Shown here one piece after another: positions 1 through 64,000 of a stretch of DNA of 64,000 nt. Both the position numbers and the translations under genes were made by a program. Source of the stretch: Polytrichum commune (Eukaryota; Streptophyta; Polytrichopsida; Polytrichales; Polytrichaceae); contig OX485805.1 in NCBI GenBank assembly GCA_950295325.1, forward strand, positions 8,804,501 to 8,868,500, read 5' to 3'. Under the pieces are notes generated by a model, which was given only the letters and a program-made list of their open reading frames with translations, was not told the origin of the DNA and did no database searches. Numbering within the stretch: position 1 is the first letter of the stretch; every line of letters starts with the position of its first letter.

Positions 1-467
1 GGTAATGTTATCCGATATTTAGTGGCATATGGTGTTTAATGTCACTGTGGTAACTTTTCAGATGACGCTTCTTATGAATAAGCGAACAAATATTGTCATG
101 GACGATGGATGAGTTCATTCATGGGGCATAACCCTACCGTCTCTTGTCAGCAACTTGTGATGAAATATTGTCACGGATGATTATGATTTCGATGAACAAT
201 CACTTAGTAGGTGACAGTAACTGCATCACTGTAAATCTATAATACCCAAACAATTTACAAGGAATGACAAATAATATTGGGTTAACATTTAGTGTCGTGA
301 CACTATACTGCAATTTACAATCAGTATTGAGCAAGACAATTAGAATTTATGATACTAAATATCATATTTAGCGTGGTAGTTGGAGGAAGGTGAATGCAAC
401 TAGGCATGCAGACAATTGTTCCCCCACTCGGTACCTGGGGGACATGATCAGTAAACTCCAATTTCTA
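1..467. other. AT-rich intergenic DNA with MITE debris
   Basis: No open frame of interest. Short words of the type CACTAAATAT or ATATTTAGTG recur (around 14-22, 283-292 and 353-372), including an inverted pair near 353-372. They match the ends of the MITE-like sequence at 1640-1910, so this is probably decayed copies of that family. Nothing else is recognised. Confidence 0.4.
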
Positions 468-1085
468 AGAGCTTGTGGCGGCCCTCCTTGCACGGCAACC
501 ACAATCGTGGCATTGACTTGATCAAATATATGTAAATTATTCAATCACGTAGTACAAAACATTATTTGGCCATGTGGGTCGGTTCCATGACTCTATACTA
601 TGTCAATTGAATTCCATGGGTCCCCGAACAAAGTGGGAAAACATTTATTAGAGCTTGTGGCCGCCCTTCTTGCACGGCAACCACAAGTACAACATGATTG
701 ATCTTATCAAATATGTATAAGTTACTCAATCACGTACTTCACAACATCATTCGGCCATGTGGGTCAGTTCCATGACCCAGGACTATGTCAATTGAACTCC
801 ATGGGGCCCCGAAACAAAGTGGGAATTGTCATTTATTATTCGTACATTCATGATGAACTTCGAAACATTTAAGAGCTTGTGGCAGCCCGCCTTGCACATC
901 AATCACAATTGCGGCATTAACCTATAGTAATCAAAGATGTGTAAGTTACTCAATCACGTAGTTCACAACATTATTCAGGCATGTGGGTCGGTTTCATGAC
1001 CCTGGATTATGTCAATTGAATTCCATGGGTGCTCAAAAAAAGTGGGATTATTCATTTATTATTCATACATTCATGATGAACTTCA
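468..1085. repeat. Tandem repeat, three units of about 180-220 bp
   Basis: Three diverged units begin near 468, 650 and 872, each opening with AGAGCTTGTGG followed by a GC-richer stretch (CCTTGCAC), a 'TCAATCACGTAGT' block and 'CATGTGGGTCGGTTCCATGA'. Units differ by substitutions and small indels. The 67-codon frame over the third unit is a by-product of the repeat. No coding function is supported. Confidence 0.75.
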
Positions 1086-1639
1086 AAATTTGGGTGGAGT
1101 TGTACTACTGGCACTATGCACAAGAATCATGGTTTATCCCAATAATATGCGCAAGAGCCATTGTTCATCTTAGCATTATTCCTTGACATTGTTATTCATA
1201 GTAGAACTATTAATGAAAATGCCGACATTATTCATAATATTCATAATATTCCTATTGGCATTATTCATGTTGACAGTGTTCATTATTCATTCCAGTGTTA
1301 GTTCTTCCTAATTTTTTAAGTTTCTTCCCATTAAGGTAAGATAGTGGAGGCCCATGTTAGATGATATATAGAGAATGGAACACAACCATGCACCTGAATA
1401 ATGGGGAGTTAGAAGTTTTTGCACAATCTAATTTTGATCCAAGGTATTTTACATGGGTAAAAATAGGCAACCTATACACAAAGGCAACCTAATTGCACAT
1501 ATCGGTGTGCATTAAATAGTCCTATTAGTGCGGGTGGAGAATTATAGTGGAAATAATTAGTGTGGACCACTCTAATTGTCTAACAGGGGTGAAAACTACG
1601 TGGGTTTGCCTCCGCCACAACATGAATAACTACACTAAA

Positions 1640-1910
1640 TATGATATTTAGTGTTTGATAATATTTAGTGTTGTTACCATCCTATCCTGCACAACACTAA
1701 TTTTCAATTATTTGATAATTAGTGGTAGATATAAATGCGCCGCCACCTCCCTTCTCCTTTTATCATTGTTAATTTTATTTCATATCCTTACTAACACTAA
1801 ATTCATGCATGTAACTTCCACATATTACCATAGTTGATTATTAGTATTTGAGTTTACATTGAATGTTACTTACTTTCATAGGGTTAGTGATATTTAGTGT
1901 ACTAGAAAAA
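1640..1910. repeat. MITE-like repeat, CACTAAATAT ends
   Basis: The segment is bounded by CACTAAATAT/ATATTTAGTG words and is the reverse complement, with divergence, of 23945-24200 (shared blocks include 'CTTACTTTCATAGGGTTAG' and the 'CTTCTCCTTTTATCATTG' region). Two copies in opposite orientation 22 kb apart mark it as a dispersed non-autonomous repeat. No protein is encoded. Confidence 0.6.
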
Positions 1911-2010
1911 GAGGGTCAAGGGGACACCATAATGACACGGAGATGACACCGTTCTAACCATTCTAACAAATATTAGAGTTGAAGTGGGGTAGCCTTGGTG
2001 TGAGGGGAGT

Positions 2011-2075
2011 GCTATCTTATGAGCGGTGAGCAGTGAGCGGTGAGCGATGAGCGGTAATTTGTGAGCGGTGAAGAA
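2011..2075. repeat. Left terminal inverted repeat with GAGCGGT tandem words
   Basis: After GCTATCTTAT the sequence runs through GAGCGGTGAGCAGTGAGC and similar words to about 2068. The inverse order is at 9820-9885. The same words recur near 53375-53405 next to a second MULE transposase copy, so they belong to this transposon family. Confidence 0.7.
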
Positions 2076-2689
2076 AACAAAATATCTGGTAATAGGACCC
2101 CTAGTATCCTATAACCGTGGCCTAAAGAAATAATGTTTTAGGGTTCAATAATAAGAAGATTGGGGAGGACAAACAATATGAATGCTAGATTGCAAGTAGT
2201 GAGCAATGAAAAAGACCAGTTTGTACAAGACTCAGGGTTGCTAGTATGTGAGCATGCGAGCGTGAACCTATGAGCCTTCAATTTTTTCCCGGTTATGGTT
2301 TGTAAATCTGTTGGGGGCCTATGACTGTGGAATTACATGTAAGGGTCTATAGTCCAAATGAACAAATGAGAATGTTGCTATGACAATTTTAAACAGAAAA
2401 TGAACTAATATACATTCAATTGTTGAAATAATAATAATGTAATTGGAGACAATGTGTAAGCAAACTCATGTTAAATACAAGTGCAGCATGTTAGAATGTC
2501 TCACTATAATACACATCAATGTAAAATTTGAATACATTATAACACCATCATGAAGGTGACATTTACGAAGCCCAAAACATAAAGAACAACGAAAGTGGAT
2601 TGTAGATATAAATCGGGTAGTAGATTTAAATTGTTGAAGTTCTTGGAAATCAAATATCAAAAATAAAAAATCAAATCATGAATACAAAC
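2076..2689. other. Non-coding interior, left end of the MULE
   Basis: AT-rich DNA with scattered 'GTGAGC' words near 2195 and 2250. Only short frames without family resemblance. Probably the 3' flank of the minus-strand gene with the ParB-like motif and subterminal transposon DNA. Confidence 0.4.
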
Positions 2690-3872
2690 TTAAATATCGT
2701 CGGACTCAGATGCACTGAGTTCAAAATAAGCACATACTCTAGTATCGTAATATCTACGAGGTGAAGGTGAAATTAAAGATGAAGTAGATAAAGCATTAGC
2801 ATAAGCTTCAGCTAAAGCCTCAGCATAGACAGGGAGGCTATGAGGACTAAGAGAGGGGCTTCTCAATAATCCATGGTACTGATAAAATGATTCATCCAAT
2901 TGCAAACAACAAACCATGTATTAGAATATGTAATAACAAATAAGAATACAAAATCTAGAATTTGTAATTGAAGTTGAAAAAAAACAAAAAAAAAACTTAC
3001 TCACATAAGTTAAGTAGTGCGGCGTCTTTTATTGGAGTATCATCATCAAAGTCCATACCATCGCATGAGGTATCAGTTGTAGGTGTTTGAAAAGGTTTTA
3101 GTACCTCATCAAAGAGTTCGGCAGCACTAATGCTAGAATATGACGATTAGATGAATAAGCCACTCTAATAGAAAAACCTAGATGAAATACAATATTAATT
3201 AGGAAACTCAACAGTCAAACTGAACCAAATCCTATGTTTGGATTTTTGTTTGGTATTAACGGCAGTAAAAAATATATATAAAAAGAAAACCAAATGAACC
3301 GAACAAATAAGAAGAGAATAATGAAAGAATTACCAATTGACTTTATGTAAAGCTGCCAACATGGTTGCAATATCTCCCTTGACGTCCAAAATAATACTTT
3401 CAACAACATAATGCTAAGCCGGATCATGTATATGATCTTGATTAATAATGGGCAACCATGCTTGCAAATGGTGGTTTCCGTCCCACACCATGAATATTTT
3501 GCCAGAGAAAATTTTGAGGTCCTCATCAATTTGTAATATTTTTTCAAAGGCATCATTTGCCCGCACCCAGTTCTCACTCCAGGATTCATGATACTATTGG
3601 TAACATCTATTGTTTTTCTCTCATTATTTTCCAAGGTAAGGTAAAAATGCCATTGGCCTTCATATAACCAAAAGTAACAAAATATACAGACATGTTCATA
3701 ACGTCATTTTTCAAAAAATGCCTCACAACAGGCAATGCAAGCATTCGACATAGTGGAATGTTGAATTTTGATTTTGCCCTTGGTTGATACCTCAACTGTT
3801 CAAGACGGAAAGATGTGTTAACATTTTCTTTCTTAAAAAATGCATATAATTGCAACTCCAATTAATCTTCAA
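2690..3872 (-). pseudogene. Decayed multi-exon gene with a ParB-like DGNH motif
   Basis: Read on the minus strand, about 3872-3334 is coding in character, though frameshifted near 3600 and 3480. It contains GKIFMVWDGNHHLQAWLPII at about 3500-3440, followed by hydrophobic strands and LHKVNW. The DG(N/Q)H(R) signature after a beta strand is the hallmark of ParB/Srx-like N-terminal domains, nucleases among them. A TAG interrupts it where a Trp codon (TGG) would fit. Downstream, 3130-3001 reads as an acidic exon with a good GTAAGT donor, and 2890-2690 reads as a Ser/Tyr-rich last exon ending ESDDI. The neighbouring palindrome array lies upstream of it. Function is unknown; the family call rests on one motif, and other folds that use DGxH remain possible. 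Confidence 0.45.
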
Positions 3873-4068
3873 AAATAGGTACAACTTTCATATCTAAAGC
3901 AAAACAATATCACCCATATGGAAGACAAAAAACAAATTAAAAGAAATATATACATATCAAAAAAATCACATATGCGAACTAAAATAAAATGCAAAAATAT
4001 TTATGAAAGTGAGAATATATATAAGAGGGAAAATCACATATGCAAAACAATTTGAAATTTCCATAAGG
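3873..4068. other. AT-rich spacer before the palindrome array
   Basis: Low-complexity A-rich DNA upstream of the minus-strand exon with the ParB-like motif; possibly an intron. No signal recognised. Confidence 0.3.
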
Positions 4069-6370
4069 AAGGTCGTTAACGACTACCCTTGTTGAAAAAA
4101 AAATTTAAGAAAATGGATGTATACATGAAGAAAGGAACACATATAGAAAAAAATCAGAAATTTCAATAAGGGAGGCCGTTAACGACTACCCTTGTTGAGA
4201 AGAAAAATTAAGAAAATGGGTGTATACATGAAGAAAAAAACACATATAGAAAAAAATCAGAAATTTCAATAAGGGAGGTCGTTAACGGCCACCTTTGTTG
4301 AAGGAAATTTTTTTTTTTTAAATGAGTGTATACATGAAGAAAGAAACATACATAGAAAATAATTAGAAATTTTAATAAAGGTGGCCGTTAATGGCCATTC
4401 TTGTTAGAAGACAAAACATTAAGCAAATAAGTGTATCTTCCCTTTGAGAGTAGGACAACCATCATCGAGGTTTATTTTCCTAAACTTCCGATAGTTAGTT
4501 TCTGACTTACTAGCTTTCGACCCAGTTCTAATCATGTAAGGCAGATTATGCGCTGAGGGATCCTACACAGAGCTTTCCAACTCCAGCGATCCCATGTGGA
4601 TCTCACCCCGCTCATACGACTTACAGATAATCCCACGTTAACAGCAAGTCAAATTCCACGATAAAAGAGTTCTGTTTCTAAAAATATTTCTCCATTTGTA
4701 ATGGAAATAACATTGGTAGAAATATAAGCAGACACGTCTCCAGCTTGTGTTTTAATTACAGGTAATGCAGTTAAGCTACCCGCACCAGTCTGGTCTGAGA
4801 TTTTAGCGGCTCTTTCTAATAAACGAGAATGTAAATAGAAAACATCTCTTGGGAACGCCTCACAACCTGGTGGTCAACGTAATAATAATGACATTTGTCG
4901 ATATGCCACTGGTTGCTTTGAAAAGTCATCATAAATGATTAATGCGTGCATTCCATTATCTCAAAAGTATATATGAAGAAAGAAATACATACGGAAAAAA
5001 AATATGAAATTTCAATAAAGGAGGCCGTTAACAGCCACCCTTGTTGAAGGACAAAAAATTAGAAAAATGAGTGTATACATGAAGAAATAGACACACATAC
5101 CAAGAAATCTGAGATGCAACCAAAGGTGGCCGTTAACGGCCACATTTTTAAATTAAACAAACATAAGAAACATATGTATATATGTGATTTGATTTCAAAG
5201 AAATTATGTTGTTAAATGAAGACTGAAACCTAAGAAGGGTTGGCCGTAAACAGTTGCCCTAAACTAGAACATGGAAGTTAACATCATACAAAGGACGGCC
5301 GTTGACGGCCGTACTAAACAAGAACACAAAAGTTGGCACCATAGAAAGGGTGGCCGTTAACGGCTACCCATTTGTAAAAAAATTGTAGATTTCACTACAT
5401 GGAATCTTTGCTATAATGTTTTCAAATTTATGAATTTATTTGCACAAAAAATCAAGTGCATAGATCATAGCCTTCTCATTGAGTCTAATTTTTTTTCTAA
5501 AATTGTTGGATATAATATCAATTTTAGATAAATTGTCAAAGTCTACTGAAATTAATATGATTATAATTGGGTGTATACATGAAGAAACAAACACACATAC
5601 CAAGAAATCTGAGATGCAACCAAAGGTGGCCGTTAACGGCCACACTTTTAAATTAAACAAACATAAAAAAACGTATGTATATATGTGATTTGATTTCAAA
5701 GAAATTATGTTGTTAAATGAAGACTGAAACCTAAGAAGGGTTGGCCGTAAACGGTTGCCCTAAACTAGAACATGGAAGTTAACATCATACAAAGGACGGC
5801 CGTTGACGGCCGTACTAAACAAGAACACAAAAGTTGGCACCATAGAAAGGGTGGCCGTTAACGGCTACCCATTTGTAAAAAAATTGTAGATTTCACTACA
5901 TGGAATCTTTGCTATAATGTTTTCAAATTTATGAATTTATTTGCACAAAAAATCAAGTGCATAGATCATAGCTTTGTCATTGCGCCCAATTTTTTTCAGA
6001 ATTGTTGAAAATAATATCAATTTTACATAAATTGTCAAAGTCTACTGAAATTAATATGATTAGAATTGGGTGTATACATGAAGAAATAAACTCACATGCC
6101 AAGAAATCTGAGATGCAACCAAAGGTGGCTTTTAACGGCCACACTTTTAGATGGAACAAACATAAGAAACATATGTATATATGTGATTTGATTTCAAAGA
6201 AATTATGCTATTAAATGAGGACTGAAACCTAGGAAGGGTTGGCCGTAAACGGTTGCCCTAAACTAGAACATGGAAGTTAGCATCATACAAAGGGTGGCCG
6301 TTGACGGCCGTACTAAACAAGAACACAAAAGTTGGCACCATAGAAAGGGTGGCCGTTAACGGCTACCCAT
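4069..6370. repeat. Array of about 17 GGCCGTTAACGGCC palindromes
   Basis: Perfect or near-perfect copies of GGTGGCCGTTAACGGCCACC lie at about 4069, 4172, 4277, 4381, 5025, 5126, 5241, 5295, 5350, 5627, 5743, 5797, 5852, 6126, 6239, 6294 and 6350. The first four are spaced about 103 bp apart with A-rich spacers. Later copies fall into a larger 490-bp tandem unit. Substitutions are often in one arm only. The motif occurs nowhere else in the window. The arrays lie between two minus-strand coding stretches of the MULE and could be intronic or upstream of the gene with the ParB-like motif. Candidate protein-binding sites, inferred only from symmetry and repetition. Confidence 0.85.
4437..4967 (-). 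pseudogene. atp1: NUMT: mitochondrial atp1 fragment plus possible intron start
   Basis: On the minus strand about 4963-4620 encodes a stretch of the mitochondrial ATP synthase alpha subunit: DNGMHALIIYDDFSKQ, then [29 protein letters not shown] and [21 protein letters not shown] fits the mitochondrial rather than the plastid form. Three in-frame TGA codons (4961-4963, 4874-4876, 4649-4651) and one TGT stand where Arg is conserved, and TCT stands for a conserved Pro. Coding similarity stops just after VGLSVSR, and the rest (to 4437) looks like structured intron DNA, perhaps the 5' part of a group II intron. It interrupts the palindrome array between 'GTGTAT' and 'ATGAAGAAAG', so it landed after the array formed. 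Confidence 0.85.
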
Positions 6371-6560
6371 TTGTAAAAAAATTGTAGATTTCACTGCATA
6401 AAATCTTTGCTATAATTTTTTCAAATTTTTGAATTTATTTGTACAGAAAATCAAGTGCATAGATCATAGGCTTGTCATTGAGTCTAATTGTTTTCAAAAT
6501 AATTGTTGGATATAATATCAATTTTACATAAATCTTCAAAGTCTACTGAAATTAATGTGG
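5088..6560. repeat. Three direct tandem units of about 490 bp
   Basis: Units start near 5088, 5578 and 6070 at 'GTGTATACATGAAGAAA'. Each carries four palindromes (GGCCGTTAACGGCC, a weaker TTGGCCGTAAACGG type, ACGGCCGTTGACGGCCGT and GGCCGTTAACGGCT) in fixed order, then an AT-rich tail with 'TGCATAGATCATAG'. Identity between units is high. The small frames seen in both strands of each unit are repeat artefacts. Confidence 0.85.
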
Positions 6561-6813
6561 TTAGATTTTCTGCATAAAATTTGAAGATTTTAGAAAAACC
6601 TAAGATGCTTTAATTGTTTTTTGGCTCTAAAACATGCAAAACAAAATCATTTTAGTCGTGCTATATACCGTTGGAATCATATTCTCGGCGTGTATAATAT
6701 AGTATATATTACGTACCTCCAAATTTATTTTCATTTTAAAGTTGTTCTCTTACCATTTCGTTCGTATAACCTACCTCCATTTCCGCCTCAGAAGATTGTT
6801 CTTTTTTTTCGTA

Positions 6814-7131
6814 TTATGTGGCTTGCTCTTCGTCGATGCCTCTGTCATAATCTTCCTCCTCTTCATCGTCCTCATTGCATTTAGAGACGACATGTGGTTG
6901 AGCTTCATATGTAGGAGTTTGATGTTCGAAGACATTTTCCGGTATCATTTCGCATGTCATAATATCTTCGTACGTCAAATTTCTTGTTGTACTTAATAAG
7001 TCTACTCTTGTCATTCGAGGAACAAATCTATGCATTCTAACCCTTGATAATTGTGTCTTACTTGAAAAATGAAAACTATTCTTTTGCCTATTTTTTTTCC
7101 TAACCTCCACTGGTGTGACCATTGCTAACAT
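6814..7131 (-). CDS. Unknown protein, acidic C-terminus; possible first exon
   Basis: A 105-codon minus-strand frame with a basic N-terminal half (RKKNRQKNSFHF) and a very acidic end (NEDDEEEEDYDRGIDEEQAT). It begins about 25 bp before the + strand transposase remnant, so the two would be divergent. It could be the first exon of the minus-strand gene with the ParB-like motif, with the palindrome array in its intron, but no clear donor was found. No family recognised. Confidence 0.3.
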   Translation of the reverse strand: MLAMVTPVEVRKKNRQKNSFHFSSKTQLSRVRMHRFVPRMTRVDLLSTTRNLTYEDIMTCEMIPENVFEHQTPTYEAQPHVVSKCNEDDEEEEDYDRGIDEEQAT

Positions 7132-7155
7132 GAATGAATGACGTTTTTTTGCATT

Positions 7156-8985
7156 TAAAGGGTTTATGGCTGATAATGCTCAAGCTAATTAGAATGCGGT
7201 GAGGACGATTTACGAGGATGGTGACCCAAGTCTACCCATGGTTGCACATGAGTGTACATGTCTTTTCCATTGGTCTGTGAGCTTGAATAAGGTGACCCAA
7301 AAGTATATCAAACCATCATTGCAATTTCAATACAAGCAAATATGCAAGGATTACAATGACGCAAAAACGATGGACAACGCCAAGTCTAAGTATCATGTGA
7401 TTCGTTCTTAGTGGTTGTCATTCGGAGTTGCTTCGGAAGAAGGCATCTTTGGCCTTTCAGAGTGGTTGGATTTTTGGCACTTTCATTACAGACAATGGGG
7501 TGGTCATATGCTATTTGTAAGTACGTATCAAAATTTATTATTTAATATCATTCATTTTTTCCCATTGTTATATATATCTTATATTTTTCTTATCCTCATA
7601 TTTGTGTGTTGTTCATAGGATATGACAATAGAACAACGTGCGGAAATGCCAACATGCGACCTTGCAGACACTGTACACAACAAATGGCTCTAACAATCCG
7701 GCGACAAAATGATTTGTTTATATGAAGCTATAGTGGACGATATGATCCGTGCCTTCATGGAAATTACAATTTACCGGACATGGTTGAAAAGGGGGCCTGA
7801 TGGTAAAGGTCGTGATTTGGCATCATTGAAACTCAAAGTGACTGCCAGGTGTGAAGATCCAAAAATGTTGGTTAATGCCATGAAGTCTTATCCAGGGGCA
7901 GAAGACGTCAACACTAGAAATTGTGCATTGGAAGGATCAAAGCTCTTTGGTTCCACCAAATGCAAATTCAACCTACCACCGGGTGCTGATTGTGACTCTC
8001 ATCGACCCGACAAAGTGAACTATTTCATTCCTCGTCCCAACACCCAAGCAACTCGTCAACGCATAGAGGAATTGTTGAGTTCTGCAATTCATGGTATGGC
8101 TCATACTACATCCATGTTAGAGACTGATTGTCTTGCTTCTAAATGGCACATTGCAAGATTGCCACCCAACTCAGCCAAACGATGTTGGACACTACAGGCC
8201 ATTACAGGGACTATGTGCAATGCCAAAGTCGGGACTGGAAAACATGACACATTTTGCTCCAACATACAAAGGGCTCAGGAAGGAATTTCGTTCTCCCAAC
8301 AATGTGGAGTATAAATTTTGGTTTTGCCTTGACGATATCAAGTATTGTATGAGTGGCAGTAAAAAGAAATATGTGTTGGATTGGCCTATTGTACCTAACA
8401 CGTGGCCAGTGAAGATAAGTACCAATCTATCGAGAGAGGAGGTTTTGGCATTTGAAGATATTGGATTTCAACTACAGCAGAGGGAGGCATTGTCCCCTCG
8501 TCGTAGGCTTTCAACAATCGCAACTTTCCCCATTCTTCGCTCGCATTTTTGTATGCCACCAAACCCGGATGCCCACCCTACATTCAGGTTTGGGAAGACA
8601 ATGCGTCATAATCCAACAGCACAGCTGGCGGATCACAAAAACAAATGGGAGAGAGCCGAACTTATGGAAGGTTACTATGTGGTTGGGGTCACTGCCATTC
8701 CATATCCAGGCTTTGGAGTGATAATCAATATTGTCTCCAAATAGAATATCATCTACCATGTCACAATTGGCGGCATCCGGCATTGCACATGCTCGGATTT
8801 TACGAAAATGTCCTCTCATGCATTGGGAAAGAAAAGAAAATGGGTGTATTGTAAACATCTTTATTATGTGTTGAGGTTTTTGTAGAAGGTGGATTACGAG
8901 AGTGACAAGTTCATTCATGCACCTACATATATCTATAATGAGGTCATGCGACTACTTGAGCTAGATGGTATTGTAGAATGTAAGT
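7156..8985 (+). pseudogene. MULE transposase remnant with SWIM zinc finger
   Basis: The reading begins mid-protein (KGFMADNAQAN, where the Asp would be catalytic in MULE DDE domains) and passes through WHFHYRQWGGHM. A 102-bp intron has good sites (GTAAGT at 7517, AG at 7618) and joins in phase as MLF|DMTIEQR. Then follow VHNKWL, LPPGADCDSHRPDKVN and YKFWFCLDDIKYC, ending in a SWIM-type zinc finger at about 8780-8870 (CTC...CKH). Disruptions: TAG at 7190-7192 and 7409-7411 where Trp fits, TAA at 7691-7693 where Gln fits, a frameshift near 8245 and TAG at 8742-8744. The N-terminal part is missing. A homologous C-terminal copy lies at 53.4-54.1 kb. Not functional as it stands. Confidence 0.7.
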
Positions 8986-9690
8986 AGCATTGCAAGTGTT
9001 CTATTAAACAACATATATTTGAATGTCAATAAATGACATGTTTTGGTTTGGATTATTATAATAAAAATTAGCAATGGATTAGAAGTATTTCAAATAATTC
9101 AGTAACTTATTTCTATTTAGACTATGACCCAACCGTGAGCGGTTTGATTAGTTCACACGGATAAATAATAATAAGTTTCTAAAAATAAAAAATAATCGAG
9201 AAGATTATACGCACATCCGCGTAGTAACCTCTTTTTGGTATCCGCCTATAGATTATTCATGCTTTATCACTAGTTCAATTTGGGATAGCACCAGTCAATG
9301 TAACCAACCGGATTCGAACCCGGGTTGATCCAGACCTAATACCAATCTCGTACACAACTCGCATCCATAAGCAAATGTCGCAAAACCTAGTAGCTACCTA
9401 TATATTGACTATTTCTAATATATAATTTCCTTGCTTTTGTAGATTGTGGGCCTTAACTCAGCCTGTGAGCGGTTTGAGTGGCTCACAATTATGGCACCTA
9501 CATATACGTATAATGAGGTTATGCACCTACTTGAACTTGCTGGTGTTGTGGAATGTGCGTAGTTGTGCAAGTGTTGGTTGTAACTACATCTATAAGGATG
9601 TCAATAAATGACATGTATTGGTTTGGATTATTATAATAAAAATCAGCAATGGATTGAAAGTGCTTTAAATGATCCATGGCAATAGGGCCC
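8886..9690. repeat. Duplicated transposase 3' end, two copies about 590 bp apart
   Basis: The last exon (encoding FIHAPTYIYNEVMRLLEL) and its 3' flank at 8886-9115 recur at 9489-9690 with about 10 percent divergence (HAPTYTYNEVMHLLEL; 'GATGTCAATAAATGACATG' in both). Between the copies lies a SINE-like insertion. Confidence 0.7.
9120..9480 (-). mobile_element. tRNA-derived SINE-like insertion
   Basis: On the minus strand 9306-9330 reads CCCGGGTTCGAATCCGG, an excellent pol III B box in a T-arm-like stem. A clear A box was not identified and no tRNA cloverleaf can be drawn. It sits between two copies of the transposase 3' end, and related words (TGTGAGCGGTTTGA) flank it at 9134 and 9459. Called SINE-like from the B box only. 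Confidence 0.35.
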
Positions 9691-9819
9691 TTTCATGTGT
9701 GCTTCATTTAAAATATTGGCAATTTATAATTGAAAATATGCAATTGATTTGTCAAAATTTTGATTGTGTACCCTAAACCCGTGTGTCTTTACTAAATTTG
9801 GATTCATTGCTCATATGTT

Positions 9820-9891
9820 ACTGCTCATTGCTCATGTGTTACTGCTCACCGCTCACCGCTCACTGCTCATCGCTCATAAGATAGCTTCCCT
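9820..9891. repeat. Right terminal inverted repeat of the MULE
   Basis: GCTCACCGCTCACTGCTCATCGCTCATAAGATAGC words in reverse of the left end; outside it comes the second copy of the 13-bp target repeat. Confidence 0.7.
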
Positions 9892-9904
9892 CCTTGGTGT
9901 GAGG

Positions 9905-10239
9905 CCAAACCGCCCACCCTTAAGCGTCCTAGTCCGGGTGAGGGAATGGATGTCACATTCGTTTCGCATAGCTCCCTCTTACCAACTTCATTGGAAGTCA
10001 TTACATGTCTCATTAATTCGTACACACCAATTTATTCCATAACAAGGTTACAAGTGTTAAGAAACACTCTTTCTCTATCGTGGCGCTATTCGCGTGCTCA
10101 AGTACACTCCCCCACAACCGTACCCCCGATTACACAGAGAGCTAACTACCTAGTTAACCCATCCATTTAACTTAGGGTACTAGATCTAACTAACCCTTCT
10201 TCTAACTGCCCTTAATTCAGCTGCCCCTTAGTAAGCTGG
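9905..10239. other. Intergenic, pyrimidine-rich
   Basis: Frames of 74-92 codons here lack any recognised motif and overlap one another. The base composition shifts to C-rich on the + strand and runs into the minisatellites that follow. Confidence 0.3.
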
Positions 10240-10390
10240 TCGCAGCTAACTTAGTTTGTCGCAGCTCCTTAGTCCGTCGCAACTAACTTAGTCCGTTGTA
10301 GCTCCTTAGTCTGTCGCAGCTACCTTAGTTTGTCGCAACTCCTTAGTCTGTCGCAGCTACCTCAGTCTGTCGCAGCTCCTTAGTCAACTA
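10240..10390. repeat. Minisatellite, unit about 17 bp (CTTAGTCYGTCGCAGCT)
   Basis: About eight alternating units of 'GTCGCAGCTACCTTAGT' and 'GTCGCAGCTCCTTAGT'. Simple tandem expansion; no coding sense. Confidence 0.85.
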
Positions 10391-10795
10391 ATTTTCTAAG
10401 CTCCCCCTAATCAAATCTATTCTCTAAGCTCCCCCTAGTCAAATCTATTCTCTAAGTTCCCCCTAATCAACTCTATTCTCTAAGTTCTCCCTTATCAAGT
10501 CTATTCTCTAAGTTCCCCTTAATCAACTCTATTCTCTAAGTTCTCCCTAATCAAGTCTATTCTCTAAGTTCCCCCTAATCAAGTCTATTCTCTAAGTTCC
10601 CCTTAATCAAGTCTATTCTCTAAGTTCTCCCTAATCAAGTCTATTCTCTAAGTTCCCCTTAATCAAGTCTATTCTCTAAGTTCTCCCTAATCAAGTCTAT
10701 TCTCTAAGTTCTCCCTAATCAAGTCTATTCTCTAAGTTCCCCTTAATCAACTCTATTCTCTAAGTTCCCCTTAATCAACTCTATTCTCTACCATA
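10391..10795. repeat. Minisatellite, 29-bp unit, about 14 copies
   Basis: Repeated CTATTCTCTAAGTTCCCC followed by TTAATCAAGT, with C/T and T/C variants between units. Strong strand asymmetry (pyrimidine-rich on +). Units abut directly with no unique spacers, which rules out a CRISPR-type array. Confidence 0.9.
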
Positions 10796-10802
10796 CTACT
10801 CA

Positions 10803-10829
10803 ACACACACACACTCACACACACACCCA

Positions 10830-10868
<39 letters not shown>
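10803..10868. repeat. Compound (CA)n-(GA)n microsatellite
   Basis: CACACACA tract (about 10803-10835) passing straight into a GAGAGA tract (about 10835-10868). Confidence 0.95.
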
Positions 10869-10872
<4 letters not shown>

Positions 10873-11228
10873 GAGAGAGGGCATCCCACAACCACGACCT
10901 CTCTAACCTTTTCCTACTTAGTAGGAACTTATCCTATCCACTAACTCCTTACCCTCTAAACCAACAAGAACACGTTTTAATTCAAACATTTAAACCGAAG
11001 GCCCTTCCCCTTGCCTCATCAAACACTACTACTTAATGCCAACACTCCCTAATATCCCTAATATGTTTTAGGCTTAAAGCCTAAAACATAAACCACACCA
11101 AGCCTCACTCTTTTTATACTTTTGCTTGTTTCAATAACACTCCAAATGCAATTCTAAATAAATTCTAAACATAAAACCAATATGAGCACTCATTTTGGGC
11201 TCATACTTGGACATGGTCTATTGCTAGC
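10869..11228. other. Intergenic, with a 27-nt perfect hairpin
   Basis: No gene seen. At 11063-11089 the word ATGTTTTAGGCTT is followed by one A and its exact reverse complement, a near-ideal stem-loop. It may be the end of a small element or a terminator-like fold of the retroelement that follows. Confidence 0.4.
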
Positions 11229-11498
11229 GTGGGAATACGTTTACCCTTGAATCATGGTGCATTGTTGAATGCAACATTACTCAACAATCTAACATTGAAC
11301 AATCAAGTGGAAACAAGAAGGGGAGCATCAAACTTCGAAGAAATCTTGAAGAGCTACACCGAAGAAGCATTGGAAGAAGAAGGAGCGGCGTCGAAGAGGC
11401 GTTCGACCACGGTAATAGGGTCTCCTTTCACGGCATTAGAAGGAAGACGCGCGGTCATAGGGCCCTATAACCACGGCTATAGGACCATCAGCGCTTAG
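11229..11498 (+). CDS. Unrecognised 89-aa frame
   Basis: It starts with a GTG-type codon in the frame given; the first ATG is internal. The product would be hydrophilic with an acidic centre (EEALEEEGAASKRRS) and ends YNHGYRTISA. It lies upstream of a retroelement-like promoter. It could be the 3' end of a polyprotein-type frame of that element or chance; no family match made. Confidence 0.25.
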   Translation: MGIRLPLNHGALLNATLLNNLTLNNQVETRRGASNFEEILKSYTEEALEEEGAASKRRSTTVIGSPFTALEGRRAVIGPYNHGYRTISA

Positions 11499-11699
11499 TG
11501 AAGGAAAACTTAGGATTTTGTTTAAGGACCATTATGTAGGAATGAAAGGACTTATTATGAGGAGTTTAAGAAGTATATAGGACTATGTTTTACATTCTAC
11601 TAGTATAATTTTACTAAGTACAAATCATCTTGATTGATACAATCAAGATTTGGTTGATTCTTAAAGAATGATATAGAATGTAGCTACGACGAAGATAGA

Positions 11700-12100
11700 G
11701 TGGTAATCTTAAAAATATGAGCATAGGATAGTTTTGACGGTTGTAACCGTTTGTGATAAAGCACGATCCACGAACGTCATAGATAGGTAGTTATCTAGAG
11801 TAGTGAAGATTACAACCACTCTAATATAGATTTTGATTAGATAGAAAATACTATATAAAGGGAGCAATTTTAGGAGACTACACCTCATTTCAATACAACG
11901 AAGTAATTTTAAGATTGAGTGTCAAAACCACTTAAGCTTATTTTGTACCTCTCCTCCCGGAGCCTTATTGCAATATACTTATCTTTTTCACAAATACGTG
12001 TGATCTCTCTTTTTCTCTCTCAATTAGACTTATAAGTTGCTAAGCGGTACTTGTGTTACTTGAGTGATCAAGCAACCGAGAGGAGAGTAGACTCTTTCGA
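11700..12100 (+). promoter_or_regulatory. Retroelement-like promoter and leader
   Basis: TATATAAAGGG at about 11850 is a strong TATA box. Upstream are paired TGACG-type words (TTTTGACGG near 11733, CGTCAT near 11775), the spacing style of as-1 elements in plant viral and LTR promoters. Downstream is a long leader with only short frames. The 'level 1' element of the nest was inserted 0.9 kb further down. With it removed, the leader continues at 33164, so promoter and 33.5-34.9 kb gag-like frames would form one retroelement. Family (LTR type or pararetroviral) is undecided. Confidence 0.4.
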
Positions 12101-12783
12101 GCAAGAACTTAAAAGAATAGTGTGAGGATGAGAGGCAAAGGCTCAAAAAGACTTGAAGGACTAATGGAACTTTGAGAGATGTTGAGATTAAACCTCAACG
12201 CTTGAAAGAAGAATTGAGTGACCAAAGAGCAAGCTATCTTTTAATATGAATTTATGTCCAAGTGAGTGATTAAGCGAGAGTTGAGTAACTCCTCAAAAAG
12301 GGAGTGAAAAGATTGAACAAGGGGTATTTCTTGAAAATGGAACTTATTATTATAAAATTGATTACTACCTATATGTATGAGAATTGACAATGAAAACTTT
12401 GATATAACGATTGTTGCTTAGATTGAGACTTCTTTCTTTCTTAAGATTCTTTGTGAGTTGTCGGATGTCATTACAAGTTTAAAGATTAAACAATCGGAGA
12501 AGAATTGTCTAAGTATGTGATATGTGATTTAGTAGAAGTAAGATTGACGTTCTAATTACCATATGTATGCTATTTATTGATATCATAATATTGTATTATA
12601 AGTAGTAACACTTGAGCTTAAAAGAAGAAAGACTCAAGAACATGCTAACTCCTCATTATTGTTATAGGTTATAAAAGTAATATACTTATAATGTTATTAA
12701 AAGAGTATTAATGAATGTAATTGACGTTTATGAACTACGGAACTTATAACTAAGAGTTTTAACTCTTTTCGGAGACTTAAATA
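12101..12783 (+). other. Leader / internal DNA of the interrupted retroelement
   Basis: No long frame. AG-rich then AT-rich. It ends at the 8-bp target sequence CTTAAATA (12776-12783) which recurs at 33156-33163. Confidence 0.4.
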
Positions 12784-13481
12784 CCCGGGTACGCAACTCC
12801 CGTATTATATGGACCTGATTATAATCACTTATAATGCGTTTTAGTCCAATATTGAGTGATACAATTTGTTTTAATGTATGAAACCCTTGTAGCCCTTCTA
12901 ACAAGGAATCCAAAAATGTAATTATATATAGGAAATGAATATATTTTGAAGCATATAATTGCATTAAAAACCTAATTATATGATTTTTTTAATACATGTA
13001 CCATAGGTCAAACTACCCAACTTTTTGGACTTTTTAATAAGATTTTAACATTGTGAATGACTTATAATTTTAATGGGAGGCAACTATTCGTGGCTTATAA
13101 TTCTAATTGGAGGCAAATATTCGTGTGGATTTTTTTAAATTATGTATAGGCAACTTACTGGTCTAACGGTTGGGATAGAAAACTAATGATTTGTGTTAGG
13201 ATACAATTGAGGTATGTATTTTTAAGACCATATACATCATATGGTGCCCCGACTACTCAAGGGTATCATGGGATATTTCAAAATATCATGGGTTCTCGGT
13301 TTCTCGGGGGGGGGGGGGGGCACTCCCTTGTATATTTTGCATACACCTGCGATAATGACCTATTAAAATGGGGGCTATTTACCTATGAGAAAGGATTATA
13401 AGGGATGCTAATTTTTGAAATAATGGTAAATTGTTGTGATTATTTGCACCCTAAACACTATATTCGTTATTTGGAGACTTT

Positions 13482-13787
13482 TTGTTAATTTTGAGACTAT
13501 TTAAGGACGTGGCTTTCACATTTATAGGAATGAAAACACTACAAATATGCTATGTTCCCAATATGGAAACAAATATGAAACTCAAATGCATGTAATTACA
13601 CATATAAAAATAGGGAAATGGGACAATTACAACATTTGCATATAGGAAATCGATATCATATTCATTGAAGAGGGTCAAAATACAAAATGCAAGTGGAATA
13701 TCCACTATTAGGCCAAAGCCCTAGAAACACAAATCCACATCTATATGTATTTTAATATAGCCTATACATTTGGACCATGAATAGGCG
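13482..13787. other. Left subterminal region of E1
   Basis: AT-rich, no frame. 3' flank of the minus-strand gene. Confidence 0.4.
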
Positions 13788-14659
13788 TCACTCTTTTGTT
13801 TTTGAAATACTATTATTAGCCTTTGCGGCCGTTTCTTTTTCTTTTGCTTTCATGGTGTCCATGGCTCTAAATATCTCGGCTCCGCGACTGTAACCTTGTT
13901 TATTCCCATTCCCAGCCCTCGAATATATGCCATTTTCCCATATTGGCCGACCCCCTACCGAATAAGTGGAATACGAACGTGTTTGGGAAACCGAACGTCT
14001 TGCACTCTTTCGTAGGGCCAAACAACGATCAGACTCGCAAGTCGCAGTCTTCCGTGTTCGCCTATCCAATGACGGAGTGGAGGATGCACGTCCCACATCC
14101 ATGTATATTGGGGTCTGAAACAATGACCATAAATATATATAACGACGTGGGTTAGTATAAGTTACGGATGTAAGTCCGAAAAACCCAAGAATTTGAAATG
14201 CACTAAATTAATATGCGGACATCATGAACGAAAAACTTGAGAATGCCAATAGTGGGGCACCTTGGCCTTCGGGGCGGCGGTTTGATCTTCAGGGACATCG
14301 AGGGGAGTAGACACAAGCACAACCGGGACGTTCGTAAAGGCCAGGACATCAATGTGGGGTTCATCCATGCAAAGACGCCTGGTCGACCGCGGGTTTCGAA
14401 CGTGCTTCTCATTGCGGAGGGGAGATGGGGATGGGGGTAGAGCGTAATTGAGCTTTGCAACCTTTGGAGGAGGGCTATCGACAACTCCGTCTTCGAACCC
14501 CGAGTCTTTGGAGTAATCCACGGCAGAGGCGGCATCGACGGCCGAAAATTGAAATAGTGAAGGCATTGAAACGTCGGTCACACCAATGGAAGGGGAGCTG
14601 GGGCCCGGCTGAGATGTAGACATGCCATGTCCGAGACTTTGGGATGCTTGGTGAGGCAA
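13788..14659 (-). CDS. E1 minus-strand gene, last two exons (basic tail)
   Basis: Exon 14659-14237 begins after TGCCTTAG|TTG and encodes a Ser/Pro-rich segment (GHGMSTSQPGPSSPSIG, VDSPPPKVAKL). A weak GTTTTTCG donor at 14236 keeps phase 0. The last exon 14114-13788 follows GTTTCAG|ACC and is basic (LDRRTRKTATCESDR, MKAKEKETAAKANN), ending at a stop at 13788. Both continue the frame of the phosphatase exon. The region looks disordered, with several Lys/Arg clusters that could serve nuclear import. No enzyme motif. The 14236 donor is the least certain splice site of the gene. Confidence 0.45.
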
Positions 14660-14758
14660 CTAAGGCACAAAAATACATTTACAAAATAAGGAGAGAAATG
14701 TTAGATATAAACATGGAGAGTCCAAATACGGAGCCAAAAAGTATCAAAGTTCTCATAC

Positions 14759-15520
14759 CAATTTATTGAGTTCAGCAAAGCCGTACAACCTCCTAAATTC
14801 TGTATCTCTTGGGCCTAGAGGTCTATTGCCAATACGATTTGAGAGGACAAAATCCGGGACACTTCCGGAGTGATGGGCAAGCCTTCTAATGTAGGGTCCT
14901 AATTCTAACTCTAGGAAGTTGTCGTTTCTATCGCCCTCCCAAGGGTTCGGGAAAATGCAGTTGCCCGGGGGGTTGAGAACGCTCTTCGCCGGGCTGTCGT
15001 CAATGAGGAGCGTGTTCTCCGGAGTGGGCCAATAACCTTGGGGGACCCCCTCCAACATTGGGACGCCCACCCAGAGGTTCTTCCTCAGCACCTTAAGGAA
15101 TTGAGGTCCGCGGCCTCCTCCGACCTTGGGTACAATGTTGCCACTACGGTCATAAAGGTCATCGCAGTGTTCTTGACCGAGAAGCAAGCACGGCATTGCG
15201 AGTTCTCGGAAAAGGAAACTGACGACGGCCTTCGTGTTGTCCATCAGCATGGAGCTCCAGATGATGACATGGGCCAAGCCGAGGACCTCACGAAGGAAGC
15301 ACCTCAAGCCGGGCCGGACGCGCACAACCTTCTTGTTAATTAGTGTATCGAAGCGCCCGCCGTAATCCATGTCTTGTGGAGTACGGTAGGGACCCTTGGA
15401 CGCACTATTGGAGATATGTGTGGATTGACAAAGCACGCCATTGAGGTCAAATATTATGAAGTTTTTCCTCATAATATGGCTTGGTCTTTCGGCGGGGTTG
15501 CGACATATCTCCGACGGACC
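14759..15520 (-). CDS. FCP1/SCP-like HAD phosphatase domain (E1 cargo)
   Basis: The exon starts after CATCACAG|GGT and ends before GTATGA; both splice words are good. It encodes FIIFDLNGVLCQ, the HAD motif I in the DLNG form seen in plant NLI-interacting-factor-like proteins, where the second Asp is Asn. Then come VRPGLRCFLREVLG, the WSSM motif II region (HVIIWSSMLMDN), a helical cap-less stretch and the acidic motif IV (TLLIDDSPAKS). The 254 codons are uninterrupted. Family members dephosphorylate Ser/Thr of proteins such as the RNA polymerase II tail. Asn at the general acid/base position may reduce activity. It joins in phase 0 to the exon at 17235-15866, so it may be the C-terminal part of one large protein rather than a gene of its own. 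Confidence 0.7.
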
Positions 15521-15865
15521 CTGTGATGGCACATACTACCTAGGTGAATGGCACTACCCAGGAAAACCAAATGACAAGCATGCAAAAATGCAACAAAGAA
15601 ATGCGAGGCAACAAGTATCCGAAGAACTATCCAGTTCAAAAAATTGTATTAATGTGTTTGGTGATATACATTTCGCGAATAATTTACATTGTCACTAAAG
15701 GTCTCTCCTAAGATTAATTGAGCCTACACTAGCAAAATTGGATCCGCCGCCGCGGGCGAAGTCGAGATTCGAACTCGAAAATATGCACACGCCACGAAAG
15801 CTGGCTGACTGGGAACTTACGGACGCGCGTCCGTAAAGAGGGAGGCATGCTCAAAGGTTGATTAC
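15521..15865 (-). other. Intron with palindrome and SINE-like B box
   Basis: Begins GTAATC (15865) and ends CATCACAG. It holds one perfect palindrome at 15817-15836 and, at about 15766-15785 on the minus strand, GAGTTCGAATCTCG, a pol III B-box-like word that suggests a SINE fragment. Confidence 0.5.
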
Positions 15866-17235
15866 CTCTTCAACGGTGAGTTCCTCGCCGGCAGTGCCTC
15901 CCTCACCAGGCCCAATTGCGGGGCCAGGTTCCGGACGCGCGTCCGTAAATTCGCCCTGCGTGTCTTCCACCACCAACAAATCGGCTCCACCTGCTTGCGA
16001 CGCTTGCGTGCCGACGAAAGGTTGATCCTCATGCGAGGAGTCTTGGCCCCCCCCCGCATATGTACATCTTCATCGGCGAGGGGGGCGTCGCCCATGTTGA
16101 CATCTTCATCGTCTCCTATGGCGGGAGGGGAGGGCTCTGGAGCGGTAGCAACCTGGGGAGGGGGCGGGACAACCAACGCGGGGGCCGTATAGGTGTGCTC
16201 CGGTATGTACAACGTGTGGCTGCTAGAAGGAGGGCGCACCAGAACGGGGGGCACGGACATGGCGGGCTTGGGCGCTGCATACACCACCTGGGGTCTTGCC
16301 TGCAAGCTTGCCATCATGCTCATGAATTGTTGATTTTGAGCCATGAGGTCGGCGTGCCTCCGAGCAGACTCCAACCTAGCTTGCTCCATCTCAGCTTGGA
16401 TGGCGGCCATCTTCCTGGCGTGCTCTTCGTTGGCCTCCCGGAGCCGCATGTCAAGCTCTTCCTTCATCCTCTTCTCCATCTTCTCGTCCAGCTCGGAGAC
16501 GGACATGGGCTCTTTCTTCACCTTGCCTGGCTCAGAAGGCAAGGCGGAGATGGAAGCGTACAGCCTCACCTCATCCTCGTCTTCATCTGAGAGTTCCAAG
16601 ACGGCGCCTTCGGGGTATTCGTTGTAAGGCGTCTTGTTCCTCTGCCGCCGGCTTGCACGGTAGGAGTCGATATCGGGCCTCGATATCAACTCTAGCATAT
16701 CTCTACCTTCCATGGGCGGGAGCGCCGCCTGCTCACTGGGCTCTCCCCCACCAGAGGACGCCGTGCATCCGGTTTCTGCAGCAAGGTCCGCATCCCTCTC
16801 CGCCATAAGCCTTGCAGCACGAGATGGCCCCGCAGTGGAAGGAAGCCCAACTCGAGAAGTGGGAGTCCCAAAGGGTGATAGACTAGGCGTATTATGAGGC
16901 ACCCGAATTGGAGTGACGTTGGGCTGCGCCTCCTCTGCATCCATGTCGTCTTCACTCAGGAGATACGCCACGCGATACACTGGATGACGAGCAAGACCGC
17001 GCAAGTCTTCCTACCTGGAGGGCTGTCCCCTTGGAGACATTGGATCATCGTCTCCATCGCTGCCCCACCCGCCTGCATGAGAAGGCTCCTCTCTAGAGGC
17101 AAGAGGAACAACAGGATGTGGGGTAATGATATCCAAGAAGTCATTGAGATCCATTTTCTCTGCAAGCTTCTTGTGATCTTTGCACTCATCCATGTCGCCA
17201 GCCCCCACAAACGAGTTAACCTGCAACCCAAGCAT
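15866..17235 (-). pseudogene. E1 minus-strand gene, coiled-coil exon (disrupted)
   Basis: The exon follows TTGGTGCAG|ATG at 17235 and encodes an N-terminal MLGLQVNSFVGAGDMDE region, then acidic and Pro/Ser-rich sequence. A Glu/Arg/Met-rich coiled coil covers about 16560-16300 (KMEKRMKEELDMRLREANE). A TAG at 17011-17013 interrupts an otherwise open frame (Gln fits). A run of nine C at 16047-16055 (G9 in the sense strand) shifts the frame. One more G restores an acidic continuation (QDSSHEDQPF, LLVVEDTQGEF, TAGEELTVEE) up to the GTAATC donor at 15865, and the exon length (1370, one short of a multiple of three) agrees. One palindrome (15919-15939) lies inside the coding part. Confidence 0.55.
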
Positions 17236-17506
17236 CTGCACCAAATAAAAAAAGTTAGTGGATTGTTGGTATCAAGATTGAATTGACGGGGAAGATGGAC
17301 ATACAAACATGATGCAGTGTGCATTTTACGGACGTGCGTCCGTAAAATGCACACTGGGTTAGGTTTGATAACTTTACGCCGCGCGGCCATAAATATGCAC
17401 TACAGCGCGGCCGCAAAGTTGAAATGAACTAGGTGGTTAAACTTTACGGTCGTGCGGCCGTAAAGTTGCATCAGGTGGAGGCATGAAAGTTTTTTTAAGT
17501 ACTTAC
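17236..17506 (-). other. Intron with palindromes and diverged relatives
   Basis: Starts GTAAGT at 17506 and ends GGTGCAG. It holds a 38-nt inverted repeat at 17317-17354 and diverged relatives at about 17371-17392 and 17440-17466, where GGACG has become GGCCG-like. Confidence 0.65.
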
Positions 17507-19172
17507 CAATGCCGCATAAACAAATTTGGTCCCCCCGAAGACGTTGTACACTGTCTCACTCATCACAGTCACAGCCTTCAATACTCCTGTGTAAAAGTCC
17601 ATTCGGAGCTCGGTTGCCGGGCAGATTGCGAACATCGCCTCGTCCATTAGCTCCTTGGGGTGTGGAGGCGGCAACTGGTAAATTTTCTTGAACACGCTCT
17701 TCGCCTTTACAGGCAAACGCCCACTTGGCGAAGACTTCCGTATCAAGAAATAGAGACATATAGCGCCGACCTGCTTTACCCCCCTTGCTTCTTCGATGAC
17801 GGCGATGCCTTCCGTCTTCGCGGGGACGTATGTGTTGTGGAAGATATTGTATTCGAGATCCATCGTCGAGTTGTATAGGTCGACGACCGCTGCGGATCTC
17901 TCTTGGTCCACAATCCACAGCCACACGTTTGGCTCCAGAAGTGCAGGGGACCGAAAGCTCTTGAAAGCTTTCAGGAAGCTGTCGTAGAAAGGGGTCCCCG
18001 GAGGAGGTTGTTTCCAAGAATTTGGAAATGCACGGAAATCAAAGATAGCAAAAGGACAACCCCGGGGGTCATCTCTCACAGTGGCCCGCGAAGCATGGGT
18101 GTCCCACTTGCCGAACTTGAATTGTGATGTCACAGCGCAAAACCTCGCGACACCCTCGAATTTGGCATTCTTCTTTCTATCGAGGAAGTGTTTATACAAA
18201 GTTGTCTCCCTTTCGTTGATAGAACCTTTCTTCTCGTTCTTCCTTGAGCGCTGGGCCAAAAACGGAGATGCTGCTCTTATCAATGCCTTCATTGAGACGC
18301 CATTGATGTGGTATACTATTTTCAATCCCCTCCAGTTGTCCCACACAATGTCACCATCTGCATCTGTAAGGTTGTAGGCGGGTACCAATTTGCCTATCTT
18401 CCTCATAGCCAATGTCTTCTTCTTCCTGTATTCGCACCATTCCTTAATATGGTACGTTGAAGGCTTCATAAACCTTGGTCGTTTGAGGAAGATTTTTGGA
18501 TACGGCGCTGTCCTTCTCGGAGTCTCCTTAAGAAGGTGTTATGTCGCCTTGTAAAGCTCGGCATCAAGCAACCCTTGGAGGGGACAGAAGAACTCTCTGA
18601 GGATTGGAGGCACCTTAATCTTCAGGTCCTCTTTGTACTTCTTCTCCGTCTCAAGGTTGATGAGTTCTCCGTTGCTGTGTGCATGGAAGACGCGCATCCA
18701 GATAGCCCAGGTCCTACCCGACGAAGTGATGAGCTTCAGTTCGCCCTTCAGATCTTGCCATGTCTTCATGCCGCTTTGCTTCATGTCAATGCTTGAGAAC
18801 TTCGTCACAATCGCACTGCTGAATGCCTGCAAGTAGAGAAACAAATGAGTTGTTGAAATGAGATCAAAAAATGGAATGAGAACCGTCTAGTTTACGGACG
18901 CGCGTCCGTAAACTTGGAGCACACAAAGAATAAAGGGAAAGTTTACGGACGCGCGTCCGTAAACTTGGAGCACAAAAAGAGTGAAGGAGAATTTACGGAC
19001 GTGCGTCCGTAAATTCATTTGGGAATATTACCTGCCATTTGGGATTCTTGACGACTGCGTTGTCCCTCTCTTTTGGTGGACAGCCGTGCTCCTCCCACAA
19101 GGACCTTGTGAGCCCAAAATTGATGTCCACATTGGTTGTTAACACTTGTAAAACATTACAAGTGGTGTTTTG
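17507..19172 (-). pseudogene. E1 minus-strand gene, central exons of unknown function
   Basis: A short exon ends at 19032 (NPKWQ|GTAATA). An intron with three palindromes (19031-18827) follows, then exon 18826-17507 (440 codons, phase 0, TTGCAG|GCA to TTG|GTAAGT). A TAA at 18539-18541 (Gln fits) is the only break; the frame stays open on both sides. Visible features are a basic stretch near EWCEYRKKKTLAMRK, then a well-conserved-looking globular part with CPFAIFDFRAFPNSW, NVWLWIVDQERSAAVVDLY and VGAICLYFLIRKS, suggesting alternating beta strands and helices. I cannot assign a family. No catalytic motif is evident. The 5' edge of the first exon is not resolved. Confidence 0.5.
18891..19013. 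repeat. Three E1 palindromes in one intron
   Basis: Copies at 18891-18912, 18942-18963 and 18992-19013, spaced 51 and 50 bp. The third has TG for CG at the centre. Confidence 0.9.
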
Positions 19173-20206
19173 GTGATTTATGATTATTCACAAAAATATA
19201 AAAATAGTGAAACTTGAAGAAAACTTAGTTTGAATCATTAGGCTTTTGTGGAGTGGATTTAAGTAGGAGAAGGACAAACCTTGGTAAAGTGTGGTAGGTA
19301 GAAAGCCAAGGTTAGTTAAATATTTGAATTAGGATCCTTGTTGATCATTTGAGGGAGGAAGGCTTAGGAGATAGGATAAGAGCCTACAAAGTAGGAGGAA
19401 ATCTTGAGGGTTTATCGTGAGCCTTGAGGGTGCTCACCCCCTCAAACTCACTATATAATCCCTCATTCTTCCCTTACTCATCCTCTCTTTCCTTCGTGCT
19501 CCTTGGCACTCCACGTGTTATAAGTGTGGGTGCGTGGGAAGCAAGATAGGAGCACGTGTGTGTATGGATGTAAGGTTAGGAGCCAAGGCTAGTTGGCCTT
19601 GAAGAGGGTTTGACCTCTTGTTAGTAATAGTTGGGCGTGAATAATTTAAAATTCAATTTATGGCTTTGTTTGAATACTTGGATTTACATTGATTAGCCTT
19701 ATACTTATGCGGATGTGCAAAGTCTCTTATTGGAGCATTTAGTTTTGTTGGACTTCATATGAATTTTTGAGAGCCAAAAAACCGAGACTATGTCCAAACT
19801 TCCAAAAACTAGTGAAAAAGTGTAGATTTAAAGGGAACAGCGTAGAATTGCGACCATATACTTTGTGGCAATAGAAATATTATTGCATATTCATGTAGAG
19901 GACTTCATTACCTATCCATGGATACCAAGAACTCATTTTTTGGACTTCATATGAATTTTTGAGAGCCAAAAAACCGAGACTATGTCCAAACTTCCAAAAA
20001 CTAGTGAAAAAATGTAGGTTCAAAGGGAACAGCGTAGAATTACGACCATATACTTTGTGGCAGTAGAAATATTATTGCATATTAATGTAGAGGACTTCAT
20101 TACCTATCCATGGATACCAAGAACTCATTTTTTGGACTTCATATGAATTTTTGAGAGCCAAAAAACCGAGACTATGTCCAAACTTCCAAACTTCCAAACT
20201 TTGAGA
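19173..20206. mobile_element. Probable LTR-type insertion with 191-bp tandem repeat
   Basis: The likely left edge (19137) is TGTTAACACTTG, LTR-like, next to an inverted pair CACTTGTAA/TTACAAGTG (19143-19164). TATATAA near 19450 is followed by a pyrimidine-rich start region, as in LTR promoters. From 19748 to 20190 a unit of about 191 bp is repeated 2.4 times ('GGACTTCATATGAATTTTTG' at about 19749, 19940 and 20133). No target duplication or primer-binding site found. It separates the exon with the ParB-like domain from the next one, so either it is intronic or it broke the gene. Confidence 0.4.
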
Positions 20207-21592
20207 TTAAAGAGTGTAAGAAGACATAGTATAGACTTGGCTAAGTTGCGTATATTCCAACGATAGATTGGAATCATACATTGTGTTACAAAGAGAGAAA
20301 TCTCTACATGTCATTATAAACTTCTCCATTCGGGCTAGGACGAAATTGAAGGGTGGAGGCTTTTTGGTGACAGTCCTACCAGCCACGATGTTGGCTGCCC
20401 ATGACGCCTCAAACGCTTTGATTTTGTTTGTCTGGTTGAGGAAGGCAGATATGACGATGAGCTGATTGGAGTCCTCTGAATGCACGAGAAGTGCCTTCCA
20501 ATATCGGATTGTGGGTTTCAGAGGGCTCTTCCAATTATCGTCTGCGAGGAGAGTTTTTTCCGCTTCCACGCTATGCTGGCCGTCCACGATGTAGAATTTC
20601 CCTTGCTTAATAATTGGCCAATGTTCTGGTGTGACCTCCACGATTGGATCCTTTGGGGTCATACATATGGTCTGCCGGTCAGCTTTCGGGTTGTTCATGA
20701 TGTTGTTCATCTGCCACCAGACCCTGCTGTCTTCTTGCACCCGAGTATTCATACTCTCGGTGCCCTGGTGGCATTTATAAACATCCACGTCAAATGTGAA
20801 ATACCTGCCCATTGGCCAGCAGGCTTTCGTTTTTTCGTCGAACTCTTGTTGAATTTTTGTTGATAGATCAGAGTTCGGGCGTTCTCCTTTCTTCAGAGGT
20901 GGTGCGACAGTAAGGGTGGAGCTGACATCTGGACCTTCGGTAAGTCCAAATGACTCCATCTGTGAATGGGAGCGTTTACTGGATGGTCTGCTCCCTCTCG
21001 ATGCTTCACTTTGGGACGGTCTTGATCCTTCCGGGACTGTCTATGGAACACGCGGTTGTCGTTCAGAAACGACTTTCTTCTTCATTTTCCCCTTTCTGGA
21101 CTCCAGGACTGCTCCATTCACTCTCGTGACATTGTTGAGGAGTCTTCCAAGCCGCTTACCCGTCCAAGGTGCATTGCATGCATAGTCTTGGAATTCAGTT
21201 GCTAGATTGAAGCAACCCGCATCCGGGCTGCCATTTTCGCATTCAGCCTTGTGGAATGGATGTTTGTGCTCATGAAGAAGAATTGTGACTCTATCATCTT
21301 GTTTTTCAAGATCTATGACGACATAGTCACCTTGGGCCACTGCACACTCTACTGACCAATTTTTAATTCTAACCCATTTATCTACATCTATATCTTTGGT
21401 ATTCATTTGATACCCAAATCTAAGTACGAATGTGTCATTCTCAAGTTTCTCTACGTAAACTGTCCAGTTGTCTACTGTGTCTTCGACCGGCTTGTAGTGA
21501 TCGTTGTGGCTTATATCTTTGATGGCGGGTGGAAGTGGAGGCGGAAGAAACTCAAATGTCTGGTCAATTGCAGGTCTTTTTGTAGATGCCAT
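20207..21592 (-). pseudogene. ParB-like domain exon of the E1 minus-strand gene
   Basis: Start: ATG at 21592 directly after TTTGCAG, so a 5' non-coding exon probably lies upstream; the frame upstream of this ATG runs through a palindrome and is not coding. The product begins MASTKRPAIDQTFEFLPPPL. A mid part has alternating strands (NWTVYVEKLENDTFVLRFGY) and a basic KGKMKKKV cluster. In-frame TAG at 21041-21043 (Gln fits), then open again to 20207. Residues near 20600-20530 read GKFYIVDGQHSVEAEKTLL, followed by YWKALLVHSEDS and ISAFLNQTNK: the order strand, DG(Q/N)H, helix, strand, N-x-x-N-helix is that of ParB/Srx-like domains. DNA or nucleotide binding is therefore plausible; nuclease activity cannot be judged. 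The neighbouring palindromes make a site-specific DNA-binding role attractive, as inference. Confidence 0.55.
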
Positions 21593-21637
21593 CTGCAAAT
21601 GCAAAAAACAATGCTTAGCATCATGATCAATGTCAAG

Positions 21638-22267
21638 TTTACGGACGCACGTCCGTAAACTTTCCACAGGTTGTTTTGAATTATAATGTCAGAATGAACT
21701 ATCCGAAAAGATTTTGCATATGTCAATACGAAATTTCACATGTAGTTTACGGACGCGCGTCCGTAAACTATCAACGGGTAGTTGGGGATGAGAATCTCAA
21801 CTATGAACAAAGATAAGATTTAATAAGATAGTTCTAGTTTACGAACGCACGTCCTTAAACTAGTAGTTGGGTTTACGGGGTTAGCACTAATTTACGGACG
21901 TGCGTCCGGAAACTAGGAATGGGGTTTACTTGGATGTCACTAGTTTACGGACGCGCGTCCGTAAACTAGGAATGGGGTTTACTCGGATGTCACTAGTTTA
22001 CGGACGCGCGTCCGTAAACTAGGAATGGGGTTTCCTCGGATGTCACTAGTTTACGGACGCGCGTCCATAAACTAGGAGTGGGGTTTACTTGGATGTCACT
22101 AGTTTACGGACGCGCGTCCGTAAACTAGGAAAATATACTGTCCATTAGTAATAATATTGTTTTTTAAATATATCCAGAACTTACGGACGCGCGTCCATAA
22201 GTTCTGGATATATGTTGCATGCTTCACCCACCTGGTGCGTCAAAGTTTACGGACGCGCGTCCGTAAA
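21638..22267. repeat. Ten E1 palindromes upstream of the ParB-like exon
   Basis: Copies at 21638, 21746, 21838, 21891, 21944, 21997, 22050, 22103, 22180 and 22246. Five of them (21891 to 22103) are in a tandem unit of exactly 53 bp with a shared spacer (ACTAGGAATGGGGTTTAC). The one at 22180 sits in a 46-nt inverted repeat (22168-22213). They immediately precede the first coding exon of the minus-strand gene. Confidence 0.95.
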
Positions 22268-23437
22268 CTTCAAGCCCTACATTGGTTAATCTGGTCCTTG
22301 TTGAGAGGGTTCCGGATTTTCAGGAAGGTGGTTTTGTATATGATGCAAAATACAAGCAAACCAGCAAAGAACAAAAAAAACCAAGCAATCAAACAATCAA
22401 ACCAGCAAGTAAAAAAGCAAGAAATAAACTAAAACACAATCAAACAAGCAATCTATGTACTTATGCAAGAGGCCAGCAAGTAAACAAACAACCACGCCAG
22501 CAAGCAAAGCAAAGCCAAGCAGCAAGCACAAGCAAATCAAACAACTGTAAGCAAGCAAGCACACAAGCAAAAGAGAGAAAAAGCAATCACAAGCAAGCAC
22601 ATAAACAAAAGATTAAAAAACAATCACAAGTAAGCACAAGCAAGCACAACCAACTAGCAAGCACAAACAATGACACAAGCAGCAGGCAATCAAACAATTA
22701 AACAAGCAAGTCAAAGCAAGAAATTAACTAAAACACAATCAAACAAGCAACCTATGTCATTATGCAAGAGGCCAGCAATCAAACAAGCAACCAAGCCAGC
22801 ACAACAAAACACAAGGAAGCACAACCAGCAAGCACAAGCAATGCAAAGCAAAGCAAATCAAATCAGCAAAGCAAAGTAAAGCACAAGCCAAGAAAGCACA
22901 AGCAAAGCAAAGCAAAAGCAAAAGCAAAGCAAAGCACAAGCACAAAGCAAAGCAAAGCAAACCAGCAAGCACAAGAACAAACACAAACACAAACAACAAA
23001 CAACCTTGTGAGGTGACCAGGAGCGCCAACAGCAAGAGGAGCAACGCCACCAGCAAGAGGAGCGTGGAGAGGAGAGGAGCGCCAATAGCAAGAGGAGAGC
23101 AAGAGGAGAGCAAGAGGAACGCCAACAGCAAGAGGAGAGGAGCGCGGAGAGAAGCGCCAACAACAAGAGGAACGCGGGGAGGAGAGGGTTTAGGGTGACA
23201 ACAACAAACCCTAGAGAAGCAAGAGAGGAGCGTGAGAAGAATGTGAGGAAGGAGAGCGAGAGAGGGGAGGCGGAGAAATGAGAGGGTGAAAATGGGCGAA
23301 TGAAACCCTAAAACCCTTAAGTACTCAAGAGGAGCCCCCCAAACGCCCTGACTCCCAACGTCCCATCCACCCCGCACCCCATCGCCACGTGGCAGAACCC
23401 TATAGGTTCATATTGGAGAGGTATGTGGCACACCTCT
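22268..23437. repeat. AGCAA-type and GA-rich low-complexity tract
   Basis: 22330-23010 is built of AAGCA/AGCAA/CAAGC words with almost no T on the + strand. 23010-23300 is AGAGG/GCGCCAACAGC rich. Long frames here on both strands (Leu/Cys-rich on -, Lys/Gln/Ser-rich on +) are composition artefacts. It lies between the two divergent E1 genes. Confidence 0.8.
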
Positions 23438-23693
23438 CCCTCTTTAGTAAGACACGTTTGGAAATCACAAAAAATGTCGTATTATCGACAAGTTGTCTTC
23501 TCGTTAATATGACAAACGCTGTAAAATTGTCGTACTATTGAGCGAATAAAAAAACAAAAGAAATATGAGCTTCAAAACACACACAACGGATGTAAGCAAT
23601 TATTATATATATTGTATGAAATAATAACGTATAACTTCAAACAAATACAAGCGTTCTCAATAATTATTGAAATAAGAGTCCAGTGATCTGAGT

Positions 23694-23891
23694 CTAGTGT
23701 TGCCTACCTAAGTGAAACAAGTTGTCTGATAAAAAATTAGACAACAATGATGCATAACGTTGACGCTTTAATATTGTACGTGAAAAAACATCATCCAAAT
23801 GAACCAAATGCAAATTAACATTAAAATCAAAGCCTTCTGCAATATTGATTCCCAAAATGGCATCCACCAACTCAACAACCATTATACACAC
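23694..23891 (-). pseudogene. Fragment related to the frame at 57891-58208
   Basis: 65 codons. ELVDAILGINIAEGFDFNVN and YASLLSNFLSDNLFHLG align with VVDAPLGTNYAQGFDLNID and HASLLCKFLVDNSLYFG in the larger copy at 57.9 kb. That copy resembles the C-terminus of pogo/jerky-type DDE transposases. Truncated on both sides. Confidence 0.5.
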
Positions 23892-23944
23892 TTCTTGCTC
23901 AATATCATATGCATATAAGTATTAGTTGACATGTCACCATCATC

Positions 23945-24200
23945 CAGTCGTAACATCCAATTACACTAAATATCACTAACCCTATGAAAGTAAGGTACTT
24001 TTAACTGTGAACTCAAACACTAAATTTCAACTATTAATGGTAATAAGTGGAAGTGACATATAATGTGTACCATTAACTATATGATCAAAATCTAACAATG
24101 ACAAAAGGAGAAGGGACATGGTAGTAACATAGCATGTAAGATACAAATTGTAAAAACATAGCACCAGTGACAATTGGGTTCTGCACCTTGTACTCGAATA
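23945..24200. repeat. MITE-like repeat, second copy
   Basis: Reverse complement of 1650-1910; see there. Ends ACACTAAATATCACTAACCC. Confidence 0.6.
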
Positions 24201-25113
24201 TAGTCTTTGTTTAAAATAATCTCTTGAAACCCTTATTTTCATTAAATAGTGGCAGGCTCTTGGTCTGAAACCTAAATATCACCCTTATTTCATTTTTTCC
24301 ATGTCGACATAAATATTTATATATTTCACATTTTCATTCGTAGGTTTATTTGGGAATTGTTGTTCTGCCAACCGACTATGGTGCTAACCCAACTCACACC
24401 ATATTACTTCATAACTCCACATGATAGATTGTTTGATATTAGTCCTTCAATGTAGCATCATATTTATGACAAAGCCTAACTAACATAAGGTGAAGATGCA
24501 TGACCTGGAGTCATATTAGTCACCTTTCATTTATTAATACCCTAACCAAACCCATTCTACAATACAAATCCTAATGTTTATTAAGTTCACAATGATAAGC
24601 CTAGGGAAGTTTTCGGTATTGAAACTATAGGACAATATGAGGTTGAGTAACTCAAGTGTAACATTTTTTTGTGGAGTTGTTGCAATATGAAGGTAAGTGG
24701 ACTTTAAATGACTAGTACACTAACTATCGCTTATTATTACGAATTATGATATGCTACAACTATTTATTGTATGATAGTATATCATTGTCCACAATTAAAT
24801 TACATCAATTAAAAAAATTTAAAGATTAAGCATTTTGTAAATACAAACATCGACATATGCCACTCTTTGGACTCCTCTATCAAGAGTCTTTGAAAATATT
24901 TGTATTTGTTTGGAGTTATTAGCTCTTATTTCATATCATCTATATTGCCTATTAAACTTGTTGTATATATATCTTTGCGCTCATTTTTATTATGATAATT
25001 TCGTATTCCCTCAATAATATGACAACTTTACGCCACTTGTCATATGAATGAGAAGACGACACCTAGATAACATGACCTTTTTGTGTTTCTCACACTTGTC
25101 ATACTAAAGAGGG

Positions 25114-27125
25114 TGAACAATAATGACATTCATGTTCGGTTTGGATGAATTTGCATGTTAATCTCTTTAATTCTTGGAGGACATAACTCTCGTCCGTCAC
25201 TGGAGGTCATCCTAAGCCGGTATCAATAACATAACCTCGAAGTGCGAGGCTTGGAAGAAATTTCACCATATTTTGAGAAGAACGACATAATACTATGGGT
25301 TGAGGGTTTAGGGTTTAAGGGGTTTAGCATGAATGCAAGTCTAGAACCTAGGGTGAGCATTCAACTATCCTACTTCTTGTAATCATGAGGCCAAATTGCT
25401 TGCCTCTCATTTGAGAGTTTTAATGATAAAATGAGGTAGTGGGGGATGTCAATCCAACTACACTCTTTGGAATCTTGTGTCAAGAGTTCTTGAAAATGTT
25501 TGTATTTGTTTGGAGTTATAAGCTCTTATTTCATACCATCTAATAGGGTTGAAGTCATATGCCTCTGATATTATCTTGCACAACATTACGAATTAATTCA
25601 ATCCCTTTGAACATAGGTCTAGTAAGCTTGTATTAAAAGTGCACGCAAGGGTATATATTGAATTTACATCCCTCTTGTACATTAAACAACCATCGGGATT
25701 CATTGAATCCTTCCACGAGCTTGTATATCACCTACATCAAGTAGTAGCAAACTGTTTTTTATTCTAGAGTTTTGTTTCCATGGTGACATGGATTGATGTG
25801 TTAAGTACTTCATTAAAGAATACCAATTAATATATAAGATCTTCAAAACCTTTCATAAAAAATATATGTTAAGAGCAAATGGCTAAAGCCGGCTTGGAAC
25901 ATAAATATTATAACGATCTTCAATGTTTTGAAGCCTTAATTGTTTTCATATTTGTATCCCTTCATTTCATTTTAAACTTGGGGTTACATCAAAGGATAAC
26001 AAGTCCCGGCTAAATCTTTTACTTGCATGTAAGGGGTACATTTCATCCAAAAAAAGTAAGATTCAAAAAAATGAAAGTTAGGGTTACACAACCCAAGTTT
26101 TATGGCTCTCATTAAAGGATACCAAATGAAGATTTTGTACATGGCAATTAGAATTGTTATTGATAGTTTCATGAATATTTGTTCAATGTCATATACTTTT
26201 TCACCACTTACTCCATCTTGCAAAATAATTGGTGTTGTTCAATAACTAAGAATGTTTGCAACCAAACCCTAAACCCTACCTAGGTCCATAGATGTTCTAC
26301 TTTCATGGCCTCACGGAAATCAAAGTTTCTGTATGTATTAATAATATTATGTGTAGGTGGGGAAATTAAAAGGGTTGGATGGTAGGGTGGTGGCCGATTG
26401 TATTACAATATTAAATGCAAGATGAGATGAGAGAACATGATATTCTAATATCATAAGATTGTATGCAAAACAATTAAATAGTTGCTAGATTATTTCCGAA
26501 ACACATATATTTTTATAGTCCATGGACTACAAATGTTGTTGTGGTGGTTGATTTTTTATACGATTCTATAATTTTTTGTCCACAAATTCTACAATGAACT
26601 CTTAATATTGGGTACTCCAATAATATAAACCCCCCCTCAACAATGTTTATTGCTCATATAATATTAACCAACTTGCTTTGTTGTACAGCATAAATATATA
26701 GATGCCTTTGGCTTTGTCATTATGTGGAGTCATGGTCAAATGCATGTTGGCCGCCATGAATACACATTCCATTGCAAGGCTGACATTCTCCATGTTGGAA
26801 TATTAGGTTTTTGTTTTTAGGAAAGAGTTGGCGGCTAGTATCCTATGCTGAAGAAAGGATCCAAGGGAAGACGACGAGTACTTAAAGGAAATCCCCCCAC
26901 CAAGGGACTCTTTTTGCATCTCAGATGTGGGTTGCGCTCTTGAGACCCTTGTAGTGTGGTGGATACTTGTTTCGCGCAGGTATAGATCCTATTGCAATGA
27001 ACCTATTATACCCTAAACCCATATTCGATTTGCACTATCTGGATCTCTGAATGCGATAGATTCTATTTCTGACAGATATTGTTCACGCTTCAAGTGTCCT
27101 ATTATGACGCCGCAAATTACGGAAC
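25114..27125. other. Non-coding interior of E1
   Basis: AT-rich DNA without convincing frames. 25440-25560 repeats, in the same orientation, part of the nested element's right subterminal sequence (CTCTTTGGA...CAAGAGT...TTGTTTGGAGTTA), so a partial duplicate of that element lies here. 26770-27000 is less AT-rich and may be the transposase gene's 5' region. Confidence 0.4.
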
Positions 27126-27863
27126 TTTACGGACGCGCGTCCGTAAACATTACATCTCTTGACTTATTTGCTTATTGAATATCTCATATCTTATTGAATC
27201 TCTCAGTGGCTCGTTGCATCATTGAGTATCTCAATCTATTTTCATTGGCTCATTGAGCATTTACAAGTAGGTTTACGGACGCGCGTCCGTAAACATGCAT
27301 CCTTTTGGTGTCACATGGTGGTATGTCATCTACAATGTGGGTTGTGAATTATTATCTGTTTTGATAGTATGCATATTTGTTCTGATGAATATTTACGGAC
27401 GCGCGTCCGTAAATCTTGAACCTTTTGCATCTGTTCTAGTAATGAGGTAAAGGTAGGTTTTCGGACGCGCGTCCGTAAACATACAAACCTCTTGCATCTG
27501 TTCTAGTAATGAGGTAAAGGTAGTTTTACGGATGCGCGTCCGTAAACATACAAACCTCTTGCATCTGTTTAGTAATGAGGTAAAGGTATGTTTACGGACG
27601 CGCGTCCGTAAACAGACAAACCGTTGGTACACATTCAAATATATTACTGATAAGGCCAGGAGGTAAAATTTAGTGTAAATATAAATGGGGCTGGGACTTA
27701 TTGGTTCCTTGCAACCCTATTTGTTTTGGACACAATTGTCATTTGACATAGGGATGTTTACGGACGGGCGTCCGTAAACATACATTGTCTAATTTGCCAA
27801 GACGTTTGCGCCTAACCCTGACATCTCTTATCAGATAATGATTTGCGGACGGGCGTCCGTAAA
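27126..27863. repeat. Eight E1 palindromes upstream of the transposase gene
   Basis: Copies at 27126, 27272, 27392, 27458, 27525, 27591, 27757 and 27842. Three (27458-27612) are in a 66-67 bp tandem unit with 'CAAACCTCTTGCATCTGTT'. The last two have GG for CG in the centre. The final copy ends about 54 bp before the ATG of the transposase gene, so the group occupies its promoter or 5' leader. Confidence 0.95.
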
Positions 27864-27916
27864 CATACACTGCTTATATTTTATCTCATTCTTCATTTGG
27901 CTCTCTTGTAGTGGCC

Positions 27917-30900
27917 ATGGATTCCGACGTCGGTGATAGTGCGTCCGATTTCTCCTCGGAACCGTCAAGCTATGCTAGCGAGTTTGAAGATGTCGTGGAA
28001 CAGGAAGCTACAAATGGTGTGGCCGATGCAGATGATGAAATCATACCACCATGTGAGGGTTATTCGCGGGAGCAGTGGGTTGATCTTGATGTTGTACTAC
28101 TCAATGCATGTGCCGTTCCCGTGGCCAACGGTGTTTGTAGGAACTCGAATCCAACGGATTGTATTGATGCAAAACCCCTCGGGGAGGACGATGTTGGGGT
28201 GTGCATATTGAACTCCTTACTTCCATCGGAAGTGCCTCCTGGTTGGAGGTTCTCTCTCCGTCGATGGCCTTTGCGAAGTGTTCATCACGATGGTGTGAGC
28301 TTGTGGGATCAATCCCGCCGATTTGAGCAACTGCAACAGTCTTTGTTCGCCACAATGCGTCCAGACAAGGTCGTCGTAAATATGATTCCGTTCGTGTGCC
28401 TCGTGAACCCACGCAGCGTCGTCGAGATCATACATTGGGAGACACATCTATTAGGTCCGTAGCCACAAAGGATTGTTGTGCGAAGAAGTGCTGCCAACTA
28501 TTTCCCCGTGGCAAAATCAAATCTTTGAGGCAAGAGATGTGGCTTGCCGACTTTCGTATGCGGTCTGCCAAGAAACTTGAAGTACATCGCAACATGCACT
28601 TGGATGCCGGAGGTTGTAAGGTTGTGACCTTGGAAAATATAGAAGTTTGTTGCCGGGCATGGTACATTATTCATGCCGTTTCAAAGGCAGATTTTTATAG
28701 GTTCCGGAACTACTCGCTGCAAGGAAGGCGTTCTTGGTTTCATGGCAACTCAGGTACAAAGAAGCCCAGGGAGACAACACTCCAAGCGGCTGCAACTCTG
28801 TCAACCATCATTATGCCATTAGCGGATGCGATGCCACACAAGACACGCACTTTGCCATCGGGGGAAAAGGTTGTTCAGATGGTTTTACCCACAGGGACAA
28901 AATGGAAGAACATACTCGTGGATGTTAATGAAGTTGGTGAAAATGTTGGATGTGGGCCGATTTCATTGTCAAAATTGAGTGTGATCAAGAATCAACAGTT
29001 CGCTGAATACATTACGAAGAGACCCGGGGATAAGTTTGCTAGGTGTTCTACTTGTGAAAAATATAAAGGCCTTCGAGACGCACATCCAATAGGGACCGAG
29101 TCGCACACCAGACATCAACAGAAATGCATTGAGCATGTCAACAACCAGGAGGCACACCGTCAAGACTACTACAAGAATCGCGCCTTATCGATAATGAGGC
29201 CGAACGAGGTGTTGACAATCATTCATGACAAAATGGACCATGCGAAGATCGCTTATCCTTGTTATGCGCGGAAAATAAAGGCCACAGATGGATATTTCAA
29301 GCTGCCAATATCTGTCACAGGTTCGTTGGTTTTCATTTTTTTGGCGTGCCCACATACTCATTTTTAAGAGTTACGGATGCGCATCCGTAACTCGTCTGTG
29401 CATGGTTGTTCCTTACTTGCGGCAATATCATATTTCCTTCATATATATGATATTGGAATGTATTTCTCATTTGTATGTCTTAATTCAGGTATGATTGCAC
29501 ATGGCCATGTGGACGTCAAGTATGCACATTATGGCTTGGATTTCTATCCAGGCGACGCCAATCATACCGTAGGGTCTTTTACAAAACTTCTACGAGATCT
29601 TGAGAGTCCGCCAACATCATCCTCGCGTGCTCTTTTTGTTGGATGTGGAACAACTCCGATTTATGAGGCTGTGCTAGAGGGGAAGGAAGTTTGTCTATCT
29701 TCACTTCAAGAACCGCCTGAACAAGCCGTTCTTGCTAAACCTTTGCCTCGAACTCTACACATGCAACTTGACAATTGTGCCAAAGATAACAAATGTCGAT
29801 ACGTGTTTTGTTTTTGGTCATTGCTGGTAGCCAAGGGCATTTTCAAAGAAGTGTTTGTATCTTTTTTGATGGTTGGCCACACGCACGATGACATCGACGC
29901 TTCATTTGGACGTTGGAGTATGAAGTTGCACGAGGAGGATTTTCCGACAATTCCTCTTCTCATGAAATCATATATGGATTTGGACAATGTGCCAGTCATT
30001 CCACATTTGATTGAAGAAGTGCCCGATTTCAAACGGTTTATAAAACCATTCATTCTTAAAGGGTCTGACCGACTAGTGGGCCACACCAAGGCTCAACAAT
30101 TCCGATTTTATATGCGTGACGATGGTCTGCCCGCCATGCAATTCAAAATTTTGTGCACTTCCCCGAATTGGGGTCCGGAGGAAGGGATACTCATTTGGCG
30201 CAAAAACGAAGATGGCAAATGTGTGCTATCTGATGGTGAGCCGAAGCCTTGCACACCCAGCCCCATGAGGAATGGGCTAGAAATCATCAAAGGTATATCC
30301 GGATTCATTGAGTATTGGAAAGAATTGTGCGAGGAAGGCATCACAAGACGTGTTAGGGATACCCACGAACCATTGATTGCGTATTGGGATCGCATTCGCA
30401 CGGCATTGATAGCACCCGATGTTGATACACATTCATGTTTGACACAAGGGTTTTGGCCACAAAGTCGAGTGACAGTCGTGGAATCTGAGGCCATGTTGTT
30501 CAACAATGGGGACGTTCGTGAAGAGTTCGCTGCGGACGATCATTATGTTGGCCCTGCTCGCAATTGACCGGAGCCGTCGTTTCGTGTTGGGGTTGATTGC
30601 CACGAAGGTTATTTGTTGCTCGTACGTGCTGGGGATGAGGAGCATCCCAAGCCAATTTGGTTGGTGAAAGCATTGTCATCACCAAACTTTGTTCCAACTA
30701 GTCCAAATTTTCGCCAAATTGAGGTGGAATATTGCCGTCCAAGCACCAAAGATCAAAATGTGCTCCGGACATATTTAGGGTGGGACACCAAAAAAGGTTT
30801 CAAATGGACAATGGACTCATCATACGAACCGGTTTGGATAAACACAGATACCATACTTTGTGCTTGGAAACCACGCAAAGGTTCGAAATCAGAGACAATG

Positions 30901-31017
30901 ACCATCCCGCAAAAACATATAGATTTTGCCAAAGACAACTTGGCACGTATTGCAGCTGCGGAAAACGATCTTGAAAATGGAAATGAAGTTGAAGATGAAG
31001 ATGAAGAGGGGGAATGA
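27917..31017 (+). pseudogene. DUF7869-type DDE-like protein, putative E1 transposase
   Basis: Start: ATG at 27917 in a good context (GCCATGG). The acidic N-terminus is followed by a frame change near 28330-28400, then CCAKKCCQLFPRGKIKSLR, a Cys-rich probable zinc site. Next come IIHDKMDHAK (first acidic residue), an intron 29323-29488 with sites CAG|GTTCG and TTCAG|GT that holds a palindrome, then LDNCAKDNKCRYVF and VGHTHDDIDASFGRW, the conserved core of DUF7869 proteins. The three acidic motifs and their spacing look like an RNase H-type DDE catalytic domain. TGA at 30565-30567 (Arg fits) is followed by a further 150 open codons with an acidic tail. Two lesions make this copy inactive unless they are sequencing errors. 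Confidence 0.7.
29368..29393. repeat. E1 palindrome in the transposase intron
   Basis: GAGTTACGGATG and its exact inverse. The variant uses GGATG for GGACG. Confidence 0.9.
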
Positions 31018-31624
31018 TATTGACGTACGTCGGGACCAAAGTTAGTTGAAATGTGTATTTGTTTGTCATTAATATATGACATTGGGGTTGAATATTATAT
31101 TAGACACATTTTATAGATTACAACTAGTATAATATTATTGCATGACTGTATTGATTTACGGATGTGGAATCACCCTTCCCATGCGCTATCAAATGTTTTC
31201 TAGTATATGTTTATATTTACGGATGTGGAATCCAAACTATTTAATATTGCATATTATGTTAATTTGTAAATTCTAATTAACATTGTCAATTTATTTTAAG
31301 TATTGTTGCAATTGGGATGTGCCATTCAATTCAACCACAATAGGCCAAGAGCTTTATGTTTCGGATGCGATTCCAAGAGTCAATACATATAAAATTAGAT
31401 GGCTATTTATGGATTCATTACTTTTGTTCAACACAATCCCAAAAAAACAAATAATCGTGTAATTGTGTGATTTGATTCTCATCCCCATACTTACTATATT
31501 TAGTAATATATAGTTCCATCGCATATGGATTTCTAAAACATTATGATGTAATTGTTCCCGATGTTCCCTACGTTCACAATATTCGCATCCGAAACTATGG
31601 GTCCAATTTATTTTGAGACTTTCC
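31018..31624. other. Right subterminal region of E1
   Basis: Half-site copies of the palindrome arm: TTTACGGATGTGGAATC at 31155 and 31215, TTCGGATGCGATTCC near 31359, and an inverse GCATCCGAAAC near 31585. Subterminal half-sites are usual transposase-binding positions. No gene. Confidence 0.55.
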
Positions 31625-31656
31625 AAAGTCTCCAAATAACGAATATAGTGTTCCTA

Positions 31657-32487
31657 TTGGTAATTATAAATTCTTAGATGGTTGATTTTATGGTACCCTA
31701 TATTACTTATATGTAATTTTGTCCCCTGATTGCCCCCATTCCTTAAAGTGTATGATACAATAGAATTCTCGTTAGAAGCACGTGTACAGAGTAAGAGAAA
31801 CAAACATTTACTAGGGTTTAGGGTTCAGGATCACACTGAAGTCCGGGCAAAGCAAAACACTAAACAATAACAACAAAAGATTGCAATTACATGTCATTAA
31901 GCAACACGAGCCAACGAATAAAAGTTGTGTTGGATAACACAGTTAGAAACCTTGAGGTCTTAGGGAACAGGCCAACCACATGTGTCTCAAAGTCACATTT
32001 ACAAGGTTTGCAGAAGCCCTACAATTAATGCCTTGATCTTCCAATCCTACACATTGGAGGAAAATCCCACGCCATGCAAGCAAAATCCACCTAAACTAGC
32101 TAGGCTACCATTTACACATGTGGGAGATATGAGGGTACTCGAACTGAAATGACTACTACATATTTCAAAGTATACTAATGATCATTCAGCCATTTTTCCA
32201 AATTATATCTCCACATGTGTGAGATAGTACAAATTTAGCAGGTTTTATTTTTATTTGAAATGAACTCATTCAATGAGTTTGCATCTACCTCATCTAAGGT
32301 TCTCCATGCTATTTTATATGTACCACTTAGGTAATTTAATCATGTTTTGTCAAATGCTATATTACATATAATCATGTTTCACAATCCCAGAGCACCCTAT
32401 ACTACATCTAATAATTTTACAAATTTTACGCCAAATTTTAAAACAAGACCCTATATTTTATTGCACGTAGTTCCTACGTTTTTCGCC
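31657..32487. other. Right part of nest level 2
   Basis: AT-rich, no frame of interest, ends in a C13 tract. Confidence 0.35.
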
Positions 32488-32555
32488 AGTGCCCCCCCCC
32501 CCCCGAGCTCGGTTTAGGGTTAGGGCTTAGGGTTTGAGGCTTCTATATATTCGCT

Positions 32556-32861
32556 TTGAAGCTTTTGTGTTCGGTTTTGGAGCCTTTATGTCTTTGGAGT
32601 GTGCGGCTTTGCTTTGGAGTGTGCTTGTGCTCATTTGGGAGGGTCATCCTTGGCTTAAGCAAACACATGGATTGTGAGATGAAGCGTAGAGGCTCATGTA
32701 GTGGAGGTAGAGATAGGGAGAAGGAATATGTTACACATGTAATTGCCACAACTCCTTCCAAAAGAGGGAGACCTCCGAAGGACCCTCTATCATTTGTAAA
32801 TACTAATCCGACATCTACATTGAATACCCCTCTTAGACGCTCTACAAGGTTAAAAAACTAG
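32556..32861 (+). CDS. Small frame with AT-hook (level 1 element)
   Basis: 101 codons; the C-terminal half has KRGRPPKDPLSF, an AT-hook (GRP core in a basic context), and ends PLRRSTRLKN. The N-terminal half is Leu/Cys-rich. It lies inside the level 1 element just outside level 2. It could be the tail of a DNA-binding transposon protein. Start uncertain. Confidence 0.35.
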   Translation: MKLLCSVLEPLCLWSVRLCFGVCLCSFGRVILGLSKHMDCEMKRRGSCSGGRDREKEYVTHVIATTPSKRGRPPKDPLSFVNTNPTSTLNTPLRRSTRLKN

Positions 32862-32919
32862 GTAATTCAATTGTTTATATACGTTGGAGTTTTTTTATAA
32901 TAAATATGCAACCCAGCTT

Positions 32920-33060
32920 CTTTTTCATCTCATTTATTTAATTTGGTCTTCACCCAACTTTTTTTTCATCTTATTTTATTTGATGTGGTCTTTACCCAAC
33001 TTTTTTTTCATCTCATTTTATTTAATTTGGTCTTCACCCAACTTTTTGATCATTTTAATT
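32920..33060. repeat. T-rich tandem repeat, about 51-bp unit, three copies
   Basis: CTTCACCCAACTTTTTTTTC followed by ATCTTATTTTATTTAATTTGGT, three times with small changes. Confidence 0.8.
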
Positions 33061-33163
33061 TTATATAATTTTATATAATTTTTACAAAAGCCGTCCTCTA
33101 AGCCGTTTTTAATACGATGCCCCCCTGCGTATAATATGGGAGTTGCGTACCCGGGCTTAAATA

Positions 33164-34878
33164 ATCATATTGTTATCAATTATTAATGATATGGTTATAT
33201 ATATGGGATATGTTTTGAAGAATATTGATACGCCTCTTAAAACCTTTCTACCTTAGTTGTTCTTACAATCAATGAGCCTTACATTGAGAGTAAGAATAAT
33301 TGAAGATGAGATCATTTTACTCCAATTAATTGTATTCAAATCATAAGGAGAAGAGAGGATACTAATTTAACACCGAGCATATTAATGAGGCACGGTAGTT
33401 CTCAAGCGAATATAAATTTTCATGATATCGCATTGTAAGTCTTCTTAGCTAATTTACAAAAGAACGACTCACGGCGCGCATCATTTTGGCAACCATGCTA
33501 GGGATTCTTGCCATTAATGTGTCTCGGTGGTTTAAGTGTGAAAGGATGATTTAATGTGTCTCGGTGATTTAAGTGTGAAAGGGACGAAAGCGGAGGTTCT
33601 TGGCGAATGAATTAACTAAGCACGTGGAGAATTACGCCAAGAAGAGCGGATAACCGAAACGTCATATCTACTAAATGAAACTTAGCACGTTCGGAGATAA
33701 TGCGCCTTACTAGTGAGAATGTCAAATGAGAAGAGACATACGGAAGATGACCGGGAGATACGTGATACATTGAATGAATTAAACTTCATCATTTTTTGCG
33801 AGGCGATACTCAAGGAGACTGAAACTCAAGAGAGAATTTATCAAGCGGACATTGAGGAGTCCCGACTTTATAAATTGTGGCAAACAACGGGAGAAATTTC
33901 CAATGAACAACAAGCAAAATTGGAACATTAAACCAAAAGAGACTATAGCGAACAACCAAAAGGAACTAATATCAAGTTGGCCATGGGAATATCCCGACTA
34001 CATCAAAGAATCTAACAAAGCGGAAGAATGGATTAGCACCAACCGATTTCTTGACTTAATGGTATGTATGAACCGAGTATACATCGACCAAGCGTGGAGA
34101 TGTTTTGAAGAAAGAGGGATTGGTTTCATGTACCGATCCGAGTTTGAGAGAAGAATCAAAGACTTACCCGAAGAATTACAAGCCATCATCTTTTCTAAAG
34201 TGTGGAACAAAGGCAAGGATACATAATGAGAATGCATGCCGGGAACAACAAATCAAAGTGGGTACCATTATAATCTAGAATGATTCCTTTACAACTTATA
34301 CTACACACGAGTAATGGTACCGGCTACGATTAAATGAGTCCTTGGTTTGAGAACATCCATTGCCACGATAACTTACGAGAAAGATTAGGAGAAGGATCCC
34401 AAGAAAGACAATTAATTGGACCACTTGAAGCCTCACATATCAAAAGAGGAATTTTGAGAAGAATTGAGAAGACAAACGTGAAATAATCGTATGTGATTGA
34501 TAATCTTGTGAAAGACATAGATACTAAAGGACTTGTGAGTCATTGGCCTTGGGAGTACCCGGAGTTTAGTTGGGACAAAAAAATACTAACTCAATGGGAA
34601 GGAGTAAGGAGGTTCCACGACTTAATGGGAACATGAACAAAGTATATAAGAAGAAGGCAACCAAGAACTTCATCAAGAAGCAAATCGGATTTACTTATCG
34701 ATCGGAGTTTGAGAGGAGAATCTACGAACTACGGAAAAAATTACAAGCAAAGATATTTTCAAGAGTGTGGAATCACGGGAGAATTGGAATCGGAAGTGGG
34801 CTAAAGACGCCACAAGTCATAGAGGGTGCCACTACCCACAAGAGAGATTATTTTACAACTTATACTTTGAAAGAATAA
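33164..34878 (+). mobile_element. Retroelement remains with duplicated gag-like frame
   Basis: Sequence resumes after the nest. TTTTGGCAACCATGCTAGGG near 33494 resembles the start of the internal region of plant Ty3/gypsy elements. Frames 33713-33931 and 33852-34226 encode hydrophilic sequence with SSWPWEYPDYIKESN and YRSEFERRIKDLPEELQ. At 34520-34870 a second copy has HWPWEYPEFSWD and YRSEFERRIYELRKKLQ. So a unit of about 580-620 bp was duplicated in tandem. I do not recognise the protein with confidence. Frameshifts throughout. Confidence 0.45.
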
Positions 34879-36096
34879 TGATCAAACTTTACAACGGTGT
34901 CGGGTAGAGAAGTCTTTGCTTTGGAAAAATACTGGATTTCTAGCTGTAATTAATTTTGGCTTAAGACATAGAAGACTAGGATAATGTAAGAACTATTCAT
35001 CCTTGAATATTATATATACAAACCCATATAAGTTTTGCACATATCTTTAAAATCCCGGATCTCTCTCTAAAATTGTAGTCAAACTTTAAATAACCACCAA
35101 ATTAATATAAATACTCCAAATCAAGAGTATTTTAGCTGTCCAAGGTCCATAGCTCGTAAAAGATCATACTTCCAAATTTAATGTTAGTTGTACATCCCTT
35201 CACTTCAGAGGACGCTCTGGCTTCATATAAGTTTTTATAACGCCAAGTGTTAGTTTTTTGGAAAGCTAACAATATCACACAAATTCTCTCCAAAATTCAT
35301 CTTCAATATCATTACAAAATGTTTTCTATGCTCTGTTGAAGTTGGTACACACTTTCATTCTTGAATCTAATTGGCAGCTCAACATCCTCTCGCCTTAAAA
35401 GCCATAACTCTCTCTTCAACACTATAAATCAAGAAGTATAAAGCTCTATAGAGAGCCGATACAATAATATTTCATTTGTTTAAATTTCATAAACAAAAAG
35501 ACTATACATAAATTTCTACAAGCTTTTAAAGTCATGGTCTTTTAAATTTCATTACAATAAACATTTTTCCACTCTAATACTCATAGAAATCACATATAAA
35601 ATCTAAATAGAGCTTGCTATATCATTTCGGAATCACACCGACAAGACGTACAAACTTACAAAATCTCATAGAAAAATTTTAAGTACACACTGAGTTTTCC
35701 CTCTCCAAATATTGCACACCTCAAAACTCTACCTCCTTAAGAAGTGAGGAGGCCCGACCCCTTAGTGTCCTCCCAAAGTCAATACTAGCCCAAACATATG
35801 TCACATGGGCTTCAACTACCGTATGTGGAAAGCAATGTCGGCAGAAAAGAATTCTCCAAAAAAATGTCGAAAAATAAATAAATTTATTAAGTATTTTGTC
35901 GAAGTCAACAAAAATGAAGTCAACAAAAAGCCGAAAAAAATAAAAAAATCTACATCATGCCGAAATCTTCAATATCACAGCTGTAAAAAATCATCTTATG
36001 AAAAGAAAAAAATAACAAAGTACATCCACATGCTCCACGCCTACCCCAAAATCAGCTGACCACAACCAACCGATTCCTTGCCAACGTCCCTTTCTC
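34879..36096. other. AT-rich intergenic DNA
   Basis: No supported gene. 35700-35790 has 'GAGGAGGCCCGACCCCTTAGTGTCCTCCC', perhaps an LTR edge. The 84-codon frame at 35805 is Lys-rich low complexity. Confidence 0.35.
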
Positions 36097-36456
36097 TTGG
36101 GGATAAGTTCTCCTGCCCATGAGTCCTCATCACACTTCACTTCTTATGCTCCGCTTGTGTTTTTCCATCCGCGCTTTTCCTTCCGTACTCTCTTTGGCAT
36201 GTCTCTGAAGCAAGGGAGCAAGACCGAGCAAGATCGAGGAAGGAAGCAAGACCGAGGACAATTCCGTACTAGTCGTTCAGCAGGCTTTGTTGTTGGATTA
36301 AGAGAGACAGAGTACTGTTTCCCACCCGTGAAGAAACCATCCCAATTTTGCTGGCACTTTAAGCGAAGTTGGGGTTGGAATTTTGAATTTGGGTTTAGGT
36401 TCCTCGGTGTCACCGTGTTCTATCTATGTGGATAGGCTAGGCTTGAGTTCAGTATC

Positions 36457-38075
36457 ATGTCTTTTGTTTTATTTTGTTCAGATGATAAATTATGGATATG
36501 GTGGTTGCAGAACTTTGCATCTCCCCTCAACCAGCTGCAACAGAGGACATGGTTGATGCACTGGAGCCTTTTCATTTTCTTCAACCATGACAATGGACGG
36601 AATGGCATTATTGATCTATTTTTTTCAGAAAGGTGTTTGTCACCATCTCTTCAAGATGTGGGACTGAGTTTCAGAGTTCCGTGTCTCGTTATTTGCTGAA
36701 GCTACAGTGTTAATTAAAGTCTTTGGAAACATTGTGTGAATTGTTTGGTCGAATTATCTGTTGATAAGTAAGGTGTTGGGTGAGCAATTGCAGAGCTTTG
36801 CATTGAAGTTGTATCGGTTGTGGTTCTAGGTATTTGAATGCTATTCAGACAAATGCACATCATTTGTTGCGCTACTTGGCTACTGCTTGTATCGTGAACA
36901 AAAGGAGGAGGAATATGCTGAAGGAACTAATCAAGGTCATCCAGCAAGAGTGGTACACTTACAGTGACCCAATCACTGAGTTTTTGGAGTGCCTCTATGT
37001 TAACTATGACTTTGAGGGAGCTCAGGATAAGCTTCGCGAGTGTGAGGAGGTAAGATTAGGGTTTTCCATTATGCAACAGAGCCGTCTTTTGTTTGGTCCA
37101 CTATTAGTAGACAATATGGAGATCTCTGTTGTCTTACCTCAGCTACCTGCAAGGGCATTGGACCCAAGTGACTGGAAGAGTTCCTGAAATGAAAATCTGC
37201 TTGAGTTTCTTGAACCCTGCATTGGTAATGTCCTACCTCCAAAATGATGCAGATGTTCATTTTCATAGCTGGATCTAGCATTTGAATGTCTCACATAAGG
37301 TTCGGATAGTTGGTAGATTTATCTTGTAATGCATTTGAGGTGGCTAGGAGATGATTGGCATGTGATACTTAATTTATTGCAGCTAACTCTACATCAGTTG
37401 ATTGAACATGTTCTTGGTGTTTTTCCAGTTGATTGTCAACGATTTCTTTTTGGGAAAGCAATTGTCGGAGAATGGATTTGTTACAATCCCCCTGCCTGAT
37501 GAATTTCTTGAAAATGCCCGACTCTTCATTTTTGAGACTTATTGTCGCATCCACCAATGCATCGATATTGGCATGCTTTCACAAAAATTGAACATGAATT
37601 ATGATGATGCGGAGAGATGGATTGTGAACTTGATCCGCAATGCCTGACTAGATGCCAAGATTGATTCAAAGATGGGGACTGTTGTTATGGGAACCCAACA
37701 TCCAAATATGTGAGTTACTCCTGTGTTATCTCCTGCATTCACTTCATTCAGAAAATGTATGAATTTTAAAGTTTTGCATGTTTTCGATTTGAAACAAAGA
37801 TATCATTTTGGATAATCTTTGGAGAACTTTTATAAGGACGTGTTTGTGAACTGACTTGTAAAGTATTTGCTTCATATAGTGGAGTTTGAGGTCATTTTAG
37901 CACTGTGGGAGCTATCAATTGGGAGGTTTGGAATGATTTGCATATCTGTGGTTTTACATATACGAACAAATTATTGAGAAGACAAAGCTCTTAGGTCAGC
38001 GGAGTTACACCCTCACCAGCAGTGTTGCAGAAACTGCAGCTGTTGTTCAAGCATTGATTGTACGGTAATTAATCA
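36457..38075 (+). pseudogene. eIF3 subunit e (INT6) gene copy with introns, 5'-truncated
   Basis: Exons with intact splice sites encode the central and C-terminal part of translation initiation factor 3 subunit e. [19 protein letters not shown] up to 36630 is followed by an intron; then [19 protein letters not shown] at about 36832-37049 with a GTAAGA donor; then, after TTTTCCAG, a third exon (37428-37709: [34 protein letters not shown]). A last piece near 37970-38065 (IIEKTKLLGQRSYTL) completes it. One TGA at 37645-37647 (Arg fits). The N-terminal exons are absent. Because introns are kept, this is a genomic copy and not a processed one. It is either a decayed paralogue or a captured fragment. 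Confidence 0.85.
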
Positions 38076-39651
38076 CAATTTTCTTGTGTAGTGGTGGTGA
38101 GCCTTAAAAAGGTTGAAACCGGGATTCCAATTTATAGTAGGTTGAGATAGTGTGGGTTCTCTTCACCTTCCAGCTGTGAGCAAGGCACCATATTTGCCAT
38201 TTGACTGCCTGATAATGTCAGTTTGTCTGCTTACATTACTTGCTAGTGAGGTGAATTTGGAAGCAGGGCCTTGCAATGTAGTTTACTCAAGGGCATTTGT
38301 AATTTGAAGAGTATGGTCTATGGTCATTTTCTTATTCTATTTGCAACAGTGTAACATGCTGTTGACACGTTTTCTAGGAGGGTTGTCAAGTTTTTTTCCT
38401 AGGGTTGAGTCCAAAAGGTGTGTAATGTCAAAATTAACCTATCCTACTAATACTGCATACACAAACTTAATAATTCTTTGAGTGACTTGTACATATGCAA
38501 GCTCAAACCAAACATAAGTTGCATCAGATGTTATCTCAACAACATGAATTTCACCAGTTTGATCAGGTACAACTTTCTCGTCTGGCATATCTCTCAACTA
38601 TGGTCATTAGTTCAGTACCTCTCCCAGAGGCATACTTTCTACATCCTAGAGGTCTTTCAATTAGGGCGTTATGTACAAAGATAATCTTTGAAATCCAATC
38701 AACTTGCCGAGTATTATACAAATGAAATCTTCAAATTCACAATAACTCCTACTTGCAGAGATAAAGGGCGCACAATATCTTCATTGCCCACTGTTATCTC
38801 GAGATGGATCTCTTTTGAAGACACTTAATTCGTTGCGTCTCATAGATCTTCAAAATATGATGCATGTGCACATAATGCCCTCAGTATATCAACAACTCTG
38901 GAACTGACAGAATTTTTCTAAGTACACGCTTTCTATCTGTATCTACTTACAAGAATGTAGACTTGTGTTGAGTTTCTTGGTCGTCATCTCCAATTAGCAT
39001 ATAATGTTCACTATTTCTTACACATAGCCTTTTGGTTTTAATATTTTCTCAGTGCTATCTAAATATTTAGCAGTAAAGGTATTTATTCAATGGTAGAGTT
39101 AATTTGTAATGTCTCTAGAGATTGTACATTCTACTATGAGTATGTACCACATTCTATGTTCCTACCTCCACCCTTTGTATGTTATAATTTATTTTAAAAT
39201 GTGGATTGAAAGTCGGACAGAAAGTGTAGTTTGTAATTACAAGTTGATTGGTGTTCAACCTCGCTTCTAGATGTAGTCACTTCTGGTTTTCATTAAACCT
39301 CTGATTTGGAGTGCCAAGGTGTTGAGTGGGGGATTTGCATTATCTCTTTGAAGGTTTGGTCCGCACAGGAACTGTGTTTGCGTTCATGCAGTGGTTGGGT
39401 CGAAGTCAAGTGTTTTCCTCTTGTCTCACACCAGGTCATAACTTCATACACTGTATGTTCAAAAAAGTATGTTCATACACTGTATGTATGGACCTCATCA
39501 TAAAAGTTGACATAACGTGGTGTTTACCAAGAGAGTTCTAGTTGAAATATTTGCCTCTGTTTTTGCACAACATCGCTTTTGTTTATAGGTAAAAAATGCT
39601 AAAAGAAAGTGCTACTCAAAAATGCTAAAACAAACATGAAGTTAATGTATG
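38076..39651. other. Intergenic, between eIF3e copy and E2
   Basis: Composition resembles plant intron/UTR DNA. Short frames (38478-38725, 39306-39541) overlap in different registers and carry no recognised motif. A small direct repeat 'GTATGTTCATACACTGTATG' lies near 39450-39490. Confidence 0.35.
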
Positions 39652-39679
39652 TATAAACACCGGTTTCGTTAAAAGTGCA

Positions 39680-40680
39680 CATAAGCATGTGCACTTTTTT
39701 GGGGGATTATTTTTTAATATTTTATTCTCAACTTTTGGAATGATTGCGCAATAAATTCGTACTTTGATACAAATACTTTCAAATAATTCCAAGACAAGGC
39801 TTAAACACTATACGACCATCATATTTATATTGTGTTTCATTTTTTTTATAAAAAAATTAGATTATGAAATAAATCAAAGGAATAAAACACATCCATTTGT
39901 GTATAGCTTAAAATATATTATTTATAAACTTAATGAAAAGTGCGACACATACACCTCACCCTTGGACCAAACACATGAAAATAAATTGAAACTAAGTGAC
40001 ACAACACTTGTTTCACCATAAAAGTAATAATATTGAAGTAGATGGTTCCAAAAAAAATAACGACATACTTGTGTCATCTTATATTGAAATATCAATATAT
40101 AATATAACAAACATTTTTCTTTCCAAACTATATATATCTATATAATAAAATATAAATCTGAACTAAAATAATTTTAACCATCCAAAGAGTCTAAACCTAA
40201 ACCTAGAGAATACATATTTTTTCGTACATCTGGATGTACCAATGCATATTCTTCAAACTTTGTTGCTCCAAATATACTAGCATTTACTTCAAGTTCTTCA
40301 TCATAATTGTGTCCAAAACTTCGTTCAACATATTTGTATTTAACAAGATCTTGTGTATAAACATGAATAACAATTTCTTGAATAATTTCTTTTTTGGACT
40401 ATGCTTTAGAATACCATACTTTGTTCTTCATCCACAGATAAGTAGAAATCTTTAAAAGCACATGCTTGTCATCGCGTGTGAGAAACCATCCATAATCCTT
40501 AAAAGCATTCGAAGGATTCAAATGTTTATTCGGGGGGCCCTGGAAGGCCCACCCCCCTTGTCCCGCATGATATCACCTCCAACCTCACTTCATTCAAGTA
40601 CACATAAACCATTTTAAAGACATAAAAATATCCTTTAAACACATTACGTTTTAAGCAATCACAACAAAAATTAATTTTCT
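39680..40680. other. Left interior of E2, no gene
   Basis: AT-rich, frames of 62-85 codons without motif. Confidence 0.35.
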
Positions 40681-40684
40681 CACT

Positions 40685-41735
40685 AAGGATGAAGCATGTG
40701 TTTCACCTCTAAGCACCAGCTTAAGGAGAAATTCAAATTTCTTAAGGAAGGTGAGGCATGTGCCCCACAAAAAAAAAACAAATTCAAAACATATAATTTT
40801 GTTTCATAAGGGTGAGGCATGAGCCTCACCTCTAAGCACAAACTTAAGGAGAAATTCAGATTTTTCAAAGAGGGTGAAGCATGTGTCTCACTCGAAAAAA
40901 ATAAATTCAAAATATAAAATTTTATTTCATAAGGGTGAGGCATGTGCCTCACCTCTAAGCACAACCTTAAGGAGAAATTTAGATTTCTCAAGGAGGTGAG
41001 GCATGTGCCTCACCTTCAAAACTTAGAATTTTGTTTCATAAGGGTGAGGCATGTGCCTCACATCTAAATATAACCTTAGGGAGAAATTCATATTTCTCAA
41101 GAAGGGTGAACCATGTGCCCCACCCGAAAAAAACAACTTCAAAACATAGAATTTTGTTTTATAAGGGTGAGGCATGTGCTTCACCTCTAAGCACAAACTT
41201 AAGGAGAAATTCCGATTTCTCAAGGAGGGTGAGGCATGTGACTCATCTTCAAAACTTAGAATTTTGTTTCATAAGGGTGAGACATATGCCTCACCTCTAA
41301 CCATAACCTTAGGGAGAAATTCAGATTTCTCAAGGAGAGTGAGGCATGTGCCCTACCCGAAAAAAACAAATTCAAAACATAGAATTTTGTTTCATAAGGG
41401 TATGACATGTGCCTTACCTCTAAGTACAAGCTTAAGGAAAAATTCAAATTTTTTAAAGTAGGGTGAGGCATGTGTCTCACCCCCAAAAAATAAATTCAAA
41501 ACTTAGAATTTTGTTTCATAAGGGTGAGGCATGTGCATCACCTCGAAACATAAGCTTAAGAAGAAATTCAGATTTCTCAAGGAAGGTGAGGGATATGTCT
41601 CACCCAAAAAAAAAATATTAAAAATATTTAGAATTTTTTTTCATAAGGGTGAGGCATGTGCCTTATTTCTAAGCACAAGCTTAAGGAGAAATTCACATTT
41701 TTCAAGGAGGGTGAGGCATGTCCCTCATCCCCAAA
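40685..41735. repeat. Array of about 18 GTGAGGCATGTGCCTCAC palindromes
   Basis: Copies every 48-63 bp from about 40690 to 41710, embedded in two alternating spacers (an 'AATTCAAAACATAGAATTTTGTTTCATAAG' type and an 'AAGCTTAAGGAGAAATTC' type). Many are one or two bases from perfect dyad symmetry. The peptide-like frames on both strands (RHMPHPYETKF and similar) come from the repeat. Confidence 0.9.
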
Positions 41736-42726
41736 AAAACAAATTCAAAACATTTGCCTTAATTTGAAAGGAAGAGAAGTGATACAATATTTTGTAATCA
41801 AGAATGAAGAAAATAAAATTTAGCAATACGGATGAGTAATACCGATTTTGAAGGGTTATATAAGGGTAAACATCATATATTCCAGAGTTTGAAAAATGAG
41901 GATGAGGCATTTATTACAAAAATTTCATAGTATGAACTATATGTACTAAGTATATTGTAATCTTTTGTAATAATTAATAAATTGTGTTGTTTTGAAAAAC
42001 GAAATCAGACTTAGATTTGAATCCCAAAAAATTGAAGAGTTAAACAATTATATGAATAGAGTGTTGAATTGAAGTACATTCTGAATAAAGTTGAAAATAA
42101 ACGTAAAATATGTAAAATATGATGGTATTTGAATATTGAATAAGAGTTGGTGTTGAAGCGCCTACATAAGTTGAAAGTAGAGTCGAAGATCAGTTGAGCT
42201 GCAAATGAAGACATTAGAGTTATTGGAGAGTGGATTGAATGCAATAAGATGATAGAGAGCTGAATGATCAAAATTTGCAGCAATAGGTTAGACGGTGTAG
42301 TACTAGAAAAACTTCTGAACTTTTGAGGAATAATAATTAGGAGTGAAGAGGTACCATCGGAGGGAAACAAGAAGGTGTTGGAGTAAGAGTTGTAGGAGTA
42401 AGAGGCGCCGAAGTAGATCCGTGTTGGAGAAGAGCGGCGGCTAAAAAACTTGACCTAACCCTAAGCGGCGTTTTAGGGTTTAGGGTAAACGTTTATTTTT
42501 TAATTTTATATGTGTGGACAAACTTTGTATTGGTCTATCATGTACAGATTTAAGAAGTTACACTTGAATTTTTTTAGGTGGGCCGGTGGCATTATTCTAC
42601 TCATACGTACTCATTATTTAGTTTTTTTGGAAATAAAATAGAATTTCTATAAATATTTAATCTAATATATATAAATATTATAAATATAATTTCAAATATA
42701 ATTTATTATAATATCTTATAAAAAAC
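41736..42726. other. E2 interior without recognised gene
   Basis: AT-rich; a minus-strand frame of 119 codons at 42011-42370 is Ser/Leu/Ile-rich with no motif. A telomere-like 'TTTAGGGTTTAGGGTAAA' word lies near 42470-42488. Confidence 0.35.
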
Positions 42727-42840
42727 AAGATTTAAAGGGGTGAGGCATATGCCACACCTTGTGGAGCCGTAATTAGTTTTTATTCAAGTTTTAAGGGGGT
42801 GGGGCATATGCCTCACCGTGTCAAGCAGTAATTAGTCGAG
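42727..42840. repeat. Two further GGTGAGGCATATGCCTCACC units
   Basis: Palindromes at about 42736 and 42797 in a unit with 'AAGTTTTAAGGGGGTGGGGC' before and 'TTGTGAAGCAGTAATTAGT' after; the same unit recurs five times at 49023-49335. The two groups bracket the 6.2-kb gene-bearing segment. Confidence 0.9.
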
Positions 42841-44542
42841 GAGGAGTGCCTATAGGCCTTTCCCGAAATGCCGTCCTCTCAGGCGGCCACGTCACCTCAG
42901 AATTTTAGGGTTTTCGAGGAGAGTTCATGTCTGCACTTCGATCGCCGGCTTCTTCGATTGGATTGAAGGCACAACAATTGCGGCTTGAGAGCGAGGCCTG
43001 TAATTGAATTTGGGCGCAATTGCAAATTTCTCACTGTCATTCAATCCTCTGAAATCATGGTCGAAGATCATTCTGCTTAAGGTGTGAGACTGCACCGCAT
43101 TTGTTGTTGACCTCGAATTTCGTGTCTTTCAGCAATCGGGACAGTGTTTGTCAATTATGTTATCTCAAATTGATAAAAAGAAGACGGAGAAGAAGAAGAT
43201 CAGATTGAGGGGATTTTGAGGTGGTTGTCTTGTGGATTTTTAGGGTTTAAGGTTACGCTCGAGGTGGATGATTGCTTCGATGTGAAGGCTCCCTAATTTC
43301 GTTTCTTTGAGCAATTGAAGCATTTTTTTTTTTTGGTTATCTGGATCATCCGAAAATGATCAATGTGTCAAAATCCAGTATCGGCGTAAGTATAATTTGA
43401 GGTGGTTAGGTTGGTGTGGATTTTTAGGGTTGAGTTTCTCAGGGTTTAAGATCGAGGAAATAAAGGAGATGAACAAGCTGTTAACAGCTTGGAGCTGAGC
43501 GATCAGATGGGAAAATTTGGAGAACTTCTTTTGAATATTGAAGAACATGTGCACATTTCTGGTTATGTGGGTCATGGGAAAATGATTAAAATGTCAGAAT
43601 CCAATACATGATTGAGAGTAATTTGAGGTGGTCGGGTTGGGTGGATTTTTAGGGTTGAGATTCTCAGGGTTTAAGATCGAGGAACAGCGGAGATGAATGG
43701 GCCGTTAACAATTTGCTTGGGGTTGAGGCATTAGGTGGGAAAATTTGGAGAAGTGCTTTGGAGCATTGAAGAACATGTTGAGTAAGTTTTGGTGACTCTT
43801 GAAGTGAGAGAAATGAAGGGCAGCGGGAGCGAGGGATTGGCGGGGCACCCGCACCGCGATCCATTTAAAATCTCAGGTTAATATTCACAACGTCCTCACT
43901 TCTCCATGAAAATTGTCTGTGGTCAACTTCACCTCCCTCCTACACAAAATCAATCATGTAAGTATAATCAAACACCCGAGGTTAAATCAAGAATGGCTAT
44001 CTTCAGATTATTTTAAATTGATGGTTTCCTGTACTTGGGCATGCAGGTGCTTCTATGTCTTTCAGAAGCCAACCCTCCCAACGCAGACTGCATGTTTCGT
44101 GGAATCCAATGTGATTGCAAATTTGGAATCAATCAACTAATTGGTGGCTGCCAAACACCACAGTAATTGATTGATTTTCTAGTTGGTGTGAATGCAAACG
44201 AAGGATGATTAGCTAAGATGAATTATGCTTTATGGGCGTTGAAGGTTGACAAGGGCCAACTCAAATTTTCTGATAATGACTATGCATCTTTTCAGGTCCC
44301 GATCACGACATTTTTGTTAACCCAGCCCTACTTCCTCTTGTATCACACCATTTCGAATATGACTCTTCGAAGGCTGGGCCATGCAATTAAAGTAATTTCT
44401 TATCTCTTAATCCTTTTGTAAGTAGTTAATAGATCTTTGGATGAGTGATTGGGCTGCAACCTATCTCTTGTGAAAAATCATATTGATGACTAGTGTCGTA
44501 AAAGGAATCTCACATGTGCACATATACTTGTCAACATTTCAG
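42841..44542 (+). other. 5' part of a captured gene segment and local duplications
   Basis: From 42841 the base composition changes to that of a plant gene start (GC-richer, 'GAGAGCGAGGCC'). 43205-43330, 43380-43560 and 43615-43800 are three diverged copies of one stretch ('GTGGATTTTTAGGGTTGAG', 'AAGATCGAGGAA', 'GGGAAAATTTGGAGAA'). It may be the promoter and first introns of the BTB/BACK-type gene that follows. Confidence 0.4.
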
Positions 44543-46056
44543 GCTGAGGCAGCTCTAAGTGAAATTTTTGTAGATTTGCCTTTTCATCTTTTCAAGGCAA
44601 GCATTGACCATCCCGAGCTCACCGTTCCAAGGTAGATACAAATTGCTGTGAATCTTTTGCTGCATGGTTCATTGAAGACTTAAGGGCTCCTATCCTTGGA
44701 AGAAGATGGACACCATTTTGATTGGTGGCACTCTATTGGTTGTTTATCATGTTCTATTATTACTAATTATGCTTTTACATCTCAATGTCTTGTGCAGTGA
44801 AAGGCAGTTATGTGAAGCATTGTTATTATGGTATGAAAATCGAGAACAAGGCCCACTTCGTGAGGACTCAGTCCTTCTGTTTCAAAAGGTCAGCTTTTGA
44901 AGGGTCTCACTTCCCCACCTTCATATTTACTGTCTGCATATTCATTCTATTTCACTGCATGATTCATTGTTAGCTCTTTAATTGTTGGTGGACAAACCAT
45001 TCTGCTGGTTCTGACTCGTTGTGCTGCCATTTTGTTGGGGGTATTTTATTCTGCTTGCTCAAATACAGCTGAACTTGCTATCGAGTATTTTTTAAGTGAG
45101 TCCTGTTCTCTTTATCTGTGATTTAGTTTCTCTCTGTGGAACTGTTTTTTTCTGTAACCTCAATTGTGATAATCAGCTATGTTCACTTACCTCAAGATAT
45201 GCGCCTTGATCATTAAAAGAAACCTATGACTTCAAAGTTCATTGTTGCAAATGAAATTTTTCTTTTAGACCAAATATAAAAAGTTCTCAAGGCATTCAAG
45301 CCAGTGAGAGAAACTACAAAGTTGAAGAATATTATTCACATTTCAGAACACTTGCAGGTTTTATTCTCTGCAAACTGCTGATACTCTTCCAGTTTCCATC
45401 TTTTTCTCACTTGGTCTTAAACACCATGAAGATCTTAGAAGTCATATTGAAACGGTTTTTAGGACATTTATCCAGACTTTTCTGAGAAGTATTGCTGCTA
45501 AGGTGATGCAGGCCATTGGGAGAGTGAGGCAGTTGATTTAAGTATTGAAGTTGTAGATTGTGTCTTGCTCTTCACTTCATAGTATAAACAGGAGACTATG
45601 AACATTTTAGGGTTAGTCTCCTGGTGATGAGCACATGCATTCATTGCGCTTCATGTTTTTAGAATTGGGTTCTGGTCATTTTTAGAATGTGCCACATACT
45701 AGAAGAAAATGAGCAAATCATGCAATTATAATGTATTAATGAGGAATTTATTATGTTGATTCAACATGTTATATGTTTTGTACATGGTAATTATCCCTCA
45801 GGAGATTTGTGATGTATGCAGGAATTGGACCAATCAGGGTGCCAACAAATTACATTTGACCTCTTGCTATCTTCCTCAGCACAGGCTCCAAAATTTCCCA
45901 AGTATAAAGTACTGGATTCTCCAGTCAATTGGATTTGAAAACAATGGCCTGATATTCCAGTGTTTGAAAACCTTAAAAAGCTCAATTTGTCTCAATGTTG
46001 GCGCATCGACTTTCAAATTGTCCCCAATTCCAAGCAATAAACAATACCTTTAGTTG
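44543..46056 (+). pseudogene. BTB/BACK (and LRR)-like gene fragment with introns
   Basis: Exon 44543-44631 (ATTTCAG| to CCAAG|GTAGAT) encodes AEAALSEIFVDLPFHLFKAS. Exon 44798-44888 (TGTGCAG| to CAAAAG|GTCAGC) encodes ERQLCEALLLWYENREQGPL. They join in phase to ...TVP-SERQ, and the pattern fits the BACK helix repeat C-terminal to BTB domains in plant BTB/POZ proteins. 45.80-46.03 kb adds EICDVCRNWTNQ and, in another frame, PVFENLKKLNLSQCW, a leucine-rich repeat consensus, with one TGA. Sequence then passes directly into the Pif1-like frame. BTB domain itself not seen. Family call moderate; gene incomplete. Confidence 0.5.
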
Positions 46057-47182
46057 GGCTACAACATTGTCCATTCTCGACTTGTTAGTACCAGAAGTAG
46101 TGGAAATCAACGGAGCAGTAACGAGACATATTCACCTATTCGCCTATGTGCTACCTGAACCAAGCCCTATCTTGACTAAATTAAAAAATGCAGATGTCAT
46201 AATCATTGACGAAATGTCAATGATGACTAGCAATATGTTGTGTGTGGTGGAACAATGCCTCAAACAAAGCACCTGCACCACGGACATATATTCATTACAA
46301 AACAAACTCTTGATATTAGTTGGAGACCTTGCCCAACTACCTGCGATATGCATAAATAAACTTGAATTTCGTGACATCATTTGTAAAGCATGTCACATTA
46401 CCTCCGCTCCATCTTGGGCAGTTGCAAAACAACACAAACTTCAAACATCTGTCAGACATGCATCCGACCCATTATACCTCAATTTCCTAAACATAATACG
46501 ACATCGTCCACCTACAGAAACAGAGATCGAAGACACACTCAGCACATGTTTCATTGACAACGACATGCTATCACATTATCTAAATCCAACAACAACGATC
46601 TCATGTTCGCACCGCGAAGATGTCACCACGTACAATGATTGCATATTCAAAACCATTTTTGTACCAAAAGATATAATTCCTGTGACACTTGATACAAATG
46701 CAGCCGAAGCTCACAACGTATCGGAATGGTTGAAAGACTCAAAGTTGTCGTTCGTTATGATGGGTGCGCTCGTTATGTTCACATCAAATGTCAATGTTGC
46801 AAAAGGCGTTGTTAACAGTGCAACCGCTACGGTAACATCAATCCATCGAGACACCCATGGTGTGGTCACAACCATTGGTGTTCAGCTCATCGGAACCTCC
46901 ACGCAAATTTATTTAAAACGACACAATTTCCAACACAAATACACATATGAACAATATTATTACAAAGCATCATTCCCAATTGTTCTAGCATATGCAATGG
47001 CAGGCCACAAATCACAAGATGCTACAATCTCAAACAACGTTATCGTTGATATCCGAAACGCATTCGCACCCGGACTAACGTATGTCATGCTATCTAGAAC
47101 AACAAATAGGCAACATCTACAGATTGTAAGAAAACTGGTACCTTCAGATTTCATTCCATGCCTACTTCTTGACACAACATGA
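46057..47182 (+). pseudogene. Pif1-like helicase C-terminal part (Helitron type)
   Basis: About 375 uninterrupted codons. ADVIIIDEMSMMTSNML is the Walker B box, LLILVGDLAQLPAIC is motif III, SVRHA is a changed Q-x-R-type motif, GALVMFTSNVNVAKGVVNSA matches the late Pif1 motif. AMAGHKSQDATI is motif V with Asp in place of the usual Gly. PGLTYVMLSRTTNRQHL is motif VI. The Walker A (P-loop) end is missing, so it cannot be an active helicase. In plants such stand-alone Pif1-like frames with this motif set commonly come from Helitrons. It abuts BTB/BACK-gene DNA inside E2, suggesting a Helitron that captured gene fragments or inserted into one. The frame shows no stops, so its arrival may be more recent than that of other genes here. 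Confidence 0.75.
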
Positions 47183-48443
47183 TCCCCACCATTATGACAA
47201 ACACAACACCCTACCTTAATTGATTGAAAGGTATGAACACGTGCAATTGAGGGTTATATGTAATGGAGAATATATATACTTTCTCCATGAGCTCTGCCCT
47301 TTTCCGTCAGGTAATGCTACATATCATGTTATTTAATTACATCTTAAAGTCGTACGTAAATGACTACCATTTATGTAAAGAAATCCTCTCTTTGTCAACT
47401 CTCAATCTAAAGTTGCTTGGTCTCATTCATCCTGATGTGCCTATTGTGCTAGAACATGGTGTTTTTTAATTTTCCTATTATCAACACTATGAGGACAACT
47501 AAGAGAATTGTCTCCTCGATTACTATGAGGCAGCAAGGGAATTGTCTACTTGATTGGTGTTGTGCAAGTTACATAGCAAACAACACTTACAATATCGAGT
47601 TGGCGCTCAGGTGAGTGACATTTGAGTTATGGCCATGTACTTGATATACAAAAGCCGTGCAACATCTTGCAAATAGACTTGTTAGCATTTCTGAACAAGG
47701 TATAATTCTGCCGAGAAATTTGCAATTTAAGTTCCTAGGATCTCCAATGAAAGTGTAAATGCATAGTCGAATCTTGTTAGGTGGAAGAAGGCTTTGCGTC
47801 CGAAGTTAGACAAGAGTGAGGTGTTGAATAATGAAAGCTTAATATCACTGGAGTTTGCTTAGAATTCATGCGTGTTCTCCATGACCTTCATCCTTCAAAA
47901 TTTATTCTTGAAGATAGAATAGATAGAGAACGCCTTTACGTGTGCTTGAAAATGCTAGGGTGACTGACATGGATGAAGTATGTTGCGCCTAATTTAGGTG
48001 AAACATGGATGATTGAATAACTTTGGGAGGAGTATTTTGTTCATCCTTCTCAGTGGTGGGACAACATATCTGACAAGCTATCATCACCAAGACTACAAAC
48101 TTTGTTCCAAAACTCGAATGAACAAGTGTAATGTTCACTCAACATCGTCCATCAAATTTCAAATTTCGGAACACATCGTTGTTTCCAAGACCGCCAATGT
48201 TGGGATCAGATGTGGGAGCTTAGTGTGCATGTTAAGCGTTTATTAACCACGTAAAGGTGATCCATGGATTTTCAAACCTAAGATATGATGCCAGTTGTTT
48301 TATTATCAATTCCAAAGTGAATCTGCAGTGATCTGACTGTTTGGGATTGCAGAATTGGTTCAACATTTGTTCGAGTGCAATGTATACAGGTGTATGTATA
48401 GCTTCCCTTCACACTGCCTGTAACTAGATAATGACATACTCAA
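47183..48443 (+). other. Downstream gene-like DNA in E2
   Basis: Moderate GC, with short coding-looking pieces (LLGLIHPDVPIVLEHG at 47.4 kb; MRVLHDLHPSKFILED near 47.86 kb) in changing frames. Possibly further exons of the captured BTB/BACK-LRR gene. No clear splice pairing was worked out. Confidence 0.3.
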
Positions 48444-48914
48444 ATGTTTGACTTTGAAATGTTGTCATGTTTTGACTCAAACTGTGTGCTGGTTGCGAAT
48501 GGTTCTTTAGATCTTTGGAGGCAACGATTTAGGCATCCAACAAGGAATCAATATATAGGTTGGTTCGCCCAAATCGAGTCACCACCACCTTACCAACCCT
48601 TGTTGGAACAAACAGTTACACTTCATGCCTACAATCCCCATCAGCTGTTTAAAAAGATACATATAATTTACGTAGTTGAACCAAATTGCACTATAGGGTT
48701 AGTGCCCTCCTTTCGCAAAGGCAGTCTGCCTACCAACTTCTGTATCACCAACTTTTCCTTTTTTCTACTTCAAAATACTCCTTCTCCACAATTTTTGTTT
48801 CACGCCAATGCACCTACAGCGATCGCAAAGTTACAGTACGTAAATATTGGAACTACGTTGAATTCTAAGATTGCCTTTTCTGGAGCTCCCGTTCTTTATT
48901 TCGTGGTAGTGTAG
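48444..48914 (+). CDS. Unrecognised 156-aa frame
   Basis: Open for 156 codons from an ATG, mixed composition (NGSLDLWRQRFRHPTRNQYIG, later LFHANAPTAIAKLQYVNIG). No signal peptide or motif. Lies in E2 after the helicase fragment and ends near a GC-rich stretch (48950-49030). Could be an exon; equally could be chance. Confidence 0.25.
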   Translation: MFDFEMLSCFDSNCVLVANGSLDLWRQRFRHPTRNQYIGWFAQIESPPPYQPLLEQTVTLHAYNPHQLFKKIHIIYVVEPNCTIGLVPSFRKGSLPTNFCITNFSFFLLQNTPSPQFLFHANAPTAIAKLQYVNIGTTLNSKIAFSGAPVLYFVVV

Positions 48915-49022
48915 TGTAAATGATGTATTTACAATATATCGATCATGGGCCTGCGGTATACCGACCCCGCCTCCCCTACGGGGCCCTCCTCCTCCCACCA
49001 ACGGTGGGGCCTCGGCCCCGAG

Positions 49023-49335
49023 TGGCTCGTTTTTTTTCAAGTTTTAAGGGGGTGGGGCATATGCCTCACCTTGTCAAGCAGTAATTAGTTTTTTTCAATT
49101 TTTAAGGGGGTGGGGCATATGCCTCACCTTGTGAAGCAATAATTAGTTTTTTTTTTTTCTTTCCAAGTTTTAAGGGGGTGTGGCATATGCCTCACCTTGT
49201 AAAGCAATAATTAGTTTTTTTCCAAGTTTTAAGGGGGTGGGGCATATGCCTCACCTTGTGAAGCCGTAATTGGTTTTCTCAAGATTTATAGGGGTGAGGC
49301 ATATGCCACACCTTGTGGGGCCGTAATTGGTTTTT
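49023..49335. repeat. Five tandem GGGGCATATGCCTCACC units, right side of E2
   Basis: Palindromes at about 49049, 49108, 49176, 49237 and 49291, in units of 54-68 bp that match 42727-42840. The first four read GGTGGGGCATATGCCTCACC or similar, so one arm is degraded; the last has the opposite arm changed (GGTGAGGCATATGCCACACC). Confidence 0.9.
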
Positions 49336-49965
49336 ATTTTATAATTATACATAACCCCCAGAAAATGAATTCCTCATCTTATTGTAGGATGAAGTCTTTT
49401 TACAAAAATCATCAAATTATAATTTGATTAATGACCAAAAACATTGATCTAAATGTACCCATATTTATAAAAAAAAAATATTTATAGCCAATACAATTAT
49501 AATATGGTCGTATTTTCATTGAAATCTATGCGTTTGCAATAATTTGTTCATGTGCACTTTTACATATTGAATTGCACTTTTAACGAAACCGGTGTTTATA
49601 GAGAAGCAATATACCGGGCTTCTTACATTGACTCTTAGATGATGTTGGTCATTTTTCGCCATATCAAGTTGTATTGTGTTCGTCATTGTGTTGTTGTTGC
49701 TCCCACTCTTTGATGTGATGTTATTCACTTCTTCCCCTTTCTCAAAATCCCTTTGATGTTTTGGCTTTTTGTTGCAGGTATATATGATCCATGGACTGCA
49801 AGGACGTTCCAAAAAATCATTAGGGTGGTAAGTTTTATAAATATTACTTTAATAGATATGAAATTAAATCAAAATTAGAGCAGATTTGAAATTTGGTTTC
49901 TAAATTGAATGGAATGTAGCAAATTTAAATTTGACTTGATATAAAATATTTATAAAAATATTGTT
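49336..49965. other. Right end of E2 and flank
   Basis: AT-rich; E2 TIR at 49573-49596; no gene. Confidence 0.4.
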
Positions 49966-51443
49966 ACATGCAGACTTATTTTTTCTTTGTCATTCCACGG
50001 ATTGAAGCCATGAAAGCTATACCATGAGAAGTAAAGAGTTTTTTGAACTCTTGAAAGTGTATCTTCCATTATTGCTTCCAAACTCTCCTCGACATCTATG
50101 TCTTCATCTTCTATATTTTTGTTTGTATCCACTTGAATGCTTGTATCTTCCTTGAACAAAGGTGACTTCATGTTTTGTATCATGACATCTTTTTGAAATT
50201 TAGGGTCGAATAAACGAAGTAGTCCGCAGTTGCTCCACCCCACCTTTACCATCTGTTGCTTATTGCAAACAGATAACCATGAAGTAGACAACCAAGAACA
50301 AAGTAGAGGTTTCAAGGTAGACATTTTAAAATCAACCTTGATGCTAGAATTTGTTTCAATCTCATTTGTAATCATACTCATCGTATACTTGTTAAATTTT
50401 TGACGAAAAACATGCTTGAACGGACGTTTTAGGATCACATCTGCATGTTGGTAGATGCTAGTGCAATTTGTTGGGATGTATAAGACATGAACATGGAAAT
50501 AATTGTCCTTCATCCACTTCCTGAATTCTTTGAAAATGTGTACTCTCCAGTAATCAATCAACCAAATCATCTCTTGGGTTTTGGATAAATCCAAGAGAGT
50601 GATTAGCAACCGAAGATAGCTTGATAAAATTGTCTTGACAAAATTCTTACACGTCTCCATAGTAGACCAATGATTGTGACCAAATGTTAGGTCTTATCCA
50701 CAATTAACACATTCTTGTCTGCCATCATTTAGTGGTGGTAAAACTCGAGAAGTAAGTCCTTGAAATACAACTTGAAAAGATGAAACTTCACATGTAGCGG
50801 CAGATGAATAACTACAGTGACTTGTCTTTTGTCCTCTAGCCTATGCAGTGTGCACACTTACTTGTTTAATCCCCTTAGTATTGTATGTTCTTGCTCCTCC
50901 TGTAGGTACCAAATGAATACCAATTTGATTACTGTTAACAACAAAAGATTAAAGATTGTTGTGAACTTTAATCAAATAAGCACACCTTTGTGCCATTGTC
51001 AATCCTTGCAATTCAAAGTTGTCTGGAAGTTTCCCCGCAATCATTGTTGCAGCACGATAACTCCAATTTAGTTCAGATTTGATAAAAGCCCTTATTCACT
51101 TTGTAGAAACCTTAAACTTCTTATCCTCAAGTAATTGAGGCTTACGCTTTTGGATAAGGGTTTTTATGAAGAGTTTGATGATAATAACGGAGAGTGGTTG
51201 GCCGCCAACATGTTGTTTTCTAAGTACATTGCAAATCTTATCTCTAAGGACGGGATAATCACCGAGTATAGGGCAATGTTGTGAGGCCTTATCAAAATAC
51301 GTGCCAAGTTCCACACAATGCTTGTAATTTTCTTTGAGATTGTCATTGGAATGGAACCACTTGTATATTGTACTCCTTGCAAGATAGTCATAGGGGCTAT
51401 GTAAGGATCCTGGTTGTCTATAAGCTGCCTTCAAATACATCAA
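49966..51443 (-). pseudogene. DDE_1 (pogo/jerky-type) transposase remnant
   Basis: The minus-strand frame 50660-49966 has MIWLIDYWRVHIFKEFRKWM, LYIPTNCTSIYQHADVILKR and PFKHVFRQKFNKY. The Asp of LIDYW and the NCTS-QxAD block are the catalytic core of DDE_1 superfamily endonucleases. 51443-51096 has the N-terminal DNA-binding part (SPYDYLARSTIYKWFHSND, a helix-turn-helix-like region, then RKQHVGGQPLS). The central third (50.66-51.1 kb) is broken into short frames. HADV for the usual QPAD is a likely damaged spot. Inactive. The frames at 23.69 and 57.89 kb resemble C-termini of the same class. Confidence 0.7.
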
Positions 51444-52960
51444 TGCATTCGTAATATTCCTAGCTTGTTTTGAAAATAAGAGGCCAAAGAGAAGGAATAA
51501 ACCAATTTTTATAGCTGCGCATTGGTTTTGAAACGAGAGGCTTCATCCGCTCGACCTTTGGCTTAAGAAATGGCACCGTTCCGTCCTTCCTTGGCATTCC
51601 CACCGGTTGCTATGGAAGTGCATGTTTGGTCATTGACCCTTTTTTCTCCAACTTGTTATTAAAAATAGCAAACTCCAACTCCGATCTCCTCTTCATTTCT
51701 TCCTTACTGATGAGGGCAAAAAACCCCAAATCTAATTGTATTTTAGTAGGAGCCATAGCCACAACAAAACAAGTACCAAGAGCACTCTAAACCACAATTA
51801 GAGTACCAAACTCACAAAAAATAAAGAGCTTATTCTACGTACTAAACGAAACACAAGTGAAAAGAGAGTGCTCATTAAATTCATCATTCCAAATTGGACC
51901 ATTTTTGCCAAAATTGGATGAAAACATAACATTCAATGAAAATCGTAGACAAAAAAATAAATAAAATAGTTAGCCGCTGGAAAAAATTAATGTTAGCTAT
52001 TAATAGCCGGTTTAAAAATAATTACTTTTGAAAGTGTCGACCTTCACTGTTTTAACTTTTAATAATTATTCGACATGGGATTGTCGACCCTGTCTTCCAT
52101 GTACGGTAGTCATTGGCTAACCCCCATATGTTTACTTCATCCTTATCTATCCCATATCTTAGCCATAAGGCATCAAAAGTCAACCTAAATGGTAATTTAT
52201 TTCTACATTTTATTTACCAAAGTTCAAGCACACAAGATGAAGTTTGAAAATATTAAAAAACTAAATATATAATATCAAATATATGTTTAAATGAGATTGA
52301 AAATAATTCAAAAAAGAATTTCACTCCAACTGCAAGAACTTGAAGATGCGTCGAAGAATAACTACAATGTAGTCCGCACAATCAGCCTTAGACAATGAAT
52401 TACCTGGACCTTCAAGCCAACGTTGATAACCGCGACTTCATTTGATAGATCTAAGACAGTAAGAGTGTTGATCATCATTTAAGCCTTCAAAAATTCCTCC
52501 AAATATCATATCTCAAGTGTCAGGTTCAACACATCCAACTTGCAATAAAATCATCAATGCACGAGCATCTTGTTGAAGGTTTCCGTGCCACTGCCGCTTC
52601 ACACGAGGTTGCTTTGACGGCCGAGAAGGCCCGGCTTCTTCTTGAGGACGCTTGTGTAGTGGTGCGGGTCTAGCTGGCAAAAAAATATGAATCAGCAGTT
52701 AAGATAGACAAAAATCTAGCTCAAGCTCAGGTTGAAATTCTTCATCTTGACTCTAAAAAATAACTCTTCAATTCGATATATAAAAAAAAATCAAAATAAC
52801 TACATCAAACTGGTGAAGCTCTAAAATGATCATTATTCTTATAACATAAATACTTTCTAACAAGAAAGCGTAATCTTGAAGCTTCTCCAAAAGGTGTGTT
52901 TCTTTCTTCCAATCAAATTCCACTCAAACAAAATTAAAACAAATAGCGTATAAACAATAG
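51444..52960. other. Intergenic AT-rich DNA
   Basis: 51480-51790 may continue the 5' end of the pogo-like gene on the minus strand (no clear frame). 52540-52680 has a GC-richer piece with 'GAGGTTGCTTTGACGGCCGAGAAGGC' that could encode a short coiled-coil fragment. Nothing else recognised. Confidence 0.3.
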
Positions 52961-52984
52961 ATGGGATGTAAATCCCTTCGGTAT

Positions 52985-53190
52985 GCTTTGATAAACGCCA
53001 AGTTACGAAAGCCCAACTGGTAAAGTATTTCAAGCGCCATAACACTGGTTCGGGTTCGAAACCTTTTGAACCTGTATGAGCAGGCAAATGGCCACGTGGT
53101 TTGGTACTGCTGGTGAAAACTAGGCAGGTAACTACCAGTTGGCGCCACCTACCCCCTGAGCATGTGAGAAGACGCAGAGATTCCAAGTTT
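52985..53190 (+). mobile_element. tRNA-derived SINE
   Basis: GCCCAACTGGTAAAGTA at about 53008 fits a pol III A box and GGGTTCGAAACC at about 53054 a B box, at the distance normal for tRNA-derived promoters. The cloverleaf is not complete, so this is a SINE head and not a tRNA gene. The body runs through 'GGCAAATGGCCACGTGG' and 'GGCAGGTAACTACC'; a 3' tail could not be fixed. Confidence 0.65.
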
Positions 53191-53254
53191 CGTGATTATA
53201 ACCACCGCTCTTTCTCATTCCCCTTCATTTTTTCTTCTTCTTTTTATTTAATTT

Positions 53255-53412
53255 AAAATCTATACATTCCATGGAAATAGGTCACATTTTTACTATTTTT
53301 GAAAGAATCTATAATATTCTGATTTAAAACAATATTTCTAAATTTAGTTTGGGAAGTTTACTATTTTTATTTCCTCTCTGCTCTCCGCTCTTCGCTCACC
53401 GTTCACATAGGA
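53255..53412. repeat. Transposon-end sequence, direct copy at 55215-55368
   Basis: 'ATACATTCCATGGAAATA' and 'GAAGTTTACTATTTTTA', then CTCTCCGCTCTTCGCTCACC and 'CACATAGGA', recur in order at 55215-55368 plus 56793-56812 (the second copy is split by the element at 55369-56792). The CGCTCACC words link both to the MULE ends at 2.0 and 9.9 kb. Confidence 0.6.
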
Positions 53413-54132
53413 ATGTCGTCCCCTAAAATCGAGAAGTTCTTTTTTTGCCATGACGACATTGAGCGTTGTGTCAAAGGTTCACGACGCAAGTGGGTCGACA
53501 AATTCTCTGCTGACCAAGAACGACCTCCCATCCCTCCCGTGTGGCATGTCAAGCTTGGTACCAACCTCACTCGTTCGGAGATCCTTAAGCTTGAAAATGC
53601 GATCTTTCAGCTCACGCAGAAAGAGCGCATCACGCCCACTCGCCTCTTTAACACATCCGCTCCTCCCATGGACCTCTCCGGAGTGGACGTTCTTACCAAC
53701 CCATACTTTTATCCTTCTTCCAGGCAGTCAAAGTCTACGAGACAGTCTGCTACCGCACCATCAACAAAACAAATGCAGATGGTCGCATCTGCACGAACTA
53801 TGAACGGGGCCATCTTGAAGGTCACCATGATTCCACGCCCTGGATTTGGTTGCGTGATCATGTTGCAGTCTAAACTTGCACCTATATAATCCATGTAGCA
53901 ACTCACAGTGAGTTCCCTGCCCGAGTGTAATTGCCCGGCTTTCAAGGATATGATATCAAAGTTTGGCCGCAAACGAAATTCATTCCTGCATTGTAAACAC
54001 CTCTACTTCATATTTGTTAAGGTCTCTAATGCAGACCCCGAAGTGGACTTGTTCATTCATGCCCCGACATTTAGCTTCAATGAGGTCAAACTCATCCTAG
54101 AAGGGGGCCTCTTGACACAATCTACTTCCTAG
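53413..54132 (+). pseudogene. Second MULE transposase copy, C-terminal part only
   Basis: 158 open codons starting at an ATG: FFFCHDDIERCVKGSRRKW, VKLGTNLTRSEILKLE and MIPRPGFGCVIML align with the copy at 8.3-8.74 kb. After two stops (53887, 53895 region) comes a SWIM zinc finger, ECNCPAF...LHCKHLYFIF, then FIHAPTFSFNEVKLILE. The N-terminal catalytic region is absent. Divergence from the first copy is considerable, so they come from different subfamilies. Confidence 0.7.
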
Positions 54133-54273
54133 AATTCCTCTCAGCCTAGCACTACATTGTGCCCTGATAGATGTGTTCATTTCTGGACCTCTTGTGAACT
54201 CATAATTGTTTGCTATAATAAATATAATTTTATGAATTATTTTTATTCCTTTCAAAATATTGTATTACAATAT

Positions 54274-54852
54274 TCAATTGTGCCATGTGTTTCTCTCCCG
54301 GTTGAACACTACATGTTCAATTTGGAGGTGTTTACTATGTCTATTAACTTTATTTCCGTTTTGCAAACTTCCTAGTCTGGATGATTTGGACTTCATCTCA
54401 TCGTCCCTTCTTGATGGAGGTGGACCCGGTCGAAGCAAATCAACGTACGAAACCGTTCTATCCCTCATTTGATCCTTCAATGGACGACGATGCGGCGATA
54501 ATCCTTTCATCCTCTCGCGAAACAACAAAGACTTTGAAGATTTGCCTACCACCTTCACCTCCTCCGTTTCGATCGACTTGTCTTCAAATAAATTAGCATC
54601 CTTCTCCGGCACATCCGCTCACCTCTTATCATTTTTGGCAGATCGTTTCTGCTCCTCCTCCACCCTAAACCTCCATGCTTGTGTGGACTGCAAAAATGAA
54701 GTCATTTCGTAGTCATCACTATATCGATTTGCAGCACCTATGTCATATTCCGGGGATGGATTAAAAGGAACATGCGGATCTCCTAGACTTTTAATTTCCT
54801 TCTCCCATCCTAGGCCAGCAAACATTTCTCTCTCATCTCCCATTGTGTGCAA
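54274..54852 (-). pseudogene. Unknown protein, two frames joined across a TGA
   Basis: 54852-54622 (MHTMGDEREMFAGLGWEKE, FNPSPEYDIGAANRYSDD) and 54612-54274 (PEKDANLFEDKSIETEEV, FRERMKGLSPHRRPLKDQ, VSYVDLLRPGPPPSRRDD) are in the same frame, separated by one TGA at 54619-54621 (Arg fits). Together about 190 codons, strongly hydrophilic and charged. It resembles an N-terminal non-catalytic transposon or gag segment but no family is recognised. Confidence 0.35.
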
Positions 54853-55214
54853 GTGTATCTACAATCATATTGGATATGAGTCTAATTTATATCCTCATAT
54901 AATTTCATCTTCAGATAATCTCTTCAACCACAAACAATTATTGTTGCAGTCCAAGCTCTAGAGTTGACTCACATATAGGACAAAGAGAAAAATGATGCAA
55001 TAAAAACGAAGCAAGTTGGTCGCCCTTTGTATTTTGATTGACTCATTCTTCAATTATACCAATCTCAAAAAAATCATTTTCATTTATTATTTCTTGGGAT
55101 CATCATTGGTTTTAATCATGTACTTATGTATTATATTACAATTTTCCTATCATTTTAGCACTTCATGATTTCCAAACTTAATGTGACCATTTCAAATTCA
55201 GGGTTTTTAAATTT
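54853..55214. other. AT-rich intergenic DNA
   Basis: No frame or repeat of note. Confidence 0.3.
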
Positions 55215-55368
55215 TAGGACCTATATATTCCACGGAAATATGTCTAATTTTTTACTATTTTGGGAATATTCTGAATATATTTGACTATTTTTTTAAAAAT
55301 TGTTAAATTTGGTCTAGGAAGTTTTCTATTTTTACTTCCACTCCGCTCTCCAATCTCCAAATCTCCGC

Positions 55369-56792
55369 CTCGGGGGGTGCACTGTACTAAACATGTACGA
55401 GTATACGTGAGTGCACAGGAGGGGTATTGATTTGGACCTTGCCGTATTATGTATACATATGGTATACATGTTAGAGTTACGTACATATATGGAAGGCCTT
55501 TGAAAAGTATACAATAATTGTACTTGTATGGTACTGTTATTATACTACATATCATAAGTTTTCATATTGGATGAAATTAGGATTAACTAGGATTAACGAT
55601 TTTTGTTAGCAACCTTATAGGGTAGTATGAACCATGTACAAGGTATCAAGGTTATATCGGGGAAAGAGGCAGTATTAGGGTCTTGAAATGATTCGTTCAG
55701 CTCAAAGTAACAAGGACCTTTTTCCCCTCCCATCCCTAGGTTTTTGTTTTCTCTTTTTGTCGGGTGCTGAAGGTTTTTATTTTCTCTTCTAGTCAGGCGC
55801 CGAAGGTTTTGTTTTCTCTTCTCTCATAGCTTGCTTCTTTTGCCGACAACTGCTTCACTTTTCCTTCTTTCACATGTTGCTTTCAGCGCTTCTCAGCGTC
55901 CCTGCGGTTACTGTTGCCGTGGGAATCATCGAAAGTCTTGACATTGTCATGGCCTCGTTCTGAAGTTCCCTCTCTATCAAATGCAAAGTTAGTTGTGGCT
56001 TATGTAATGGTAGGGGAGTCTAGAATTTTTAAAAGTACACTTGTTAGTCAATTGAATGGCAATCCTTCTTTGTCTAAAGATCGGTTGACTCAAATTAAAG
56101 CTGGCATATTATAAATGAAGCCTAAACTCCTGAGTGCTGGAAACCATGACACTTTGTTAAAGCTTGGTTGTGACTGTGGTGTGTGTTTTTTGAACACACT
56201 TGAAGCTAAAACTATGAAAAAATGAGGTAGGCCAAAAAAATCTACTCGAGTTAAGGTTTGGTTTGTTGGGAGAGTTTATAGGATGCGGAGGAAGTTTGGT
56301 AATCGTTGAGTGGAGTATAGGGATCCAATTGACTTGATGGACTGTCCATCAAACGTGGAGATCGGTTTATATATGTTGGTATCAAAAAGGGGCTAACAAC
56401 AAGTGGACATATGATCTTACTGATCATTTGATGGTAGACTTAGAGACAATAATTGCATTGGCTATAATGACATATATTGGTGAATCAAATGTTAATGAGT
56501 TACATCTGGGAGATGAAAAAGTTTTCAACGACTTTGCTAATGAAAGCTAGGATATTTTGTTATACATATTATAGGGGTTGATTATTGTTCAAAAGTATAT
56601 TTGTATACTTATGTTAATGACTATATATGAATGGATGTTTTTTGTGTATACATATTGTCACTTGTATATTTATTGTTGCAATTGTATGTGTATTACTTCA
56701 TTTCACAAAAAATAACTTGTATATAGGGGGTTTTTAGAGTATGTAGTGAACGCACGTGATTCTAGGTTTTAATGAAAGGTGCACCCCCCGAG
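55369..56792. mobile_element. 1.4-kb TIR element with 8-bp TSD ATCTCCGC
   Basis: CTCGGGGGGTGCAC at 55369-55382 is exactly inverted at 56779-56792. ATCTCCGC flanks it at 55361-55368 and 56793-56800. The ends resemble nest level 2 (CTC-Gn-CACT, also 8-bp duplication), so a family with at least two members. The interior has a decayed frame (next entry). Confidence 0.85.
55914..56550 (+). pseudogene. Decayed frame inside the 8-bp-TSD element
   Basis: Starts LSWPRSEVPSLSNAKLVVAY and, after stops at 56112, 56224 and 56308, continues as GRPKKSTRVKVWFVGRVYR, VEYRDPIDLMDCPSNV and, in a shifted frame, TYDLTDHLMVDLETIIALA. Low polar complexity, plausible remains of one protein. No family recognised. 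Might be the element's own or a captured fragment. Confidence 0.35.
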
Positions 56793-56844
56793 ATCTCCGC
56801 TCACATAGGAGTATCGTTTGGATGTCAATCATTTTCCCCTAGGG

Positions 56845-57660
56845 TGGCTGCAAATACTTCCATTATTTTATTAGGTGGAACACTATTTGCGGTACACGCA
56901 ATCTCAAATTTCCTAAAATGTACATCAGGGTCTATTCCTGGACTACCCTGAAAATATGGTGGATTAATAGCCATATTGAATAATGGTGCTACATTTAGGT
57001 TTACTGCTGGTATATAGGGTGTAAACAGTGGGTTTCCTTGGAAGTTAACAGGACTATGTAAATTGATATTAAGGAAGACACGAGGTGATGGAACACGATT
57101 TGAAGTAACTGATAATGGTGATAGGGGTGGTGAGTCCTCCGCAGCAAATAAAGCTTTTGGCGTAAGAAAATCTTTTTCCCCACTTGGTATAGGTTGTTCT
57201 AACGTTGTCTGAAACCTTTCTCCTATAGATCCTTGGGTGTTCCCTCTAGCTCCCTCTAAAAATGGTTGAACCCAACTTCTCCTTTTCTCAAGTAATTGTT
57301 TTCTGTATTCTCTTGTTGCTGCTCTGTCTTCTCTAGCTTTATCACTAGCTGCTTTCCTTACAGATGCAGATTGAGAATGAGACTTTTCATGAGCAGGTTC
57401 TAGCTTGACTGCTTCTTATTATCTACTAGACTTTCTACAAGCATATTGTTCTAAAATCAACAGGGTTGAAATACAAGGGATTTCTATCCATGAAATCAGG
57501 TATAAAAGGTGTGGCCTTTGGATTCGGCTTCCCAAACACAAATTTATACTCTGTTCTAGACAATTTAGTCCCTTGCCAAGTTTCGTCAACTGGTGGTACT
57601 ACTTTTGACGTTATATTCTTCAATCTTCCGTAAATAAAAAATAAGAACCTAAGGGATAAA
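56845..57660 (-). pseudogene. Retrotransposon gag-like fragment
   Basis: Read on minus from about 57400: SVRKAASDKAREDRAATREY (basic coiled region), then LEQPIPSGEKDFLTP, and NMAINPPYFQGSPGIDP followed by HFRKFEIACTANSVPP. The order 'PxFxG...PxxHxxxFExxCxxNxV' is that of Ty3/gypsy-type gag domains. 57623-57435 is an upstream piece in another frame (VDETWQGTKLSRTEYKF). Ends abruptly at 56845; no pol seen. Confidence 0.5.
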
Positions 57661-57890
57661 GGTAAAATAGGAGTATTGTTGTCAACAATTACTCGTTAAT
57701 AACCTCTTCCTTGGTTCCAAATTCGATTGGTAGTATTGCGTTGTAAATCTAAAGGTAAAGCGACAAATAGTTCTATAAATTCCTTGGGTAAGTTCACATT
57801 CTCAGGAGTGATATAGATTCCGTTCCCATGATAACTGAAGCGAAAAAATCTATATAAAGCTGAGAACAAATATCCCCTTGAATAAATTTT
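57661..57890. other. Spacer between gag and pogo fragments
   Basis: No feature recognised. Confidence 0.3.
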
Positions 57891-58208
57891 GTGTTCAAAA
57901 TGGAAGGGGAAGAAATTACTGAGCTAGAATTGAGTACTAATGAGGTGGTGGATGCTCCTTTGGGAACCAATTATGCACAAGGCTTTGATCTTAACATTGA
58001 TCTACATTCACTAGATGTGGATGATGTTGCTCCACCTACAGTAAAGCTTAGCGATGTTAAACATCATGCATCATTGTTGTGTAAATTCTTAGTAGACAAC
58101 TCTTTATATTTTGGTGTTAATGAAATTATCAGTTTTCAAAAGCTAGTAGGGAATTTAGATAAGATGACAATTTCTAATTTGGGTAGGTGCAGTAAGTTTT
58201 TGCTATGA
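57891..58208 (+). pseudogene. pogo/jerky-type transposase C-terminal fragment
   Basis: 105 codons: EEITELELSTNEVVDAPLG, FDLNIDLHSLDVDDVAPP, HHASLLCKFLVDNSLYFG, then ISFQKLVGNLDKMTISNLG. The last block resembles the C-terminal tail of DDE_1 transposases in plants. A shorter relative lies at 23.69-23.89 kb on minus inside an element with the same kind of end. No catalytic residues here. Confidence 0.45.
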
Positions 58209-59889
58209 CTCAAAACAACAAACTCAAGGAACTATGTCTCCAGGAAGACTGAGATAGTGTCTATAAGGGTTAATGTCACATTGGGTTAAGGATTTTAATA
58301 ACAGCTAAAGGTCTTTCTTCCTTCATTCCTTCTTAATTCCATTTATTTCCCACTCTTATGGTTCATTTGTGATTTCTCTGTCGTGAGTGATTTTGTCCTA
58401 TCTTTGGGTAAGTTTCTATCACTCTATGTCTTGACCTATTTCAGTCTTGAAGCTCAAAAGCTTGCCAAGTTGTCATGGGCAATTTGTCAGGACATAGTCC
58501 GGGGTAATGTCTTTTTGTAACCGCATCGTCTTTGCATCTCAAACATCAAGCTTTGCAATAATTTCAATTTGATCCATTTTAGTTCGACTTACAGTCGTTC
58601 GGCAATCTTCTCAAAACTCTAATCATCATCTTCATCTTCAACTTATCTGGCAACTTGTCGCCAACACATCCACAAGATCATATATAATCAAAGCATCAAC
58701 AATTTAGGCGATATTCCTTGATTAAAGCCTTAGTCCATTTCAAGGTCAAAACGATTTGCCTTTGGTAATGTCTTACACTAAGTAATCAACTTCTCTTCCC
58801 TGAGGTGGTAATGTCTTTCGTAGCTCACAGCTTGCTACTAATTATGTCTTGTCTGCATTCACTGCATTGGCTTCACGCCTAGTAATGTCTTGGAGTAGGC
58901 ATCCGGCTGCACTCTGTCAAACATGCCTCTCCGTCCTCTCCCTCTATTTCTCTCTGGGACGACACTTGTAAAGCGTATAGCCCTACATGTCTTTACCCTC
59001 TCGACTCTACCTCTCTGATTGTATATAGGCGATAGCCCTTCTCCAGCGCTTCGGCTCTCGATCTCTCTGTCCTTGTAGGCGATGGCCCTAACCTCGGCTA
59101 CTTGCCTTCTCTAATTTCTTCTCCACTGTGACTTCTCTCGACATAGCCTATTGCCCAAGGCCTTGCCTCTATGACGTTACAAACTTTCCAGACTCTGTCA
59201 CATACTGCTTATTTGCCAGAATTCTTTGTCATTCTTCTAGCCATTGCCTTTGTAATCATTCACGGCAAATAGCCCTTAACTTATACATCAGACTGAGAGA
59301 AGTTTCTCTCTTGCTTATGGCAATATTCAGACTTCGACTATTGCTATTACAAAGACATTGCTTCTTTCTTCCTCGCCCTCTTGGCGGATGATACGTCTAT
59401 TTCAACACTCACGGCTATTGCCAGAATTCATACAAGACAATATTCATATTCAAACACCAAAATTACAATCAAAATGTCACTCTAGAAATATTACGACAAT
59501 TGCTCTTAACCAGTTTACTGCCCAATATCAAAGTTCCAAGTTCTCTAAGAGTCTGAATCACTCGGCTCTCAAATCTGTTCTTACTTCTACCAGCCTCTTG
59601 CTTGGCGCTGTCTATTACTAATCGTTCAGCCTCAATCACTGAGAGCTTGAACTTCCTATAAGCCTATTGCCTATCTTGAGACTACGTCAGATTCTACAAT
59701 GGTAAATAGCCTGCTTCAACAATGGCCGGCCTCCTCCTTATCAGCGGGGGAAACAAAGGCGGTTGCAACTGTCTGCGGAACGGCTATTGCCCTCTACTCA
59801 CACTGGCAATTTGCCCCTAAGTGACTATCGTCGTTGATTGTCACTAATCTAAAAGTTTTGGCTCTCCAACTAGGCGATAGCCCAAAAAT
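58209..59889. repeat. Region of dispersed GGTAATGTCTT and GGCNATNGCC words
   Basis: 58.27-58.90 kb has GTAATGTCTT about five times (for example 58504, 58774, 58807, 58881). 59.02-59.88 kb has GGCGATAGCC, GGCGATGGCC, GCCTATTGCC, GGCAAATAGCC and GGCTATTGCC every 20-120 bp, that is, an imperfect 10-bp dyad GGC-N-AT-N-GCC, about a dozen times. Spacers look non-repetitive. Not coding. Unlike the other palindrome arrays the motif is short and variable. Confidence 0.5.
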
Positions 59890-60165
59890 CAAGTTTCTAG
59901 TAGACAACACCAGAAATCTTTGAACTCCTATTTCAAGAGTTCTTGAGAATTTTTATATATTTTTTGGAGTTACAAGTTATTATTTCATACAATCTCTATT
60001 GCTTAAACTCCTTGTATATCATTTTAAGCTCATATTTCTTATGTTTTTGTATTCCCTCGATAGTATGACAATTTTACCCCATTTGTCATATTAACGAGAA
60101 GACAACACCTCGATAATACGACATTTTCTGTGTTTTCCAAACGTGTCATACTAAAGAGGGAGAAC
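59890..60165. repeat. Transposon end related to 24860-25113
   Basis: 'AACTCCT.TTTCAAGAGT', 'TTTGGAGTTA', then TGACAATTTTACCCC and CATACTAAAGAGGG run parallel to the right end of the nested element in E1. Only this one end is present; with the fragment at 57.89 kb it may be the right half of a 5'-truncated 2.3-kb element. Confidence 0.55.
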
Positions 60166-60178
60166 GGCACTAAGACAT

Positions 60179-61181
60179 GGGGGACGTTAAATACCCCCCC
60201 CCCCCCCCACGAACTTTTCGGAGTGTCAGAGTCGGGCTGGGGCAGCCGCCCGACCAAAAACTCTGATTTTTTTGGACCCAACCGAAAACTGCTGCCCGCC
60301 CACCCGATTTCGAAAAAACCATTGCCCTTGCATTCTTGAAGGCCACTTACTCACAAATCCCATATTGAGTGCACTTCACCTTCAAGGGCAAAAATCCAAT
60401 ATATATGTTCACTTCCATTGAGTAAATAAGCAATTGACTAGGGTTTCATTATCAAAGTGAAACCGTCAATAAAACATGTAATTAACTTGGAAGTCAAAAT
60501 ATTACAAAACTCTAGATATTCATTATTATAATTAACTCACTGGAATTAATTCCAATAATTAATTAATTATAGTAAGTACATTTAATAATCAATTAGGTTT
60601 ACTTAATTTGGTAAGCATAGTTTCTGATTTATTTGGGATTAATGAAGATTAATGAAGATTAATTAGACTTAATTATATTTAATCCCACTTGATATTAATG
60701 AATGCGTATGAATACTTTTGAAAGTAGACGGCATTACCTAAAATATTATAAAATACACATACTAAATCAGCACACTAAATTTAAGTGTCATTTTAGAATG
60801 ACAAAGACATTTTCAAATTGCGAGTCACAAAAATTATAACCTTAATGTTAGTGAGGGTTTTGTAATATTTTTGACTTCCAAGTTAATTACATGTTTTATT
60901 GACGGTTTCACTTTGATAATGAAACCCTAGTCAATTGCTTATTTACTCAATGGAAGTGAACATATATATTGGATTTTGGCCCTTGAAGGTGAAGTGCACT
61001 CAATATGGGATTTGTGAGTAAGTGGCCTTCAAGAATGCAAGGGCAATGGTTTTTTCAAAATCGGGCGGGCGGGCAGCAGTTTTCGGTCGGGTCCAAAAAA
61101 ATCAGATTTTCTGGTCGGACGGCTGCCCCAGCCCGACTCTGACACTCCGAAAAGTTCGTGGGGGGGTATTTAACGTCCCCC
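60179..61181. mobile_element. Foldback element, about 340-bp TIRs, 9-bp TSD
   Basis: The left arm 60179-60520 and right arm 60850-61181 are inverted copies with few differences, around about 330 bp of unique AT-rich DNA. Both ends start GGGGGACGTTAAATACC. CTAAGACAT is duplicated at 60170-60178 and 61182-61190. Nine-bp duplications with long TIRs fit a non-autonomous MULE-type foldback. A C15 tract in the left arm faces G7 in the right arm. Confidence 0.95.
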
Positions 61182-61190
61182 CTAAGACAT

Positions 61191-62230
61191 TGCCAGTTTT
61201 GGGTTTGTTAGAGGAATCTTCTTCTTTTCCTCTTGCTATGCTGCAGTGAGAGCATTGAAGCGAAATAGGGTTTCTTTTTCCCTCACTTGGAGGTTCAGAA
61301 AGAAGCTTAAGTTTCTAAGGGCCACTTCACACACGAGACTGAGAGCCCGTGGCCATCAACTTCAAGCACTCTCATTGGTGAAAACGACAGAGCCAATCCA
61401 AGTTCGCTTCACACTACGCTTGAGGGACCAATGAAGTAAGTGAGTGCAATATGGATGTAAAGTCTACATGGATTCCTACATGGCATCGAATGGATCATGT
61501 TTTATGGTCACTTGGATTATTTTCAAAAACCACCGCTTGGAGGTAGGCCTAACACAAAACCGGGAGACCGTGGTACTTTGAATGCTCACATCCATTGATT
61601 TAATCTATTGTATCATGTGTGAGGACCTGCATGAATAGAAATTCATTTGAAATAGCATTCGCTTCACACTACACTCGAGGGCCCGTGCCCACACTACATG
61701 GTTTTGGAGGTGTGTTGGGACGGCCTTTGGTCACTTTCTTTTGGGCTCTCACAATTTCATGGTCACGGCTCTTGGCTCGTGTGTGGAGTGGCCCTAAGAG
61801 GTAACTTGCCAAGCACACAACTATAAACAAATACAAGCCAGAGAAGAGGAAGAGGAAATGCACTCAAATTTGAGTTTGGCCTTCAAAATGATGCACGGTG
61901 TGAAGAGCTATGTGCAATTCAAGGACACATTCGAACGCCTGCTTGAAATTGGAGGATAACAGGAGTTGGGGTGCCAGAATACAAAATGACATACACATCT
62001 TTTTCGAATCTAGTTGGATTTTTTTAGGTCCTATGTAGAGCATGAAACTACCAATTATAGAGTAGCTATTGAGGTACGTTGATCGTGTTATAGCTATGAT
62101 TTTGAATAAGTTAGCATTTGGATATTCCAATTAGACACATTGCCAACAATTATAGTATAGGACAAAGTACAGTTTGGAAATATACTTTTTATTGTTACAG
62201 ACGTTCTAGCTAATCCAAAAAATATATATA
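61191..62230. other. Intergenic with short duplicated words
   Basis: 'CGCTTCACACTAC' with 'GAGGG' occurs near 61400 and 61660, and a variant near 61325, suggesting a diverged local repeat. Frames up to 88 codons have no motif. Confidence 0.3.
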
Positions 62231-62960
62231 TATTCTCGTTTTATTAGTGTTCCTCAAGGTAAAAGATTGGTATCAATTATAGCACACTTTAAGAATTTGA
62301 CAGGGTTAGAAAATATGTGTGGGGCCATTGATGGCACCCACATCAAATTAGTTGAAGAAACCTCCTATGAACTTAATTCCTGTTGATTATTGGAATCGGC
62401 ATGATGATCACTTAGTATTAATTGCAAGATGTTTGTGATGCTAATATTTTGTTTTGGGATGTGTGTGCAAGGGCACCTAGAGGAACCTACAATGCTACTC
62501 ACTTTCGGGATTCAAATTTGTACATAGATTTTTGAAATAAATATATTTTGCAAGAACGAATCATTGAACTAGGCTCTCAACTAGTTTGACCTTACATTGC
62601 GGGTGATTTTGCCTATCTTTTGATGATTCACATTATGAAGGCATTTTCTGACTAAGGCAATGGTGATATGTATAAAAATGTTTTTGATAGGGCATTTAGA
62701 ATGGGTAGGGGTGAAATCGAAAATGTTTTTGCCTATCTCAAAAATAGTTGAAAAATTCTTAAGTGTCTTAATTTCATTATCCCATATGTAGGCCAAATCA
62801 TTGTTGCATGTTGTATTCTATATGATTTTTGTAGAATAAATAATCAACAACTATCAAGTGGAAAAATAATGGATGCCCATCCAAACCTTAATGATTTGAG
62901 GGTTTCAAGAAGACCAGCTACTGAGAGACTATCTAGACCTGTTACCATTGCCATTTGACA
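62231..62960 (+). pseudogene. PIF/Harbinger (HARBI1-like) transposase remnant
   Basis: Decayed but ordered blocks: LTGLENMCGAIDGTHIKLV (first catalytic Asp), VCARAPRGTYNATHFRDSNLY, YIAGDFAYLLM (second Asp), FDRAFRMGRGEIENVFAYLK (third acidic residue region) and VACCILYDFCRINNQQL. Several stops and frame changes. The set and order are those of HARBI1-type DDE nucleases. Confidence 0.75.
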
Positions 62961-63726
62961 TGCTATTTATGAGAAATGATTAAATTTCATTTTAGATGAC
63001 TAAACATAGTTTGTGATTCATTCTATTATATCATGATGTGAATTTTGAAATTCACATATTTTATCTAATACATATGTGAATATGTGAACTTTATATATCT
63101 TTTTGTTATTTTTAATATTTATATGGTAACATATTTATAATGAGATGTACTAAATATGGGTGGTTCGAAATTGCTCTCAAGGGGTGAGATTATGATCACT
63201 GAACAAAAAAAAACGACAATACAATAATAAAGATGTGAACATGTAACCGGTTTGACTTAGAAACACAAGGATATTAACCACTAAAGATATCTAGATGTTA
63301 TTTGGTTCTTTTTTTATGATCTTCAACTTCTACTAATTACATTTACATAACAAAGATTGCATTTCATTGGCAAATTTGTGATGATACATATACATGAACC
63401 GAATTAAAAAATGAACCTCTTTTGATTTAGTTGCGGCATTCAAAATTGCATGTTTGTTGATTTCTTAATTGGATACATAGGTCCTCCCAATTGTGTTTAT
63501 TATTGAATGTAGAGTCCTTATTGATGTTTGAAGACTTAGTTCAATCACTTATTTAAATCAATCATTATTTAAACATAAAAATGTATATACTACATATAAA
63601 ATTTTGATATCATCAATCAAATATGTTTTTTTTATATATATAATTATATGTAGTATAAACATAATTTAGAAAAAATATATAATCTACTAGCCCAATTTAA
63701 ACATCAAAAATATCATCTTCTTCTTG
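62961..63726. other. AT-rich spacer of the Harbinger remnant
   Basis: No gene; very AT-rich. Confidence 0.35.
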
Positions 63727-63945
63727 TCATTTGTGCTTGGTGGAACTACCAACCTCCATTTTCATGCAAAACAATTGGATTTTCAAATCTTCAGCTCGTT
63801 CTTTGGCGTGTTGATCTAGCTCATGTAGTCGTAGATAAAGTGTTTGATTCTCATAATGCATTTGAGCAACTAATGCTAAGTGTGTTTCAGCTATTGACAA
63901 TTTGGTTTCCTCTAAAGACTTGTAAAAATCTACAAATTTGTTCAA
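63727..63945 (-). CDS. Coiled-coil C-terminal fragment, possible Harbinger ORF1
   Basis: 72 codons, Leu/Glu/His-rich heptad pattern (KSLEETKLSIAETHLALVAQ, YLRLHELDQHAKERAEDL). PIF/Harbinger elements carry a second, Myb/SANT-type protein that often ends in a coiled coil, and its position and opposite orientation next to the transposase fit. The Myb part would lie beyond the window. Confidence 0.4.
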   Translation of the reverse strand: MNKFVDFYKSLEETKLSIAETHLALVAQMHYENQTLYLRLHELDQHAKERAEDLKIQLFCMKMEVGSSTKHK

Positions 63946-64000
63946 AAAATCTCCAATAGGTTATGCAATAGTGAAAGCCTATTGGAATAAATAATAATCA

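Follow-up and report, generated by a model that had tools for sequence, protein, structure and literature searches.

Two described transposon systems bear on the locus reported here. According to the accessible text of PMC12477816, Sola1-1_Ec32 of the brown alga Ectocarpus is a 21.5-kb Sola-1 transposon whose 1104-residue accessory protein, encoded opposite the transposase, joins a ParB-like domain to a methyltransferase predicted to make 4mC or 6mA; its authors suggest that the protein binds and epigenetically modifies the element's own sequence, and they cite related proteins from transposons of green and red algae. Sola elements in general have a 4-bp target duplication, a length of mostly 2-9 kb with some over 15 kb, and terminal inverted repeats (TIRs) of 11-1124 bp, and the MULE target duplication is 7-12 bp (PMC10741241, accessible text). 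In the VANDALs of Arabidopsis, VANC proteins bind to short motifs upstream and in introns, and these motifs, such as YAGTATTAY for VANC21, multiply through tandem repeats and differ together with the protein between families (PMC5735166, accessible text). We analyzed a 64-kb stretch of DNA, hereafter the window, that a first-pass annotation had read as holding a plant transposon of a kind not previously described. This novelty claim was overstated, since a ParB-methyltransferase gene opposite a transposase had already been described in Sola1-1_Ec32 (PMC12477816, accessible text).

The element is 18.2 kb long (Table 1). Its TIRs are complementary at 28/28 positions and CCTA, the 4-bp target duplication, lies directly outside both, as first annotated. 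A CACTA/EnSpm assignment was tried and rejected: the TIR carries CACTA 2 bp in from its end, yet the triplets adjoining such ends differ (AAA and TTC). Its anatomy is ordinary for a giant transposon, while the accessory gene is uncommon and of a recently noticed kind. Sequence from within the element recurs in the window at 57.9-60.2 kb and 1.7-1.9 kb, and part of the 18 kb is therefore nested or repeated material. Other sequences in the window include a PIF1-like helicase ORF at 45977-47179 (+) (PF05970, E 4.5e-06), read as a Helitron-like remnant, and a DDE_1 transposase remnant at 49953-50693 (-) (PF03184, E 3.2e-07) with an ORF lacking a Pfam match upstream of it (51099-51542, -). The ORFs at 8121-8741 (+) and 53323-53886 (+), alike by eye (FCLDDIKYCMSGSKKK / FCHDDIERCVKGSRRK) and also without a Pfam match, are probably another repeat family. 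No RNA families or tRNAs were reported within the 64-kb window. The exon coordinates in Table 1 are those of a predicted gene model, in which the ParB-like, methyltransferase-like and DUF7869 exons were checked against relatives.

Table 1. Features of the element in window coordinates
Feature	Position	Strand	Remarks
Whole element	13454..31652		18.2 kb; bounded by TIRs
Left TIR	13454..13481	+	28 bp; CCTA adjoining outside at 13450-13453
Degenerate palindrome	14161..14182		6 mismatches; between minus-strand ORFs
Further ORF	14222..14659	-	No Pfam match
FCP1/NIF-like phosphatase ORF	14753..15535	-	Candidate exon of accessory gene
Two palindromes after exon 3	15816..15949		Intron by gene model
Accessory exon 3	15992..17235	-	Gene model; stop 17011-17013; no relative compared; end inferred from CAG/GTGGAG donor
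Intron 2	17236..17505	-	Palindromes 17325, 17372 (degenerate), 17443
Accessory exon 2	17506..18832	-	Beta-class amino-methyltransferase-like; stop 18539-18541
Intron 1	18833..19031	-	Three palindromes: 18891, 18942, 18992
ParB-like exon remainder	19032..19106	-	Ends at CAG/GTAATA donor
Nested insert in ParB-like exon	19107..20371		~1.27 kb, limits approximate; interrupts DGQH exon
Accessory exon 1	20372..21592	-	PH-like N-terminal part and ParB/Srx-like domain (IVDGQH); stop 21041-21043
Ten palindromes upstream of minus-strand gene	21638..22267		Six at 53-bp spacing (21838-22103)
Eight palindromes upstream of plus-strand gene	27126..27863
DUF7869 gene 5' part	27917..29320	+	Reading frame switches near 28327-28400, by splicing or a frameshift
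Plus-gene intron	29321..29489	+	Holds palindrome 29370, altered symmetrically in its two arms
DUF7869 core exon	29490..31014	+	Stop 30565-30567 in window copy
Lone half-site-like CGGATG x4, right subterminal	31159..31591		31159, 31220, 31362, 31586
Right TIR	31625..31652	-	28 bp perfect; CCTA adjoining outside at 31653-31656

The plus-strand gene encodes the DUF7869-type protein with three acidic motifs that had been annotated earlier: PF25273 matches within 29368-30564(+) at E 8.8e-40, and the three motifs, HDKMDH, QxDN and GHTHDDID, recur in relatives. DUF7869 is unmentioned in the literature searched, which leaves out most subscription papers. The intron of this gene is absent from the related contig L001 (described below) and from several distant relatives (P0111, P0112), whose frames continue through, and it is possible that the intron brought its palindrome with it. 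Four in-frame stops break frames that are open apart from them, three on the minus strand (21041, 18539 and 17011) and one on the plus strand (30565). The close relatives P0001, P0036 and P0104 (90%, 98% and 94% identical to the window copy) have open frames at 21041, 18539 and 30565, respectively. We therefore rejected an alternative genetic code or read-through of TAG, TAA and TGA in favor of decay, in a check that covered these three stops, 17011 having no comparable relative. Because of the four in-frame stops, the window copy is probably not autonomous, as judged from its sequence, and since its ParB-like exon is also split, its movement or maintenance, if there is any, probably depends on members in which these frames are intact.

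A divergent minus-strand exon series had been annotated as starting at GKFYIVDGQH; the divergent orientation holds, and the start moves upstream, to MASTKRP at 21592, about 330 codons before that motif. The insert that splits the ParB-like exon contains 192-bp tandem repeats (19744-20190), and part of it recurs in the otherwise unrelated database proteins P0032, P0034 and P0035. Structure prediction on the relative P0003 gave a ParB/Noc-like fold, at 15% identity to the best chain, rather than an unrelated domain, which favors the ParB-like identity first proposed for the DGQH region. I[IV]DGQH is found in 26 of the 35 ParB-like relatives and IIGGQH in 1, the stretch being absent in 8. The DGQH ORF found nothing in the PDB at E<=10 and profile A1 nothing at E<=1; Pfam, NCBIfam and PHROGs gave no name to this exon or to the methyltransferase-like one; and a DUF6551 match (13/26 rows, best E 0.012) and ParB-like PHROG matches (E 0.03 and 0.09) were weak and below confidence.

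ParB proteins have a CTP-binding box, GERRxR, and parS sites are palindromic and lie near the parB gene. A genuine ParB-parS system for partition or for extrachromosomal maintenance, a role entertained in the first-pass annotation, would agree with the ParB/Noc-like fold and with palindromic sites near the gene, yet we regard it as very improbable. A regular expression for the CTP box matched 1/35 ParB-like relatives, many of them fragments; no ParA-type protein was found by Pfam in 11 ORF stretches of the element, a search that short exons could escape; and the element is flanked by a target duplication and has remnants of other transposons around it.

The next minus-strand exon, missed by the first-pass annotation, is methyltransferase-like. 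For the relative P0036, a beta-class amino-methyltransferase fold was predicted, and the exon has NVFGGTK at the place of motif I and DFRxxP at that of motif IV. Regular expressions found a motif I-like [NS][VI]xxG[ST]K in 43/68 relatives, D[FWY]R in 53/68 and a DPPY-like motif in 0/68, fragments included; D-F-R is near-invariant (at least 90%) in alignment A2, with which a PDB sequence search gave two weak matches (E 0.28 and 0.63). Methylation activity of the accessory protein is doubtful because the DPPY-like motif is absent from all 68 relatives. A methyltransferase-like domain next to the ParB-like one suggests a role in epigenetics or chromatin. The ParB-like and methyltransferase-like parts are predicted as successive minus-strand exons with conventional splice sites, and relatives of both include three pairs on equally long contigs (3747, 4856 and 5380), each pair probably sharing one contig; we infer that the two parts form one joint protein. 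Farther along the strand, the FCP1-like phosphatase homology noted earlier was recovered by Pfam (PF03031, E 1.9e-13, 14756-15535).

The palindrome is 22 bp long. It has 25 matches at <=3 mismatches, all at 15816-27863 and none elsewhere in the 64-kb window, against 0.00 expected in 100 shuffles, which bears out the earlier report of about 24 palindromes confined between the TIRs. A looser scan (<=7 mismatches) brought the number to 28, all inside the element: ten precede the minus-strand gene, eight precede the plus-strand gene, and introns or inter-exon spaces hold the other ten. Predicted coding sequence makes up 44% of the element and holds 0/28. The palindromes are carried in arrays of 53-bp and about 66-bp spacing. 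There was no lone CGGAYG between the left end and 15315. The region between both genes (22350-23200) is of low complexity, CAAG-rich and with GAGGAGCGCCAACAGCAA-like repeats. The exact palindrome was absent from the viral and genome contigs searched, and profiles A1, A2 and A3 confirmed no relative among the viral contigs.

Symmetry extends three base pairs past the 22-bp core, with mixed base pairs and no fixed bases. At positions 12-14 from the dyad, 14/18, 13/18 and 12/18 site groups pair, versus 0.254 by chance, counting tandem copies once and leaving out sites 14161 and 17372. Simple sequence recognition does not account for symmetry beyond the core; the options are larger, shape-read dimeric contacts, hairpin extrusion, or template-switch correction. 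Sites 17325 and 22180 are symmetric for 10 and 12 bp past the core, forming 42-46-bp inverted repeats, and their flanks are unlike those of other copies; flanks turn over around a conserved core. Site-specific extensions of this kind and the tandem arrays are what functionless by-products of mutation would show, produced by tandem duplication and template-switch correction of quasi-palindromes. We think this origin improbable, given the kept core, the absence of sites from predicted coding sequence, and their recurrence beside the same exons in many relatives, as follows.

The database proteins were predicted without splicing, and their sequences therefore run past the exon end into the intron. 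After W[QK]V, the end of the ParB-like exon, the palindrome is encoded in 19 of 23 usable tails versus 0.06 expected from shuffled tails (35 proteins, read in three frames; 8 lacked the exon end and 4 had tails under 5 residues). For the methyltransferase-like exon, 25 of 42 tails following YAA[LM]V encode it, versus 0.045 expected (68 proteins, 26 not usable), and 3 of 7 lead-ins upstream of that exon encode it as well, versus 0.004 expected. The exon bodies gave 1 match in 22,467 residues. The regular expressions for the tails were composed after the first tails had been inspected. They left 4/23 ParB-like and 17/42 methyltransferase-like tails without a match; among the nonmatching proteins, P0007, P0037, P0038, P0047 and P0082 have LRPRGRK or LRPRVRK, consistent with a palindrome of the CGGCCG type, which lies outside the expressions; in others there is no sign of one. 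An association of the accessory gene with lineage-specific palindromes is thus strongly supported, and it is new.

The half-site also follows protein clades. In the ParB-like tree, which 29 of the 35 proteins entered (P0031 was too short), 9 rows of 28 have GGAC and 6 have GAAC; in the methyltransferase-like tree the numbers are 6 and 11 of 68, rows with an uninformative or mixed reading (e.g., P0057) being left unlabelled. One change separates the two half-sites in each tree, and the dividing branch has 100% SH-aLRT support in both. As read from these trees, the match is a single divergence in two linked genes, a correlation and not repeated co-change. The predicted ParB-like fold, the private palindromes, and their linkage to the gene with half-sites that differ by clade favor the original proposal that the element brings its own binding protein and its own sites, a proposal in which the binding step is still putative.

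The regions preceding both genes and the introns would also suit host transcription factor sites, or RNA hairpins acting in splicing or RNA stability, with the accessory protein uninvolved. Selection at the level of structure would give symmetry past a fixed core with changing bases, and site 29370 has changed symmetrically on both arms. We nonetheless consider this explanation unlikely: half-sites that differ by protein clade and the third palindrome described next are hard to explain by a host factor, even if hosts may differ, and a spacer-less 22-bp palindrome would be a poor design for an RNA hairpin.

The single DUF7869 locus confirmed among the genome contigs searched, L001 (CADCWO010000071.1), is a 4.3-kb contig with a 963-codon open frame 52% identical to the DUF7869 protein. 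It is filed under an uncultured cyanobacterium genome though it carries a eukaryotic-type transposon gene, and it is probably eukaryotic contamination of the cyanobacterial assembly. L001 has a palindrome of its own, TTTAGCTCGAnTCGAGCTAAA, in five copies at <=3 mismatches (0.00 expected) on both sides of the DUF7869 gene. This palindrome is absent from the 64-kb window; it has the edges TTTA...TAAA in common with the window palindrome and a different core. Apparent L001-type matches in the peptides of other relatives were rejected, as they were SSSRA in a conserved coding frame of 5 DUF7869 proteins. Searching the 4.3 kb by tblastn with 4 relatives found no ParB-like or methyltransferase-like exon, so the L001 palindromes could belong to the transposase. 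On that explanation the palindromes would be DUF7869 transposase sites or transposition enhancers and the ParB-methyltransferase-like protein an unrelated passenger, and the four half-site-like repeats in the right subterminal region would fit. It is the strongest of the rival explanations, though we give it only a minor chance: the window sites cluster in front of genes and within introns rather than at the ends, many relatives keep sites beside the ParB-like and methyltransferase-like exons, and L001 is too short to exclude an accessory gene.

On balance, we lean toward a cut-and-paste transposon whose accessory protein reads the private palindrome as an anti-silencing or self-marking address. 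The DUF7869 transposase-like protein and the 4-bp target duplication would make the element a cut-and-paste DNA transposon; the divergent accessory gene would encode a ParB-like domain followed, in the next exon, by an amino-methyltransferase-like domain that may use AdoMet; and this protein would recognize the palindrome, copies of which precede both genes and occupy most introns. With the palindrome as a self-address, the element's promoters would be kept out of silencing or its expression tuned, as VANC does for VANDAL. In relatives, palindrome and protein differ together, which is suggestive of self-recognition by which the element might manage host silencing or evade it. More tentative is a specific form of this idea, in which the ParB-like and catalytically altered methyltransferase-like protein is loaded onto the palindromes, shielding or marking its own family only, and joint change of palindrome and protein leaves sister families mutually blind. 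If the palindromes are the protein's address, the self-binding and self-marking suggested for the algal protein becomes directly testable, because a candidate site can be named for two protein clades and a third palindrome lies beside a related transposase gene. The VANC strategy would then have been invented a second time, in an unrelated system assembled from parts of bacterial type, which might also yield programmable, sequence-specific chromatin tools.

Among families of known proteins, the accessory protein has the predicted fold and a motif I-like sequence in common with the beta-class amino-methyltransferases (M.BceJIV, RsrI, CcrM, MTA1 and N4CMT), from which it departs in having the near-invariant D-F-R instead of DPPY. 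It stands apart from the ParB/Noc N-terminal family in its rarely matched CTP box, the lack of a ParA match among the 11 ORF stretches, its low identity, and its setting in a eukaryotic transposon. En/Spm (CACTA) elements encode a DNA-binding protein, TnpA, and have subterminal repeats, and CACTA ends give 3-bp duplications. Repeated sites and an element-encoded DNA-binding protein, putative in the window element, are common to both, whereas the 4-bp duplication and sites that are not mainly subterminal set the window element apart. VANDALs are MULEs with another transposase, and to our knowledge VANC is neither a ParB nor a methyltransferase; the 4-bp duplication of the window element also falls outside the MULE range. 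What the element has in common with VANDAL21/VANC is element-specific short motifs upstream and in introns, multiplied by tandem repeats, and a motif that differs together with the element-encoded protein between families. The VANC21 motif is shorter than the window palindrome, and "palindrom" is absent from the accessible text of PMC5735166. The 4-bp duplication, 18.2-kb length and 28-bp TIR agree with Sola elements, which are further marked by a DDD transposase homologous to Sola-1/2/3; by duplication and size the window element is a candidate member. With Sola1-1_Ec32 in particular, the element has in common its giant size, an accessory gene that runs opposite to the transposase gene, as for the algal ParB-methyltransferase proteins, and the ParB-like and amino-methyltransferase domains, here predicted. 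It differs from the Sola1-1_Ec32 methyltransferase in lacking DPPY, with DFR at the likely place. "Palindrom-" occurs 0 times in the accessible text on Sola1-1_Ec32 (PMC12477816), and we found no description of window-type palindromes in the literature searched, most subscription papers being outside its reach. The window element combines features of Sola1-1_Ec32 and of the VANC-carrying VANDALs.
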